This document shows positions 1 to 64,000 of a stretch of DNA of 64,000 nucleotides, piece by piece. Numbering within the stretch: the first letter of the stretch is position 1; every line of letters starts with the position of its first letter. The stretch is from Pelosinus fermentans DSM 17108 (GTDB lineage Bacteria; Bacillota; Negativicutes; DSM-13327): NCBI RefSeq assembly GCF_000271485.2, contig NZ_AKVN02000001.1, forward strand, positions 748,001 through 812,000, written 5' to 3'. Under the pieces are notes generated by a model. It made no database searches and was not told where the DNA came from. It was given only the letters and a program-made list of their open reading frames with translations. The position numbers and the translations under genes are program-made.

Positions 1-227
1 CTGTCAATAAAAATGCGATTCCTTATGATCCGGCCAGTCCCTTTATTACAAGCGGCATTCGGATCGGCACAGCAGCACTTACGACTCGCGGCATGAAAGA
101 AGCTGATATGGAGATCGTAGCTGCTATTATTGCCATGGTGCTGAATCATCCGACTGATGATGCTGAAAAAGCAAAAGCAGTGAAGCTAATCAGCGAACTG
201 TGTAAGAAACATCCCCTGTACGCTTAA
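1..227 (+). CDS. glyA: Serine hydroxymethyltransferase, C-terminal fragment
   Basis: The first 227 bases hold the last 74 codons of an open frame (reading from base 3) that ends in TAA. The translation runs [13 protein letters not shown], then [16 protein letters not shown], and ends in KKHPLYA, which is the typical C-terminus of the PLP enzyme that interconverts serine and glycine and supplies one-carbon units. The PLP-lysine region lies outside the window. A strong terminator follows about 40 bases downstream, so this is the end of its transcript. In Bacillus glyA lies a short way upstream of the atp operon; here about 23 kb of other genes separate it from that backbone. Confidence 0.93.
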
Positions 228-264
228 GATGGACAAGCAATCCTGTATAAATAGATAGAATGTT

Positions 265-305
265 AAAAGTCGAGATTATATGAAAATATAATCTCGACTT
301 TTTAT
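265..305 (+). terminator. Rho-independent terminator after glyA
   Basis: A perfect 15-bp inverted repeat (AAGTCGAGATTATAT and its complement) with a tiny loop is followed directly by a T tract. It sits 40 bases past the glyA stop. Confidence 0.92.
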
Positions 306-311
306 GTAAGA

Positions 312-416
312 AAATTGAAACGCGAAGGCGCGAAGATGTGGGGCGCAGGTGGAATATGCCAAAATCCCCTTCGCGTCCTTGCTGCTCTTCGTGTCTTCGC
401 GTTTCAAAATGTTTTT
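312..416 (+). repeat. Interspersed palindromic repeat, family A, copy 1
   Basis: The left arm TTGAAACGCGAAGGCGCGAA and the right arm TCTTCGTGTCTTCGCGTTTC form an imperfect inverted repeat ending in AAAATGTTTT. Related copies occur at 20812, 25322 (right half only), 36306 and 48772, all in the same orientation. It lies just after the glyA terminator and does not code for protein. Confidence 0.8.
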
Positions 417-487
417 AGTTTTTCACCTAACTCCTGTATTTTTTTATAATTTGGTTTATGAATGAAAAAGACGTACCGGCACTTTTC

Positions 488-1354
488 TTATAAACGAGTT
501 TTAGCAATGGATTGACGAATCTTTTGCATATTGTGGGTAATCCGGTCGGGCTGCCTTAACATGGCTCCGACATAAAGCACGTCAATGATTGCCAAATGAA
601 TTAAACGTGAGGACATTGCCTCGGATCGATAATTAACTTCTTTCGCCATACCATTTAAAGTGATATGTGATATCTGGCTTAGGGGAGATCGGATGTGACT
701 TGTGATACCGATAATCGTTGCGCCATTTTCTTTTGCGATTTTTACAGACTCCAGAACGCTTTGATTAGAACCGGTGTGAGATATGGCCATTACGACATCG
801 CCAGGATGCAAGAGTGAGGCAGAAATTGCTTGCATATCCTGGTCGGCATAAGCTCTGACAGAAATGCCAAAACGTGAAAAGCGATGTTCCACATCGGCAG
901 CAATAGGTGCTGAACCTCCTGTGCCGTAGACTTCAATGCGGCGAGCGGCCAAGATTGCGGTGATTGCGTTTGATAAAGATTCTGCATGGATGATTTTTAA
1001 GGTGTCATGCAATGCCTCGTTGATGTTTTGAAAAACCTTGCTGGCGACTTCGTCAATAGGATCGTTTGCATTGACTTCGTTGTATATGGATTCAAAGGGT
1101 TCGTATAAGTCGCTTGCCAAGGCTATCTTAAGACTTTGAAAACCTGGAAATCCTAATTTGTTTTTGCAGAATCGTGAAATGGTAGCCTCGGCGCTCCCTG
1201 TAATTTCAGCCAGTTCGGTGATTGTCATATGAATGACTTCAGATGGATTGGAAATGATGTACTCTGCTAATTTTCGCTCTGTTTTAGTTAAGGATTGAAA
1301 CATATTATGGATGAGTGCTAAGCACACATTTGGTTTAGGCTCTCGTGTAGTCAT
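488..1354 (-). CDS. MurR/RpiR-family transcriptional regulator
   Basis: This 288-residue protein has the RpiR layout: an N-terminal helix-turn-helix (about residues 10-80, with SLTKTERKLAEYI and the recognition stretch ITELAEITGSAEATISRF) and a C-terminal SIS sugar-phosphate-binding domain (about 120-250, with EVYGTGGSAPIA and AISHTGSNQS). RpiR proteins sense phosphosugars and control sugar catabolism. The frame is open 40 codons further upstream, but ATG at 1354 was chosen because AAGGAG lies 7 bases before it and the family begins there. It diverges from the GntP-type permease across an AT-rich region with repeated TGAAAATAAT sites, so it probably controls the permease and following genes. 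Ligand unknown. Confidence 0.9.
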   Translation of the reverse strand: MTTREPKPNVCLALIHNMFQSLTKTERKLAEYIISNPSEVIHMTITELAEITGSAEATISRFCKNKLGFPGFQSLKIALASDLYEPFESIYNEVNANDPIDEVASKVFQNINEALHDTLKIIHAESLSNAITAILAARRIEVYGTGGSAPIAADVEHRFSRFGISVRAYADQDMQAISASLLHPGDVVMAISHTGSNQSVLESVKIAKENGATIIGITSHIRSPLSQISHITLNGMAKEVNYRSEAMSSRLIHLAIIDVLYVGAMLRQPDRITHNMQKIRQSIAKTRL

Positions 1355-2237
1355 ATTTTTCTCCTTGTGAACTCGTACTTTGTAGCTGAACATATTATAT
1401 TGAACAAGTTTTTTTCGAACCAGAAAACTCTCTTTGCAGCAAGGTTGCCTCGCGATTGTATAGATAAAAAACATACAGTAAATGTAAAGCCAACTGTTGA
1501 CAATGTAAGTATAACAAATGACGGGGAACTATAACAACAATTCTTTAATTGAAAATGAAAATAATATTAAAAAAGCATAGAAGATTGTGAAAAAAGTAAT
1601 GAGGCAGTGGAAATTGCGAAGAAATACAGAGAATACCAAGGATATTATAGTTATTCTCCATATTGTTGGAGCCAGAGTGGTTTATTTTCAAAGCCAATTG
1701 TTCTTGTGTTTTAAGAAATGAAAATAATTTCACAAAAGACAAATAAAATCAAAAAAAGATACATAAATATGAATAACAGCAGTTGAAAACAATAAATTGC
1801 TATTTTTTAAAAAAATGCTCTATGCTGAAAATATCAGGAAATAGCGCCTTGTTAATTAGATATGGTTAAGGGGTGCGATATGAGTAAATGCTGAAAAATT
1901 AAAATGAAAATAATTACGAATTGAATAAAAATATTGAAAATTACATTTAAAGTTATTGATTTTATTCTTTGCAAATTATATAATACATATGAAAATAATT
2001 TTGAAAAGATAATAATCAATGAAAATAATTTGCGAAAAATGATTTAAATAAACCTGATTATTGTTTTCGCAGATAGTCATAAGAATTGATCCTCGTTTTA
2101 AAAATGGAGTTAAACGAAATAGAAAGGCGGTGGGAAGGGGTTAAATAACAGAATTTTCTTTGTTTAGAAAACAAAGGATAAGGATTAGTCCCACGAAGGG
2201 AACAATGCTTAGTAGGATAAAAAGAGGAGGAATATTA
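1355..2237. promoter_or_regulatory. Divergent AT-rich control region with repeated TGAAAATAAT boxes
   Basis: This 880-base gap between regulator and permease holds no convincing gene. TGAAAATAAT occurs on the + strand at 1556, 1719, 1905, 1990 and 2020, and TTATTTTCA (its reverse) at 1682-1690. The 1719 copy is a full inverted repeat, TGAAA-ATAA-TTTCA; the 1990 copy (TGAAAATAATTTTGA) is nearly so. Spaced TGAAA/TTTCA half-sites are the kind of palindrome RpiR-type regulators bind. The site count and placement are seen; binding by the adjacent regulator is inferred. No clear -35/-10 pair was picked out for the permease. Confidence 0.65.
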
Positions 2238-3572
2238 ATGTTAATCGGAGTTGCTATTGCGGCTGTTCTTTTGCTCTTGGTTATGATTACTTATTTTAAA
2301 ATTAATCCTTTTGTAACCTTAATGATTGTGTCGGTATTCTTGGGAGTGGCAGCGGGGATGCCCTTTGATAAAGTCCTTGCCTCCATTCAAGCGGGTTTAG
2401 GCAATACCCTTGGTTTTATTGCAATTGTTTTAGGACTTGGCACCATGTTAGGAAAAATGTTAGAAGAATCTGGTGGAGCAGAGAGAATTGCCAAAACCTT
2501 AATTAATTTGTTTGGATTGAAAAAAGTTCACTGGGCAATGATGATTGTTGCCTTTATTGTTGGAATTCCTGTTTTCTTCCAAGTGGGTGTTGTACTTTTA
2601 ATTCCTCTCGTGTTTACGATTGCAAAGGAAACAGGAATTTCTTTGCTGAAAGTTGGTCTTCCGCTCGTTGCGGGGTTATCCATTGTGCATGGTTTGGTTC
2701 CCCCTCACCCTGCAGCAATGGCAGCTGTAGATATATTTAAGGCAGATGTAGGTAAAACGATTTTATATAGCCTTATTGTTGGTTTGCCTGCAGCAGCTCT
2801 TGCCGGGCCTTTATTTGCCAGTTTTATTTCAAAACGTATGCGAGTGGTTGGGGTACCTGAAGGTTTTGCTGACCAGATTAAAGCAGGACGGGAAGACCAT
2901 GAAATGCCGGGATTCGGCATTACCGTTTTCACGATATTACTGCCAGTTATATTAATGCTATTTGCCACAATTGCTGATTTAACAATGGATCGTACGTCTC
3001 AGATGTTTGCGATTTTGAAATTCATCGGCAGCCCGTTTATGGCACTCTTAATTGCATTATTGTTTGCTTTTTATAGCTTTGGTTTTAGTCGTAATTTTAA
3101 CTTGACGCAAATTGGTAAGTTCTGCGATCAATCGCTGCCAGCTATGGCCAGCATTTTAATGGTCATCGGCGGCGGCGGTGCGTTTAATAAGGTATTATTA
3201 GATAGTGGTATTGGTAATGAAATCGCTAAGATGGCTTCCACGATGGGGTTAAGCCCGATTATGTTAGCTTGGACGATTGCAGCTATGATTCGTGTCGCTA
3301 CAGGTTCTTCTACGGTTTCGATGATGACTGCAGCTGGTATCGTAGCACCTCTTGTTGCAAATACGGCAGGTGTTTCTAAAGAGATCATCGTGCTGGCTGT
3401 GGGATCAGGAGCACTGGTTCTTTCTCATGTGAATGATGCCGGATTTTGGATTGTAAAGGAATACTTCGGTATGACGGTTACTGAAACATTAAAAACGTGG
3501 ACCGTTCTGGAGACGATTCTTTCTGTATCTTCATTGGTATTTATATTGCTTCTATCTAAGGTAGTCTCATAG
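2238..3572 (+). CDS. GntP-family gluconate/sugar-acid permease
   Basis: A 444-residue polytopic membrane protein of usual GntP length. It matches the family in the MITYFKINPFVTLMIVSVF region near the N-terminus, the GLGTMLGKMLEESGGAERIA segment, LSIVHGLVPPHPAA in the middle, and LSHVNDAGFW near the C-terminus. GntP proteins import gluconate, ketogluconate, idonate and similar acids with protons. An upstream TTG would extend it by 26 residues, but ATG at 2238 has AGAGGAGG 7 bases upstream. It heads the operon-like run of dehydrogenase and kinase genes. The exact substrate cannot be read from the sequence. Confidence 0.92.
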   Translation: MLIGVAIAAVLLLLVMITYFKINPFVTLMIVSVFLGVAAGMPFDKVLASIQAGLGNTLGFIAIVLGLGTMLGKMLEESGGAERIAKTLINLFGLKKVHWAMMIVAFIVGIPVFFQVGVVLLIPLVFTIAKETGISLLKVGLPLVAGLSIVHGLVPPHPAAMAAVDIFKADVGKTILYSLIVGLPAAALAGPLFASFISKRMRVVGVPEGFADQIKAGREDHEMPGFGITVFTILLPVILMLFATIADLTMDRTSQMFAILKFIGSPFMALLIALLFAFYSFGFSRNFNLTQIGKFCDQSLPAMASILMVIGGGGAFNKVLLDSGIGNEIAKMASTMGLSPIMLAWTIAAMIRVATGSSTVSMMTAAGIVAPLVANTAGVSKEIIVLAVGSGALVLSHVNDAGFWIVKEYFGMTVTETLKTWTVLETILSVSSLVFILLLSKVVS

Positions 3573-3587
3573 AACATAAAGATGCAT

Positions 3588-3624
3588 GGACGTCCAGGTG
3601 TACATTAACTACAGCTGGACGTCC
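3588..3624 (+). repeat. Strong hairpin downstream of the permease
   Basis: GGACGTCCAGGTGTA and TACAGCTGGACGTCC can pair over 15 bp with one mismatch around a 7-base loop. No T tract follows, so it is not a classical terminator. It may stabilise the 3' end of the permease message, mark partial termination, or be an operator. GGACGTCC is itself palindromic and is present in both arms. Confidence 0.6.
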
Positions 3625-3753
3625 AACTATGGTGGAGAGATCGAATCATAAGTTTCAAATAGATTCAATTACTAAAAAAATGCTCATAAAGAGTAATTTC
3701 GGTTCGGCTTTGTCAACTGTTGATTATTCTTATAAGACAAAGGAGGAAGTAGT

Positions 3754-4848
3754 ATGAAAGCAGCGATATATCAAGGCATTGGAAAAATGACAGTTGAGGA
3801 GATTGAAACACCTCAGGTTCAGCCTGGAACGGTTTTGATTAAAGTAAAGGCTTGTGCAATTTGCGGCGGGGATTTAAGAACCTTTCGTCATGGTCATGCG
3901 GCGATTAAACCGCCGATTGTTTTAGGGCACGAAATTGCAGGAGAAATTGTAGAGGTAGCATCGGATGTTACTGCGTATTCAGTAGGTGAACGTGTCATCG
4001 TTGCACCGGGTATTGGGTGCGGAACGTGCTCCTACTGCTCATCCGGCTGGCAGAATATGTGTTACACCCGTAAGACCATAGCCCATCATTATAATGGTGG
4101 CTTTGCTGAATATGTGCTTGTTCCGGCAGGCGGCGTGCGGGTAGGTAATATCAATCGCATTCCCGATGAGGTTACCTATTTGGAGGCATCTCTTGCTGAA
4201 CCGCTAGCTTGCGTATTGAATGCACAAGAAGTAATGAATATTGGTTTGGGTGATTCAGTGGCGGTGATCGGTGCAGGGCCAATCGGCATTATGCATGCTG
4301 AGGCAGCCAGAGCAAGAGGAGCAGGCAAGATCTTTTTAATTAACCGGAGTCCCAGACGTTTGGAAGAAGCAAAGTCATTTGGCTTTGATGGATATATTGA
4401 CCTGAGTTCCCAGGATGGGGCGAAGGCTGTGATGGAGCTGACAGGTGGCTTGGGAGCGAATGTAGTGATCGTTACAGCGGGTACACCGGAAGCTCAAGTT
4501 TTAGGTATTAATATGGCTAGCAAAATGGGCAAAGTTTGTCTGTTTGCAGGATTGCCTAAAGATCAGCCTACGATTACAATCGATGCCAATTATGTACATT
4601 ATCGGCAAATTGCTATTTATGGTGCATTTTCATCAGCGCCTCGGCATAATGCATTAGCCTTGGAGCTGATTCGTAATGGTAAGGTATCAGCTAAGAAAAT
4701 TTTGACTCATTTAGTGACATTGGATGAGATCTGCCAAGGGATGGATCTGGTTACTAATCGGGCAGGGCTGCGTGTGTCGGTAGCTCCATTCCTGGATGAG
4801 CTAAAAGATGAAATCAGCGAACATTCGGAGATCATCGTTATAAAATAA
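3754..4848 (+). CDS. Zinc-dependent medium-chain alcohol/polyol dehydrogenase
   Basis: This 364-residue MDR enzyme has the catalytic zinc site (Cys37 in AICGGD, His59-Glu60 in LGHE, Glu149 in LAEPLACV) and the structural zinc loop (Cys89, Cys92, Cys95, Cys103). The Rossmann motif VIGAGPIGIMHAEAARARGA is at about 171-190. Relatives oxidise sorbitol, threonine, idonate or other polyols and sugar acids with NAD(P). ATG 3754 has AAGGAGG 8 bases upstream. With a GntP permease, kinases and 2-hydroxyacid dehydrogenases nearby, an L-idonate 5-dehydrogenase-like role is plausible but is inference. A polyol substrate is the main alternative. Confidence 0.88.
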   Translation: MKAAIYQGIGKMTVEEIETPQVQPGTVLIKVKACAICGGDLRTFRHGHAAIKPPIVLGHEIAGEIVEVASDVTAYSVGERVIVAPGIGCGTCSYCSSGWQNMCYTRKTIAHHYNGGFAEYVLVPAGGVRVGNINRIPDEVTYLEASLAEPLACVLNAQEVMNIGLGDSVAVIGAGPIGIMHAEAARARGAGKIFLINRSPRRLEEAKSFGFDGYIDLSSQDGAKAVMELTGGLGANVVIVTAGTPEAQVLGINMASKMGKVCLFAGLPKDQPTITIDANYVHYRQIAIYGAFSSAPRHNALALELIRNGKVSAKKILTHLVTLDEICQGMDLVTNRAGLRVSVAPFLDELKDEISEHSEIIVIK

Positions 4849-4960
4849 TCGTATATAGCGTGTTAAAGAAACTTGGATAGAGTCTTTTTTGTTCTTGCGG
4901 TTTCCATGTAACATTTACTTCGACCTATGTACAAATGAATAGAAGCAGGAGGGGAAGGAA

Positions 4961-6478
4961 TTGGCTTGTTTAATCGGCATAGACATAGGAACTACGAATT
5001 GTAAAGCTGCAGCCTATACAGAAGATGGTATGTTTAAAGCAGTAGCTAGTCGTCCAACTGTGACTCATTATTTAGAAAATAATTGGGCTGAATTTGATCC
5101 CGGACAAATTTGGGATGCGGTACAGGATATATTGCGAGATATTACCCGTCAATTGGGGGGAGAAAAGATTGACGGCATCGCAGTGGCTAGCATGGGGGCT
5201 GCTGGTGTTCTGCTTAATGAGAACGATGAATGGATCCATCGTTCAATTGCTTGGTTTGATACCCGGACGGAAGGAATTGCTGCCGAGTGGCGCGAGGACT
5301 TTGGCAGTGAAGAAGTATTCAGCATTAGTGGTTTTGTACCGAATCCCATGGCGGGTATTACAAAAGTGCAATGGATTCGAAAGCAAAAGCCTGAATTGTT
5401 TAAAGGTGTGAAGCGATGGGTTTCCATGCAGGATTACATCGTGTACCGGCTTACTGGCGAGGCGGTAGTCGATTTATCCGTAGCTTGCCGGACGATGGCA
5501 GTTGATCTAAAGGAGCGCTGCTGGTCCGATAAGATTCTGGATCATGCACAGATTCCGCGGGAAATATGTTCGACCATAAAACGATCGGGAGAATTGGCAG
5601 GAACTGTCACGAGCCATTCAGCTGGTTTAACCGGTGTTGAGGCGGGAACTCCTGTTTTTGCTGGTGGGATGGACTATGTTTGTGGTGCCTTTGCTTGTGG
5701 TTTGACGCAAAGCGGTCAAGTACTAAGTGCCATAGGGACGAGTGAGCAGATTCTTATGGTTGTTGATGAGCCAGCCAATGATGTAAAGCATATTGATACC
5801 AATTTTACTTGTGTAAATTATGTTGTAGATGACAAGTATTATATCGCAGGACAAGTGATTTCATCAGGTGTAATTTTAGATTGGTTTCGCACTGAAATGA
5901 CCAAGGAGGATTTGACTACCTTGCTTGATGAGGCAGAAAAGTCGCCATTGGGAGCAAAGGGAGCGATATTGTTGCCTCATTTTCGCGGGAAATATGCACC
6001 TGGAGCTGATCCCTTATCCAAGGGAGCACTCATCGGATTGACTACTTCTCATACAAGAGGCGATTTGGCAAGAGCGATCATAGAAGGACTCTGCTATGAA
6101 TCTACAACGATTATAGAAGGAATACAAAAGATAGTAGATTATGAGATTGAGACTGTGAATGTAGTAGGGGGAGCAACAAAGTCACCTTTTTGGATGCAGA
6201 TCAAAGCAGATATCTTAGGGAAGCCTGTCGTTTGTTTAAATGTGCCTGAGGCTGTTACACTTGGTGCAGCGATGTTGGCCGGACTTGGTGCCGGGATATA
6301 CAAAGATCCTGAAGATGCTGTACGACAGACAAGGCGTGATGATACGGTTTATCTTCCAGACCCAGTGAGGCATGAAGCATATCGTACCATGTTTGAAAAT
6401 GTATATCAGAATGTTTATCCTGCGCTTCAAGGGATACATCACAAAATCGATGCTCTAATTAAGAAGGAGGAGAAATAA
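4961..6478 (+). CDS. FGGY-family carbohydrate kinase
   Basis: A 505-residue kinase with the ATPase-fold phosphate motif IDIGTTNCKAAAY at residues 8-20, a central GGMDYVCGAFACG segment holding the likely catalytic Asp, an IGTSEQI phosphate-2 motif, and a C-terminal VVGGATKSPFWMQI adenosine motif. Length and motifs fit the fuculokinase/xylulokinase branch. It starts at TTG 4961 with AGGAGGGG about 8 bases upstream; no better start is present. Its stop (6476-6478) abuts the next ATG at 6479, implying one transcript and coupled translation. It probably phosphorylates the sugar or keto-acid made by the upstream dehydrogenase. Substrate unassigned. Confidence 0.9.
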   Translation: MACLIGIDIGTTNCKAAAYTEDGMFKAVASRPTVTHYLENNWAEFDPGQIWDAVQDILRDITRQLGGEKIDGIAVASMGAAGVLLNENDEWIHRSIAWFDTRTEGIAAEWREDFGSEEVFSISGFVPNPMAGITKVQWIRKQKPELFKGVKRWVSMQDYIVYRLTGEAVVDLSVACRTMAVDLKERCWSDKILDHAQIPREICSTIKRSGELAGTVTSHSAGLTGVEAGTPVFAGGMDYVCGAFACGLTQSGQVLSAIGTSEQILMVVDEPANDVKHIDTNFTCVNYVVDDKYYIAGQVISSGVILDWFRTEMTKEDLTTLLDEAEKSPLGAKGAILLPHFRGKYAPGADPLSKGALIGLTTSHTRGDLARAIIEGLCYESTTIIEGIQKIVDYEIETVNVVGGATKSPFWMQIKADILGKPVVCLNVPEAVTLGAAMLAGLGAGIYKDPEDAVRQTRRDDTVYLPDPVRHEAYRTMFENVYQNVYPALQGIHHKIDALIKKEEK

Positions 6479-7510
6479 ATGAAATTTTTAGTGGTAGGAG
6501 ATCCAATGCTGACAGCAGATACGCTGGCAAAAGCAGTACGTGATGTCTTCGGCGATGAAGCGATTGTAAAAGGGGTAGATTGGAAACCAGAAAGTGAGGA
6601 AGAATTTTGGTTCTTACGCAGTCAAGTTGAAAAATTTGGTCCTAGTGCCGGAAAACCTCCAGCGGAATTGATTGAAGCAGGCAAAGATGCCGATGTGATT
6701 ATTACTCATCATACCCCGTTGAATAAAGAGCTGATTGAGCAAAGCAGTGCATCTTATGTTGGAGTATGTCGTGCTGGCACCGAAAATGCAGATGTTAATG
6801 CTGCAACAGCAAAAGGCACTAAAGTAATGAAAACCATGGGGCGGAATGCAGAGGCTGTATCCGATTTTACAATTGCACTGCTGCTGGCGGAGCTGCGTAA
6901 TTTGGCAAGAGGTCATGCTGCATTGATGCAGGGAGACTGGAAAAAGAAATATGCTAATTCTGGATTTATGGGTGATGTGCGTGAAAAAACGATCGGTTTA
7001 GTAGGCTTGGGCTATATTGGGCGTCTGGTTGCCCACAAATTGGCAAACTTTAATGTTCGCGTTCTGGCATATGATCCATATATCAAGGCGGAAGCGGTGC
7101 AAGGATCGGGAGTGGAATTAGTTTCCCTGGAAGAACTATGCAGGCAATCTGATTTCATTAGTATTCATGCCAGACTTAGTAAAGATACGGCAGGTCTGAT
7201 TGGCAAAGAAGCGCTTTCATGGATGAAGCCAACGGCGTATTTGATTAATACTGCACGAGCAGGTTTGATTGATGAGGAGGCATTAGTAGAAACCTTGAAA
7301 AATAAGCAAATTGGCGGAGCGGCTCTGGATGTTTTTTGGACAGAACCAATCGCAAAAGAACATCCTCTGTTAACCATGGACAATGTTACTCTGACTCCTC
7401 ATTTGGCTGGTGCGACAAATGACACATTTGCTCAAACACCCTATTTATTATTGCGTGAATTGAAACGTGTTTTAGATAACAAAGAAACTTCCAGTTGGAT
7501 TGTTAATTAA
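6479..7510 (+). CDS. D-isomer-specific 2-hydroxyacid dehydrogenase (PGDH-like)
   Basis: A 343-residue NAD(P)-dependent enzyme. The nucleotide-binding segment GLVGLGYIGRLVAHKLA is followed by an acidic DPY. The catalytic triad is present: Arg in INTARAGLIDEEAL, Glu in VFWTEP and His in LTPHLAG. The family interconverts 2-hydroxy- and 2-keto-acids (glycerate, 2-ketogluconate, phosphoglycerate). It starts directly after the kinase stop, with AAGGAGGAG just upstream. An ACT domain of biosynthetic SerA is absent, so a catabolic role such as 2-ketoaldonate reduction or oxidation of a phosphorylated acid is more likely. Substrate not determined. Confidence 0.88.
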   Translation: MKFLVVGDPMLTADTLAKAVRDVFGDEAIVKGVDWKPESEEEFWFLRSQVEKFGPSAGKPPAELIEAGKDADVIITHHTPLNKELIEQSSASYVGVCRAGTENADVNAATAKGTKVMKTMGRNAEAVSDFTIALLLAELRNLARGHAALMQGDWKKKYANSGFMGDVREKTIGLVGLGYIGRLVAHKLANFNVRVLAYDPYIKAEAVQGSGVELVSLEELCRQSDFISIHARLSKDTAGLIGKEALSWMKPTAYLINTARAGLIDEEALVETLKNKQIGGAALDVFWTEPIAKEHPLLTMDNVTLTPHLAGATNDTFAQTPYLLLRELKRVLDNKETSSWIVN

Positions 7511-7529
7511 TTTGTAGAGAGGTAGCTTT

Positions 7530-8342
7530 ATGATGTATCCTCCTGTTCGACTGATTGCTCTTGATTTGGATGGAACGTTATTAGATGAAGAGAAAAAGAT
7601 TCCCGATCAGGCTGTACAAATGATTGCCAAGGCCAAGGAGAAAGGAATCATTGTTACGCTGGTATCGGCAAGACCTTTTTGTTCTATACTGCCTTATGCC
7701 CGCCAATTACAGTTAGATGCACCGCTGATTTCTTTGAGTGGTTCCTATGTGACAGATGAAAGAGAAGAAAGAATATGGCTGAAAAAACCAATGAATTTGC
7801 TGAAGTTTAGAGAAATGATTCGCATTTTTGAAGAAGATAATTACTATGTCAAAGTGTATTTAGAGAATCAGCTTATTGTTCAGGAAGCCATCAAAGAAAC
7901 GGTCAACTATTCTCGAATCTTTGGGGTGCCTTATACTGCCCTGGGACCAAAGAAATTAAGAACATTGGATAAGGCGCCTTTGCGCATTGCATTATTTGAT
8001 GATTCTGTACGGATTCAAAATGCGCAGCAAATTTTAAAAAGGTGGTCAGATGATTTTGCTGTCATTCGGGATACCGATCATGGTTTAGAAATTGTAGAAC
8101 CGACTGTCAGCAAAGGAGCCGCTTTAAAAACAATTTGTTGGGATTTGGGAATTCCTATGGAAAATGTGATGGCAGTTGGAAATGAAGGCAGCGATATTTC
8201 TATGATTCGAGAAGCGGGTATTGGAATCGCTATGGGCAATGCCTGCGAGGAACTAAAGCAGTGTGCTGATGATGTAACAAAAACAAATGAAGAATGTGGT
8301 GTTGGGTATGCAATACAAAAATTTGTTTTTAAAGATAAGTGA
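7530..8342 (+). CDS. HAD-superfamily Cof-type phosphatase with altered motif IV
   Basis: This 270-residue protein has the Cof-type IIB HAD pattern: motif I ALDLDGTLLD near residues 10-19, a Ser motif VSARPF, the conserved Lys in EPTVSKGAAL, and motif IV near residue 215. Such enzymes dephosphorylate sugar phosphates or FMN. Motif IV reads VGNEGSDISM where the family usually has GDxxND, so the first magnesium-binding Asp is Asn. It lies between the two kinase/dehydrogenase pairs with a 19-base gap upstream and overlaps the next gene's upstream region, so it belongs to the operon. It may remove stalled sugar phosphates. Activity should not be assumed. Confidence 0.85.
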   Translation: MMYPPVRLIALDLDGTLLDEEKKIPDQAVQMIAKAKEKGIIVTLVSARPFCSILPYARQLQLDAPLISLSGSYVTDEREERIWLKKPMNLLKFREMIRIFEEDNYYVKVYLENQLIVQEAIKETVNYSRIFGVPYTALGPKKLRTLDKAPLRIALFDDSVRIQNAQQILKRWSDDFAVIRDTDHGLEIVEPTVSKGAALKTICWDLGIPMENVMAVGNEGSDISMIREAGIGIAMGNACEELKQCADDVTKTNEECGVGYAIQKFVFKDK

Positions 8343-8353
8343 GGATGATGAAG

Positions 8354-9886
8354 ATGAAACCTTCTGTATGGATTGGTATTGATATAGGGACGACAGGAAT
8401 AAGAGCCGTGGCGTATCAAGCTGACGGGCAGTCTCTTTGTGCTGCTTCTCAGGACTATCCGCTGTATACGCCTCATCCTGGCTGGGCTGAACAAGATCCT
8501 AACGAAATTATTGGTGCAATGGAAAGTGTCATCAGCGATGTAGTGACCTCATTAACCCAGACTGGACGCAAGGCGGAAGGGGTTTCCATCAGTTCCGTAT
8601 TTCACAGTTTTCTCGCCTATGATAAAGAGGGAGAGCCGACTACAACGCTAATGACTTGGGCAGACAACCGCAGTCAGGAAATTGTGCGAGAGATGAAAAG
8701 GATATATCCCGATTTCCTGTCCATATACCGCCGCACAGGATGTCCGCTTCATCCCATGTACCCTATGGCTAAGATTGCTTGGCTTCGCAAGGAACGTCCT
8801 GAGATATTCAATAGTTCATCGTATTTTGGTTCGATCAAAGATTATGCCTTTCGAATATTGACTGGGCAATGGGTGGTAGATCGTTCTATTGCCAGCGGTT
8901 CCGGTTTGTATAATCTATTCAATTTGGAATGGGATCGGGAGTTGTTAACATATCTCTCTATTTCGGAAGAGTCGCTGCCGAGTGTTGTGTCAACAACATA
9001 CAGTCAGCCCTTAAGAGGTGAGATGGCTCGCCGGACAGGTCTGCAGCCGGGAATTCCTGTAGTGATTGGCGCTGGTGACGGCGTATTGGTAAATGTAGGC
9101 ATCGGTGCGGTAAGACCTGGGGATATGAGTGCCACGATTGGCACAAGCGGTGCAGTGCGTATGCTGACAGATAAACCGTGTACAGATGAAAAAGGACGGA
9201 CTTGGTGTTACAATCTTACGGATACCGTATGGGTTGCAGGCGGAGCCATTAATAATGGTGGAATTGCACTGCGCTGGATGCGGGATCATTTTGGTGAGAC
9301 AGAACAAAGAGTGGCAGAAAAACTTGGCATCGATTCCTATGACTTGATGTCTAGCTATGCAAAAAAAATAGCGCCCGGCTCAGAGGGGCTCATTATGCTT
9401 CCTTTCTTTACCGGTGAGCGAGCTCCAAACTGGAATGCGGACGCCAGAGGTGTACTGTTCGGTCTTACCCTGCAGCATGATAAACGGCATATGATTCGCG
9501 CCACTATGGAAGGGGTATGTTATCGAATGAACAGTATCCTGCTTGCCCTGCAGGAAGTGACGGGACCAGCTCGTGAAATTAGAGTAAGCGGCAGTTTTAT
9601 CAGGTCAGAATTATGGCTGCAAATTTTAGCTGACACATTGAATCAGGAAATAAATGTTCCAAATGTAAACGAAGGGGCAGCTTTTGGTGCCGCGGTATTA
9701 GGCTTCGTTTCTGCGGGAATTATAAAGGATATATCTTCCACCGCGGATTTTGTAACAATTGAAAAGACTTATAAGCCGGGAGCTTCGGCAGTTAAAAGCT
9801 ATCAAGAACTATATGATATTTATAACCGTATATACTGGAATCTGCAGCAGGAATTCACGGATATTGCTGCTTTCGGTAAGAAATGA
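8354..9886 (+). CDS. Gluconokinase-like FGGY-family kinase
   Basis: A 510-residue kinase beginning MKPSVWIGIDIGTTGIRAVA. Gluconokinase-type (Bacillus GntK-like) marks are MTWADNRSQ, CPLHPMYPMAKIAWL, the GAGDGVLVNVGIGA segment with the likely catalytic Asp, IGTSGAVRM, and VSGSFIRSELWLQILAD near the C-terminus. It would phosphorylate gluconate or a related aldonate at the terminal carbon. ATG 8354 was preferred over GTG 8339 and ATG 8345/8348 because TGAGG then sits at usable spacing and homologues start at this point. The first gene of this type in the cluster (4961) is only a distant paralogue, so the locus may process two substrates or two steps. Confidence 0.88.
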   Translation: MKPSVWIGIDIGTTGIRAVAYQADGQSLCAASQDYPLYTPHPGWAEQDPNEIIGAMESVISDVVTSLTQTGRKAEGVSISSVFHSFLAYDKEGEPTTTLMTWADNRSQEIVREMKRIYPDFLSIYRRTGCPLHPMYPMAKIAWLRKERPEIFNSSSYFGSIKDYAFRILTGQWVVDRSIASGSGLYNLFNLEWDRELLTYLSISEESLPSVVSTTYSQPLRGEMARRTGLQPGIPVVIGAGDGVLVNVGIGAVRPGDMSATIGTSGAVRMLTDKPCTDEKGRTWCYNLTDTVWVAGGAINNGGIALRWMRDHFGETEQRVAEKLGIDSYDLMSSYAKKIAPGSEGLIMLPFFTGERAPNWNADARGVLFGLTLQHDKRHMIRATMEGVCYRMNSILLALQEVTGPAREIRVSGSFIRSELWLQILADTLNQEINVPNVNEGAAFGAAVLGFVSAGIIKDISSTADFVTIEKTYKPGASAVKSYQELYDIYNRIYWNLQQEFTDIAAFGKK

Positions 9887-9926
9887 TACAGCTATTACAG
9901 CCAATAATCGCTAGGGGGCATAGAGT

Positions 9927-10889
9927 ATGGCAAAGGTATTAATTACGGCCCGTTCAGTTGCTGCTAATAAAGAAGGCAAGGCAATACTGGAAAATGCAGG
10001 GCATGAAATTATCACTCATGTTAGTGATGGTGTTAAGTCAGAGGCTGAGATGATACGCATTATTCCCGGTATGGATGCGGTTATTGCCGGTCTGGATGAA
10101 ATTACTGACAAGGTCATTGAAGCAGGAGCACCTGGATTAAAAATAATAGCCAGAAATGGTGTGGGTTATAACAAAGTAGATGTAGAAGCTGCTGCAAGGC
10201 TAGGTATCCCCGTAACCCTCGCACCAGGAACCAATACCATATCGGTTTGCGAATTAGTATTCGGCTTGATGTTGTCTCTGGCAAGAGTAATACCGGGTCA
10301 GGATGCCCAGGTTCGTCAAGGCAGTTGGAAACGTAACTTAGGTTGTGAATTATATGGAAAAGTATTAGGAGTGCTGGGCACAGGAAATATCGGCAGTGAA
10401 GTGATAAAAAGAGCACATGCTTTTGGTATGGAGATTATAGCCTTTGATGTTTGGCAAAAACCTGAGTTATGCCAGAACTATAATGTGAGATATCTTTCGT
10501 TAGATGAAGTAGTGGTAAAGGCTGATTTTTTAACATTGCATTTACCTGTTACCCCTGATACAAAGTGCCTTATGAATGAACGTACTTTGACAGATATGAA
10601 GAAGAATGCTTTCATCATAAATACAGCAAGAGGTGAACTGGTGGACGAGAAAGACCTTTATACTGCATTGAAAACAGGAACGATAGCGGGCTATGGCGCG
10701 GACACTTTGACACAAGAACCGCCGGCGCCAGATCATCCGCTGCTTACACTGCCAAATGTAGTGCTAACACCTCATTGTGGAGCATACACGGAAGATGCAG
10801 TTACACGGTGCAGCGTTACGGCCGCCCAAGAGGTTGTACGTGTTCTAAGTCATCAGGAACCTAAATATGCTGTTGCAGTAAAGGCATAG
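9927..10889 (+). CDS. D-2-hydroxyacid / phosphoglycerate dehydrogenase-like protein
   Basis: This 320-residue enzyme has the PGDH fold: GVLGTGNIGSEVIKRA (NAD site), INTARGELVDEKDL (catalytic Arg), a Glu in TLTQEPPAPDHP and His in LTPHCGAYT. It lacks the regulatory domain of long SerA. It is a second, divergent 2-hydroxyacid dehydrogenase in the locus, following the gluconokinase-like gene by 40 bases, so the pair mirrors the kinase/dehydrogenase pair at 4961-7510. A hairpin terminator follows, ending the locus. Likely substrates are 2-keto-aldonates or their phosphates; serine biosynthesis is an alternative, since no other serA lies in the window. Confidence 0.87.
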   Translation: MAKVLITARSVAANKEGKAILENAGHEIITHVSDGVKSEAEMIRIIPGMDAVIAGLDEITDKVIEAGAPGLKIIARNGVGYNKVDVEAAARLGIPVTLAPGTNTISVCELVFGLMLSLARVIPGQDAQVRQGSWKRNLGCELYGKVLGVLGTGNIGSEVIKRAHAFGMEIIAFDVWQKPELCQNYNVRYLSLDEVVVKADFLTLHLPVTPDTKCLMNERTLTDMKKNAFIINTARGELVDEKDLYTALKTGTIAGYGADTLTQEPPAPDHPLLTLPNVVLTPHCGAYTEDAVTRCSVTAAQEVVRVLSHQEPKYAVAVKA

Positions 10890-10967
10890 AATAAAGGATT
10901 ATCATATAAGAGTTACTTGTAACTTGTTAGGAAAAAACGACTAAAGGTTGGATCGTATACTTGGCTC

Positions 10968-11008
10968 AATGAGCGCTTCTGATACTATATCTGAAGCGCT
11001 CATTAAAT
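10968..11008 (+). terminator. Hairpin terminator after the sugar-acid locus
   Basis: AATGAGCGCTTC and GAAGCGCTCATT pair over 12 bp; AAATAACTTTT follows. The T tract is weak, but the position after the last gene of the locus supports termination. Confidence 0.72.
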
Positions 11009-11054
11009 AACTTTTGGAATATTTGTTGTGAAATGATGCCTGGAGGAATTGTAA

Positions 11055-11600
11055 ATGATAGGGCTAGAACAACTAATCAAAGCAAACAGCAGTTTTCTTT
11101 TAAAATCAGCAGCTAATGGGGATGGTCTTTCTAAGAACCCAAAACATCATATCGCTATCGTTACTTGTATGGATACCAGACTGGTTGAACTCTTAGAGTC
11201 GGCACTTGGAATAAAAAGAGGAGAGGCCGTTGTAATTAAAACCGCCGGAACATCGACAGATGGAAATTTTGGTACTATTTTGCGAAGCTTAGTTATCGCT
11301 ATTTACGCCCTGGACGTGGAAGAAATTGTTGTGGTTGGTCACGAGGATTGCGGTGTGACGCAAATATCCCCAAGTATGCTGAAACAAAAGATGCAAAAGC
11401 GAGGGATTGATAAGAGGCACATCCGTAAATTCGAGGAAGAAGCAATTGCTTGGCTGGACAAGGTTCACAATAGTGAGGAAGAGGTTAAGAAGCTGGTGGA
11501 TGCACTGCGTAAAACGACTATTATTCCAAGGAATGTTCCTATTCACGGATTAATGATTCATCCTGATACTGGTAAAGTGTCACCTTTGTCAGATGGCTAG
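11055..11600 (+). CDS. Beta-class carbonic anhydrase
   Basis: A 181-residue cytoplasmic protein with the zinc ligands of beta-carbonic anhydrases: Cys38, Asp40 and Arg42 in VTCMDTR, and His96 and Cys99 in VVGHEDCG. The KTAGTS and NFGTILRSL segments also fit. It interconverts CO2 and bicarbonate. ATG 11055 has TGGAGGA about 8 bases upstream. It stands alone between a terminator and the chemoreceptor fusion, 86 bases before the latter. At 181 residues it is on the short side for the class and resembles the small bacterial clade with a short C-terminus. No sign that it belongs to the sugar operon. Confidence 0.9.
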   Translation: MIGLEQLIKANSSFLLKSAANGDGLSKNPKHHIAIVTCMDTRLVELLESALGIKRGEAVVIKTAGTSTDGNFGTILRSLVIAIYALDVEEIVVVGHEDCGVTQISPSMLKQKMQKRGIDKRHIRKFEEEAIAWLDKVHNSEEEVKKLVDALRKTTIIPRNVPIHGLMIHPDTGKVSPLSDG

Positions 11601-11686
11601 TATTGTTGTCTTTTAAAATTTGTTATGAATGATGTTATGCAATCAGTTGTATTGTTTAATGAACAAATCGGAGGAGGCGTTAGGTT

Positions 11687-13864
11687 ATGAAAGAAAAATA
11701 TATGAAATTATTTTTTGTATTACCGCCCATATTAGTACTTGTTTTACTAATGTATATCATTTTATCCGGATTTGATGTGTATAGCATATTCTTAACCATT
11801 GGTGTTTTACTGTCTTGTTCCTTCAACTCAATACTATTGCATCGAATCATGCGGCCGTTGAAAACAGTTTCAGAACAAGCTTCCCGTATGAAGGATGGAG
11901 ATTTGACAGTTTCGCTGGAATGTGGGGGTAATAACGAACTAGGAGAGATAACAACATCAATTAACTCTGCATTGGAATATCTGCGTACACTCTTGAGTTT
12001 AGTTACTGATGAAGCGGCAGAAGTGTCAAGTAAGAGCGTGGAAATTGCATCTGTCTCGGATGGAGCTAGTCGAGATATAAGGCTGATATCAATGGCGGTA
12101 GCTGAACTTGCTTCAGGTGCTCAGGAAACGGGTACTATGGCGCAAAATGCTGCCAGCAAAACAGATCAAGTTTCTGAATTAGCAAAAAATACGGCAGCAG
12201 GGTTGCAATCTTTATTGCAAATTACACAGCAAATTATGGCGTCAGTCCATCAGGGGAGCGAAGCAATCGGGCGGTCTAAAAATATTGTCAATGAAATTGC
12301 AGCAACTGCTCAGTATAATGTGCGTTTGGGTGGGGAACTTAAGGGGAAATCCCAAGAAGTAAGGGAAATTATCAAGCTTATCAATAGTATTACGGCACAA
12401 ACGAATTTACTGGCATTGAATGCAGCGATTGAGGCAGCAAGAGCTGGAGAGCATGGCAGAGGATTTGCAGTTGTCGCAGAGGAGGTTCGTGAGCTTGCCA
12501 ATCGATCTCACCATGCCGCTGGTCAAATTAATGAAATTGTCGAAAGTATGCTTTCCGATATTGGACATGTAGTGGTAGCCTTTGAAACAACGCAGGAAAG
12601 TATGAACACAGGTGTAAATACAATTACGGCGGCCAATGTTAGCTTTGCAGATATAAGATCCGATATTGAAAAATCCCGTATTAAATTACAAGAGGTAACA
12701 TTGCTTGCCGATAATCAAGCAGATGCTGCTGCTGATTTGATGTCAACTGTGCACGGTGTGGCTGCGATTGCTGAGCAATCTGCTGCAGCAACGCAAACAG
12801 CGGCTGCTAGCAGCGAGCAAATCACCACGTCGGTTGCCCAAATCGCTAGTGGTACTCAACAGTTATCCCGTTTGGCCGGAAATTTGGAACAAGCAGTTTT
12901 TCGATTTCATTTTTCGAATACGAAAACCTTACGCGTTGGGTTTGAAATGACAGATAAGTCTGTATGCTATGCGGGTATGGAGAGATTTGGACAAATCTTG
13001 CATGAACGCACTCAGGGGCGTTATAGTCTAAAAATCTTTCATAGTGCTCAATTAGGGACAGGCCTTGATATGATTGAAAAGCTAAAAGAAGGAACTCTGG
13101 AGATGACATTTCCGGCTTTGCCGACGCTGGCAGGCTTAGATAAACGATTTATGGTTTTTGATTTCCCATTTTTGATTAGAAATGAGAGCATAGCAGATTA
13201 CATACTTCACGGACCTTTTGCCAGAAAACTGCTGGATATGCTTGATCAATACGGATTTTACGGTCTGACATTTGCTGAAAGCGGATTTCGCAATACGACC
13301 AACTCGCGGCACGCTATTATGGGCTTAGAGGACTTTCGCGGACTGAAGATTAGAACCATGCAGAATGATCTTCATATCGATACTTGGAAGGCTTTGGGGG
13401 CAGATCCCATACCGCTGCCTTTTGCGAATTTATACAATGCTATGCGGTTAAAAGAGGTAGATGGTCAGGAAAACCCTATTGCTACGATCTATGACGATAA
13501 ATTTTATGAAGTACAGAAGTTCTTAACGCTCACCAATCATGTGTATTCACCTTTTATACTGATGTACTCGAAGAAGCTATGGGACATTGTGCCGGCTGAA
13601 GATAAACCTATTATCGAGCAGGCTGCGAAGGAAGGTGCCTTATATACCACTGAGGTGAATCGGAAAAGGAAAAAGGATAATTTGCAGGCATTAGAAAGAA
13701 AAGGTATGTTCGTAGGGCAAATTAGTTCGATGGAGATGGTTAAAATTCAAGAAATGGTTAAGCCGGTAATTGATCGATATAAAAATCAAATTGGCAAAGA
13801 GCTGGTAAACGAGCTTTTTGCAGAGATAAAAAAAGCAGAAGAAAAAACAGTATACAAAAGTTAA
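11687..13864 (+). CDS. Methyl-accepting chemotaxis protein fused to a C-terminal TRAP (DctP) solute-binding domain
   Basis: A 725-residue fusion. Residues 7-27 and about 33-51 are hydrophobic segments separated by only a few residues, so there is almost no extracytoplasmic sensor. A HAMP domain (about 52-103) and a full MCP signalling domain (about 110-400) follow; the hairpin tip (about 228-272) holds [20 protein letters not shown]. Residues about 412-715 match a whole TRAP solute-binding protein: [31 protein letters not shown] with the ligand-binding Arg556, and [11 protein letters not shown]. No signal peptide or membrane segment separates the MCP and DctP parts, so the binding domain is predicted to be cytoplasmic, whereas DctP proteins normally act outside the membrane. 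ATG 11687 has GGAGG upstream. No TRAP permease genes are adjacent. Confidence 0.9.
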
Positions 13865-13957
13865 AAATGGTCTAATATTTCGAATTTTTATTTGCTGCTT
13901 ATATTTAAAATGATTATGAGTTATTATTCACGCTATTTTTATAATAATGATACAGTA

Positions 13958-14005
13958 GAAAACCCTTGCTGTCCTTTTAAAACACAAAGGAACAGTAAGG
14001 GTTTT
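13958..14005 (+). terminator. Rho-independent terminator after the chemoreceptor fusion
   Basis: AAAACCCTTGCTGTCCTTT pairs with AAAGGAACAGTAAGGGTTTT (few mismatches), ending in a T tract. Confidence 0.88.
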
Positions 14006-14159
14006 CTGCTATGCTGGTATATATTTGGGAGGGATTAGCTGGTCATTAACCCGGTTGACTGAATGGGCTTCTGCCTGGCAAGCAATGGGATGCTTTCTCT
14101 ATACGAAAAGGTGTAATATATTTTTCTTTTAAATATTATGGTAAAACAGTAAAATAATC

Positions 14160-14189
14160 TTGCTTTTTCTCTATGATGACTGGTATAAT
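14160..14189 (+). promoter_or_regulatory. Likely sigma-A promoter of the ilv-leu operon
   Basis: TTGCTT (14160-14165) and TATAAT (14184-14189) are 18 bases apart. A second possible pair, TTGGCA (14307) and TATAAT (14332), has a 19-base spacer and would start just before the riboswitch. The first has the better spacing. Neither is proven. Confidence 0.55.
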
Positions 14190-14195
14190 GGCTTA

Positions 14196-14684
14196 AAATG
14201 TTACACATGGGTAGTTGCGCAGAATAAGTTTGTATTTCTGCGGAGGATATTTTTCTTATTTGTTCATGCTGCAGGTTCATATTTACTGAAGGAGGACTTG
14301 TATGCATTGGCATGAGAATGTTTAAACTAAGTATAATCTGATGTGTAATCGCCAATAGAAAAGGTGACCAGTAAAAAGTTGAGTATACAGCCGATTGGTC
14401 TTGGCAATAGAGTAACGTTGTCGTTTGAAGTGTAAAAAAAGTTACAACGTCGTAACGAGAAAGAGTATCTAGGGTTCCGCTGTAAAAAGGACTGGACCAA
14501 GCGATACAAATGCGCGTATGCGGATTACACCGTGAGTATAAAAGACTCTGCGGAAATTTTCTCACTGCTGAAGCCTGTGGTATACATGATTGTTTCAGCA
14601 AAGAATAGACAAATCTATTCTTATAGTGGGAACCTTTCGGTGGCTTTTTTGTTTTTATTAAGCAATAAAATGGAGGTGGATGGA
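14196..14684 (+). other. Long untranslated leader of the ilv-leu operon
   Basis: Roughly 490 bases lie between the predicted promoter and ilvN. They contain several hairpins (CGCAGAA/TTCTGCG at 14219-14242; GCCAA/TTGGC and GACCA/TGGTC at 14351-14405; ACGTTGT/ACAACGT at 14414-14450), the riboswitch core (14457-14563), a perfect AGAATAGA/TCTATTCT hairpin (14602-14621) and a T-rich tract (14645-14656). The T tract suggests an attenuator, but I could not resolve one clean terminator stem. No leader peptide rich in branched-chain residues is seen. Confidence 0.6.
14457..14563 (+). promoter_or_regulatory. ykkC-class riboswitch, probably ppGpp subtype
   Basis: The conserved ykkC blocks are present in order: TCTAGGGTTCCG (14468-14479), GGACTGGACCAAGCG (14489-14503), ACACCG (14527-14532) and the P3 hairpin GAGTATAAAAGACTC (14534-14548), which matches the class pattern GGGATAAAAGCCC. 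GAGAAA (14457-14462) can pair with TTTCTC (14558-14563) as P1. ykkC RNAs split into guanidine, ppGpp, PRPP and other subtypes; the ppGpp subtype is known upstream of branched-chain amino acid genes. The class is read from sequence; the ppGpp assignment is inferred from the ilv-leu genes that follow. Confidence 0.8.
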
Positions 14685-15230
14685 ATGGGTCATCATACAA
14701 TCTCAATTTTAGTACTGAATCAATCAGGGGTATTGGTACGAGTGGCTGGAATGTTTTCACGCCGGGGGTTTAATATTGAAAGTTTGGCCGTAGGCACTAC
14801 GCATGTTCCAGAATACTCACGTATTACAGCAGTCATGCAAGGAAGTGACGCGATTGTAGCCCAGGTGGTGAAGCAATTAGAAAAATTGGTAGAAGTAAGG
14901 GCCGTTGAGATCCTGCCTGTTAATACTGCAGTGGTAAGGGATATGGCGATGATAAAAGTTAAAGCAGAGCAAAATAAGAAGTTAGAAGTTTTGCAGCTGG
15001 CAGAAACTTTTGGAGCTAAGGTCGTGGATATTTCAAATGAGACTTTGATGGTGGAAATAACCAGTGGGAAAACCAATACGGATGCATTAATTGCTGCGTT
15101 ATCCTCCTATGGAATCTTAGAGATGATTCGAACAGGAGTTGTTGGTTTGCAGCGAGGTGACTGTAGTATCTATGAAAAAGAAAAATGTGAAATTAGTGAT
15201 TTATTCGATGCAGCTCAAGTTAAGGCATAG
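14685..15230 (+). CDS. ilvN: Acetolactate synthase small (regulatory) subunit
   Basis: This 181-residue protein starts MGHHTISILVLNQSGVLVRV and has the N-terminal ACT domain (about 4-75) with GMFSRRGFNIESLAVG and a C-terminal ALS_ss domain ending SGKTNTDALIAALSSYGI. It binds valine and adjusts the catalytic IlvB subunit in branched-chain amino acid synthesis. The open frame extends 51 codons upstream into the riboswitch leader, but ATG 14685 with GGAGGTGGA before it is the real start. ilvN heads the operon, whereas its partner ilvB is the last gene, about 4 kb downstream. Expression is probably set by the leader riboswitch. Confidence 0.94.
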   Translation: MGHHTISILVLNQSGVLVRVAGMFSRRGFNIESLAVGTTHVPEYSRITAVMQGSDAIVAQVVKQLEKLVEVRAVEILPVNTAVVRDMAMIKVKAEQNKKLEVLQLAETFGAKVVDISNETLMVEITSGKTNTDALIAALSSYGILEMIRTGVVGLQRGDCSIYEKEKCEISDLFDAAQVKA

Positions 15231-15277
15231 GGCAAAACCACCTCTCATATTCTAAAGAGGCTATCTCTAGAAAGTAA

Positions 15278-16324
<1,047 letters not shown>

Positions 16325-16342
16325 TAGGACAGAGGTGTTGGT

Positions 16343-17887
16343 ATGGAACGAAGAATTAAGATTTTTGATACCACACTACGTGACGGTGAGCAGACGCCTG
16401 GCGTATGTTTGGATATGCATGAGAAACTGGAAATTGCCCGAAGTCTGGTAAAATTAAATGTGGATATTATTGAAGCGGGTTTTCCCATTGCTTCTCCAGG
16501 GGATTTTAAAGGTGTCAGTCAAATTGCAGAATGTATAAAAGGTCCTGTAATTGCAGGCTTGTCCAGAGCCAATAAAAAAGATATTGATGCCGTGGTGGAA
16601 GCTTTGAAGAAAGCTGAGCGCCCTCGGGTTCATACATTTATAGCCACTAGTGATATTCACATGGAATATAAATTGAAAATGTCCCGTGACCAGGTATTGG
16701 CGGTGACAGAAGAATCAGTACGGTATGCGAAACAATTTATCGAGGATATTGAATTTTCCGCAGAAGATGCTTCTCGGTCTGACTGGGGTTTTCTCTGCCA
16801 GGTATATGCCAAAGCCATCGCAGCAGGTGCGACGGTTATTAATGTACCTGATACAGTAGGGTATACGACACCTGATGAATACGGCGCCTTAATTCGCCAT
16901 TTACGGGAACATGTGCCTGGTATTGATAAGGTCGATATTAGTGTTCACTGTCACAATGATTTAGGGCTGGCTGTGGCGAATTCTCTGGCTGCTGTGCAAG
17001 CTGGTGCTACCCAAGTGGAGTGCACGATCAATGGATTGGGTGAACGGGCTGGAAATGCTGCATTAGAAGAGTTGATTATGGCCTTTTATACTCGCCGGGA
17101 TTACTATAATGTAACTACTAACATTGATACAAAACAAATTTATCGTGCCTCTACCCAAGTGAGTGCATTGACAGGTGTGGATGTGCAGATTAATAAAGCG
17201 ATAGTGGGTGATAATGCTTTTGCTCATGAGTCTGGCATACATCAGCACGGTGTTATGAATAACTCGCTGACCTACGAAATTATCTCTCCGGAAGTGATCG
17301 GGATGAGTCGTAATTCCATTGTGCTGGGAAAACATTCAGGCAGACATGCCTTTGAAGATCGTTTAAAGCAGCTGGATTATAATTTAGATAGTGAGACTGT
17401 TAATATACTGTTTGCCAAATTTAAAGATTTGGCGGATCGCAAAAAAGTGGTGTTTGATCAGGATATAGTAGCCTTGATTATTGACAAACCTTCTGTCCAT
17501 CCTGCCTGGTATCGTTTAGTTTCCTATCAAGTGGTGAGCGGCGGCAGTGCAAATGCTGCAACAGCTTCTGTACGATTAGAGACAAGTAATGGTATCACGG
17601 AAGAAGCAAGCTGCGGTGATGGTCCGGTAGATGCAGTATTTAAGGCGATTGAACAGGCGGTAGGTTTCGCTGTTGGCTTAAAGGATTATCAATTAAAAGC
17701 CATTACTGCCGGCGAAGATGCTCTGGGAGAATCAACTGTATGGATCGAGTACAATGGTGCAGTATATAATGGACGAGGCTTAAGCACAGATGTGATTGAA
17801 GCAAGTGCCAGAGCGTATGTTAATGCGATTAATAAACGATTGACAGCATGTGGTTATCCCGAGGTTCGAAAAGCCGCCGCGGAGTGA
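16343..17887 (+). CDS. leuA: 2-isopropylmalate synthase
   Basis: A 514-residue enzyme that joins acetyl-CoA and 2-ketoisovalerate in the first leucine-specific step. The N-terminal TIM barrel has [15 protein letters not shown] with the catalytic Arg and metal Asp, the metal-binding [15 protein letters not shown] pair of His, and [14 protein letters not shown]. The C-terminal regulatory (LeuA dimer) domain, where leucine binds, spans roughly 380-505. It starts at ATG 16343, 18 bases after ilvC. Full length; feedback inhibition by leucine is expected for this form. Confidence 0.95.
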
Positions 17888-17956
17888 TGCTGGCGAAGTA
17901 AATAGCAGCTGCAGGATGATCTATGCTGCAGTTGATTTAGTAGGTCAAGGAGAAAA

Positions 17957-19033
17957 ATGATGAGCGAGAAACGAATTGTTGTGATCCCTGGTGATGGTAT
18001 TGGGGAAGAAATAACAGCTGCAGCAGTCTGTATACTGAAAAAAGCAGCAGGAAAGAGTGGAATACAATTACATGTTGAGCGCCATCTGGCTGGCGGTGCG
18101 GCCATTGATGCATATGGTCTTCCTCTGCCGGATAGTACCATTCAGGCTGCCAAGAGGGCAGATGCCATACTGCTTGGAGCAGTTGGCGGTCCTAAATGGG
18201 ATGGGGTTGCTCCTGAGATTCGAGCGGAAAAAGCGATTTTAGGATTGCGCAAGGAATTAGGGCTATATGCGAACCTGAGACCCATCCGCGTAGCAAAAGC
18301 ATTAATTGAATTTTCCCCTTTAAAACCAGAGGCAATTTCTGGTGTGGATATTTTATTAGTACGAGAATTAAATGGCGGTATTTATTATGGCGCGAAAAAT
18401 GAAGCGGCAGTGGTAAACGGTGTGGAGCAAGCATCGGATCTAGAGATTTACAGCACTCCTGAAGTGGAGCGGATTGTAAAGCTGGCCTGCCAGGCAGCCC
18501 AATTACGGCGCAAACAGGTAGTATCTGTAGATAAAGCCAATGTCTTGGCTTCCTCTCGCTTATGGCGTAAAACAGCGCAAGAGACTGCCGCCCAATATCG
18601 GGATGTCACCTTGAGTCACCTTTATGTCGATAATTGTGCGATGCAGTTAATTTTGGCACCGAAGCAGTTTGACGTAATTGTAACTAACAACCTGTTTGGA
18701 GATATATTGAGTGATGAAGCTGCTGTCCTAACGGGATCGATTGGCATGTTGCCGTCGGCTAGTCTGGGGGATGGAACCGGTTTATATGAACCGATCCATG
18801 GTTCGGCTCCTGACATCGCAGGTAAGGGCTTGGCCAATCCGGTAGGGACCATCTTGTCAGCAGCCATGCTTCTTCGTTATTCATTAGGCGCTGAAGAAGC
18901 AGCGGCAGCAATTGAAAAGGCCGTGGATCAAGTTTTGGTTCAAGGATATCGTACAGTGGATTTGTATAAGCCGGGTTCAACTAAAGTTTCAACGGAAGAA
19001 ATAACGAGTTTGATTGAGAAACAACTTGGTTAA
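17957..19033 (+). CDS. leuB: 3-isopropylmalate dehydrogenase
   Basis: This 358-residue enzyme oxidises and decarboxylates 3-isopropylmalate to ketoisocaproate with NAD. Marks include VIPGDGIGEEITAAAV at the N-terminus, LLVRELNGGIYYG, the Lys in SVDKANVLASSRLWR, and the metal/NAD region NNLFGDILSDEAAVLTGSIG with GLYEPIHGSAPDIAGKG. ATG 17957 or 17960 follows GGAGAA. The expected leuC and leuD (isopropylmalate isomerase) are not between leuA and leuB and do not occur in the window. A short CTGCAG hairpin lies in the 69-base gap before it. Confidence 0.95.
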   Translation: MMSEKRIVVIPGDGIGEEITAAAVCILKKAAGKSGIQLHVERHLAGGAAIDAYGLPLPDSTIQAAKRADAILLGAVGGPKWDGVAPEIRAEKAILGLRKELGLYANLRPIRVAKALIEFSPLKPEAISGVDILLVRELNGGIYYGAKNEAAVVNGVEQASDLEIYSTPEVERIVKLACQAAQLRRKQVVSVDKANVLASSRLWRKTAQETAAQYRDVTLSHLYVDNCAMQLILAPKQFDVIVTNNLFGDILSDEAAVLTGSIGMLPSASLGDGTGLYEPIHGSAPDIAGKGLANPVGTILSAAMLLRYSLGAEEAAAAIEKAVDQVLVQGYRTVDLYKPGSTKVSTEEITSLIEKQLG

Positions 19034-19057
19034 CGTCTTCATTAGGAGGTAACTTGT

Positions 19058-20731
19058 ATGAAGATATCTGGTGCCCAGGGGATCATAGAATGCTTATTAG
19101 AGCAAGGAGTCGACACGGTTTTCGGTTATCCGGGAGGGCGTATTCTGCCTCTGTATGATGCGATATATGAAGGACAGATACGCCACATCCTTACGGTGCA
19201 TGAACAAGGGGCTATCCATGCAGCAGATGGTTATGCCCGCGCTAGCGGCAAGGTAGGAGTTTGTATTGCTACCAGTGGTCCGGGAGCTACCAACTTAGTA
19301 ACCGGTCTTGCCAATGCCTATTTAGATTCAGTACCCTTAGTCGTTATTACCGGGCAGGTTTCTACAGATCTCATTGGTGCTGATGCATTCCAAGAAGTGG
19401 ACATCACTGGGATTACGATGCCGATCACAAAACATAATTTTTTAGTGAAAGATGCTGCAGCCTTGCCTGAAATCATGCGATTTGCTTTTCGGATTGCCTC
19501 TTCAGGACGTCCAGGTCCCGTATTGATTGATGTACCTAGTGATATTCAAATGGCTTTATTTACCTTCAACAAAGAAGAGGAGCAGGAAAAAAATAAACCC
19601 AGGTTTCAATGGGAGTTGTCAGAACTGGGAAGTTCGCTGATTGATAAGGCGGTAGCGGTGCTGGAAGCAGCAAAACAGCCAGTGATGATCGTTGGAGGCG
19701 GTGTGGTTTCATCTGGAGCTTATGAACAGGTTGTTGCTTTGGCTGAAAAGATGAATGTTCCCGTTGTGAGCACTCTGATGGGACTGGGATCATTTTCTTC
19801 TGAACATCCATTATTCTTAGGATTAACAGGGATGCACGGACATAAAAGAGCCAATCTTGCCGTTCATGGTGCTGATGTGGTCATTGCTATCGGCAGCCGT
19901 TTCAATGATCGGGTAACAGGTAATAAGTTCAAATATGCAGAAGGAAAAACGCTCATTCACATTGATGTAGATCCTGCCGAATTGGATAAGAATGTTTCCA
20001 CCCATATTCCTTTAGCGGGGGATGTGAAACAATTGGTAACGACACTGTATGAGCGGATGGAATCTCTTAATCCCTGTCTATGGTGGAAGGTGATCCAGGA
20101 ATGGAAACGGGAATTTTCAGCAAAACCGGATGGAGATGTTCTTTCAGCCCCATGGATGCTAAAGCAAGTGGCCGAAAGAACAAAGGGAAAGCCATTCCTT
20201 TTTGCGACAGATGTAGGGCAGCATCAAATGTGGGCGGCTCAGAATCTTCACATAGAGACTCCCCGGTCTTGGATTACCTCTGGCGGCTTAGGTACGATGG
20301 GATTTGGTCTTCCTGCTGCTATTGGTGCTCAGATCGCCATGCCGGCGAAGCGGGTGATTGCCATTGTTGGTGATGGGGGCATGAAAATGACGGGCTGTGA
20401 ACTTTTTACCGCAGCCAGTCAGGGGTTGCCTTTGATTACCATTATTGTGGATAACAGTTCCTTGGGAATGGTGCGCCAATTGCAGCAGCTGTTTTATAAA
20501 CAGCGGTATTCAGAGTCTTTATTGCCGGTGCCTATGGATTTTGTCTGTTTTGCAAAAGCCTTTGGCATTGAAGGTACATTGACTACGACCCAGGAAGAAT
20601 TCCTGGCGGCATTTTCCGCTGCAGTGGAAAGCAGCTGTCCACGGGTGATTATTGTCAAAATCCCTACGGAACAGATCGTTACCCCCATGCTGAAGCCGAA
20701 TTCACCATTGGATACATTTATGGATATATAG
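19058..20731 (+). CDS. ilvB: Acetolactate synthase large (catalytic) subunit
   Basis: A 557-residue ThDP enzyme that condenses pyruvate (with pyruvate or 2-ketobutyrate) to start valine, leucine and isoleucine synthesis. The N-terminal domain has VFGYPGGRILPLYDA and the activating Glu in VHEQGAIHAADGYARASG; a central FAD-binding domain follows; the C-terminal domain holds the ThDP-magnesium motif VGDGGMKMTGCELFTAA. ATG 19058 has AGGAGGT 7 bases upstream. It is the last gene of the operon, followed at once by a strong terminator. Its separation from ilvN by ilvC-leuA-leuB is an unusual arrangement. Confidence 0.95.
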   Translation: MKISGAQGIIECLLEQGVDTVFGYPGGRILPLYDAIYEGQIRHILTVHEQGAIHAADGYARASGKVGVCIATSGPGATNLVTGLANAYLDSVPLVVITGQVSTDLIGADAFQEVDITGITMPITKHNFLVKDAAALPEIMRFAFRIASSGRPGPVLIDVPSDIQMALFTFNKEEEQEKNKPRFQWELSELGSSLIDKAVAVLEAAKQPVMIVGGGVVSSGAYEQVVALAEKMNVPVVSTLMGLGSFSSEHPLFLGLTGMHGHKRANLAVHGADVVIAIGSRFNDRVTGNKFKYAEGKTLIHIDVDPAELDKNVSTHIPLAGDVKQLVTTLYERMESLNPCLWWKVIQEWKREFSAKPDGDVLSAPWMLKQVAERTKGKPFLFATDVGQHQMWAAQNLHIETPRSWITSGGLGTMGFGLPAAIGAQIAMPAKRVIAIVGDGGMKMTGCELFTAASQGLPLITIIVDNSSLGMVRQLQQLFYKQRYSESLLPVPMDFVCFAKAFGIEGTLTTTQEEFLAAFSAAVESSCPRVIIVKIPTEQIVTPMLKPNSPLDTFMDI

Positions 20732-20776
20732 TAAAACAAAGAGACCTAAGCATTATAGCTTGGTCTCTTTGTTTTA
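20732..20776 (+). terminator. Rho-independent terminator of the ilv-leu operon
   Basis: AAACAAAGAGACCTAAGC pairs without mismatch with GCTTGGTCTCTTTGTTT around a 6-base loop. It sits directly after the ilvB stop. AT-rich flanks could make it work in both directions. Confidence 0.92.
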
Positions 20777-20811
20777 TAGTATCACCAGAATGTATAAAGT
20801 TCTAAGAAAAA

Positions 20812-20922
20812 CGTTAAACGCGAAGGCGCGAAGAAATACAAAGGACACGAAGCGGTTTTGTGGTTCATTCAAATTCTTCGTGTCCTTCCTAGTCTTCGTA
20901 TCTTCGCGGTTCAAAATGTTTT
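20812..20922 (+). repeat. Interspersed palindromic repeat, family A, copy 2
   Basis: GTTAAACGCGAAGGCGCGAAG on the left and CTTCGTATCTTCGCGGTTCA on the right, ending AAAATGTTTT, with an internal AAGGACACGAAG/CTTCGTGTCCTT pair. It lies between the ilvB terminator and the end of the convergent aminotransferase gene, reaching its stop codon. Confidence 0.8.
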
Positions 20923-22090
20923 ATTTTTTAATACTTTCAATAAATCGTCCAATGCGTTCAAGGGCTTCTGTGATATTTTTAGTAGAGGTAGCATAGGAAC
21001 AGCGGACGAAGCCTTCGCCGCTTTCGCCAAAGGCATCGCCTGGCACTAAGGCTACTTTTTCAGTCATGAGAAGTTGTTCGGCAAATTCTAAAGACGTTAG
21101 ACCTGTCTTTTTAATGGAAGGGAAAATATAAAATGCTCCTTTGGGTTCAAAACAATCCAGACCCATTTGGCAAAATCCATTGAAAATTAAACGACGGCGA
21201 TAATTGTATTCTGATACCATATGTTCTACGTTCTTTCCGCCGCTCTTTAGGGCTTCAATCGCTGCAATTTGTGCTGTGATGGGAGTACATAACATCGTAT
21301 ATTGATGGATTTTCGTCATGGCAGCAATGAACTCAACATTGGAAACTGCATAACCAATACGCCAGCCTGTCATGGCATAAGCTTTGGAAAAACCATTTAA
21401 CACGATGGTGCGATCTCGCATGCCAGGTAAACTGGAGAAGCAGGTATGAGTTCCGTCATAGGTTAATTTGGCGTAAATTTCATCAGAAATAACAATGAGA
21501 TCATGTTTTAGTGCAAAAGCAGCAATGCCTTCTAAATCTTCTCTGCTCATAATCGCACCGGTGGGATTATTGGGATAACCGATCAGTAATATTTTGGTGC
21601 GAGGCGTCACATATTCTTCTAATTGCTCTGCTGTGATCCGAAATTCATTTTCTACTTTGGTGGGTATGGTAATGGGAGTGCCGCCTGCCAATGCGACGCA
21701 GGATTTATAAGATACGTAGCAAGGCTCGGGAACAAGAACTTCATCACCAGGACCTAGCAGGGCCCGCATGGCCAAATCAAGACCTTCGCTGACCCCAACG
21801 GTTACAAGAACTTCTTGGCGGGGATCATAGGTTACCTGATAATCCTTATGCAGGGATTTTGTAATTTCTTCACGAAGCTCGAGAAGTCCATAATTGGAAG
21901 TATAGGAAGTATAGCCGCGGTGCAAGCCATGAATACAGCTTTCCCGTATATGCCATGGCGTGATAAAATCCGGCTCCCCGACACCCAAGGAGATTACGCC
22001 TTTCATTTCGGCAGCGATGTCAAAGAAGCGGCGGATGCCTGAAGGCGGAATGGCTTTAACCGCTGGTGCTATGCGATCAGACCAATTCAT
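20921..22090 (-). CDS. Class I/II aminotransferase, AlaT/PatA-like
   Basis: This 389-residue fold-type I PLP enzyme has ISLGVGEPDFITPWHI near the N-terminus, GYPNNPTGAIMSREDLE, the ISDEIYAKLTYDG Asp/Tyr pair, and the PLP-lysine in VLNGFSKAYAMTGWRIGY; the C-terminal Arg (GFVRCSYATS) binds the substrate carboxylate. It transfers amino groups between an amino acid and 2-oxoglutarate or pyruvate. Its ATG overlaps the stop of the upstream Lrp-type gene by 4 bases, implying coupled translation. The same Lrp-plus-aminotransferase pairing is known from alaR-alaT in Bacillus, so alanine synthesis is a reasonable guess; aspartate or aromatic specificity is possible. Confidence 0.88.
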   Translation of the reverse strand: MNWSDRIAPAVKAIPPSGIRRFFDIAAEMKGVISLGVGEPDFITPWHIRESCIHGLHRGYTSYTSNYGLLELREEITKSLHKDYQVTYDPRQEVLVTVGVSEGLDLAMRALLGPGDEVLVPEPCYVSYKSCVALAGGTPITIPTKVENEFRITAEQLEEYVTPRTKILLIGYPNNPTGAIMSREDLEGIAAFALKHDLIVISDEIYAKLTYDGTHTCFSSLPGMRDRTIVLNGFSKAYAMTGWRIGYAVSNVEFIAAMTKIHQYTMLCTPITAQIAAIEALKSGGKNVEHMVSEYNYRRRLIFNGFCQMGLDCFEPKGAFYIFPSIKKTGLTSLEFAEQLLMTEKVALVPGDAFGESGEGFVRCSYATSTKNITEALERIGRFIESIKK

Positions 22091-22566
22091 GGTGAAATCA
22101 CCAGCCTATGTTCTTCTTCTTCATCCTTAATGATAACGCCGGCATATTTATATTTTTTCAACATAAAGTGAGTTGTAGTACTGACAACCCCGTCAATGGT
22201 AGATAATTTAGTAGAAACAAAATCGGCGACTTCTTTTAGGCTGGTTCCTTCGACAGTAACCGATAGATCGTAACCCCCTGACATTAAATATAAGCTGCGT
22301 ACTTCCGAATAACGATAGATGCGTTCAGCGATGGCGTCGAAGCCTACTTCACGCTGAGGGGTAATTCTTACTTCAATTACAGCAGTAACATTATCCACCC
22401 CCGCCTTTTCCCAATCAATGATGGTTTGGTATTTTATAATGACTTTTTCATCTTGATATTTTTTTATCAGTGCGGCAATTTCCTCTGCAGGTTTATTTAG
22501 CATAATTGCCAATTGCTCCGGGGTTTGGGTATGGTCTCTTTCTAGACATTCTAAAAGTTCTTTCAT
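22087..22566 (-). CDS. Lrp/AsnC-family transcriptional regulator
   Basis: A 159-residue regulator. The N-terminal helix-turn-helix is less typical than in Lrp (LECLERDHTQTPEQLAIML with NKPAEEIAALIKKY), followed by the linker IIKYQTIIDWEKAG and the RAM ligand-binding domain (about 65-145, with VIEVRITPQREVGFDAIAER and SGGYDLSVTVEG). The family senses amino acids and forms octameric rings. AAGGAGG sits about 8 bases before its ATG. It overlaps the aminotransferase start by 4 bases, so it likely controls that gene and itself. Confidence 0.88.
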   Translation of the reverse strand: MKELLECLERDHTQTPEQLAIMLNKPAEEIAALIKKYQDEKVIIKYQTIIDWEKAGVDNVTAVIEVRITPQREVGFDAIAERIYRYSEVRSLYLMSGGYDLSVTVEGTSLKEVADFVSTKLSTIDGVVSTTTHFMLKKYKYAGVIIKDEEEEHRLVISP

Positions 22567-23018
22567 CGAAATATTTCCTCCTTGCTATTTTAAAGAACAC
22601 TGTATTTTTTAGAATACCACATATGCTGAAAAAAAGTACATGGATTTACAAAAATAATATGATGATTCTTGAAAACAATGCGCTTATTGAAGAAAAAAAC
22701 AATGAACCATTATATTTATTGTTAAAAAAAGTGCCAGTATCCTTCTTATTTTAAGCAAGAAAGATTTTATAGGTGGAAAAAAAGATGAGATTGATGAACC
22801 ACAAAGGCGCAATGCCGCTGTCGCGGCACACAAAGGAAAACACAAAAAAATATATTAACCTTTGTGTCCTTTGCGCCTTTGTGGTTCAATTCGTTTTCTT
22901 TTTTAAAGAATGCGTTAGCATTTTGTATTCGCTAATTCTTTTTTTTCCTTTTTTATAGTATAATTGGAAAGACGTATGTATAGCATTTATAATGAATCGC
23001 TAATTAGAGGGGACATGT
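22567..23018. other. Intergenic region between divergent genes
   Basis: This 450-base gap lies between the minus-strand Lrp-type gene and the plus-strand dCMP deaminase gene. It is AT-rich and carries a complete family B repeat (22765-22929). TATAAT at 22959-22964 may be the -10 box for the deaminase transcript, with only a weak -35 (TTCTTT at 22936). No coding region is supported; short open frames across it run through the repeat. Confidence 0.55.
22765..22929 (+). repeat. Interspersed palindromic repeat, family B, full-length copy 1
   Basis: A 165-base element closely matching the copy at 44879-45045 from end to end: TTTTATAGGTGG leader, GAACCACAAAGGC, a GCCGCTGTCGCGGC hairpin, a central A-rich spacer, CCTTTGTGTCCTTTGCGCC, TTTGTGGTTC, ATTCG and a GCGTTAGC tail. 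The outer arms GAACCACAAAGG and CCTTTGTGGTTC are inverted. Confidence 0.85.
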
Positions 23019-23435
23019 ATGCGGAAGAACTGGGATTTATATTTTTTGGATATTGCATTTCAGGTAGCGGAGCGCAGTACCTGCTTAAGACGGCAGGTGG
23101 GCGCTGTGATCGTAAAAGATAAAAGAATCAAAGGTACTGGCTATAACGGCAGTCCAGCGGGGTTGCCTCATTGCATCGATGATGGCTGCGCTATGCTGGA
23201 TGGACATTGTATACGCTGCATTCATGCGGAGCCCAATGCCCTGCTGGAATGCACTCCTGATGAAAGGCGAGGAGCTACTTTGTATTGTACCGACAGGCCC
23301 TGTCCTGAGTGCCAGAAGCTCATCATTACTTCTGGTATTACAAAAGTAGTATATGGGAGAGATTATAATCCCCATACAGATTGGTTTGCACTATCTTCTA
23401 TTGAAGTAGTATACATGCCAAAAGAGGAAATGTAA
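23019..23435 (+). CDS. dCMP deaminase family protein (ComEB-like)
   Basis: This 138-residue zinc deaminase has the catalytic HAE motif (His69-Ala70-Glu71 in IRCIHAEPNALLE) and the second metal motif PCPEC (Cys95, Cys98). The N-terminus (WDLYFLDIAFQVAERSTCLR) and the VGAVIVKDKRIKGTGYNG stretch are typical of dCMP deaminases, which turn dCMP into dUMP for dTTP synthesis. ATG 23019 follows GAGGGGAC. It precedes a duplicated MazG-like gene by 21 bases, a nucleotide-pool context. Firmicutes often carry such a gene near glyA and the wecA/wecB/atp backbone. Confidence 0.92.
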   Translation: MRKNWDLYFLDIAFQVAERSTCLRRQVGAVIVKDKRIKGTGYNGSPAGLPHCIDDGCAMLDGHCIRCIHAEPNALLECTPDERRGATLYCTDRPCPECQKLIITSGITKVVYGRDYNPHTDWFALSSIEVVYMPKEEM

Positions 23436-23456
23436 TTTTATCCTAGGAGGAGCATT

Positions 23457-24116
23457 GTGATTGAGTCGATTTATCTGCCAAAGCTGAATAATCTAACTCC
23501 TACCTTAGATTCAACGCTGCTGAAGATTATGGAAGAAGCTGGTGAATTAGCTCGGGCGGTGCTGCACTTCTTGCCATATGAGAATATGCTGTCTGCTAAG
23601 GAAAATATTCCAAAAATCGCAGAAGAATTGTTAGAAGAAGTAGCAACTGAGTTATTAGATGTAGCGCAAACCTGCGTTACCATGCTGTTTGTGATGGAAG
23701 AATCCTATGGTATAGAAGTGGATGCCTTAATTGATGAACATATTGGGAAATTGACACGTAAAGGATATTTGTTTGATCATACGCTGTTATATAGTATTAC
23801 AACGGTAGGTGCATTTAAGTATTTAAATTTACCCAGGCTCATTTTAGATGATGTGACTCTCCTAACGACGGTTTGCAAAATTCAAGAAGAAATAGGAGAA
23901 TTTACGCAATTTTTGGGAAAAAGATCAGGGGCATCAGGTGAAAAACCGGAATTAGAGATGCAGGCTGCTTTGTTAGGCTGTGCTTATGAGCTGTTAGATG
24001 TGGCGCAATGTTGTTTTACCATGATGTATATTCTGGCAAAAAAGTATCAGGTTAATATGGAAGAGTTATTAGCAGGACACATAGCCAAACTCAGACGAAA
24101 GGGCTATTGTATTTGA
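23457..24116 (+). CDS. Tandem MazG-like nucleotide pyrophosphohydrolase, two fused repeats
   Basis: A 219-residue all-helical protein made of two related halves. Repeat 1 (about 20-106) has KIMEEAGELARAV with Glu26/27/30 and ELLDVAQTCVTML with Glu65/Asp68, ending IGKLTRKGYLF. Repeat 2 (about 134-219) has KIQEEIGEFTQFL with Glu144/145/148 and ELLDVAQCCFTMM with Glu178/Asp181, ending IAKLRRKGYCI. These match the ExxE...ExxD magnesium pattern of MazG-type NTP pyrophosphatases, which normally dimerise. A built-in dimer is likely. It starts at GTG 23457 after AGGAGG and follows the dCMP deaminase, so dCTP/dUTP clean-up is a plausible role, not shown. Confidence 0.8.
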   Translation: MIESIYLPKLNNLTPTLDSTLLKIMEEAGELARAVLHFLPYENMLSAKENIPKIAEELLEEVATELLDVAQTCVTMLFVMEESYGIEVDALIDEHIGKLTRKGYLFDHTLLYSITTVGAFKYLNLPRLILDDVTLLTTVCKIQEEIGEFTQFLGKRSGASGEKPELEMQAALLGCAYELLDVAQCCFTMMYILAKKYQVNMEELLAGHIAKLRRKGYCI

Positions 24117-24210
24117 TCGAAGCAAAGAATTTTACTAAAGTAGAATCCGTTTGACAAGGGTATTAGCGTGATGTAAAATGGGATTGTTGCGTAGAAATGA
24201 GGTGCTGATT

Positions 24211-25239
24211 ATGCAAACATATATTGTGGCGTTTACGATTGCTTTAGCGGTTGCTTACTTTGCAACACCGCGGGTAAAAGATTTTGCTATAAAAGTCGGA
24301 GCATTGGATGCTCCAGATGATCGAAAAGTGCATACGAAACCCATTCCCCGGATGGGCGGATTGGCTATTTATGCAGCCTTCGTGTTGGCTGTGTTAGCAA
24401 GTATGTACGTAAGCCGTGAAGTTATGGGGCTGCTAGTAGGCGGTACGGTCATTCTAATCGTAGGTATTATTGATGACTTAAAACCATTGCCGGCGAGGGT
24501 GAAGCTGTTAGGTCAAATCATAGCAGCGGCTGTGCTGGTCATGTTCGACATTAAGATTGAGTGGCTAACCAATCCTTTTGGAGAAATGATTTATGTAGAA
24601 TACTTGGCAATACCATTGACTATTTTGTGGGTGGTTGGCTTAACCAATACAGTTAACTTGATTGATGGATTGGACGGATTGGCTGCAGGAGTATCTACCA
24701 TTGCGTCAGTTACGATTCTATTAGTGGCGCTGCAGCAAAATTTTTGGACTGTGGCTGTGTTAACCGCAGCGTTAGCTGGGAGTGCGTTGGGTTTTTTACA
24801 GCATAATTTCAATCCTGCAAAAATATTTATGGGTGACACAGGAAGTATGTTTTTAGGATATATGTTAGCTGCGATATCCATTCTCGGTACTGTGAAAAGT
24901 GCGGCTACCATTGCCTTGATTGTACCGATTGTAGCTTTAGGTTTGCCGATTTTGGATACGGCTTTTGCAATTATTCGCCGTTACATGAGTGGACGTCCTA
25001 TTTTTAAACCCGATAAAGGGCATTTGCATCATCGATTATTAGAGATGGGGCTTACGCAAAAGCAAGCTGTATTATTAATGTATGTTATGAGCGGCTGTTT
25101 AGGTTTGAGTGCTATTGCCTTAACCGAGGTGAATAAATCCTTTGGGGCGTTTATTATTGTTGCTTTGCTGGGTATTGCCTTTGTTGGCGCGAAAAAAATA
25201 GGTGTCCTAAAGGCAACGAAGTCAATTGAAAGTCACTGA
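24211..25239 (+). CDS. Undecaprenyl-phosphate GlcNAc-1-phosphate transferase (WecA/TagO family)
   Basis: A 342-residue polytopic membrane protein of the MraY/WecA superfamily. Signatures are DAPDDRKVHTKPIPRMGG (about 27-44), DDLKPLPARVKLLGQ, NLIDGLDGLAAG with the catalytic Asp, FMGDTGSMFLG, and the cytoplasmic HLHHRLLEMG loop. It moves GlcNAc-1-phosphate to undecaprenyl phosphate to start surface polysaccharide. ATG 24178 is possible, but ATG 24211 has GAGGTG 8 bases before it. It is followed by a terminator and then by UDP-GlcNAc 2-epimerase, a usual partner. Confidence 0.92.
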   Translation: MQTYIVAFTIALAVAYFATPRVKDFAIKVGALDAPDDRKVHTKPIPRMGGLAIYAAFVLAVLASMYVSREVMGLLVGGTVILIVGIIDDLKPLPARVKLLGQIIAAAVLVMFDIKIEWLTNPFGEMIYVEYLAIPLTILWVVGLTNTVNLIDGLDGLAAGVSTIASVTILLVALQQNFWTVAVLTAALAGSALGFLQHNFNPAKIFMGDTGSMFLGYMLAAISILGTVKSAATIALIVPIVALGLPILDTAFAIIRRYMSGRPIFKPDKGHLHHRLLEMGLTQKQAVLLMYVMSGCLGLSAIALTEVNKSFGAFIIVALLGIAFVGAKKIGVLKATKSIESH

Positions 25240-25249
25240 GGATACATTT

Positions 25250-25280
25250 TGGGCGGGCATTATGCCTGCCCATTTTTATT
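25250..25280 (+). terminator. Rho-independent terminator
   Basis: TGGGCGGGCA and TGCCTGCCCA pair with one G-T wobble around a 3-base loop, followed by TTTTTATT, just after the WecA/TagO-type gene. Confidence 0.9.
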
Positions 25281-25321
25281 CATTGTTCTTATATAGCGTG
25301 TAGAAAAGCAAGAATTTTATA

Positions 25322-25360
25322 TTTGATCTTCGCTTCTTCGCGTTTCAAAATGTTTTTTGT
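25322..25360 (+). repeat. Family A repeat, right-half fragment
   Basis: Only the right end is present: CTTCGCTTCTTCGCGTTTC followed by AAAATGTTTT. No left arm is found upstream, so it is a truncated copy. Confidence 0.65.
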
Positions 25361-25421
25361 CTTGCTGAAAGATAATATAGCCTTTTCAAACAATAAAGTG
25401 GATTTAAAGGGGAGTATGTAT

Positions 25422-26597
25422 ATGTCACGTATTAAAGTCATGACTGTATTTGGGACAAGGCCAGAAGCGATTAAAATGGCTCCGGTTATTTTAGAACTCA
25501 ACAAGCATCCAGAACATATTATACCGATTGTAGCAGTTACTGCCCAACATAGAGAGATGTTAGACCAAGTACTGCAATTGTTTCACATTGTGCCAGACTA
25601 TGATTTGGATATTATGTCTCAAGGACAAACCTTATTTGATATCACTTCCCGGGCTATGTACGGGCTAAATGAAGTGTTGAGTAAGGAAAAGCCTGACATT
25701 GTTTTGGTGCATGGAGATACAACCACTACTTTTGCGGGAGCGTTGGCTGCCTTTTATCATCAAACAGCTGTTGGTCATGTAGAGGCTGGCCTTAGGACCC
25801 ATAATAAATATTCACCATTTCCGGAGGAAATGAATCGGAAATTAACAGGTTCCTTGACCGATATCCATTTTGCTCCAACAAAAACAGCAAAAGACAATTT
25901 AATAAGAGAAGCAATAACAGCCGATGCTGCTTTTGTTACGGGCAATACTGTAATCGATGCGCTGCTGACGACTGTGGAGAAAAACTATCGATTTGCCGAG
26001 GACGTTTTGGCGAATATTGATTATACGAAAAAACGGGTTATTTTAGTAACGACTCATCGGCGTGAAAACTTAGGGGAGCCCATGAGACATGTATACCAAG
26101 CCTTACGGGATATTGTGACAGAGTTTGAAGATGTGGAAGTTGTTTTTCCAGTCCATAAAAATCCTCTTGTGCGGGATGTTGTCAATAGTGAATTAGGCGG
26201 TATCGAAAGGGTGAAATTAATTGATCCTTTAGAGTATCAGCCATTTGCCAACTTATTGGCTCGTTCTTACCTTGTCCTCACTGATTCAGGCGGTGTGCAG
26301 GAAGAAGCTCCGGCATTGGGAAAACCTGTGTTGGTGCTGCGGGATAATACAGAACGCCCAGAAGCGATTGAAGCCGGAACGGTAAAGTTGATTGGTACAG
26401 ATAAGGAACGAGTGCACCAAGAGACACGATTATTGCTGGCTGATTCGGGGGAATATGATCGTATGGCAAATGCTTGCAATCCTTATGGCGATGGACAAGC
26501 TTCCAGACGAATTGTAGAAACGATTTTATGGAAATATGGCTTTTCCCAAGAGAAACCAAGTCAGTTTGGTGATTCTTGCGAACTTAGGAAAAAATAA
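25422..26597 (+). CDS. wecB: UDP-N-acetylglucosamine 2-epimerase (non-hydrolysing)
   Basis: This 391-residue cytoplasmic enzyme interconverts UDP-GlcNAc and UDP-ManNAc for surface polysaccharides. Family motifs are VMTVFGTRPEAIKMAPVI at the N-terminus, VHGDTTTTFAGALAAFY, GHVEAGLRT, FPEEMNRKLT, TTHRRENLGEPM, and the C-terminal LTDSGGVQEEAPALGKPVL and LRDNTERPEA substrate-binding stretches. The frame is open from 25323, inside the repeat fragment, but ATG 25422 has AAGGGGAG 7 bases upstream. It works in the same route as the upstream GlcNAc-1-phosphate transferase. Confidence 0.94.
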   Translation: MSRIKVMTVFGTRPEAIKMAPVILELNKHPEHIIPIVAVTAQHREMLDQVLQLFHIVPDYDLDIMSQGQTLFDITSRAMYGLNEVLSKEKPDIVLVHGDTTTTFAGALAAFYHQTAVGHVEAGLRTHNKYSPFPEEMNRKLTGSLTDIHFAPTKTAKDNLIREAITADAAFVTGNTVIDALLTTVEKNYRFAEDVLANIDYTKKRVILVTTHRRENLGEPMRHVYQALRDIVTEFEDVEVVFPVHKNPLVRDVVNSELGGIERVKLIDPLEYQPFANLLARSYLVLTDSGGVQEEAPALGKPVLVLRDNTERPEAIEAGTVKLIGTDKERVHQETRLLLADSGEYDRMANACNPYGDGQASRRIVETILWKYGFSQEKPSQFGDSCELRKK

Positions 26598-26660
26598 GAT
26601 TGATACAGGTGAAGACTACTCCTTTTGAGTGCTAGGAACGCCTATTCGCCGGATTTGTGG

Positions 26661-26710
26661 CTCTGAGGCTCCCGCTAATTTAAAGAAGGGAATCTTAGAG
26701 CTGTTTATTT
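26661..26710 (+). terminator. Possible terminator or structured element after wecB
   Basis: CTCTGAGGCTCCC (26661-26673) can pair with GGGAATCTTAGAG (26688-26700) with two wobbles and a mismatch; a T-rich stretch TGTTTATTTAT follows. The remaining ~290-base gap to the atp operon is otherwise AT-rich, with a small TGACT/AGTCA hairpin plus T tract at 26841-26861 and a possible -10 box TATAAT at 26872. Confidence 0.4.
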
Positions 26711-26896
26711 ATGGCATTAGATTGGCAGCAATTTGTGTAAAAAAGACAAAAAAAGGATAAGAAAATACCATTGTATACATAGATAATGGCAGGAGTTTCC
26801 TAGTGATTGTCGAAACTTAAACAAATAAAATAGAAAAAACTGACTCTGTAGTCAATTTTTTAGAATCATTTTATAATTCTCATAGAGGTGGATGCC

Positions 26897-27109
26897 ATGG
26901 GAAAAGATAAAAATACATTGTTAAGTGCATTCAGTACAGCGGCATCCATTGGTTTTTATTTGGTATCCTCTGTAGCAGCAGGCATATTGTTAGGCAGGTT
27001 AGTAGATGGATATTTTACGATTGCTCCTTGGGGAACCGTGTGGGGCATTGTGCTGGGTATGATAGCGGGAATGTGGTCCATATATAAGAAAGTGGTAGGA
27101 GGAAAATAG
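26897..27109 (+). CDS. atpZ: AtpZ/AtpI-family small membrane protein
   Basis: A 70-residue protein with two membrane helices (about 15-35 and 44-62), ISFG/GRLVDG-type loop (LLGRLVDGYFTIAPWG) and a KK-ending tail, typical of the AtpZ/AtpI family found at the head of F-ATPase operons. Members are linked to magnesium or calcium supply and assembly of the ATP synthase. ATG 26897 was chosen over GTG 26888 because GAGG at 26884 then has normal spacing. First gene of the atp operon. Confidence 0.85.
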   Translation: MGKDKNTLLSAFSTAASIGFYLVSSVAAGILLGRLVDGYFTIAPWGTVWGIVLGMIAGMWSIYKKVVGGK

Positions 27110-27137
27110 AGAGTAATTCTTTGCTTTCTGGATCAAT

Positions 27138-27521
27138 ATGCAAGAATATGTTGTTGAAATAAAAAAAACAATCATGCAAATGATGATATGGGGCAGTTTG
27201 ATCTGTGCTGCGGCTTACTTTACAGGATATTCTGGAAAGATAGCCGGATTGATGATCGGGATTTTCACAAGTGTGATTTATTTATTATTGATGAGTTATC
27301 GTGTAAAAAGAAGTTCTGAAATGCCTGTAAAACGGGCAATACTATATACGCAAATCGGTTGGCTCATACGGCTGGGTTTTATCATTGCGATGCTGCTAAT
27401 GTCCATAAAACTACCGGGAATTGATTTTCAGTCAGCTGTATTGGGCTTATTTACTCTGCAGATTGTTTTATTCTTGCAAGCTGTTGTGCTTGTTACCAAA
27501 AGCTTTTTCGTAAGATCATAG
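27138..27521 (+). CDS. atpI: ATP synthase subunit I
   Basis: A 127-residue protein with four predicted membrane helices, matching AtpI (ATP synthase I family) by size, topology and position between atpZ and atpB. AtpI helps assemble the c-ring. Helices lie at about 11-27, 31-50, 69-90 and 98-120. The Shine-Dalgarno sequence before ATG 27138 is weak (TGGAT), so translation may depend on the upstream gene. Confidence 0.85.
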   Translation: MQEYVVEIKKTIMQMMIWGSLICAAAYFTGYSGKIAGLMIGIFTSVIYLLLMSYRVKRSSEMPVKRAILYTQIGWLIRLGFIIAMLLMSIKLPGIDFQSAVLGLFTLQIVLFLQAVVLVTKSFFVRS

Positions 27522-27586
27522 TTGCATAGACGCAAAAAAAAAGCAGCGTTTTAGCATATTTGTATTAAAAAGAAAGGAGGGAGGAT

Positions 27587-28258
27587 ATGGAACACGGTCA
27601 TGAAATTGGAAGTCATTCCTTAGCCCATTTTGCAGGTTTAACCTTTAATATGGATACGCTAATCATGACTTGGATTACGATGGCAATTGTCATTGTACTA
27701 GCAATAGCTGCGACCAGGCGAATGGAACTTCGTCCGCGGGGCTGGCAGAATTTCTTAGAAATGGCTGTCATGTATTTGCTCGAGCAAATGGAAACAAATA
27801 TGGGATCGAAAGGTCAAAAATTAGCGCCGCTCATTATTACACTATTTTTGTTTTTAGTAGTAGGTAATGAACTTGGACTAATACCGGGTTTTACATCGCC
27901 GACTAATGATATTAATACGACACTGGGATTGGCATTAATGATTATTGTAATTGTTCATGTTCTGGCAATCAAAAACAAAGGGTTTACAAAGTACATCAAA
28001 CATTATTTTGAGCCTTATATACCTTTTGTAGTTATTAATATTATTGAAGAGGTTGCCAAGCCAATTACATTATCATTTCGTTTATTTGGTAATATTTTGG
28101 CTGGGGAAATTCTACTGCTGGTCTTAGGTATGCTGGTGCCCTATTTTGTACCTACGTTATGGCTGGCTTTTAGCGTGTTTGTTGGTATTGTGCAAGCATT
28201 CATCTTTACCATGTTGTCAATATCCTATCTTTCAAACTCGATGCAAGATGGTCACTAG
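27587..28258 (+). CDS. atpB: ATP synthase F0 subunit a
   Basis: This 223-residue membrane protein forms the half-channels of the ATP synthase. The essential Arg lies in KPITLSFRLFGNILAGEI; GNELGLIPGFTSPTNDIN is also conserved. About five to six helices are visible. ATG 27587 has AAGGAGGGAGG 6 bases upstream. Part of the continuous atp operon. Confidence 0.95.
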   Translation: MEHGHEIGSHSLAHFAGLTFNMDTLIMTWITMAIVIVLAIAATRRMELRPRGWQNFLEMAVMYLLEQMETNMGSKGQKLAPLIITLFLFLVVGNELGLIPGFTSPTNDINTTLGLALMIIVIVHVLAIKNKGFTKYIKHYFEPYIPFVVINIIEEVAKPITLSFRLFGNILAGEILLLVLGMLVPYFVPTLWLAFSVFVGIVQAFIFTMLSISYLSNSMQDGH

Positions 28259-28303
28259 TAAGGTGTAAAGACTGTTAATACAGATGTTAATCAAATAAAT
28301 TAA

Positions 28304-28579
<276 letters not shown>

Positions 28580-28654
28580 GGTTTTATAAGGTTGCTGGCA
28601 TGAAGCTTTCTTGCCAGTGTCTTCTTTATACCGTTCAAAGAGGAGGTGCTCTCA

Positions 28655-29151
28655 TTGGTTGAATTGAATGGAACGCTACTAGCGCAAATTGTAAATTTTC
28701 TGCTTCTAGTTGCCATTCTTGCAAAATTTGCATATAAACCGCTAATGCAGATTTTGGCAGAACGTCAAAAAAAGATTGCTGATGCGATTGATGCTGCAGA
28801 ATGTGAAAGGCGAGAAGCGGAGCAGCTGAAGCTGGAGTATAAACAACAGTTGGTAGAAGCGCGGTCTAAAGCACAAGTGATTGTGGAAAATGCTGAGAAA
28901 TTGGCAGAAGAAAATAAAGAAGAAATTTTAAAATCTGCGCGAGCAGAAAGTGCTTATATTTTGCAAAAAGCACAAGAAGAAGTGGCGAGAGAACGTGAAC
29001 TGGCTTTAGCACAGCTTCGAAGTGAAGTAGTAGCTTTATCTATGGCAGCTGCAACTAAAATTGTAACAGAAAAGATGGATACAGAACTAAATGCTAGGAT
29101 GGTGTCTGATTTCATTGAAAAACTCGATGATCAGAAAATAGGTGGTCTGCC

Positions 29152-29158
<7 letters not shown>
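28655..29158 (+). CDS. atpF: ATP synthase F0 subunit b
   Basis: A 167-residue stator protein: one N-terminal membrane helix (QIVNFLLLVAILAKF) and a long charged coiled coil. GTG 28646 lies inside the ribosome-binding site, so TTG 28655 with AGGAGG 8 bases upstream was chosen as start. Its last codons overlap the atpH start by 7 bases, implying coupled translation. Confidence 0.93.
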
Positions 29159-31247
<2,089 letters not shown>

Positions 31248-31252
31248 TGTAA

Positions 31253-33533
<2,281 letters not shown>

Positions 33534-33536
33534 TAA

Positions 33537-33950
33537 ATGGCGAAAACAATTCGGCTGGATATTGTTACCCCAGAGAAAATAGCTTTTTCTACTGAGGTTA
33601 GTATGGTGATTGCTCGAACGACAGCTGGGGATATTGGTATTCTTCCAGGGCATGCTCCCCTGATTGCTGCATTGGCGATTTGGCCTCTTCGCATCATCAC
33701 AGATGGTGAGGAGATACCAATATCCATGTGTGGCGGCTTTATTGAGGTGCAGCCTGAAAAAATTACAATATTGGCAAATTGTGCGGAGCTTCCAGAGGAA
33801 ATTGATGTTGAACGGGCCGAAACGGCCAAAGCACGTGCACAGAGTCGTTTGCGTGATAGTGACTCAGACGTTGCCAGAGCGGAAGTCGCCCTCAAAAGAG
33901 CTATGGTTCGCTTGCGGGTTGCAGAGCATAAGAAACAAAATAAAATGTAA
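33537..33950 (+). CDS. atpC: ATP synthase F1 subunit epsilon
   Basis: A 137-residue subunit with the N-terminal beta-sandwich (IRLDIVTPEKIAFSTEVSMV, GDIGILPGHAPLIAAL) and the C-terminal helical hairpin (ERAETAKARAQSRL). It couples rotor and catalytic core and can inhibit ATP hydrolysis. Last gene of the operon, followed by a strong terminator. Confidence 0.95.
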   Translation: MAKTIRLDIVTPEKIAFSTEVSMVIARTTAGDIGILPGHAPLIAALAIWPLRIITDGEEIPISMCGGFIEVQPEKITILANCAELPEEIDVERAETAKARAQSRLRDSDSDVARAEVALKRAMVRLRVAEHKKQNKM

Positions 33951-33955
33951 ATCAA

Positions 33956-34001
33956 ATACAAAAAGCAGACTGGGTAATCAACTCAGTCTGCTTTTTGTAT
34001 A
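33956..34001 (+). terminator. Rho-independent terminator of the atp operon
   Basis: ATACAAAAAGCAGACTG pairs perfectly with CAGTCTGCTTTTTGTAT around a short loop; the T tract lies in the stem, so it may act in both directions. Confidence 0.92.
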
Positions 34002-34070
34002 TCCCATCGAACAAGTGGCAAGAATAGGCATATAGAGTAAAAAGATAACCTGCTTTAAAGGATGGGAAGA

Positions 34071-34826
34071 ATGAAAACTATTTTTAGATTGGGAATAATA
34101 ATCGTATGCTTATTGCTAGTCTTATTTTCTACCATAGGATATGCGCCTGCTGCCTCTTCAGAACCATTACCTGCTGCCATGAAAGCAACTGGGGCACAAT
34201 TGGAGGAATACAGCATAAATGCATGGGTGAAATTGCCGGAAGATCATTACAGTGATGAGGAATTGCAAAAGGTAGTAGAACAAGTTATGGAACAATTAGC
34301 AATGGACTTTAAAAGCGATGAGATGACTCACCAGCAAAAAAATAAAAATCGAATTGTAAAGGCAGAGCAAATTCGATCCGGTGATCATCTTGTTGTAATG
34401 GTTCAAGTTGTTCCCAATCCGAAAATTAGTGCAGGAGAAGAAGCCTATTTAGTGATCAATATGGAGTCATTAACAACAGAATATACCTCTATTATCCTCT
34501 TACAAGAAAAAATAAATAGGATTGTTAAAAAATTTGGTGATTCACCAAGGATTAGCACTTGCTTGATTGGTTGGCTTGATGGTAAACTAGTGGATGGAGA
34601 GTCAGAAAGTATGTTAAAAAGTGCTTTTTTGGCAATTGATGGCGTCATTGTTGATCAACTCCAGCAAGAGCAGTATGTAAGTGTTACTGGTTTTTCATCT
34701 GCAATGCAGGATTATCTGCAAGTTGGCGGCAAAAAAATCAATATCAATATTGCAATTCGCTATAGTCAGTATGATAATCGTACCTATGTGATTGTCGGGT
34801 CACCGATTATTACTCGGGAATATTAA
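34071..34826 (+). CDS. ywmB: YwmB-family TATA-box-binding-like exported protein
   Basis: A 251-residue protein with an N-terminal hydrophobic signal/anchor (about 5-25, ending before ASSEPLP) and a mixed alpha/beta body with [13 protein letters not shown] and [13 protein letters not shown], as in the YwmB (DUF1779) family. Its place between atpC and murA is the same as in Bacillus, which is the strongest support. Function is unknown in the family. ATG 34071 fits AAAGG better than ATG 34062, which abuts it. Confidence 0.82.
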
Positions 34827-34888
34827 TTTGTAAACTTGAACTTTTTCTACGATCTATTTTAGTAGTGTTTTTGGGAGGATATAACCTT

Positions 34889-36166
34889 ATGGAGAAATTA
34901 GTTATCCGCGGAGGTAACAAATTATACGGAACCATTAAAATTAGTGGTGCTAAGAATGCAGTGCTGCCTCTGATCGCAGCAACATTACTTGGTACATCAC
35001 AAAGCACTCTTGAAGGCATACCTGATTTGGAAGATGTACGTACCTTCAGTCAAGTTCTTAAGCATTTAGGAGTAGCAGTACAATATAATAAAGAAGAGCA
35101 GATGATGTTTGTTGACAGCACGGTAATCAGCAATTGCGAAGCACCTTATGAATTGGTGCGCAAAATGCGTGCTTCTTTTTTGATTATGGGTCCTTTGCTG
35201 GCTCGTTACGGGCATTCTAAGATATCATTGCCAGGTGGCTGCGCCATTGGCACTCGTCCTATTGATCTGCATTTAAAAGGTTTTGAGGCATTAGGTGCTA
35301 AAATTGATATTGGTCATGGATATATTGAAGCTACAGCGCCGAATGGATTAACGGGAGCACGAATTTACCTGGATTTTCCCAGTGTAGGTGCTACAGAAAA
35401 TATTATGATGGCAGCTAGTATGGCCAAAGGGCAGACAATTTTAGAAAATCCGGCTCATGAACCGGAGATTGTAGATTTAGCCAATTACTTAAATACCATG
35501 GGAGCAAATGTTCGGGGCGCAGGTACAAATGTAATCAAAATTGAAGGTGTACCTGAATTAAAGGGCAAAGTGTATGAAGTGATTCCTGATCGCATAGAAG
35601 CTGGAACCTATATGGTAGCAGCAGCTATGACAGGGGGCGACTTATATGTGGAAAATGCCTTGCCTGAACATTTAAAACCAGTGATTGCAAAATTAAAAGA
35701 AGCGGGTGCGACCATTGAAGAGGATATAAATGGTATACGCGTTAAAAGTGATGGCAAACTGCGAGCCATTGATATCAAAACCTTGCCGTATCCTGGTTTT
35801 CCTACAGACATGCAGGCTCAATTTATGGCAATGACGACAATATCTCAAGGGACAAGCGTAGTGAGTGAAACTGTATTTGAGAATCGTTTTATGCATGTAG
35901 ATGAACTAAAACGCATGGGGGCCAATATCAAAATTGATGGGCGAAGTGCAGTAGTGGAGGGCGTAGCCGCATTAACTGGCTGTCCGGTGAAAGCTACAGA
36001 CCTTAGAGCCGGAGCTGCTTTAGTACTAGCAGGTTTAGTGGCCGAGGGGGAAACCGAAGTGGGATATCTTCATCACATTGACCGTGGCTACGATGGTCTA
36101 GTAGAAAAATTATGCGGTGTTGGCGCCGATATCAAACGTGTTTGTACAGTGCAGTCTAAAAAATAA
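34889..36166 (+). CDS. murA: UDP-N-acetylglucosamine 1-carboxyvinyltransferase
   Basis: A 425-residue enzyme that adds enolpyruvate to UDP-GlcNAc, the first committed step of peptidoglycan synthesis. The start [20 protein letters not shown], the [13 protein letters not shown] stretch, the active-site Cys in [15 protein letters not shown] (so fosfomycin sensitivity is expected), and [10 protein letters not shown] are canonical. ATG 34889 follows GGGAGG by 10 bases; the frame extends 8 codons further without a good site. In Bacillus this position is held by murAA. Confidence 0.96.
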
Positions 36167-36177
36167 TAAATAAATTT

Positions 36178-36214
36178 GAAACTGGCGGGATATGAATCTC
36201 GCCAGTTTTTTTAG
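36178..36214 (+). terminator. Rho-independent terminator after murA
   Basis: AAACTGGCGGGAT and ATCTCGCCAGTTT pair with one mismatch around a short loop, and seven T residues follow. Confidence 0.92.
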
Positions 36215-36224
36215 GGTACGTAAA

Positions 36225-36299
36225 TTTGTCATTGCGAGCATAGCGAAGCAATCCCCTCCTTGTTAGAGAGATTGCTTCACTCTGTTCGCAATGACAAAA
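36225..36299 (+). repeat. Palindromic repeat of the TTTGTCATTGCGA type
   Basis: Outer arms TTTGTCATTGCGA and TCGCAATGACAAA are inverted and complementary, with inner GAAGCAATC and GATTGCTTC. This 75-base fold is unlike families A and B in sequence. It resembles small non-coding mobile palindromes found in many bacterial genomes. Only one copy is in the window. Confidence 0.75.
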
Positions 36300-36305
36300 A
36301 AAATA

Positions 36306-36412
36306 ATTGAATCGCGAAGACGCGAAAATTACGAAGAACACGAAGACTACATCTATAATGTTCCTTCGCGTCCTTTGCAATTCTTCGTGACCTTCGCGGT
36401 TCAAAATGTTTA
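36306..36412 (+). repeat. Interspersed palindromic repeat, family A, copy 4
   Basis: TTGAATCGCGAAGACGCGAA on the left, CTTCGTGACCTTCGCGGTTC plus AAAATGTTTAT on the right, with an internal GAAGAACACGAAG pairing partner. Same orientation as the other copies, next to the TTTGTCATTGCGA repeat. Confidence 0.78.
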
Positions 36413-36517
36413 TTCTTTTTGTTCGGAAGGATGCGTTAATGATTTGGTTCCCAGTCATACTTACCCCAGGCTTGGCATAGGATGTAGTACTTATGTAGAG
36501 CAAGAGGAGGGGCATGT

Positions 36518-37510
36518 GTGAAGAAGGTACTAGCATGGACGGTTTTGTTGGTGCTGGTGTTGGTGATTGTTATTCCGATTCTAGTGATAGGCGGTTTTCA
36601 TGGAGAGCCAAGGCAGGGTGGGAGTGCTAAAATGGCAAAAGGCGATCATATCATCATCAAAGTTTATTTTCATGAACAGCAGAAAATTGTTGAAATGAAG
36701 TTAGAAGACTATTTAAAAGGTGTAGTAGCGGCAGAAATGCCTGCTGAATTTGAACTGGAAGCTTTGAAAGCCCAGGCAGTGGCAGCGCGGACGTATGCTG
36801 TGAAGAATATGACAGCCTTTGGGGGCAGCGGTCTGGCAGAACAGCCTGGCGCTGATGTGAGTACCGATTACAAGCAAAGTCAGGCATGGGCAAATGAAGA
36901 GACGCTAAAGAAACGATGGGGGAGTAACTATACAAAATTCTGGAACAAAATTAGCAAGGCAGTTGAGGAAACAAGTGGTGAAGTTGCTACTTATAATGGG
37001 GAATTCATTCAGGCAGTATATCATTCAACCAGTGGGGAAAGGACAGCAAGTGCAAAAGAAGTATGGGGGTTTGACTATCCTTACTTGCAAAGTATACCCT
37101 GTACATGGGATCAAAAATCTCCCCGATATTATGATAAAAAAGAATTTTCTTTTGCGCAGGTGGAACAACTATTAGGCCCAGAAACGCAAGTCGTAGCTGC
37201 CATGCAAAATAATAGCAGTGGAGCTATGGCTATTTTGAATACCACGGAGTCTGGGCGAGTTGGTCAAATTCGCATTGGCAGCAAAGTATTGTCTGGAGCA
37301 GAGGTGAGGGAAAAGCTGGATTTGCGCTCTAATAATTTTAATGTAGAGCTAAAAGATAATAAGATCGTTGTCAATACAATCGGTTATGGGCATGGTGTGG
37401 GTTTGTGCCAATATGGAGCCAATGGCATGGCGAAAGAAGGCATGGATTATCGGCAGATTATTACGAAATACTATACTGGCGTGGCTCTTAAGAATATAAA
37501 CGCCTACTAA
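36518..37510 (+). CDS. spoIID: Stage II sporulation protein D
   Basis: A 330-residue membrane-anchored lytic transglycosylase needed for engulfment. It has an N-terminal membrane segment (about 4-26), then the SpoIID domain with VVAAEMPAEFELEALKAQAV and ARTYAVKNM, the VYHSTSGERTAS stretch, and YGHGVGLCQYGANGMA near the C-terminus. It starts at GTG 36518 with AGAGGAGGGG upstream. Gene order murA-spoIID-spoIIQ-spoIIID-mbl is as in Bacillus and confirms the assignment. Evidence of a spore-former. Confidence 0.94.
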   Translation: MKKVLAWTVLLVLVLVIVIPILVIGGFHGEPRQGGSAKMAKGDHIIIKVYFHEQQKIVEMKLEDYLKGVVAAEMPAEFELEALKAQAVAARTYAVKNMTAFGGSGLAEQPGADVSTDYKQSQAWANEETLKKRWGSNYTKFWNKISKAVEETSGEVATYNGEFIQAVYHSTSGERTASAKEVWGFDYPYLQSIPCTWDQKSPRYYDKKEFSFAQVEQLLGPETQVVAAMQNNSSGAMAILNTTESGRVGQIRIGSKVLSGAEVREKLDLRSNNFNVELKDNKIVVNTIGYGHGVGLCQYGANGMAKEGMDYRQIITKYYTGVALKNINAY

Positions 37511-37566
37511 ATAGAAGACTGTTTAAAAACATTTTTTATCGGACATACTGAGTATGAGGTGATAGT

Positions 37567-38292
37567 ATGTCAAAATTAAAAATTCCTGCCTTAGCTTTTA
37601 TCACGCTGCATTTAAAAAAAATAAATACAAGTTTATACAGACGACGTTTTTATCGAGAGCAGATCCCCTTTAAAAGCCTGTATACTGGTGCATGTTTGTT
37701 AATGCTGGCAAGTGTACTAGTAGCATCTGTGTTTATAACGATACATAAGAAAGAGCAGAATATTGTTGTCATACCCCAGCAGGATCAGGAAGAACAAGTT
37801 TCTGCTCCTGCTGGGGTATTGATCGTAGACGAGAAAGCAGCTTTACCTCAAGAAGCAGCTTCGGCATCTGCGCCAGTGGCAAAAGTCCAGCCTTCTGCAG
37901 AGGATTCAGGGCGCTTTCTAGGAGTAAAAGGTGAGATAAAAGTAAAGTTCGGCTGGTATTTACATCCATTGTATAACGATTGGCGTTATCATACAGGAAT
38001 TGATGTAATGGGACATAAGGGGCAGAGCGTATCGGCCATACAGAATGGGCAGGTAACTGAAATATACCAGGATGCAAATAGCGGATTAACCGTAGTGGTA
38101 AAACATAAGGATTATCAAGTGTACTATGGATCTCTTTTGAAGGCTGCCGTTGAGAAAGGAGACTTTATTCAGGCAGGACAAGAAATAGGAAAAATGGGCA
38201 GCTGTGATGCCGAACCGTATGATCATCTACATTTAGCAATCAAAGAAAATGATGACTATGCAGATCCTTTACTGATAATAAACAAAGACTGA
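37567..38292 (+). CDS. spoIIQ: SpoIIQ-like M23 (LytM) family protein
   Basis: A 241-residue protein with one membrane helix (about 40-58), a linker, and a C-terminal LytM domain (about 125-235). The zinc ligands of LytM are present: His142 and Asp146 in YHTGIDV and His222 in HLHLAI (with His220). The second-shell His of the usual YxH motif is missing: the site reads VYYGSL. SpoIIQ forms a channel with forespore and mother-cell proteins during engulfment, and many versions act as peptidoglycan endopeptidases. ATG 37567 follows GAGGTG. Position between spoIID and spoIIID supports the call. Confidence 0.88.
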   Translation: MSKLKIPALAFITLHLKKINTSLYRRRFYREQIPFKSLYTGACLLMLASVLVASVFITIHKKEQNIVVIPQQDQEEQVSAPAGVLIVDEKAALPQEAASASAPVAKVQPSAEDSGRFLGVKGEIKVKFGWYLHPLYNDWRYHTGIDVMGHKGQSVSAIQNGQVTEIYQDANSGLTVVVKHKDYQVYYGSLLKAAVEKGDFIQAGQEIGKMGSCDAEPYDHLHLAIKENDDYADPLLIINKD

Positions 38293-38365
38293 TTCTTATG
38301 CGCGTAATAGGATGCCACTTTCTAGATCAGTTCGTAAATAACAAGCTAATAAAAAAGTAGCCTTT

Positions 38366-38391
38366 AAAAAGCACAGTAGTGCTTTTTTTTA
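38366..38391 (+). terminator. Rho-independent terminator after spoIIQ
   Basis: AAAAAGCAC and GTGCTTTTT pair around AGTA, followed by a T tract. Confidence 0.88.
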
Positions 38392-38445
38392 TTTTGTCCG
38401 CATATATATATGTTAGCAAAGCAAGGGTGAGGGGGCAGAAAGGTT

Positions 38446-38712
38446 ATGAAGGATTATATCCGTAAAAGGGTATTGGACATTTGTCAGCACATTTTGGAGA
38501 GCAAGCATACGGTGCGGCAATCAGCCATAGTGTTTGGGGTAAGTAAAAGTACGGTGCATAAGGATATGATAGAAAGATTGCCGCTCGTGAATAAAAAAAT
38601 GGCAAACCGTGTAAGGGTGATATTAGAACAAAATAAGGCGGAACGTCATATCCGCGGTGGAGAAGCCACGCGAAAAAAATATAAGGAAGCGGGAGAAAAT
38701 AGCAAAAAATAA
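38446..38712 (+). CDS. spoIIID: Sporulation transcriptional regulator SpoIIID
   Basis: An 88-residue DNA-binding protein. It begins MKDYIRKRVLDICQHILESK and has the helix-turn-helix TVRQSAIVFGVSKSTVHKDM and the basic C-terminal RGGEATRKKYKEAGE tail typical of SpoIIID. It acts in the mother cell with sigma-E and sigma-K genes. AGAAAGG precedes ATG 38446. Position between spoIIQ and mbl as in Bacillus. Confidence 0.95.
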   Translation: MKDYIRKRVLDICQHILESKHTVRQSAIVFGVSKSTVHKDMIERLPLVNKKMANRVRVILEQNKAERHIRGGEATRKKYKEAGENSKK

Positions 38713-38770
38713 AGGATTTTTTTTATTCATGTAGAATGGAAGCAAGTGAAACTATTTTTTAAGGCGTTAA

Positions 38771-38818
38771 TTAACCACAAAGGCAATGGCTGTAGTTTCG
38801 TAGTCTTTGTGGTTTAAA
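38771..38818 (+). repeat. Short family B-like palindrome
   Basis: TTAACCACAAAGGC on the left and GTCTTTGTGGTTTA on the right form a reduced copy of family B (outer arms only) between spoIIID and mbl. Confidence 0.65.
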
Positions 38819-38864
38819 TAAAAACTAAAGAATGGACAAGTAGGAGTAGGAGAGGGGATTATTC

Positions 38865-39893
38865 ATGTTTGGAATGTCAATGGACATTGGTGTAGATCTA
38901 GGGACTGCCAACGTTTTGGTGTACATAAAAGGTAAAGGGATTGTATTGCGGGAGCCATCAGTAGTGGCGATCGATCGTGATTCCAATACAGTATTGGCCG
39001 TAGGAGAAGAGGCACGACGAATGCTTGGACGAACTCCCGGCAACATTATTGCTATTCGGCCACTGCGAGAGGGCGTTATTGCAGATTATGATACAACGGA
39101 AACCATGCTGCGTCATTTTATCAGCAAAGTGGTTCCCAAGAACTTCTTTTTTAAACCTCGTATCATGGTTTGCATACCTTCCGGTGTCACAACAGTTGAA
39201 AAACGGGCAGTCTTAGAGGCTGCAGTGCAGGCTGGTGCTAAAAAGACTTATTTGATTGAAGAACCCTTAGCTGCAGCTCTTGGTGCAGGATTGGATATTT
39301 CAGAACCATTTGGTTCTATGGTGGTTGATATTGGCGGGGGTACGACGGATGTAGCAGTATTAAGTTTGGGCGGTATTGTAGTGAGTGAATCACTAAGGGT
39401 TGGCGGAGATAAGTTCGATGAGGCTTTAGTGCGTTATGTGAAACGCGAATATAACGTGATGATTGGTGAGCGTACTGCGGAACAGATCAAAGTGACGATT
39501 GGCACAGCATTGGTCTCGGGTCGTAATGAAAGTATGGAAATTCGCGGGCGGGATTTAGTTTCTGGCTTGCCGAAAACGTTACGCATTACATCAGCTGAAA
39601 CCTTTGAAGCATTAAATGAGTCTGTGTCCTTGATTGTTCAACGGGTGAAAACGGTACTGGAAATCACTCCTCCTGAATTGTCATCAGACATTATGGATCG
39701 GGGCATTGTCATGACTGGCGGTGGTTCGATGCTTTATGGTTTGGACAAGCTGATTCAGCAAGAGACTGGTATTCCTACCTATTTAGCAGAAGATCCCCTT
39801 TCCTGCGTGGCATTAGGTACAGGAAAAGCCTTGGATTCTTTAGGTTCTCTAGAAGATAGTCTGACAACATTAAAAAGAGGCAGTATCGCCTAG
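38865..39893 (+). CDS. mbl: MreB-like actin homologue Mbl
   Basis: A 342-residue bacterial actin. Phosphate motifs are DIGVDLGTANVLVYIKGKG and VVDIGGGTTDVAVLSLGG; the adenosine motif is GIVMTGGGSMLYGLDKLI; MVCIPSGVTTVEKRAV and EEPLAAALG are also conserved. It guides cell-wall synthesis along the cylinder. The location after spoIIID is that of mbl in Bacillus. GGAGAGGGG precedes ATG 38865. Confidence 0.93.
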   Translation: MFGMSMDIGVDLGTANVLVYIKGKGIVLREPSVVAIDRDSNTVLAVGEEARRMLGRTPGNIIAIRPLREGVIADYDTTETMLRHFISKVVPKNFFFKPRIMVCIPSGVTTVEKRAVLEAAVQAGAKKTYLIEEPLAAALGAGLDISEPFGSMVVDIGGGTTDVAVLSLGGIVVSESLRVGGDKFDEALVRYVKREYNVMIGERTAEQIKVTIGTALVSGRNESMEIRGRDLVSGLPKTLRITSAETFEALNESVSLIVQRVKTVLEITPPELSSDIMDRGIVMTGGGSMLYGLDKLIQQETGIPTYLAEDPLSCVALGTGKALDSLGSLEDSLTTLKRGSIA

Positions 39894-39940
39894 TCAAGGG
39901 ATGTCCGTAAAATTTTTGAGAAGGAAAAAGGAGTGATTAC

Positions 39941-40684
39941 ATGATTCGCGGTTTATATACAGCTGCTTCTGGTATGCTGGCAGAGGCAGAACGTATTGAT
40001 GTTACCTCCAATAATTTAGCAAATGCGAATACTGCTGGATTTAAAAAGGATGTAGCTGTTACTAAAGATTTTGCTAACATTTTAATTACTCGTGTTAATG
40101 ATGGTGATGAGGCCCCTGCTATTGGCCGTATGGGGACGGGAGTTATAGTGGATGAAGTGGCAACGACCTATACTGGCGGCTCCATAAGAACGACGGGGAA
40201 TGCCTTTGACTTAGCAATTGAAGGAAGAGGTTTTTTTGCAGTGCAAACTCCTCAGGGCTTGCGATATACACGCAACGGCACGTTTGCAAAAAGCATACGA
40301 AACCAATTAGTTACAAGTGACGGATATCAGGTGTTAGGCGAAAATGGTCCGATTGTGATCGATGGCAACAAAATGTCGGTTGACGGAAATGGACGTGTGA
40401 TAGTTGATAATGAGGTAGTAGGACAGCTAAGAATGGAAGAATTTGCCGATGAAAAACAGCTTTCCAAGGAAGGGTCGAGTCTATTTGCTGCAGCCCAAGG
40501 TGCACAAGTACAGCCGGCAGCTGGTAGTGTAATACAAGGAGCTTTAGAAATGTCTAACGTGAATGTTGTTGGAGAAATGGTGAATTTGATTACTAATTAT
40601 CGTTCCTATGAAATAAATGCTAAAGTAGTACGTTCTCATGATGATTTATTGGGAAAGGCTGCCAATGATATCGCAAAACTATAA
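39941..40684 (+). CDS. flgF: Flagellar basal-body rod protein FlgF-like
   Basis: A 247-residue rod/hook family protein. It has the N-terminal MIRGLYTAASGMLAEAERID and TSNNLANANTAGFKKD motifs and the C-terminal LEMSNVNVVGEMVNLITNYRSYE helix used for rod assembly. It forms part of the proximal rod together with the next gene. The protein is exported by the flagellar type III system, so no signal peptide is expected. Position right after mbl matches flhO of Bacillus. Confidence 0.88.
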   Translation: MIRGLYTAASGMLAEAERIDVTSNNLANANTAGFKKDVAVTKDFANILITRVNDGDEAPAIGRMGTGVIVDEVATTYTGGSIRTTGNAFDLAIEGRGFFAVQTPQGLRYTRNGTFAKSIRNQLVTSDGYQVLGENGPIVIDGNKMSVDGNGRVIVDNEVVGQLRMEEFADEKQLSKEGSSLFAAAQGAQVQPAAGSVIQGALEMSNVNVVGEMVNLITNYRSYEINAKVVRSHDDLLGKAANDIAKL

Positions 40685-40871
40685 AACTTTATTTTTTATT
40701 TAAGATTTTGCTCTATTGTGGCGATATTATAAGTAGGATTAGTTAAGATCCTGCTGTTATAATTTAGTATACATATGTGGAATTAACGTTTAATGTTTTA
40801 GGAATTAAGTTTGATAGCGGGTAAGGTTTTTTAGCAATATATTTCATGTGATTAGGGAGGATTTTTAGACT

Positions 40872-41660
40872 ATGATGAGATCATTATGGACTGCTGCGTC
40901 AGGAATGGTTGCCCAACAGGCGAACATTGATGTGGTTTCCAATAATTTGGCAAATGTCAATACGACAGGATTCAAAAAAAGCCGTACAGATTTTGAGGAT
41001 CTAATGTATCAGACTATGCGACAGTCAGGAACGGCCACTGGTGCAGATACAATGCTGCCTACAGGGATTCAATTAGGCAGTGGTGTTCGTCAGGTAGCTA
41101 CTCAAAAAATTTATACAGAAGGTAGTTTTCAATCAACAGGAAACGAATTGGATATGGCGATTGAAGGGGATGGTTTCTTTCAAATTACTATGTCTGATGG
41201 TACGATTAATTACACTCGTGATGGTGCGTTTAAACGAGACGATCAGGGACGAATTGTTACTTCAGAAGGGTACCCTCTGGAGCCTGCCATTACCATTCCT
41301 GAAAATTCCTCCAATCTTGCTGTATCATCTGATGGCCGCGTATCAGTCATACTAGCAGGTGAAACTGAGGCGCAGGAATTAGGACAGCTGCAATTGGTCA
41401 AATTTGTAAATCCGGCAGGTTTAGATAGTGTTGGTCATAATTTACTAAAGGAAACTGCAGCTTCAGGTACTCCGGTTGCCAGTGATCCTGGAATAGATGG
41501 AACAGGCACCGTTATACAAAAATATTTAGAAATGTCTAATGTTCAGATTGTGGATGAGATGGTGAATATGATTGTAGCGCAAAGAGCTTATGAAATCAAT
41601 TCCAAAGCCATTACGACATCTGATGAAATGCTTGAACAAGCTGCTAACTTGAAACGTTAG
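40872..41660 (+). CDS. flgG: Flagellar distal rod protein FlgG
   Basis: A 262-residue distal-rod protein with MRSLWTAASGMVAQQANID, VSNNLANVNTTGFKKSRTDF and the C-terminal MSNVQIVDEMVNMIVAQRAYE. The length is the usual 260-262. GGGAGGA lies upstream of two adjacent ATGs (40872, 40875). The 187-base gap before it holds a weak GTAGGAT/ATCCTGC hairpin and no clear promoter. The gene after it, flgA, follows within 10 bases. Confidence 0.93.
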   Translation: MMRSLWTAASGMVAQQANIDVVSNNLANVNTTGFKKSRTDFEDLMYQTMRQSGTATGADTMLPTGIQLGSGVRQVATQKIYTEGSFQSTGNELDMAIEGDGFFQITMSDGTINYTRDGAFKRDDQGRIVTSEGYPLEPAITIPENSSNLAVSSDGRVSVILAGETEAQELGQLQLVKFVNPAGLDSVGHNLLKETAASGTPVASDPGIDGTGTVIQKYLEMSNVQIVDEMVNMIVAQRAYEINSKAITTSDEMLEQAANLKR

Positions 41661-41669
41661 GTGAAAGTA

Positions 41670-42662
41670 ATGAGTAAGAAGGTATGTCTGCTTATCTTAT
41701 TCCAAATTTGCGTATTGATCACTTCAGCTTTTGCTGAGGGCACCCGGGTTGTCATTGATGAGCAGGTTAGAGTGAATGGTGCAGCCATCAGCCTTGGGCA
41801 AGTCGCTAAGATCAGCGGGGATGATGAAAAAATCAATCAAGAACTGCGTCAGCTAAAAATTGGTGATGCACCTGCCCCGGGCAGCAGTTTTGTATTAACC
41901 AAAGAAATCATTACTATGCGATTAGCAGCAGCGGGTATCGATTTAGCAAGTGTTATGTGGAGCATTCCTGATCGTGTGACTGTGATTGGCGATTCGCAGG
42001 TTATAAGTGCGCAAACATTGATTGATAAAGGAATCAATGCGATTCGGGATCAAGTGGGACCTAATGTTAAATATGATGATTTACATATATTTTATGTTGG
42101 ACGTGAACAAGAGGTAACAGCACCTGTAGGGACTGTTGCGCTGGCTGCTTCTTTGCCTTATGGAATTCGTTATAATACTCCGACTACTATAATAATTTCT
42201 GTAAGTGTGGATGGACAAGCTGTTACCAAAGTAAGTCTGAGATTTAAGGTGAATTTATATCGTCAGGTAACGGTGGCAGCCCGTCAAGTGAATGCTCGTG
42301 AGATCTTTACTGAAGATGATTTGCGGTATGAACGGATGGATACAGGACAAATTGCAGCGGGTTTTATTACTGATAAGAATAAGATACTTGGATTAATGGC
42401 CAGACGATTAATAACTCCGGGTATGGTGATAAGCGATTCCATGGTAAATAAGCCTGTAATTGTTAAACGGGGTAATATGGTAACTCTAACTGCTTTTATT
42501 GGCACCATAGAAGTAATAACCTCGGGGCAGGCTTTGCAGGACGGCTATGAAAATCAATTGATCCGCGTTAAAAATATCAGTTCTAATAAAATTGTTTTCG
42601 GTAAGGTTATCGAAGAAAACAAGGTGCAAGTATTAACATATAAGAGTGCTTCTGCCTCTTAA
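41670..42662 (+). CDS. flgA: Flagellar P-ring assembly chaperone FlgA
   Basis: A 330-residue exported protein: signal peptide ending ITSAFAEG at about 20-23 and a C-terminal SAF domain (REIFTEDDLRYERMDTGQIAAGFI). FlgA helps polymerise FlgI into the P-ring in the space between two membranes. GTG 41661 abuts the flgG stop, but AGGTG then makes ATG 41670 the better start. Such a gene is only useful in a diderm flagellum. Confidence 0.9.
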   Translation: MSKKVCLLILFQICVLITSAFAEGTRVVIDEQVRVNGAAISLGQVAKISGDDEKINQELRQLKIGDAPAPGSSFVLTKEIITMRLAAAGIDLASVMWSIPDRVTVIGDSQVISAQTLIDKGINAIRDQVGPNVKYDDLHIFYVGREQEVTAPVGTVALAASLPYGIRYNTPTTIIISVSVDGQAVTKVSLRFKVNLYRQVTVAARQVNAREIFTEDDLRYERMDTGQIAAGFITDKNKILGLMARRLITPGMVISDSMVNKPVIVKRGNMVTLTAFIGTIEVITSGQALQDGYENQLIRVKNISSNKIVFGKVIEENKVQVLTYKSASAS

Positions 42663-42724
42663 AGAATAGTTGCTCTGGATGAATAAAAATTTCGTAGAGT
42701 GAGTAGAAAGTGAAGGTGTAGAAT

Positions 42725-43324
42725 ATGTTTAACCTAACAAAAAAAAATATTGGTTTCCTGTTAGGTTTCCTGTGCCTAATGTTCTTAGCAGCAACTCCGG
42801 TCTCTGCGATGTCCTTGTGGAGTGATAGTGGGGCTAGCAGCAGCTTGTATGGTGATTATAAAGCTCGTGCTGTTGGTGATACCCTTACAATTATTATCAG
42901 TGAAAATTCTAGTGCAAATCGTGCAGGAAATGCTGCTAATTCTAAGTCCACCAACGTAAATATGAATGCTGGGACAGGGATCTTCCATGGAATTGCATCT
43001 GCTACAGCAGGTAATTCTGACAGCTTTCAGGCCAAGGGTTCTCTTGTCAATACCAATAATGTTACGGCAAGAATGACCGCTCAGGTTCTTGAGGTGAAGC
43101 CTAACGGGGACTTAATTGTTTCTGGAACACAAAGTATCAAACAAAATGGTGAAGAACAGAAGATTACAATTTCCGGAATTGTACGTCAAGCGGACATTTC
43201 AGCTGATAATACCATATTGTCTACTTACATAGGGAATGCTCAAATCAAAATAGACGGCAGTGGTCCAATTTCTAGAAAGCAGCGTCAAGGGATCGTCAGC
43301 CAATTACTGAACTTCTTGTTTTAA
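42725..43324 (+). CDS. flgH: Flagellar L-ring protein FlgH, without a lipobox
   Basis: A 199-residue exported protein with MSLWSDSGASSSLYGDYKARAVGDTLTI, TARMTAQVLEVKPNGDLIVSGTQ and the C-terminal GNAQIKIDGSGPIS-type ending of FlgH. The L-ring sits in the outer membrane. Unlike in Proteobacteria there is no Cys after the signal peptide: cleavage is predicted after TPVSA, so it is a soluble secreted form. ATG 42725 follows GAAGGTG. The gene lies between flgA and flgI. Confidence 0.92.
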   Translation: MFNLTKKNIGFLLGFLCLMFLAATPVSAMSLWSDSGASSSLYGDYKARAVGDTLTIIISENSSANRAGNAANSKSTNVNMNAGTGIFHGIASATAGNSDSFQAKGSLVNTNNVTARMTAQVLEVKPNGDLIVSGTQSIKQNGEEQKITISGIVRQADISADNTILSTYIGNAQIKIDGSGPISRKQRQGIVSQLLNFLF

Positions 43325-43337
43325 AACGGAGGATATT

Positions 43338-44450
43338 ATGCGCAGGTTAATCATCATGATAACGATTTTATCTTGTGTTATGGCGATTGTGCCAACAGCA
43401 CTGGCAGCCAGCTCAATAACACGGATAAAAGATGTAGCAAAAGTGCAAGGTGTTAGAGCCAATCAACTTGTGGGATATGGATTGGTAACGGGGCTGGCTG
43501 GTACAGGTGATTCAAATACACTTGTTCAAACCAGACAGTCAATTGCCAATATGTTAAAGAATTTTGGGTTAACAGTAAATGATGCTCAGCTTAAATCAAA
43601 AAATGTAGCTGCAGTCATGGTTACTGCTCAATTACCAGCTTTTGTAAAGCCTGGTGATACCATTGATATGACAGTATCCTCCATGGGAGATGCGAAAAGT
43701 CTTCAAGGCGGTATTTTGCTGCAAACACCCTTGAAGGCAGCGAATGGACAAGTGTATGCCGTAGGGCAGGGACCCATTTCCACAGGTGGTTATAGTGCAA
43801 GTGGCGGTGGCAGCAGCCAGCAAAAAAACTTTCCGACTACTGGCACTACCCCCAATGGTGCAATTGTAGAACGTGAGGTACCTACCCAATTGATATCGCC
43901 CAGTGGTTCCATTACACTGGCTTTGAGTCAGCCTGACTTTACTACTGCAGCTCGAATTGGCGAGGCCATTAACAATCGGTTTGGTAATATTTCCACGACA
44001 CGGGATCCCGGTACGGTAGTGGTTTCAGTTCCTAGTACTTATGATAACGACGTGGTGGGATTTGTCGCTTCTATAGAAGAACTCTATATTAATCCTGACA
44101 ATATTGCCAAGATTGTTATTAACGAACGCACAGGTACCATTGTGATGGGTTCCAATGTTACGATTGATGAAGTAGCTGTAGCGCAAGGCGGACTTAGTAT
44201 TCGTATTGACAGAACGACAGATGTATCGCAGCCGCCGCCTTTCTCTGGTGGATCTACAGTGGTTACAAATAATACTTCTGTTGATGTGAAAGAAGATAAA
44301 GCAAATGTTATGGTATTGCCTTCTACGGCGAGTGTAGGCGATGTTGTAAATGCACTAAATGCCATTGGTGCAACACCACGGGATATTATCTCTATATTGC
44401 AGGCCATGAAGGCTGCTGGAGCCTTACATGCTGAATTGCAGATTATTTAG
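43338..44450 (+). CDS. flgI: Flagellar P-ring protein FlgI
   Basis: A 370-residue exported protein with a signal peptide ending TALAASSI and the P-ring signatures RIKDVAKVQGVRANQLVGYG, TGLAGTGDS and VVSSMGDAKSLQGGILLQTPL, and GALHAELQII at the C-terminus. It forms the ring at the peptidoglycan layer. Full length. ATG 43338 follows GGAGG. Its presence confirms a diderm flagellar motor. Confidence 0.95.
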   Translation: MRRLIIMITILSCVMAIVPTALAASSITRIKDVAKVQGVRANQLVGYGLVTGLAGTGDSNTLVQTRQSIANMLKNFGLTVNDAQLKSKNVAAVMVTAQLPAFVKPGDTIDMTVSSMGDAKSLQGGILLQTPLKAANGQVYAVGQGPISTGGYSASGGGSSQQKNFPTTGTTPNGAIVEREVPTQLISPSGSITLALSQPDFTTAARIGEAINNRFGNISTTRDPGTVVVSVPSTYDNDVVGFVASIEELYINPDNIAKIVINERTGTIVMGSNVTIDEVAVAQGGLSIRIDRTTDVSQPPPFSGGSTVVTNNTSVDVKEDKANVMVLPSTASVGDVVNALNAIGATPRDIISILQAMKAAGALHAELQII

Positions 44451-44464
44451 GCAGGTGGATACGA

Positions 44465-44842
44465 GTGCAGATAGCAGGAATTAGTTCATCAAGTATGATA
44501 AGTAATTTGGATTCTGTGCAGACTAAAGCTAAAGGCGATTTTGCTGCTCATTTAGCACAGGAAACAGAAAAAGCACAACAGGCAAAAGATGATGCGAAGT
44601 TAAAAAAGACTTGTCAGGATTTAGAGGCTGTATTTCTAAATATTATGATGACGAATATGCGTAAAACGGTGGATAAGTCCAAATTAGTAGATAGTTCTCA
44701 GGAAGAGACGATGACATCTATGCTGGACGCGGAAATGACAAAAGATATGGCAAAGGCTGGAGGTATTGGATTGGCGGATATGCTTTACCGCCAATTACGT
44801 ACCCCGGATCCTGTCAGCAATAAGTCCCAGGCACCGAAATAG
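44465..44842 (+). CDS. flgJ: Rod-binding FlgJ-type protein, short form
   Basis: A 125-residue protein that matches only the N-terminal rod-binding domain of FlgJ (KKTCQDLEAVFLNIMMTNMRK and DAEMTKDMAKAGGIGLADMLYRQL). The peptidoglycan hydrolase domain of gammaproteobacterial FlgJ is absent, so another enzyme must cut the wall. It starts at GTG 44465 after AGGTGG. The stop codon lies in the loop of the terminator that follows. Confidence 0.88.
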   Translation: MQIAGISSSSMISNLDSVQTKAKGDFAAHLAQETEKAQQAKDDAKLKKTCQDLEAVFLNIMMTNMRKTVDKSKLVDSSQEETMTSMLDAEMTKDMAKAGGIGLADMLYRQLRTPDPVSNKSQAPK

Positions 44843-44855
44843 TGCCTGGGTTTTT
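44826..44855 (+). terminator. Rho-independent terminator of the flagellar block
   Basis: CCCAGGCAC and GTGCCTGGG pair perfectly and are followed by TTTTT. The flgJ stop codon falls in its loop and 3' arm. Confidence 0.92.
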
Positions 44856-44878
44856 CTCATCAGTAAGGAAAGTGTAAG

Positions 44879-45045
44879 TTTTATAGGTGGAAAAAGATGA
44901 GGTTTTATGAACCACAAAGGCACAATGCCGCTGATGCGGCACACAAAGGAGAACATAAAAAAAATAAAAACCTTTGTGTCCTTTGCGTCTTTGTGGTTCG
45001 ATTCGTTTTTACATGTTTTCAAGGACGTGTTAGCTTTTTGATATT
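44879..45045 (+). repeat. Interspersed palindromic repeat, family B, full-length copy 2
   Basis: A 167-base element alignable end to end with 22765-22929: TTTTATAGGTGG, GAACCACAAAGGC, GCCGCTGATGCGGC, the A-rich centre, CCTTTGTGTCCTTTGCG, TTTGTGGTTC and a GTGTTAGC tail. It lies just after the flgJ terminator. Confidence 0.85.
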
Positions 45046-45083
45046 AAAAATAGTATTAGTGGTTTTCTTAGGGGGATATAACA

Positions 45084-46490
45084 ATGAAGATTTTTAAACG
45101 TGTGTACATATTGATGATGCTGATCATTTTTTGTTCGCAGATGGTGTGGGCAGCTCCAGCTAAGTCTGTGCTGCAAAAAATTCGTTACAGCCAAAGCGCA
45201 GAGCAAGTGCGTATTGTATTTGATGTAAATGAGCTGCCTGAATATACCGCTCAGCTTTCTGCCAATCAGGATCAGATTATCATTGATTTTACGAATACAG
45301 ATAGCAGTAAAATGCCAATATTGCAATTAAAGGACCCGATTGTCAGTAATGTGCAAGTGATTCAGGTTCAGCCAGGTAAACAGCGAGTAGCCATTACACT
45401 CAAAAAACCGATTGTGTCTTATAAATTGTTTACACTATCGAATCCCAAGCGGGTTGTAATTGATATTGTAAAAGAATTTGACCGTAAATATGAGGAACAA
45501 ATTGGAACTGGTTTAAAGTATACTTCATTGTATCGTAATACGAAGGCAGGCCCTATTTCTGCATATATGGTGGATCTGGCGCCAGACAGTAATTATGTCA
45601 TAAAGCCAGTATTATCCAATAATGCGATTGTGGATTTAGAAAAAGTACAAGCGATGGCAGTACGTAATAAAGGCATCGCTGCCGTGAACGCTTCTTATTT
45701 TGCTCTTAATGGAGAAATCCTAGGCCTGCTGAAAATGAATGGTGAAATTGTGAGTTCTCCTACGATTGGACGAACTGCCTTAGGAATCTTGCCTGATGGT
45801 AAGATCTTAATTGACCAGATTGACTATAAGGGGACGGTTACCTTACCGGATGGAGCTGCAATTGCTATTACGGGGGTGAATCATGAGCGGGGGCAGGATG
45901 ATTTAATGTTATACACTAATGATTACGACAATATGACGGGCACGAATGAATATGGTACGGATTATATTGTGAGTCAAGATGTTGTTACTGCAATCGTACA
46001 TGGCAATGCTGTTATTCCGCCGGGAGCAGTTGTGCTTTCAGCTCATGGCAGCAACGAAAAGGCGTTATCCAGTTTGAAAGTGGGTGACGCAGTAAAAATT
46101 AACCAGACACTTGGTTCTGTTTGGGATAAGACAATATATGCCATTGGGGCAGGTCCGCGGTTGATTAAAAATAACAGTGTATTTTTAACCAGTAAAATAG
46201 AAGAATTTCCTCCGGATGTAGCAGTCGGAAGAGCACCTCGTACCGCAGTCGGTGTAACGAAAGATGGGCATGTTCTGCTTGTTGTAGTGGATGGTAGGCA
46301 GCAGCATAGCATGGGACTGACGTTGTTAGAATTAGCCTTATTAATGCAAGAATTTGGAGCTGTCGATGCGATGAATTTGGATGGCGGAGGCTCTAGTGAG
46401 ATGGTCGTAAAAGGTAAAATTATGAATAAACCCTCTGATGGCCGGGAGAGATCAGTGGGAGATGCATTAATTATTGCCCCTAAGGATTGA
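45084..46490 (+). CDS. AMIN-domain phosphodiester glycosidase family protein
   Basis: A 468-residue exported protein with a signal peptide ending MVWAAPA. An AMIN-like domain (about 30-130, with VRIVFDVNELPEY and NPKRVVIDIVKEF) should bind the cell envelope. The C-terminal part (about 180-465) is a NAGPA-type domain with AVNASYFALNGEILGL, YAIGAGPRLI, RAPRTAVGVTKDGHVLLVVV and AMNLDGGGSSEMVV. The family cleaves sugar phosphodiesters. In this place it may act on envelope glycans; the substrate is unknown. ATG 45084 follows AGGGGGAT. Its promoter region holds the family B repeat. Confidence 0.88.
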   Translation: MKIFKRVYILMMLIIFCSQMVWAAPAKSVLQKIRYSQSAEQVRIVFDVNELPEYTAQLSANQDQIIIDFTNTDSSKMPILQLKDPIVSNVQVIQVQPGKQRVAITLKKPIVSYKLFTLSNPKRVVIDIVKEFDRKYEEQIGTGLKYTSLYRNTKAGPISAYMVDLAPDSNYVIKPVLSNNAIVDLEKVQAMAVRNKGIAAVNASYFALNGEILGLLKMNGEIVSSPTIGRTALGILPDGKILIDQIDYKGTVTLPDGAAIAITGVNHERGQDDLMLYTNDYDNMTGTNEYGTDYIVSQDVVTAIVHGNAVIPPGAVVLSAHGSNEKALSSLKVGDAVKINQTLGSVWDKTIYAIGAGPRLIKNNSVFLTSKIEEFPPDVAVGRAPRTAVGVTKDGHVLLVVVDGRQQHSMGLTLLELALLMQEFGAVDAMNLDGGGSSEMVVKGKIMNKPSDGRERSVGDALIIAPKD

Positions 46491-46540
46491 TAATTCATGT
46501 TAATGTTGTATAATGAAACTAAGTAAGGAGGTGGCTTACC

Positions 46541-46849
46541 ATGCTTCATAGAAAAAGCATAGCAGTTTTGGTAATCGGTTTTGTGCTAATCGTCGGCAGC
46601 TTATTAGTTACTGCAAATAGTGTTGTAGAACAAAAAGCATCTCTGGCTGGCACCATTACAAGTAATGGCTTGGTTAAACCAGGGGATACTGTTCGTGAAG
46701 GTGACGTTTTGGTGAAAATCGACACAATAACGGGAGCTATACCAGCATCGAGAGCCACAGCCAATGGCGTTGTAAAAGCAGTATTAGTTTCACCAGGAGT
46801 TTCAGTGGCTGTTGGTGATGTAGTTGCTCGTATTGAAATCGGTAAATAA
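46541..46849 (+). CDS. Small membrane-anchored lipoyl/HlyD-like domain protein
   Basis: A 102-residue protein with an N-terminal signal/anchor (about 6-25) and one biotinyl/lipoyl-like domain. GLVKPGDTVREGDVLVKID and GVVKAVLVSPGVSVAVGDVV are the two quasi-symmetrical halves. At the turn where carrier domains have a modified Lys it reads IPASRATANG, so it should not be lipoylated or biotinylated. Domains of this kind occur in HlyD-type adaptor proteins. AAGGAGGTGG lies before ATG 46541. It is followed after 16 bases by the S55 gene, suggesting a joint role in the envelope. Confidence 0.65.
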   Translation: MLHRKSIAVLVIGFVLIVGSLLVTANSVVEQKASLAGTITSNGLVKPGDTVREGDVLVKIDTITGAIPASRATANGVVKAVLVSPGVSVAVGDVVARIEIGK

Positions 46850-46865
46850 AGAAAGGATGATATAT

Positions 46866-48671
46866 TTGGTAAAACTATGCAGGCAGTGTCGTCTGGCACT
46901 GCTTATTTTTTTATTAATGCTGCCTATGTCTTTAGTATGGGCTGCACCCGAGATCATGCCAGTAGAGAATATAAAGGTAGGTATGCAGGGAATTGGCAAA
47001 ACAGTAGTTTCTGGTACCAAGTTAGAAGAATTTGGAGTAGAAGTATTAGGGATTATGAAAAATAAGGGACCATCAGGGGATTTGATTTTGGTGCGAACCT
47101 CTGGAGATGTTATTGATCGAACGGGAGGAATTGCCCAAGGAATGAGCGGCAGTCCCGTCTATATCGATGGTAAGCTGGTCGGAGCGGTGGCCTATGGCTG
47201 GTCATTGACTGATCATAAAGTTGGCATGGTCACTCCTATTGGGGATATGCTGAAATTATGGGATATGCCTGACAATTATAATGATACGATGCAGTTTATG
47301 AAGGAAGTACCGGATTTTGAGCCAATGACCACACCATTGATGGTATCTGGTTTTAGTGAACACGCTTTAACAATGCTGCAAGACAAGCTTAAACCTTTTA
47401 ATTTAGTACCGCAAGAAGTCGGGGAAGCTCCTTCAGATGTTGTGTTTTCTCCTCTAGAACCAGGGAGCGCTGTAGGTCTTGAGTTAGTTCGCGGTGATGT
47501 GAGTGTGGGGGCTTTGGGTACTGTTACTTACGTAGAAGATAATAAGGTCTTGGCGTTTGGTCACCCCTTTCTGAAGAAAGGGAATATTGGCTACTTCATG
47601 ACCAATGCCTACGTGTTTTCCACTGTTAATGGCTTAGAAAATTCATTTAAAGTGGGTACAATGGGAGAAGCTGTTGGTGTTATCAACCAGGATCGAGGAG
47701 CAGGAATTGCTGGATATCTTAGCCGATATCCTACGATTATTCCGATACGCATCATCGTGAAAGATAATGATACTGGACAAACCCAGGATGCAGCAGTGCA
47801 AGTGGTAAAAGATGAGCAGCTCTCATCCATTTTATCGGCTACCACCATGTTCAATGTCATTGACAAGGCCATGGACCGGGTAGGACCGGGAACAGCTAAA
47901 GTTAGTTTTGAAATTTCTGGTCAGAATATGCCCGGAGGGATTATTACTCGAGAAAATATGTTTTACAGCCCTGCCAGTATCGGTGAATTGGCTGTAGGTG
48001 AGTTTTTGGAAGCCATGACAATGCTAACGGGGAATCCATACAATCCAGTTAATCTGATGGATGTTAAGGTTCATGTTTCTGTTAGTGAAGAGCGTCGTAC
48101 CGCTACTATTGTGGAAGCTCAGACAAAAACCCCTAGTGTAAAGCCTGGGGAAAATGTTGAAATTGGCGTAAAAATAAAGCCTTTCCGCGGCGAGCCGATT
48201 CAACGCATCGTTTCCTTTACCGTTCCTAAAGATCAGCCGGAAGGGCCTCTTACCTTAGAAGTGCGTGGAGGCGGCATGGTGCCTTTAATCCAGCTGCTAG
48301 CTAAGAATCAGGGGATGGACGAAGGATTACTGCTGCTTGGCAATCCAAAACCAAAAAATCAGGAATTCGCTGATGTGGTTAAAGAATTTATGGAACGTGA
48401 CCGCAACAATGAAATTGTTGTAGAAGTTCTGGATATGGGAATGGAGAATCTATTCGGTAATGCTGCATTAGGAAAAGATAAGAATAATAGCAAGAAACAA
48501 GAGAAAGATATAGTAGAAAATACAGTTTCTCTGAAAACGGATATTAAAGCTATAAATGCTAAGGATAAGAAAAAGCAGGGAAAAGTGAAAAACAGCATTA
48601 CCACAGATTATATTATTGACGGTGATACACAAGTCGTAGTCAACGTGGTAAAAGACCCAGTGAAAAAATAG
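46866..48671 (+). CDS. SpoIVB-type peptidase S55 domain protein
   Basis: A 601-residue exported protein (signal peptide ending SLVWAAPE). The S55 nucleophile motif is present as TGGIAQGMSGSPVYI (Ser94), then DGKLVGAVAYG. A second S55-like stretch, VTYVEDNKVLAFGHPF (His233), follows. In SpoIVB the His segment precedes the Ser segment, so the order here is reversed. The C-terminal third is Lys-rich. It starts at TTG 46866, with GAAAGG 9 bases upstream; ATG 46857 is inside that site. SpoIVB itself activates sigma-K processing; this paralogue sits next to outer-membrane genes, so an envelope role is more likely. Target unknown. Confidence 0.82.
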   Translation: MVKLCRQCRLALLIFLLMLPMSLVWAAPEIMPVENIKVGMQGIGKTVVSGTKLEEFGVEVLGIMKNKGPSGDLILVRTSGDVIDRTGGIAQGMSGSPVYIDGKLVGAVAYGWSLTDHKVGMVTPIGDMLKLWDMPDNYNDTMQFMKEVPDFEPMTTPLMVSGFSEHALTMLQDKLKPFNLVPQEVGEAPSDVVFSPLEPGSAVGLELVRGDVSVGALGTVTYVEDNKVLAFGHPFLKKGNIGYFMTNAYVFSTVNGLENSFKVGTMGEAVGVINQDRGAGIAGYLSRYPTIIPIRIIVKDNDTGQTQDAAVQVVKDEQLSSILSATTMFNVIDKAMDRVGPGTAKVSFEISGQNMPGGIITRENMFYSPASIGELAVGEFLEAMTMLTGNPYNPVNLMDVKVHVSVSEERRTATIVEAQTKTPSVKPGENVEIGVKIKPFRGEPIQRIVSFTVPKDQPEGPLTLEVRGGGMVPLIQLLAKNQGMDEGLLLLGNPKPKNQEFADVVKEFMERDRNNEIVVEVLDMGMENLFGNAALGKDKNNSKKQEKDIVENTVSLKTDIKAINAKDKKKQGKVKNSITTDYIIDGDTQVVVNVVKDPVKK

Positions 48672-48673
48672 AT

Positions 48674-48738
48674 AAAGAAGACTCTGATTGCAGAGGGGAC
48701 TCAAACCTCCTCTCAATCGAAGTCTTCTTTATTTTTTA
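48674..48738 (+). terminator. Rho-independent terminator after the S55 gene
   Basis: AAAGAAGACT and AGTCTTCTTT are the base of a long stem that continues through GATTG/CAATC and AGAGG/CCTCT, followed by ATTTTTT. Confidence 0.9.
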
Positions 48739-48771
48739 CCTATGAAGATAGAATATAGGTTATGCAAAAAA

Positions 48772-48862
48772 ACGTTTGAACCGCGAAGGTTGCGAAGAAG
48801 TACGAAGAACACGAAGGGATATTACTCTTATTCTTCGCGTCTTCGCGTTTCAAAGTGTTTTA
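48772..48862 (+). repeat. Interspersed palindromic repeat, family A, copy 5
   Basis: TTTGAACCGCGAAGGTTGCG on the left and TTCTTCGCGTCTTCGCGTTT on the right ending CAAAGTGTTTT, with the internal GAAGAACACGAAG. Same orientation as the other copies, about 35 bases after a terminator. Confidence 0.78.
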
Positions 48863-49006
48863 CTTTTTCGATCCATGTTTTACTATTCCATCAATTTCCC
48901 CTTCACTAGGTGCAGGGAACTTACGTTTTTTATGGAATACTTCATAATAAGACAATTTTTTAATATAATCGTAATATAAAGTTTAATGTCAATGTGAGGG
49001 ATTATA

Positions 49007-49780
49007 ATGTTGCTAGCTATAGTAGAAAGCATTGGACGGCAAGTGATTCTTTGGATGGAAAATAGCGGTCGGATTATTATCCTGGTAGGCAATACTCTAT
49101 TTCATTTGCGGGAAAAGCCTAGAATGAATCATGTACTGCATCAAATGGCGCATTTAGGTGTGGATTCTTTGCCGATCGTATTGCTGACGATTTTATTTAC
49201 AGGAATGGTAATTACACTGCAGACTGCCACTGAATTTATTAAATATGGTGCTCAATCGTCTGTGGGAGGCGTTGTGGCAATTGCTATGGCACGGGAACTG
49301 GCTCCTGTTTTAACAGGGGTGGTAGTTGCAGGACGTGTAGGAGCAGCTATTACGGCAGAGATTGGTTCTATGAAGGTCACAGAACAAATTGATGCACTGC
49401 GGGTGATGGCGATTAATCCTATCAAATATTTAGTAGTACCCAGGTTATTAGCTTGTGTGATTATGGTACCCATATTAGTCATCTTTGCTGATGTTATTGG
49501 TACAGTAGGCGGGTACTTGGTAGCCACCTTATATGCTGGTATCAGCTCTTATACCTATATCCATTCCATTACACTTTTTACTGTAGTCAATGATATCATA
49601 GGCGGTTTGGTTAAGGCCATGTTTTTTGGCGGTATTATTGCGATTATCGGCTGTTATAAAGGCTTAACAACAGGTGAGGGTGCTGAAGGCGTGGGGCGGG
49701 CTACAACTGCATCCGTAGTTAGCTCGATTATTCTGATTTTTATTAGCAATTATTTTTTGTCGTTAGTGCTGTATCGGTAA
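49007..49780 (+). CDS. mlaE: ABC transporter permease MlaE
   Basis: A 257-residue membrane protein with the MlaE signatures LPIVLLTILFTGMVITLQTA, VAIAMARELAPVLTGVVVAG, RVGAAITAEIGSMKVTEQID and VPRLLACVIMVP. It forms the inner-membrane part of the phospholipid transporter that keeps outer-membrane lipid order. ATG 49007 follows GAGGGAT. It begins the mlaE-mlaF-mlaD operon with 15 bases to mlaF. Confidence 0.95.
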   Translation: MLLAIVESIGRQVILWMENSGRIIILVGNTLFHLREKPRMNHVLHQMAHLGVDSLPIVLLTILFTGMVITLQTATEFIKYGAQSSVGGVVAIAMARELAPVLTGVVVAGRVGAAITAEIGSMKVTEQIDALRVMAINPIKYLVVPRLLACVIMVPILVIFADVIGTVGGYLVATLYAGISSYTYIHSITLFTVVNDIIGGLVKAMFFGGIIAIIGCYKGLTTGEGAEGVGRATTASVVSSIILIFISNYFLSLVLYR

Positions 49781-49795
49781 GAGGATGGTGAGTGA

Positions 49796-50560
49796 ATGAT
49801 AAAATTAGAAAATATTAGCATGAGTTTTCATGGAAAACATATATTGCAAGGCATTGATTTGGAAGTGCAAAAAGGAGAGACTTTAGTCGTAATCGGTCCC
49901 AGCGGCTCGGGGAAAAGTACGCTGCTGCGTTTAATGGTAGGACTTTTAAAGCCTACTCAGGGAGAGGTTTGGATTAAAGGACAAGAAATATCTCATTTAT
50001 CAGAGGATAATTTAAACAAAGTTCGTATCGGCATGGGGATGGTATTTCAGTACTCTGCCTTATTTGATTCCATGACAGTAGGAGACAATGTGGCCTTTGG
50101 ACTTCGGGAACATACTGCGATGACCGAGGCTGAGATTCAGAGGATTGTTGCTCGCAATCTTCGCATGGTAGGACTGGCGGGGCAGCAAGACGTAATGCCT
50201 AATGAGTTATCAGGAGGCATGAAGAAACGGGTAAGCTTAGCCAGAGCCATTGCAATCAGACCGGAAATTATGTTATATGATGAACCGACAGCAGGTTTAG
50301 ACCCAATTATGTCAGGAACCATTGACCGGCTGATTATGAATGCCAAGCGTGTGTTATGTGTCACTTCTGTAGTAGTTACCCACCATATGTCCAGTGCTTT
50401 TAAAATTGCTGATCGTGTTGCGATGATCCACGGCGGACGAATTATTGAGGTGGGTACGGTGGAACAAATCAGGCAGTCTGAAAACCCTGTGGTACAGCAA
50501 TTCATTCTTGGTCTAAAATCACCTAGTGCATATGTAAGAAGGAGGTCGGAAATGAGATGA
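49796..50560 (+). CDS. mlaF: ABC transporter ATPase MlaF
   Basis: A 254-residue ATPase with Walker A VIGPSGSGKSTLLRLMVG (about 34-51), the Q-loop MVFQYSALFDSMTVGDNV, the signature NELSGGMKKRVSLARAIA, Walker B IMLYDEPTAGLDPI, and switch His in VVVTHHMSSA. It powers MlaE. Its stop overlaps the mlaD ATG (ATGA). Confidence 0.96.
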   Translation: MIKLENISMSFHGKHILQGIDLEVQKGETLVVIGPSGSGKSTLLRLMVGLLKPTQGEVWIKGQEISHLSEDNLNKVRIGMGMVFQYSALFDSMTVGDNVAFGLREHTAMTEAEIQRIVARNLRMVGLAGQQDVMPNELSGGMKKRVSLARAIAIRPEIMLYDEPTAGLDPIMSGTIDRLIMNAKRVLCVTSVVVTHHMSSAFKIADRVAMIHGGRIIEVGTVEQIRQSENPVVQQFILGLKSPSAYVRRRSEMR

Positions 50561-51831
50561 ATATAAGTACGGAAGCGAAAGTCGGTTCGATGAGCCTGAT
50601 CGCCTGTATGTTATTGATATATATTATGATTCATTTGAGCGGCTTTACCTTTGGCGATAAAGGGTATCCGGTGCAAGCTGTATTTAGGCAGGTAAATGGA
50701 CTTAAAGAAGGCAATATAGTACGATATGCCGGCGTGGATGTTGGACGGATAAAAGAAGTACGTGTCTTGCCTCAAGAAGGTGTACAAGTGACGATGTTAA
50801 TGGATCCGGGAGTTAAGATCCCTGAAGGAGCAAAATTTCTCATTGGCGCTGATGGGTTAATGGGAGAAAAATACATTAATATTATCCCGACAGATAGCAG
50901 CTCTAGTTATTTATTACCGAATGCCAAGGTAAAAGGGGAAGAGATCCAAGGCTTGGATGAGCTCATTGCTTCATCAGATCGAGTATTGGCAGAGGTTCAT
51001 GATTTAGTAAAATCCCTAAATGAGATCGTAGGGGATGACAAAGTCAAAGCTGCCATGAAAAATACCATTTTGAATGCGCAGGAAATCACGGTTAATATGA
51101 ATATCATGATGGGAAATCTTGCACGTATGACACAAGAAAATGGTGACATTGATGTCACAGTAAAAAATTTAAGTGCGATGTCGCGCAGCTTGCGGGAAGC
51201 TGCGGCAAGAGCAGAAGTCATGATGCAGGCAGTAGACAATGATGGGCAGACGGCAAGAGATCTGCAGGAAACCCTTGTTAATATTAAAAATACCAGCATC
51301 CGTGTAGAAAAAATGGCAGCAGCCTTAGAAGGAGTAGTAACAGATCCTGAGACTGCGCAAAACATCAAAGACACATTAAAAAATGCTCGCATGGCAAGTG
51401 AAAGAGCGAACAAGATGTTAACAAAGGTATCTTCCATTGACACGAAAGTGGGATTTGAAACATTATATAATCAGGATACTGGAAAATATAGCAGTAATGC
51501 GGATTTGAAAATTAATACCTCACCTACGGATTTTGCTATTATTGGCGTAAGTCATATTGGTGACGGCAGCAAAGGAAATTTCCAGGTTGGCAAAGGCAAT
51601 GAAGAGTTTGCCGGCAGAGCTGGCGTAATTGACAGTAAAGTAGGAGTGGGAGTAGACACCAAAATCGGCAAACAGATGTCATTATCATTGGATGTCTATG
51701 ATCCTCAAGATGTACGGGTGAAATTACGCTCGTTATATCAAGTCGCTCCAGACACATTTATTGTAGGACAGAGTGACGGGATTAATAAGCAGGATGAGCA
51801 GACGTATTTCGGCGTACGAAGAAATTTTTAA
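50557..51831 (+). CDS. mlaD: MCE protein MlaD with a C-terminal beta-barrel-like extension
   Basis: A 424-residue protein. An N-terminal membrane helix (13-30) is followed by one MCE domain (about 37-115, FRQVNGLKEGNIVRYAGVDVG), a long helical segment (about 130-290) and a beta-rich C-terminus (about 296-424, with alternating strands such as KVGVGVDTKI and MSLSLDVYDP) that ends in Phe, as outer-membrane barrels do. Proteobacterial MlaD is about 180 residues. A long MlaD bridging both membranes has been described in Veillonella parvula, so this is likely such a bridge. Start overlaps the mlaF stop by 4 bases. Confidence 0.9.
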   Translation: MNISTEAKVGSMSLIACMLLIYIMIHLSGFTFGDKGYPVQAVFRQVNGLKEGNIVRYAGVDVGRIKEVRVLPQEGVQVTMLMDPGVKIPEGAKFLIGADGLMGEKYINIIPTDSSSSYLLPNAKVKGEEIQGLDELIASSDRVLAEVHDLVKSLNEIVGDDKVKAAMKNTILNAQEITVNMNIMMGNLARMTQENGDIDVTVKNLSAMSRSLREAAARAEVMMQAVDNDGQTARDLQETLVNIKNTSIRVEKMAAALEGVVTDPETAQNIKDTLKNARMASERANKMLTKVSSIDTKVGFETLYNQDTGKYSSNADLKINTSPTDFAIIGVSHIGDGSKGNFQVGKGNEEFAGRAGVIDSKVGVGVDTKIGKQMSLSLDVYDPQDVRVKLRSLYQVAPDTFIVGQSDGINKQDEQTYFGVRRNF

Positions 51832-51862
51832 AAAAACGAATCATATTCGCAGTGATCTTTGA

Positions 51863-51891
51863 TTGACAATAACTGGACTTCGTCCTATAAT
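51863..51891 (+). promoter_or_regulatory. Consensus sigma-A promoter of the tolC-like gene
   Basis: TTGACA (51863-51868) and TATAAT (51886-51891) with exactly 17 bases between them, about 70 bases before the ATG. This is a perfect consensus pair. Confidence 0.88.
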
Positions 51892-51910
51892 TAATAATGA
51901 ATAATAATAC

Positions 51911-51926
51911 GTGACTAACTAGTCAC
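51911..51926 (+). promoter_or_regulatory. Palindromic operator-like site GTGACT-AACT-AGTCAC
   Basis: A perfect 6-bp inverted repeat with a 4-base centre, about 15 bases downstream of the predicted transcription start. Sites of this shape are typical for TetR-type dimers and would block an otherwise strong promoter. No TetR gene lies in the window. Confidence 0.6.
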
Positions 51927-51959
51927 AGCTCTTTGATGAATTGAGGGGGATTTTTTTAC

Positions 51960-53261
51960 ATGTTGAAACAAACTCATTGGAAAAAACAATTAATGGCAGC
52001 ACTGACAGGTGGATTTTTGATATTAAACACGGTAAGTGCATTCGCAGCACCGATAGAGTTATCTTTGGAAGAAAGTATTGCAAGAGCTTTGCAGAACAAT
52101 CCTGCAATTAAGATAGCAGATGCAGATAGACAGGGAGCCGAGTATGATATACGTGTAGCAAAAGGTGGAAAATTACCTACATTGAAGTTAGAACACTCTG
52201 ACGGTCGTTCGAAAACATATGTAAATGACACTGCAAGTATTGGGAATCAATTTGACAGTTCTGTTACTTTGGGAATGAATCTATATACCGGGGGAGAAGT
52301 CGAGGGGAACATAGAAAAAGCCAAGATTGGCTTAAAAGTGGCTGATTTGGATGTTGAGAAAAGTAAACAGCAAATAAAATTAGATGCTACCAATGGCTTT
52401 TTTACGATTCTGCAAACGAGAAATACCGTAAAAGTAGACCAAGAATCCGTAGATCAAATGGCAGCTCACTTAAAAAATGTAGAAGCGCAATATAATGTAG
52501 GAACCGTAGCAAAATCTGACGTACTACGTTCTCAAGTAGAACTGGCAAATAATCAGCAAATACTAACTAAGGCGCAAAATGCTTATGAAATAGCAGTTTC
52601 CAATTTAAATAATGTAATGGGGCTGCCATTAGATACAGAAATACAAATAAAAGATGAACTGGTTCATGAGCCTTATAACTTATCCTTAGAGGATAGTATT
52701 AATTATGCCATGGGCAATCGTCCGGAAGCAATCCAAGCTGATCACAATATAGAGATCGCAAAACAATCCGTCAAGATTGCAAAAGCTGGTAAATTACCTA
52801 CTGTGGCTGCTAGTGCCAGCCAAAGGTGGGCTGATGATGATTTTCCAGGAACGGATGAAAATGGTTGGTCAGTTGGTTTAACTGCTACCTGGACTCCTTT
52901 TGATTCTGGCGTAACCAATGCTCAAATTAAAAAGTCCAACTCTGAGGTAGAAAAATCATTGCAGACAGCCAAACAAACGAAGGATGCAGTTCAATTAGAA
53001 GTACGTCAAGCGTACCTAAATATGATAGAAGCGGAAAAGCGGATTAGTACCTCTCAAGTGACAGTAGAGCAGGCAGAAGAAGATTTCAAAATTGCTCAAG
53101 TCCGCTACAGTGCTGGGGTGGGAACGAATACAGATGTAATCGATGCACAAGTAGCCTTAACCCAAGCGAAGAATAACTACATTCAAGCAATGTATGATTT
53201 CAATACAAGTAAAGCGAATCTGACAAAAGCTATGGGAGTACCTATAGAAACTGTACAATAA
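51960..53261 (+). CDS. TolC-family outer-membrane efflux channel
   Basis: A 433-residue exported protein with a signal peptide (cleavage after VSAFAA) and two similar halves of the outer membrane efflux protein family: LSLEESIARALQNNPAIKIA near the N-terminus and LSLEDSINYAMGNRPEAIQA in the middle, each followed by long helices (EVRQAYLNMIEAEKRI). It should form a trimeric channel for efflux or type I secretion. It has its own promoter and operator, so it is regulated apart from mla. No inner-membrane pump is adjacent. Confidence 0.93.
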   Translation: MLKQTHWKKQLMAALTGGFLILNTVSAFAAPIELSLEESIARALQNNPAIKIADADRQGAEYDIRVAKGGKLPTLKLEHSDGRSKTYVNDTASIGNQFDSSVTLGMNLYTGGEVEGNIEKAKIGLKVADLDVEKSKQQIKLDATNGFFTILQTRNTVKVDQESVDQMAAHLKNVEAQYNVGTVAKSDVLRSQVELANNQQILTKAQNAYEIAVSNLNNVMGLPLDTEIQIKDELVHEPYNLSLEDSINYAMGNRPEAIQADHNIEIAKQSVKIAKAGKLPTVAASASQRWADDDFPGTDENGWSVGLTATWTPFDSGVTNAQIKKSNSEVEKSLQTAKQTKDAVQLEVRQAYLNMIEAEKRISTSQVTVEQAEEDFKIAQVRYSAGVGTNTDVIDAQVALTQAKNNYIQAMYDFNTSKANLTKAMGVPIETVQ

Positions 53262-53268
53262 TAGAATA

Positions 53269-53300
53269 TAAAAAGAGCTGGGAATATCCCAGCTCTTTTT
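53269..53300 (+). terminator. Rho-independent terminator after the tolC-like gene
   Basis: AAAAAGAGCTGGGA and TCCCAGCTCTTTTT pair perfectly around a 3-base loop. Confidence 0.93.
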
Positions 53301-53319
53301 GGTAGGCATCAGAAAATAT

Positions 53320-53420
53320 ACCCCCCTTGTGTCCTTTGCGTCTTTGTGGTTCAATTCGTTTATATGTTTTAGTTACCTTATTCGACTTATTCTTCGTGTT
53401 TTCGTAGTTCAGGTTTTATT
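53320..53420 (+). repeat. Composite repeat remnant of family B and A right ends
   Basis: CCTTGTGTCCTTTGCGTC followed by TTTGTGGTTCAATTCG is the family B right half; ATTCTTCGTGTTTTCGTAGTTC followed 15-20 bases later resembles a family A right half. No left arms are present. Confidence 0.6.
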
Positions 53421-53586
53421 TTTAGAAGAATGTGCAGCGTTTTTCGTAACCATCATTATACCATTGGAATAAATTACTGTATCAAGGTTAAAATAATTTC
53501 AGCTAAAAGATAGAGGAAGCTGGCAGTGCCATGTAGAAGTATATGCTGTTATGAACGCCTTATGAGGTGGAATCAGGAGGCTAAGA

Positions 53587-56500
53587 ATGAAAGAAAGAGT
53601 CATTGCAGTATTAGCAGTATGTATGATCCTTTTAATTGGCAGTGCCTACTGGCTGACTAAAAGCCAAACGGTTATGACGGGGGCACAAAATGCGTTAAGC
53701 ATAGAATTGGCTAATGTACTGGGAAGTTTAGTCACTGTAGGGGACATTGAGGTTACCTCTTATAATCAAGTCACCATACATAATGTGGCTATTTATGATA
53801 AACAGTCAGAAATTCTGGCTGCAAGTGACAAGATTATTGTTTCCTATAGTCCTTGGAGTATTTTGACTGGTTGGAATGTGGTAAAATCCATTTCCGAGCT
53901 AAGGGTAGAGGAACCTACTCTTTGGCTGGCACAGCGAGATAATGGGCAGTGGAATATTCAAGATATCGTTATTAAAGATGATGCATCTGAGTCATCTTTA
54001 TCTGCTAAAGTAAAAGTAGTGAATGGCAGAGCTGTTGTGAATGCCTACCATTCTCAATGGACTTTGGAAGAAGTAAATGGAAATTTAGATCTTGCCAATG
54101 CTCCTAGAATAAAGATGGATCTGGAAGGATTGTACAATGGTGCAGCCGTGAAAGCAAAGGGGACGATTCATAGTAAGGGGCGCAGCACTCTCACTTTGCA
54201 TGCAGATCAACTCATGTTAGCTGACTTTCAGATGTTAGTGCCAGAAGACGGATCGATTCAGTTAGTGGGAGGCAGCGCCAAGCAGATCGAAGCAACCATT
54301 GCCTATGAAAAAGGGGCTATGGAGTGGGCTGGTGAAGCGCGTCTGGAAAAAACCGATATCAATCTTGATGAGATTCCTTTACGTCAAATTGATGGAGGTA
54401 TTGCTTTTACCAATAAGAAGATATATATGTTTGTGGCAGGAAAAGTATTTGAACAGCCTATTGATGTACGGGGCAGCGTAGATACGGATGCTAGTGAGCT
54501 GATTGTGGATCTAGCGGTGGCATCTGCTGCTTTTGATCCCAGCGCAACAAACTATGATATTCCTGTTAAAGGTATAACGGCATTTAAGGCTGGTATTACG
54601 GGGGTTATCTCAAATCCTGTTGTCACAGGGGAAATCCAGATGCCGGCAGGAGAAATAGCTGGTTACCAGGCAGCCAATGTACAGACCAAAATCAATCTGG
54701 TAAATAAGACAATTACAATTCAGCAATTGGAAGCAGATGTCTTTGAAGGACATATTTCTGCTTCCGGGCAATTCCAGCATGAGATAGGCAGTTATCAACT
54801 TTCCCTTAATGGTCAGCATCTTAATATTCAAAAGTTCCCTGAGTTAGTGCCGGATATGAGCGGCTATATCGATGCTGCTGTGGCGATAAAGGGGACGGGA
54901 GATTTAGCGGGGGCTGAAATTCAAGGAACCGTGTCCATGGGACCTGGTGAATTTAGCAATATTCCCTTTACCTTTGTGACCAGTGGATTTTATTACCATA
55001 AAGGAAATGCTGCCGTAGACTATTTGAATATTGGGATCGGTCAAGGCATGGTAACGGCTCAGGGCACGGTGAAAGAACAAGAGCTTGCCTTGCAGATATA
55101 TGGTCAAGGTATACCATTAGACCTGTTAGGCAAAGGTATAGAAGGCAAGACTGCCGGCGTCGGTCAATTTAATGGTAACGTTCATGGAACCTTATCCGCT
55201 CCTGAAATAACCGCTGATTTTATGGCATTCAATGGAGAAATTTTATATCAGCCTTTTACCCAGGCAGCAGGTAGGATTCATATAACACCGCAGCAAATAA
55301 CACTGCAGGATGCTGAAATGATTCATGGTGTAACCAGGCACAAAGCCCAGGGAAGGATTGGATTATCTGGTGGGCATGAACTGAGTATGTCCATTATTTC
55401 TGAGCGGGCCAGAGCAGAAACATTAGTACCATTATTAGTGCCCGGGGAGAATCTAACAGGAAATGTAGACAACAATATGGTCATTACAGGTTCTTTGGAG
55501 AATCCTACGATAGCGGGTACGGTTACTTTGACAGATGGCAGTTTCCGTGGTCAGCTATTGGCCAAAGCAGCTGGCTCTTATAAAAGAGAACAAGGCATAA
55601 CCACCATCCATGATTTTGTTATCCAGTCCCTCGGTACTCAATTGCAGCTTTCAGGCACGATCTCACCCAATAATGATTTGGATTTTGATGTTACAGCCCA
55701 AGATATTGATTTAGAACAATTAAATAGGAACAATAGTGATTTTAGCGCTGCAGGCAAGGCCAACTTTATAGGTAAGCTGACAGGTACTCCCTCAGTCCCC
55801 ATTTTTAAGGGGCAGCTATCTGCGGCTGCTCTCAGCCTTAATGAGCAGGAGGTTACAGGTGTAACCGGAACCATTGCTGTCACAGGTGATGAGATTGAGA
55901 TTCCCGTCCTTTCTTTTGCTCAAGGAAAAGGAAAATTTACTTTTTTTGGCGGTCTTGACCAAGGAACAAATGAAATTTATGGCACGTTGACTGTAGAAAA
56001 TGGAGAATTGCAGCCCATACTGGCAGCCAGTAAGGTGGGGCACAAAGAAATTATGGGAACATTAAATGGCCGGATAATAATAAGTGGAACTCTTGGTAAA
56101 CCCAATGTGCGGCTGATTGGGGATTTAAAAGCAGGCAGTGTGAAAAAATATCCAGTAGAGTCCATCGTCGTGGATGCTGCATTAGAAAATAACGTTCTGA
56201 CCATTTCTGAGTTTTCGGTTAAACAAGGCACAGGAGTCATGCTGGCGCGAGGGAGAGCGGATTTAAATACCAACGGACCTTTGAGCCTGGAAGTAGGCGG
56301 CAGAGGCATAGATGCCGGCTTAGTTGCCTCCTTCTTTGATACTTCCATTCAGCCTACAGGCAAACTGGATTTTGCCGCTCAAGTTTCAGGGGTGTCGGAT
56401 AATCCTCATACCGCTTTATCCTTGGAGCTTGTTAACGGAGGAATCGGTGATACAACCGTTGATTCCTTATATGGATTATTGATCCTGGATAAGAATGTGA

Positions 56501-57900
56501 TACATGTGGATCAAGTCTTACTGAAAAAAGGTCCTTATCAAGCCAGTGCCTATGGTATTATTCCTGTAGCTGCCCTTAGCTCCGAAGGCAGACGGCAGGC
56601 AAATGCTGCAGAGCAAATGAATCTGAATGTGAAACTAGACAAAGCAAATTTAAGTATTTTGCCATTGTTGACAAAACAGGTTGCATGGGCAGAGGGAGCG
56701 ACACAAGGTGAAATTACCATAGCTGGTACCTTAGAGCAGCCAGTCCTTAAGGGGATGATTACTGTTAACAATGGTACGCTGAAGCTGGCAGCTTTAAAAG
56801 ACCCCATCCAAAAAGTGGGGGTTGCTATTGCCTTTGAAGGTGATACAATTAATGTAAAGCAATTTGATGGGTATATGGGAAATGGTTCTTACCGTGCAAC
56901 AGGTACTGCGAAATTAGATGGATTGAGTTTGACGGATTATAACCTGTCTTTAATTTTGGATAAGCCTATGATTCGCAGCAAATATTTTACCGGTGCTGTT
57001 GATGGGAATTTGACCATTAGCCAAGGTAATGTGCGACCAAAATTAACAGGTAAATTGCTTTTTGAAAATAATATCATCGACATTCCTTCCCTTCCTGATA
57101 TGGAACCATCCAATCTAGACATGGATTTAGACGTTGATATACAAGTCGGGAAGAAAGTACGCTTATACAATCCGTACCTATATGACATGTTAGCTGTTGG
57201 CAGAGTAAAAGTAGGCGGCAGTATTGCGCAGCCGGATGTTTCAGGGCGTATTGTGGCGATTCGCGGCACCGTGAGTTATCTTAGAACGCAATTTAAGGTG
57301 GAAGAAGGAAGTGTGGAATTTCGGCAGTTTTCTTCCTTTGAACCAATTATTAAACTCAATGCTAAAGCAACTCTGCAGCAAACGGTGGTATATTTAAATG
57401 TCAATGGTCCTATGGGGGAAATGGAATTTAAATTAACGTCAGAACCAGCCATGAGTCAGCAGGAGATTCTATCCCTTCTGACGCTGCGCAGCCGTTATTT
57501 TGAAAAGCAAAACGACGGGGATACAGGGCTTGGAAGAGACGAACTCATGGCGGCCCTTGATGCTGGCCTGCAAATGCGTTTTATTAGTGAAATAGAAGGA
57601 AATGTCCGCAGTGCCTTGGGGTTGGATGAATTCCGTTTTGTTCGGGATACTAGTTCTAGTATTGTGAAAAAGAATAACAACAAAAACGATGAGGGCTCTA
57701 CAGTCAATAAAGAAGTGTACAATCTGGAAATGAGTAAATATTTGACAGATCGATTACTAATAAGCTATGTTATGGGTGTTGATCATAGTAAAAATGAAGT
57801 ATCATTTCGTTATAGCTTAAATCGAAATATTAGTTTAACGGGCTCTATCGATGATGAAAAAGAGACATGGATTGGCGCAGAGGCTAGATATAGGTTTTAA
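53587..57900 (+). CDS. tamB: Translocation/assembly module TamB-type protein
   Basis: A 1437-residue AsmA-like protein, about the size of E. coli TamB. It has one N-terminal membrane helix (about 5-25), a very long repetitive beta-rich body, and the C-terminal TamB (DUF490) domain with VSGRIVAIRGTVSYLRTQFK, VEEGSVEFRQFSSFEPII and LTLRSRYFEKQ. It spans the periplasm as a hydrophobic groove for phospholipid movement and helps barrel-protein biogenesis. ATG 53587 follows AGGAGG. It is followed within 20 bases by a sigma-factor gene. Confidence 0.93.
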   Translation: MKERVIAVLAVCMILLIGSAYWLTKSQTVMTGAQNALSIELANVLGSLVTVGDIEVTSYNQVTIHNVAIYDKQSEILAASDKIIVSYSPWSILTGWNVVKSISELRVEEPTLWLAQRDNGQWNIQDIVIKDDASESSLSAKVKVVNGRAVVNAYHSQWTLEEVNGNLDLANAPRIKMDLEGLYNGAAVKAKGTIHSKGRSTLTLHADQLMLADFQMLVPEDGSIQLVGGSAKQIEATIAYEKGAMEWAGEARLEKTDINLDEIPLRQIDGGIAFTNKKIYMFVAGKVFEQPIDVRGSVDTDASELIVDLAVASAAFDPSATNYDIPVKGITAFKAGITGVISNPVVTGEIQMPAGEIAGYQAANVQTKINLVNKTITIQQLEADVFEGHISASGQFQHEIGSYQLSLNGQHLNIQKFPELVPDMSGYIDAAVAIKGTGDLAGAEIQGTVSMGPGEFSNIPFTFVTSGFYYHKGNAAVDYLNIGIGQGMVTAQGTVKEQELALQIYGQGIPLDLLGKGIEGKTAGVGQFNGNVHGTLSAPEITADFMAFNGEILYQPFTQAAGRIHITPQQITLQDAEMIHGVTRHKAQGRIGLSGGHELSMSIISERARAETLVPLLVPGENLTGNVDNNMVITGSLENPTIAGTVTLTDGSFRGQLLAKAAGSYKREQGITTIHDFVIQSLGTQLQLSGTISPNNDLDFDVTAQDIDLEQLNRNNSDFSAAGKANFIGKLTGTPSVPIFKGQLSAAALSLNEQEVTGVTGTIAVTGDEIEIPVLSFAQGKGKFTFFGGLDQGTNEIYGTLTVENGELQPILAASKVGHKEIMGTLNGRIIISGTLGKPNVRLIGDLKAGSVKKYPVESIVVDAALENNVLTISEFSVKQGTGVMLARGRADLNTNGPLSLEVGGRGIDAGLVASFFDTSIQPTGKLDFAAQVSGVSDNPHTALSLELVNGGIGDTTVDSLYGLLILDKNVIHVDQVLLKKGPYQASAYGIIPVAALSSEGRRQANAAEQMNLNVKLDKANLSILPLLTKQVAWAEGATQGEITIAGTLEQPVLKGMITVNNGTLKLAALKDPIQKVGVAIAFEGDTINVKQFDGYMGNGSYRATGTAKLDGLSLTDYNLSLILDKPMIRSKYFTGAVDGNLTISQGNVRPKLTGKLLFENNIIDIPSLPDMEPSNLDMDLDVDIQVGKKVRLYNPYLYDMLAVGRVKVGGSIAQPDVSGRIVAIRGTVSYLRTQFKVEEGSVEFRQFSSFEPIIKLNAKATLQQTVVYLNVNGPMGEMEFKLTSEPAMSQQEILSLLTLRSRYFEKQNDGDTGLGRDELMAALDAGLQMRFISEIEGNVRSALGLDEFRFVRDTSSSIVKKNNNKNDEGSTVNKEVYNLEMSKYLTDRLLISYVMGVDHSKNEVSFRYSLNRNISLTGSIDDEKETWIGAEARYRF

Positions 57901-57917
57901 GAAGAAGGATGATCCAC

Positions 57918-58556
57918 ATGATATTAAGTCAATATGTAAAAGAACTTAAAAAAATACACATGCTGTCACGGGAAGAAGAAGAAGCCTTGTGGCTCCAGTA
58001 TAAAGAATATGATGACATGGACTGCCGCAGCAAGATTATTGAACACTATCAACCCTTAGTATTTAAGATCGCTACTGGCTGGCGCCTGAATGAAACGGTG
58101 ATTATGGATATGATTCAAGAAGGGACAGTGGGACTGATTGAGGCGGTAGAGAAATTTGATCATCAAAGAGGCGTGGCTTTTAGCCTATATGCTTCCCAAC
58201 GAATACGAGGACGTATTCTCAATTATATGGAAAAAGAGGGAAAGTTTGGTGTTGCCTCTATGGATAGTCCTTTATCAGCTGGGGAAGACATTACCTTAAG
58301 AGATTTGTTAGTCGATGGGACGGCAGGCGTCTCCAGCCAGGCAGAGCATAACTATCTTGTGGCCCAGGTTAAAAATGCCATGGATCGCTTACCTCATAAC
58401 GAACAAGCAGTGTTAAGCGGAGTATTCTTGGAAGATTGTGAACCAAAACAATTGGCGGAAAACTTAGATCTGAGCATATCTCATATCTATAAATTACAAA
58501 AGCAGGGCATCAGACGTATTCGCGGCATGCTTTCCAAATTTATGCAGCACTGGTAA
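57918..58556 (+). CDS. Sigma-70 family RNA polymerase sigma factor
   Basis: A 212-residue sigma factor. Region 2 (about 35-105) has HYQPLVFKIATGWRLN, DMIQEGTVGLIEAVEKFD and FSLYASQRIRGRILNYM; a short region 3 follows; region 4 (about 150-205) has DRLPHNEQAVLSGVFLED and LSISHIYKLQKQGIRRIR. It resembles the group 3 FliA/sporulation type more than the ECF type. ATG 57918 was chosen because AAGAAGG gives proper spacing; ATG 57909 abuts it. No anti-sigma gene is obvious, but the next gene encodes a single-pass membrane protein. Its location between tamB and bamA suggests envelope-linked control. Confidence 0.88.
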   Translation: MILSQYVKELKKIHMLSREEEEALWLQYKEYDDMDCRSKIIEHYQPLVFKIATGWRLNETVIMDMIQEGTVGLIEAVEKFDHQRGVAFSLYASQRIRGRILNYMEKEGKFGVASMDSPLSAGEDITLRDLLVDGTAGVSSQAEHNYLVAQVKNAMDRLPHNEQAVLSGVFLEDCEPKQLAENLDLSISHIYKLQKQGIRRIRGMLSKFMQHW

Positions 58557-58711
58557 CCGTAAAAAAGCGAGAAAAAAGGCACATATAGCACGCATTGTAA
58601 TAGAAAACACGATTAATCGCTAAAAAACAAAGATTTTTCAAAGGAAATCAATGACCATAATCTGGCCTCTTTTCAGGATTGTATATATTGTTTATAATAG
58701 GGGTGTTGTAT

Positions 58712-59269
58712 ATGGCTCATTTTAGAAAAAATGTATACCAGCATTTGTCTTCTGCAAAAAAGTGGTTGACGAGGGCAGAGGAAGCTTTTGACAAAGAGCG
58801 AGATATTCGCGGTGAGCTTGATCTAATGTTAGCCCAAGCTGAACTTCAGCATGTAAAAGAAGTCAGCCGCTCTAAACATTGGCGTCACAAATATACGATG
58901 GTTCGTCATGGAGTCGCTTTGACCTGCGCTGTAGTAATGGCAGCAGGATTAGGGGGAGTCTATTGGTGGACGTCTAAGCCAGATATCGTTGTACCTGTTC
59001 CCCTGGTGCAAAAAGTAAGTGTGCCAGTGGAATCCCAGATACAAAGCAGCAGTAATGGTGGACAATTGCCAGCTGTCTCTACAGAGGTAAAGAAAGTAGT
59101 CGTAATAACAGAAGCTGCTCCGCCAGTACAACGTGTTGCTGCACCAAATCCAATGAGTCAGGAAAAAAAAGCTGAATCTTCTCAGCAGGTGGAACCGGCG
59201 GCGGCCATCTCGCCTGATGAAATGCAGAAATTGGTGCGGGCCGCCGGAAAAACATTACGCGGCCAGTAA
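58712..59269 (+). CDS. Conserved-position single-pass membrane protein, function unknown
   Basis: I do not recognise a family. The 185-residue protein has a charged helical N-terminus (about 1-65, with HLSSAKKWLTRAEEAFDKE and LDLMLAQAELQHVKEVSR), one membrane helix (about 72-92), and a Pro/Val/Gln-rich tail that should lie outside the inner membrane. A C-in topology follows from the basic flank RSKHWRHKYTMVRH. ATG 58712 follows AGGGGTG; a possible -10 box TATAAT is at 58693. It lies between the sigma factor and bamA with 19 bases to bamA, so an envelope role or control of the sigma factor is possible. Confidence 0.75.
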   Translation: MAHFRKNVYQHLSSAKKWLTRAEEAFDKERDIRGELDLMLAQAELQHVKEVSRSKHWRHKYTMVRHGVALTCAVVMAAGLGGVYWWTSKPDIVVPVPLVQKVSVPVESQIQSSSNGGQLPAVSTEVKKVVVITEAAPPVQRVAAPNPMSQEKKAESSQQVEPAAAISPDEMQKLVRAAGKTLRGQ

Positions 59270-59287
59270 GACAAAAGGAGGTAATGC

Positions 59288-61030
59288 ATGAAAATTCAAA
59301 AAAACTATAAGCATATACTGCTTGCAGCTATCTTTAGTATCAGCCTTATATTTTCTGTTTCAGCTCCAGCCTATGCTGCTGATCCTACAGGTAAAACTGT
59401 GACTTCTATAACTGTCACTGGCAATACAACCGTACCAGAAGCGACGATCATGGAAGCAGTGAAGTTGAAGCCGGGTGAAGCGCTGACAGCGGATAAAGTG
59501 AAACAAGATATGCAAGCTATCTATGAATTGGGTACTTTTTTTGATGTAGTATCCAACTTCAATGAAGTTCCTGAAGGGGTACAAGTAGTCTATACCGTGA
59601 TGGAAAATCCAGTATTGCAGGAAATTATTATAAAAGGCAATACCAAGGTATCATCTGATAAGCTAAGCAGTATGCTGACAGTTAAAACAGGCAGTATTTT
59701 AAATTCCAAGGCGTTAAATGAAAATGTACGATCCATTGAAGAGTATTATCATGATCAGGGTTATATCTTGACCAAAGTAAGCGATGTTGCAATGGGAACC
59801 GGCGGTGTACTGACAATTACTATTAACGAAGGTATGCTGGAAGGCATCGAAGTAAAAGGCAATGAAAAGACACAGACCCATGTTATTACTCGTGAAATGA
59901 AATTAAAGCCAAATCAGCCATTTAACGTAAAAGATGCAAAACGCAGTATGCAAAAAGTGTACAACCTAGGCTACTTTGAAGATGTAAATATGAAACTGAA
60001 CCCAGGCAAAGAGCCCAATGCCATTGTTCTTGAAACCACAGTTGTGGAACAAAAGACAGGCAGGTTCTCCATAGGGGGCGGCTACAGTAAAAATGATGGT
60101 ATGATTGGGATTATTGAACTTGGTGATGACAACTTCCGTGGTACGGGAGATAAAGTGAAGCTTCATTGGGAGTTTGGCGGCAGCGCCAGCAACAAGAACT
60201 ATGAAGTGAGTTATACTCGCCCGTGGCTGGATGACAAGCAGACTTCACTTGGTTTTAGTTTTTATGACATGACCAATGAGTATACTGACTATGATGACGA
60301 TGGTCATGAGACGGCTTCCTACGATAAAAGACGTAAAGGGTTTGATCTTACTCTTGGTCGTCCGCAAGGTGAATATGTGCAAAATTATGTCACGTTAAAA
60401 CAGCGAAAAGATCAGTATGTTGAATGGGTATCGGGAGATAATTATGAAACCGATCAAGACTATATTGACAGAAATTATCTTGAGAATAATTTTGGTACAA
60501 CCCGCAGCATTAGCTTAATGCGGGTATATGATTCTCGGGATAATGTATTTAGTCCTACAGAAGGAAATCGCGTGGCTTTAACAGCGGAATTTGCCGGAAA
60601 AGCTTTAGGCGGCGATTTTAATTTTAATAAATACACTGCTGAAACAAGGAACTATCTGAAGGTAGGTCATGCACAAATCGTAGCATTACGGGGAACTGTC
60701 GGTTATGCAGATGGCAAGATGCCAGACAGCCAACGTTTTGCCGTAGGTGGCTCTGACTCGCTGCGTGGTTACCGTGATGATCAGTTCAAAGGTAATAAAA
60801 TGCTGGCCGCTACAGCGGAATATCGCTTCCCAATTGCCAAAAAAGTAGAGGGCGTAGCCTTTACTGATATTGGTAAAGCATGGTCAGGCGAAGGATACAA
60901 GCTGAATGACCTAGAGGCTAGTGTGGGTGTGGGGATTCGTGTTTCTACACCAATCGGTCCGATTCGTCTTGATTATGCGCAAGGCAGTCAAGGCGGCAGA
61001 AGCCACTTTAGCTTTGGCGGACAATTCTAA
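59288..61030 (+). CDS. bamA: Outer-membrane assembly protein BamA (three POTRA domains)
   Basis: A 580-residue Omp85 protein. After a signal peptide (cleavage after PAYAA) come three POTRA domains (about 36-105, 106-180, 181-255; each has a GN and a YxxxGYF/YELGTFF-type motif) and a C-terminal 16-strand barrel with the VRGF-like SLRGYRDDQFKG loop and final Phe in FSFGGQF. E. coli BamA has five POTRA domains and about 810 residues. It folds beta-barrel proteins into the outer membrane. AAGGAGG precedes ATG 59288. Confidence 0.95.
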   Translation: MKIQKNYKHILLAAIFSISLIFSVSAPAYAADPTGKTVTSITVTGNTTVPEATIMEAVKLKPGEALTADKVKQDMQAIYELGTFFDVVSNFNEVPEGVQVVYTVMENPVLQEIIIKGNTKVSSDKLSSMLTVKTGSILNSKALNENVRSIEEYYHDQGYILTKVSDVAMGTGGVLTITINEGMLEGIEVKGNEKTQTHVITREMKLKPNQPFNVKDAKRSMQKVYNLGYFEDVNMKLNPGKEPNAIVLETTVVEQKTGRFSIGGGYSKNDGMIGIIELGDDNFRGTGDKVKLHWEFGGSASNKNYEVSYTRPWLDDKQTSLGFSFYDMTNEYTDYDDDGHETASYDKRRKGFDLTLGRPQGEYVQNYVTLKQRKDQYVEWVSGDNYETDQDYIDRNYLENNFGTTRSISLMRVYDSRDNVFSPTEGNRVALTAEFAGKALGGDFNFNKYTAETRNYLKVGHAQIVALRGTVGYADGKMPDSQRFAVGGSDSLRGYRDDQFKGNKMLAATAEYRFPIAKKVEGVAFTDIGKAWSGEGYKLNDLEASVGVGIRVSTPIGPIRLDYAQGSQGGRSHFSFGGQF

Positions 61031-61039
61031 TCCGAGGTT

Positions 61040-61072
61040 TATCAGAGTCAGGTCATTGACCTGACTCTGATA
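61040..61072 (+). repeat. Perfect 16-bp inverted repeat after bamA
   Basis: TATCAGAGTCAGGTCA and TGACCTGACTCTGATA are exact complements with one base between them. No T tract follows (TCTATATAATGCGG), so it is an atypical terminator, an mRNA-stabilising end or a protein site. Confidence 0.75.
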
Positions 61073-61138
61073 TCTATATAATGCGGCAAAAGTCTTACTT
61101 ACAGGATATGGAGCATTTTCGCCGGGAGGTGCATTGTT

Positions 61139-62413
61139 ATTCCTCTATACTGTTTCCGTCTCATTTTTATAAGCGCATTGCTTAGTTTACTATTGCTGTC
61201 AGGAGTGGTTTATGCTTCTGATGACATAGTGGAAAAAATCGATGTGACCATTGTTTCCAGTCAGATGCCTCCTTCTAAAATTGCAAAACGCATGACGGCT
61301 AGCGTGAGTACCGTAGGCGAGCAAATGATTGCAGGACGTAAGGTGAATGAAGTACAAGACAATCAGATTTCCTATGAAAAACTGATCAAGGAAATATTTG
61401 ATCGCGTATTAGTAGGATATTCTGTCCAGTCCGTCGATATTAGACCTGGCCCCAGCACTGCGCTTACTATCGAGATCGCTCCCTGGGGAGACGTGGTGCA
61501 TGAGGTAGCTATAGCATATGACTTTGGTACTCTTTCCCCGGATATCGTAAATCTGATAAAAAAAGATATGGGAAATGTAGATGAAAAATTAAATGATGTA
61601 TTAATCGGACTGCCCATTGATGCTGTAGATTGGGCGGGAGGATTATCGAAAGTCGCAATACGTGAATTATTGGCAAATCAGCTGCCTGAATTTCACGCTA
61701 ATATCGATATCATTCCAGGGGAACGCACATTAGTAAAGCTCTCCTTATCACCATTGGGGACGACTGTGCAGGATGTTCATGTGTCACTTCGTTCTACCAC
61801 CATTCCAAATGTCGTGTTAGCCGCAGTGCGTCCGACAATGAATGAGACCAGTAAGATCCTTATTGGTCTGCCTGTAGCTTTTGTGGAAAGACACCGTGAC
61901 TATTTTACCGATAAGCTGATTGCAGAACAACCTTTAACAAAAAAATATGGAATTACAGCAACTCCTCTGCTCAATGCCGGAGCAGATACTGAAATTGCGC
62001 TGGATGTGGAAACCGATAAATATAACATCACTCTGGAAGCTTACTTGGATATGGGGCGTGAGGAAGACAATGCTTCTGCCAGATTACATGCCGGAAAGAT
62101 TATCAGTAAACGGGACGAAGTCTTTTTGGAAGTGAATTTTATTCCCAGTTCTGTTTCCTGGGAGTTTGTGCCTGGGTGGGGGCATAAAATTGGTTCCAGC
62201 ATGATAGCGGGAATCAAATATAATACATCAAGCTCAGAGAATATGCTGTGGCTAAGCAAAGAACTCAGCCCAAGCTGGACAATGCGGCTGGAGAGAAATC
62301 CCCAAAATCGTAATAATGAACTAGGACTTCGCTATAAACTTCATGATTTCTTGAGTGCCGAATACATTATTACAAAAGATGAACAATGGCTGCGACTGGT
62401 TGGTCATTTGTAA
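61139..62413 (+). CDS. Exported beta-rich protein, function unknown, probable ATT start
   Basis: I do not recognise a family. The protein (about 424 residues) has a signal peptide ending VVYASDD, an N-terminal part with repeated alpha/beta units (KIDVTIVSSQMPPSKIA, SVDIRPGPSTALTIEI, ANIDIIPGERTLVKLSL) and a C-terminal region of alternating beta strands (EVFLEVNFIPSSVSWEFVPG, NNELGLRYKL) ending in Leu. The nearest usual start, TTG 61178, has no ribosome-binding site and would remove the signal peptide's basic part. GGGAGG (61124) suits ATT 61139, giving MIPLYCFRLIFISALL. It sits between bamA and ompH, so an outer-membrane function is likely. Confidence 0.7.
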   Translation: MPLYCFRLIFISALLSLLLLSGVVYASDDIVEKIDVTIVSSQMPPSKIAKRMTASVSTVGEQMIAGRKVNEVQDNQISYEKLIKEIFDRVLVGYSVQSVDIRPGPSTALTIEIAPWGDVVHEVAIAYDFGTLSPDIVNLIKKDMGNVDEKLNDVLIGLPIDAVDWAGGLSKVAIRELLANQLPEFHANIDIIPGERTLVKLSLSPLGTTVQDVHVSLRSTTIPNVVLAAVRPTMNETSKILIGLPVAFVERHRDYFTDKLIAEQPLTKKYGITATPLLNAGADTEIALDVETDKYNITLEAYLDMGREEDNASARLHAGKIISKRDEVFLEVNFIPSSVSWEFVPGWGHKIGSSMIAGIKYNTSSSENMLWLSKELSPSWTMRLERNPQNRNNELGLRYKLHDFLSAEYIITKDEQWLRLVGHL

Positions 62414-62443
62414 AATTTAGGAATGCCTTTTCACAGCAATATC

Positions 62444-62472
62444 TTGAATATGTGGATATACCCTGTTATAAT
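62444..62472 (+). promoter_or_regulatory. Sigma-A promoter of ompH
   Basis: TTGAAT (62444-62449) and TATAAT (62467-62472) with 17 bases between, 45 bases before the ompH ATG. AGAGAAGG is the ribosome-binding site. Confidence 0.75.
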
Positions 62473-62516
62473 AAAGAGGTAAAATTTGATGCCAATAGGC
62501 AGAGAGAAGGTTTTTT

Positions 62517-62990
62517 ATGCTGAAATTACAAAAGAAGCAAGTGAAATTTGTATCCCTAGCAATAGCAGTGATGTTTCTGTTAGGTATAGTTGGTTTGGCT
62601 GTATCACAAAGTAGTACATCCTATGCAGCGGAGTCCAATAATTCCTCTAAAATTGGTGTCGTGAATCATCAGCTGTTAATCTCACAGCATCCAGATATGG
62701 AGAAAGCACAGCAAACAATGCAGGCTGAAGTAGAACAGGCAAAAAAAGACTTTGAAGAAAAATCAGCGACAATGAACGACAAAGAAAAGCAAGATTACTA
62801 TGCACAAGTTCAACAGCGCTTGACCTTAAAAGAACAAGAGTTAATTAATCCAGTATTTGAAAAGGTAGATGCGGCTATCAAAGCAGTTGCAGATGCTAAA
62901 GGATTATCGGTAGTTATGGATAAAGGCAATGTCGTTTATGGCGGCCAGGACATTACGGCTGAAGTTGGCAAAAAAATTAGTGGCAAGTAA
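62517..62990 (+). CDS. ompH: OmpH/Skp-family periplasmic chaperone
   Basis: A 157-residue exported protein with an uncleaved or cleavable signal (about 13-38, ending SYAAESN) and the OmpH pattern: KIGVVNHQLLISQHPDMEKA, a charged coiled coil of about 60 residues (VEQAKKDFEEKSA...QRLTLKEQEL) and the C-terminal VADAKGLSVVMDKGNVVYGG. Skp-like trimers hold unfolded barrel proteins on their way to BamA. It has its own promoter and a terminator. A longer paralogue follows. Confidence 0.92.
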   Translation: MLKLQKKQVKFVSLAIAVMFLLGIVGLAVSQSSTSYAAESNNSSKIGVVNHQLLISQHPDMEKAQQTMQAEVEQAKKDFEEKSATMNDKEKQDYYAQVQQRLTLKEQELINPVFEKVDAAIKAVADAKGLSVVMDKGNVVYGGQDITAEVGKKISGK

Positions 62991-63006
62991 TTAAAAAATG
63001 CAGTAT

Positions 63007-63040
63007 GGCCGAGCAGGTTTCACCAGCTCGGCCCTTTATT
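63007..63040 (+). terminator. Rho-independent terminator after ompH
   Basis: GGCCGAGCAGGT and ACCAGCTCGGCC pair with an A-A mismatch around TTC, followed by CTTTATT. It would only partly insulate the next gene. Confidence 0.8.
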
Positions 63041-63057
63041 AGAAAGAGGGTGATGGG

Positions 63058-63999
63058 GTGTCAAATTATAAGTTTCTTATCATGATACTGGCTTTAATGA
63101 TGCTTGTTGCCGGATGTAGTACCAAAAAAGTGCAAGACGCTAAGGAACCTCAGCCCCTAGTAGGTATTGTTGATATGAAAAAGGCCGTACAGTCACATCC
63201 TAAATATAAAGAAGTGCTGGCTTTAGAACAAGAAGTAAGAAGCATCTCGGCTCAGGCTCAGGCCCAGCAGGCTGCTATGGCGCAAAGCGCCCAGAAAACG
63301 TTGAGTCTGCCAGAAACATCCCAAGGAGATTTGGCGGAGTTAAACAAGGCTTTTCAACAAGAATTTACGGAAAAGATGTCCTTAAAGGAACAAGAAATCA
63401 ACACGAGGCTTGCAGCAAAAGAAAATAGCATTCATCAGACTCTGTCAGATGAATTTAAAGTTTATACCGATGAAATTGATAAAGAATATCAACCACAAAT
63501 TTTTAATTTACAGCTTAAATTAAAAACCGTGCAGCTAACGAAGGAAGAAGCTGCTTCACTGCAAGAACAATTAGAAACATTGCAAACCCAGCGTGCCGAA
63601 AAAATCGCTGAGAAGCAAAAACAGCTGAATGTGCAAATGACAGAAAAAATGGCTCCTGATAAGGCTGCTGCACAGCAGGAATTAGAAGCTTATAGTAAGC
63701 AGGTTAACCAAGAAATTTCTCAAAAAGCTGCTGCTAAGCAAGAAGAAATCGTAAAACGGAATATGCAAACCTTCTCCCTGCCGGGGAATACGGCACAAGA
63801 GTCTGGCAATGGTCAGCAGCAGGCAATGATGAAGCAGCAGGAACTAAAAGCATTGCAGGATTGGATCATTCAAGATGTCAACGATAAAACAGGTAAAGTT
63901 GCAATTGAGTCAGGTCTGGAAGCGGTGTTGACTAATGTGACTGTGAATGTGAGTGGTGTGGATATAACCGCTGCTGTTATTGCAGAGTGTAATAAATAG
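63058..63999 (+). CDS. OmpH-like lipoprotein with long coiled coil
   Basis: A 313-residue lipoprotein: the lipobox LVAGC places lipidation at Cys20. The start of the mature part, VGIVDMKKAVQSHPKYKEVL, is OmpH-like. Long Gln/Glu/Lys/Ala-rich helices follow (about 55-260), and the end VAIESGLEAVLTNVTVNVSG resembles the OmpH C-terminus. It is about twice the size of the upstream ompH product. It starts at GTG 63058 with GAGGGTGATGG before it. It probably tethers a Skp-like chaperone to a membrane. Complete, ending 1 base before the window edge. Confidence 0.85.
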   Translation: MSNYKFLIMILALMMLVAGCSTKKVQDAKEPQPLVGIVDMKKAVQSHPKYKEVLALEQEVRSISAQAQAQQAAMAQSAQKTLSLPETSQGDLAELNKAFQQEFTEKMSLKEQEINTRLAAKENSIHQTLSDEFKVYTDEIDKEYQPQIFNLQLKLKTVQLTKEEAASLQEQLETLQTQRAEKIAEKQKQLNVQMTEKMAPDKAAAQQELEAYSKQVNQEISQKAAAKQEEIVKRNMQTFSLPGNTAQESGNGQQQAMMKQQELKALQDWIIQDVNDKTGKVAIESGLEAVLTNVTVNVSGVDITAAVIAECNK

Positions 64000-64000
64000 T

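Follow-up and report, generated by a model that had tools for sequence, protein, structure and literature searches.

A gene of Pelosinus fermentans DSM 17108 was found to encode a chemoreceptor in which a complete TRAP solute-binding protein of the DctP type is fused to the C terminus of an MCP. It lies in a stretch of 64,000 nucleotides that is called the window below. On balance, the protein is probably a chemoreceptor that is anchored in the membrane and responds to an intracellular organic acid, the likeliest being an imported sugar acid or hydroxy acid. That the ligand is likely to be an organic acid within the cell follows from the conservation of the fusion, from the lack of a membrane segment or signal peptide ahead of the DctP part, from the retention of the predicted carboxylate-binding residues, and from the finding of no TRAP gene among the neighbors scanned and no convincing DctM permease in the genome.

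The receptor ORF starts with an ATG preceded by a GGAGG-rich stretch, and its parts are listed together with the upstream genes in Table 1. The matches to HAMP, MCPsignal (PF00015, residues 216-360, 127 bits) and DctP (PF03480, residues 421-699, 275 bits, profile positions 5-284 of 286) all exceed the curated Pfam cut-offs, and the NCBIfam model TIGR00787 (dctP) matches with 230 bits against a cut-off of 175. The signalling domain carries the conserved hairpin tip of an MCP, and the DctP domain comes after it in the chain, so that the ligand-binding domain is C-terminal. Hydropathy in a 19-residue window peaks at 2.93 for the first membrane segment (residues 8-26) and at 1.95 for the second (33-51); no third segment is found, the value staying at or below 1.13 past residue 100. 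Around the junction of the MCP and DctP parts it does not rise above 0.07, and the MCP helix directly precedes DctP with no hydrophobic segment that could serve as an export signal. The initial annotation had described two membrane segments with a tiny loop, a HAMP and a full MCP domain, and then a complete DctP domain including the ligand Arg of a KIRT motif (R556), with neither signal peptide nor membrane segment ahead of the DctP part; hydropathy and the Pfam matches bear this out.

Table 1. Receptor gene, its parts and its upstream neighbors in the window (positions count from the first nucleotide of the window)
Feature	Positions	Strand	Basis
RpiR-type regulator (HTH_6 + SIS)	488..1474	-	
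GntP-type gluconate:H+ symporter	2160..3572	+	PF02447, 568 bits; TIGR00791, 539 bits (cut-off 293)
Zinc alcohol dehydrogenase family	3754..4848	+	
FGGY carbohydrate kinase	4961..6478	+	
D-2-hydroxyacid dehydrogenase family	6479..7510	+	
HAD (Cof-type) phosphatase	7530..8342	+	
FGGY kinase, best match gluconokinase (527 bits, under the cut-off of 649)	8339..9886	+	
D-2-hydroxyacid dehydrogenase family	9927..10889	+	
Beta-carbonic-anhydrase-like gene (Pro_CA)	11055..11600	+	Pfam, 60 bits; no NCBIfam match
MCP-DctP fused chemoreceptor gene	11687..13864	+	intact ORF, 725 aa; fusion also in relatives
TM hairpin, residues 8-26 and 33-51, short loop	11708..11839	+	hydropathy
HAMP domain, residues 50-100	11834..11986	+	Pfam PF00672, 51 bits
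MCP signalling hairpin, residues 101-409, tip motif 241-254	11987..12913	+	Pfam PF00015
Junction SNTK, residues 410-413	12914..12925	+	alignment of 12 fused proteins; predicted structure
DctP (TRAP solute-binding) domain, residues 414-725	12926..13861	+	Pfam, NCBIfam, structure match

As a reference for the position of the graft, the genome's 32 further MCP loci were used, in which the tip motif was recognized in 30 ORFs. The MCP chain ends exactly 155 residues after the tip motif in 24 of these 30. Counting 155 residues past the tip of the receptor leads to F409 (..EQAVFRFHF), the usual MCP C terminus, and the DctP part begins at about residue 414 (TLRVGF), right after the SNTK junction. In the alignment, the junction is equally short in 12 of 12 fused proteins, and in the AlphaFold model the helix 389-410 passes into a strand at 413-419. 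The residue count, the short junction and the model thus indicate that DctP has been attached to an otherwise ordinary MCP at its usual C terminus. Because the MCP hairpin folds back on itself, the C-terminal end of the MCP and the DctP domain should lie near the HAMP and membrane side, as known MCP architecture implies. Elsewhere in the genome, a short MCP-like ORF of 257 aa (L113:977-1750, near G000:C1:2227-2493) ends 66 residues past the tip and is possibly truncated.

The initial annotation had called for a search for the same fusion in other genomes, and such fusions were found in a scan of 10 genomes of the family and 380 of the class. Among the matches listed to an E-value of 2.5e-37, there are at least 12 complete fused ORFs in at least seven genomes of the class: one in the window genome, four in G004, one each in G005, G001, G079 and G296, and three in G305. 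They span three families, and within the genus the fusion occurs in four of eight genomes. The carriers include the Pelosinus fermentans MAG UBA6563 and P. propionicus DSM 13327 (class Negativicutes). When seven further fused proteins were scanned with Pfam, MCPsignal and DctP were called in all seven and HAMP in five, one of the five below the cut-off. In the phylum (398 genomes, E-values up to 1e-60), matches occurred in 31 genomes and none listed was longer than 406 aa except that of the window, so that the list holds no further fusion; the matches inspected outside the family in a pattern-based scan were free DctPs. Two long DctP frames were rejected as MCP fusions: a 559-aa frame in G310:C4 (L086), in which no MCP part was seen by eye, and one in G014:C10 (L087), which by eye reads DctM and then DctP. 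The latter (L087:5841-8174) is an observation in its own right, an ORF of some 778 aa that by eye joins a DctM permease to a C-terminal DctP.

The fear raised at the outset that an MCP gene and a DctP gene had merely been joined by a frameshift or a misassembly proved unfounded. All that was found in its favor is a copy in the MAG G009, which lies split across two contigs by contig ends. Against it stands the identical frame in the 12 complete ORFs of seven genomes, that of P. propionicus DSM 13327 among them, and the DctP domains of these 12 proteins form one clade (ultrafast bootstrap 100, SH-aLRT 98), so that an artefact has a negligible probability. The tree comprised 56 rows, namely the 12 fused proteins and 44 of 55 free DctPs; the 11 free rows left out were fragments, distant rows and the DctM-DctP row. 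The nearest row outside the fused clade is a free DctP with a lipobox that is 55% identical, and the free relatives bear signal peptides or lipoboxes as judged by eye. From these sequences, the simplest history would be one fusion event that started from an exported TRAP binding protein.

That ancestry leads to the question of the side of the membrane on which the DctP domain resides. As no later membrane segment was found, it should be cytoplasmic. The signal peptides or lipoboxes seen by eye on the free relatives would suit a DctP half placed outside the membrane, for example by an unusual insertion, and acting as an ordinary periplasmic sensor. This arrangement is very improbable, for neither a membrane segment nor a signal sequence separates the MCP part from the DctP part, the junction being as hydrophilic as described above, and basic residues flank the hairpin on its inner side, N-terminal to the first segment and C-terminal to the second. 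Moreover, the MCP tip must be cytoplasmic in order to reach CheA.

The ligand pocket was assessed using the numbering of 4P47, in which, in the excerpted text of PMC11668362, the ligand carboxylate is held by Arg152, Arg173 and Asn213. The counterparts in the window protein are R535, R556 and N596, of which R556 is the predicted ligand Arg of the KIRT motif, and all 12 fused proteins retain these three residues. An aromatic residue, F579, is kept in 11 of 12. The acidic residue that usually contacts the ligand hydroxyl is an Asp in 9 of 12 fused proteins and a Gly (G459) in the window orthologue group; Gly at this position occurs in 3 of 12 fused proteins and in 2 of 55 free DctPs. With a nearly full-length profile match, the fold, and the Arg, Arg and Asn predicted to bind a carboxylate, the domain has the sequence characteristics of a TRAP solute-binding protein. 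Its AlphaFold model has block pLDDT values of 74-95 save at the very end, and aligned by VIA-align to 4p47 with a Z of 39.5 (315 residues, rmsd 2.1) and to 7bbr with a Z of 34.0 (306 residues, rmsd 3.7). The same two entries are practically tied as the top sequence matches in the PDB (7bbr 4.1e-74, 4p47 5.6e-74), and 7bbr, by its title the sugar acid binding protein DctPAm, is 39-40% identical to the window DctP. The MCP half of the model is of low confidence, its alignment having 13 rows of which only three include the MCP part; we therefore draw no conclusion from it on the geometry of coupling.

Purifying selection acts on the gene. For the DctP part, dN/dS is 0.13 in the comparison with the G004 orthologue and 0.07 in that with P. 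propionicus, and for the MCP part 0.02 and 0.09, respectively; the comparison with L075 was not used, because its DctP part gave a saturated value. These values bear on the proposal that the DctP half binds no ligand and is either a degenerate passenger or a purely structural cap. One altered pocket residue in the window group could be cited for it, and ligand binding is itself predicted from the sequence. Nevertheless, with the triad in all 12 proteins, the low dN/dS against two orthologues and the 12 ORFs distributed over three families, a DctP half devoid of a ligand appears quite improbable.

A transport role for the domain would call for a TRAP permease. In agreement with the initial annotation, no TRAP gene lies next to the receptor gene, none being found among the neighbors scanned at 488-11600 and 14604-20728. 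In the window genome as a whole, no other DctP was found at E-values up to 1e-3, and no convincing DctM, the best match to the profile reaching 42 bits; judged on this profile, there is no convincing DctQM partner. Weak DctM matches are expected from other permeases, since a GntP permease scores 24 bits against DctM. DctM matches of at least 230 bits occur in 7 of the 10 family genomes. No DctM match above 42 bits was found in G004 (83% complete, four fused copies) and none above 46.5 bits in G009, and the fused gene occurs together with a strong DctM in G005 and G001.

The gene neighborhoods were inspected with regard to the nature of the ligand. In the window, the GntP gene lies about 8 kb upstream of the receptor gene, and the short Pro_CA-like gene ends 86 nt before it. 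The Pro_CA-like gene adjoins the receptor gene in all three orthologous loci seen whole (window, L079 and L080). In G079, a dehydrogenase, a class II aldolase, an FGGY kinase, GntP, the fused gene and RpiR follow each other in one direction. The likelier start of this fused gene (an ATG behind AAGGAG) lies 96 nt past GntP and the first possible start (a TTG) 42 nt past it, and between the two genes stands a hairpin that resembles a terminator and has a T run; owing to the 96-nt gap and the hairpin, a single transcript of GntP and the fused gene is doubtful. The fused loci of G004:C42 and G001 have similar kinds of genes, and these two and G079 form one subclade (89/81). By locus number, GntP and FGGY genes accompany L076, L078 and L081, which belong to a single subclade. 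The neighbors of L082 include an MFS permease and a gene of the altronate/galactarate-dehydratase type, and those of L077 include DHDPS-type, IlvD/Edd-type and MFS genes. At 4 of 10 loci, sugar-acid-type genes are absent (L075, which is cut by a contig end, L083, L084 and L085), and the sister free DctP (L033) lends the aldonate reading no support because its neighbors, BKACE and 3HCDH genes, are not sugar-acid genes.

Context was also counted for seven gene types (GntP, FGGY, 2-hydroxyacid dehydrogenase, altronate dehydratase, IlvD/Edd, class II aldolase and DHDPS); the regions reached at most about 9 kb to either side, those of L075 and L077 being cut by contig ends. At least one type was present in 8 of 12 fused regions and in 5 of 27 control regions, which cover the other 33 MCP places, and two or more types together were present in 8 of 12 and 2 of 27, respectively. 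If the window orthologues are counted once, the fused fraction with at least one type becomes 6 of 10, and treating L076, L078 and L081 as a single case as well gives 4 of 8. Because the queries were taken from the fused regions, the count favors the fused side, and the enrichment around the fused genes is suggestive only. An Rfam scan of the whole window at gathering thresholds gave no match and hence no leader RNA, and a promoter and terminator scan of 10850-15300 yielded nothing beyond shuffled sequences (6 against a mean of 12.1, and 3 against 2.8).

Sugar or hydroxy acids are favored over C4-dicarboxylates by some of the gene neighborhoods and by one of the two closest solved structures. 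The earlier proposal of a receptor for a cytoplasmic organic acid therefore stands as likely in its general form, and its range has been narrowed to sugar and hydroxy acids. The observations are not uniform. Downstream of the window gene are found genes for the acetolactate synthase small subunit, ketol-acid reductoisomerase and LeuA, as well as isopropylmalate-dehydrogenase-type and TPP-enzyme genes, and because of this series a branched-chain-pathway acid is a real rival ligand. The receptor could accordingly face inward and report the internal metabolic state by binding a biosynthetic or central keto or hydroxy acid, either one of the branched-chain pathway or one of the citrate type. The dehydratase of L077 scores above the IlvD cut-off, L083 lies beside homocitrate-synthase, aconitase and isocitrate/isopropylmalate-dehydrogenase types, and the Gly in place of the hydroxyl-contacting acidic residue in the window group agrees with such a ligand; together with the four loci that have no sugar-acid context, these points count against a sugar acid. 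On the other hand, a gap of at least 667 nt lies between the receptor gene and the acetolactate-synthase ORF, and GntP and FGGY genes are found at L076, L078 and L081 as well as upstream of the window gene. A metabolic-state sensor of this kind is consequently rather unlikely, albeit the strongest competitor of the imported sugar or hydroxy acid.

For an imported sugar or hydroxy acid as the ligand, the following mechanism can be envisaged. The TM hairpin would serve only as an anchor, as it leaves no space for an outside sensor, and the MCP hairpin tip, which is of the usual form, would contact CheA and CheW. The DctP Venus flytrap, presumably derived from an ancestral secreted TRAP binding protein, would now reside in the cytoplasm near the HAMP and membrane end. 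Binding of the carboxylate by R535, R556 and N596 would close the flytrap, which would shift the C-terminal helix of the MCP bundle and change the kinase output. The likeliest ligand would be a sugar acid or a related hydroxy acid, gluconate-like and prior to its phosphorylation, imported by GntP or MFS permeases and consumed by FGGY kinases or dehydratases. The receptor would thereby report the uptake and the metabolic backlog of an imported nutrient. The ligand class, the coupling of flytrap to bundle and the taxis output are what we infer from the domain order, the pocket and the gene context. With a solute-binding protein that is conserved, under selection and predicted to sit on the cytoplasmic side of a chemoreceptor, in a genome that has no convincing TRAP permease, it becomes simple to test whether bacteria navigate by directly reading out imported nutrients.

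A second MCP of the genome with a C-terminal solute-binding domain, of the PhnD type and 652 aa long, is encoded at L112:1312-3267 (about G000:C1:1129811-1131766), with the PhnD-type domain PF12974 at residues 400-641 (214 bits). Like the window receptor, it has a TM hairpin, the usual MCP end and then a complete solute-binding protein with almost no linker. It differs in the family of the binding protein, in having no HAMP call and in being commoner in the class sample. A PhnD-domain scan of 380 class genomes gave 51 rows, 44 of them with open frames of at least 596 aa. Each of the best-scoring 12 of the 51 loci has the MCP tip and an identical position of the graft, the chain continuing for 411-413 residues past the tip. 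As the PhnD loci share this graft position, two different families of solute-binding protein have been placed at the same spot. Negativicutes may thus have repeatedly inverted exported binding proteins by putting at least two families, TRAP DctP and phosphonate-type PhnD, on the usual C terminus of a hairpin-anchored MCP, forming a class of receptors that read intracellular solutes; this is a serious possibility, which we advance tentatively. If it is true, imported solutes rather than outside ones steer swimming, via flytrap domains of transport grade.

A literature search returned no paper on a DctP-MCP fusion, which does not prove that none exists. According to the excerpted text of PMC7390727, chemoreceptors with a C-terminal ligand-binding domain form a poorly characterized subfamily with at least 17 types of such domain in Pfam. 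The CZB-type and other receptors described there resemble the window receptor in that the sensor follows the MCP signalling domain, and since receptors with C-terminal ligand-binding domains are thus in print, the layout is less unprecedented than had earlier been implied. Unlike the CZB example, as far as that excerpt describes it, the window receptor carries a whole TRAP solute-binding protein and a TM hairpin. For this poorly characterized subfamily, the DctP part provides a domain that can be separated from the rest, is modelled with confidence and has a predicted class of ligand. Solute-binding proteins are described as extracytosolic in the excerpt of PMC9602780. The window DctP shares with TRAP solute-binding proteins (4p47, 7bbr DctPAm and SiaP) the fold and the Arg/Arg/Asn triad, whereas it differs from them in having no signal peptide, in its fusion to an MCP, in its predicted cytoplasmic location and in belonging to a genome without a convincing DctM. 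Finally, the cytosolic chemoreceptor MtpA of Methylobacterium is said in the excerpt of PMC10613068 to sense an internal product of nutrient metabolism. This description mentions no TRAP-type binding domain; MtpA resembles the window receptor as read here in that sensing takes place inside the cell and is linked to metabolism.
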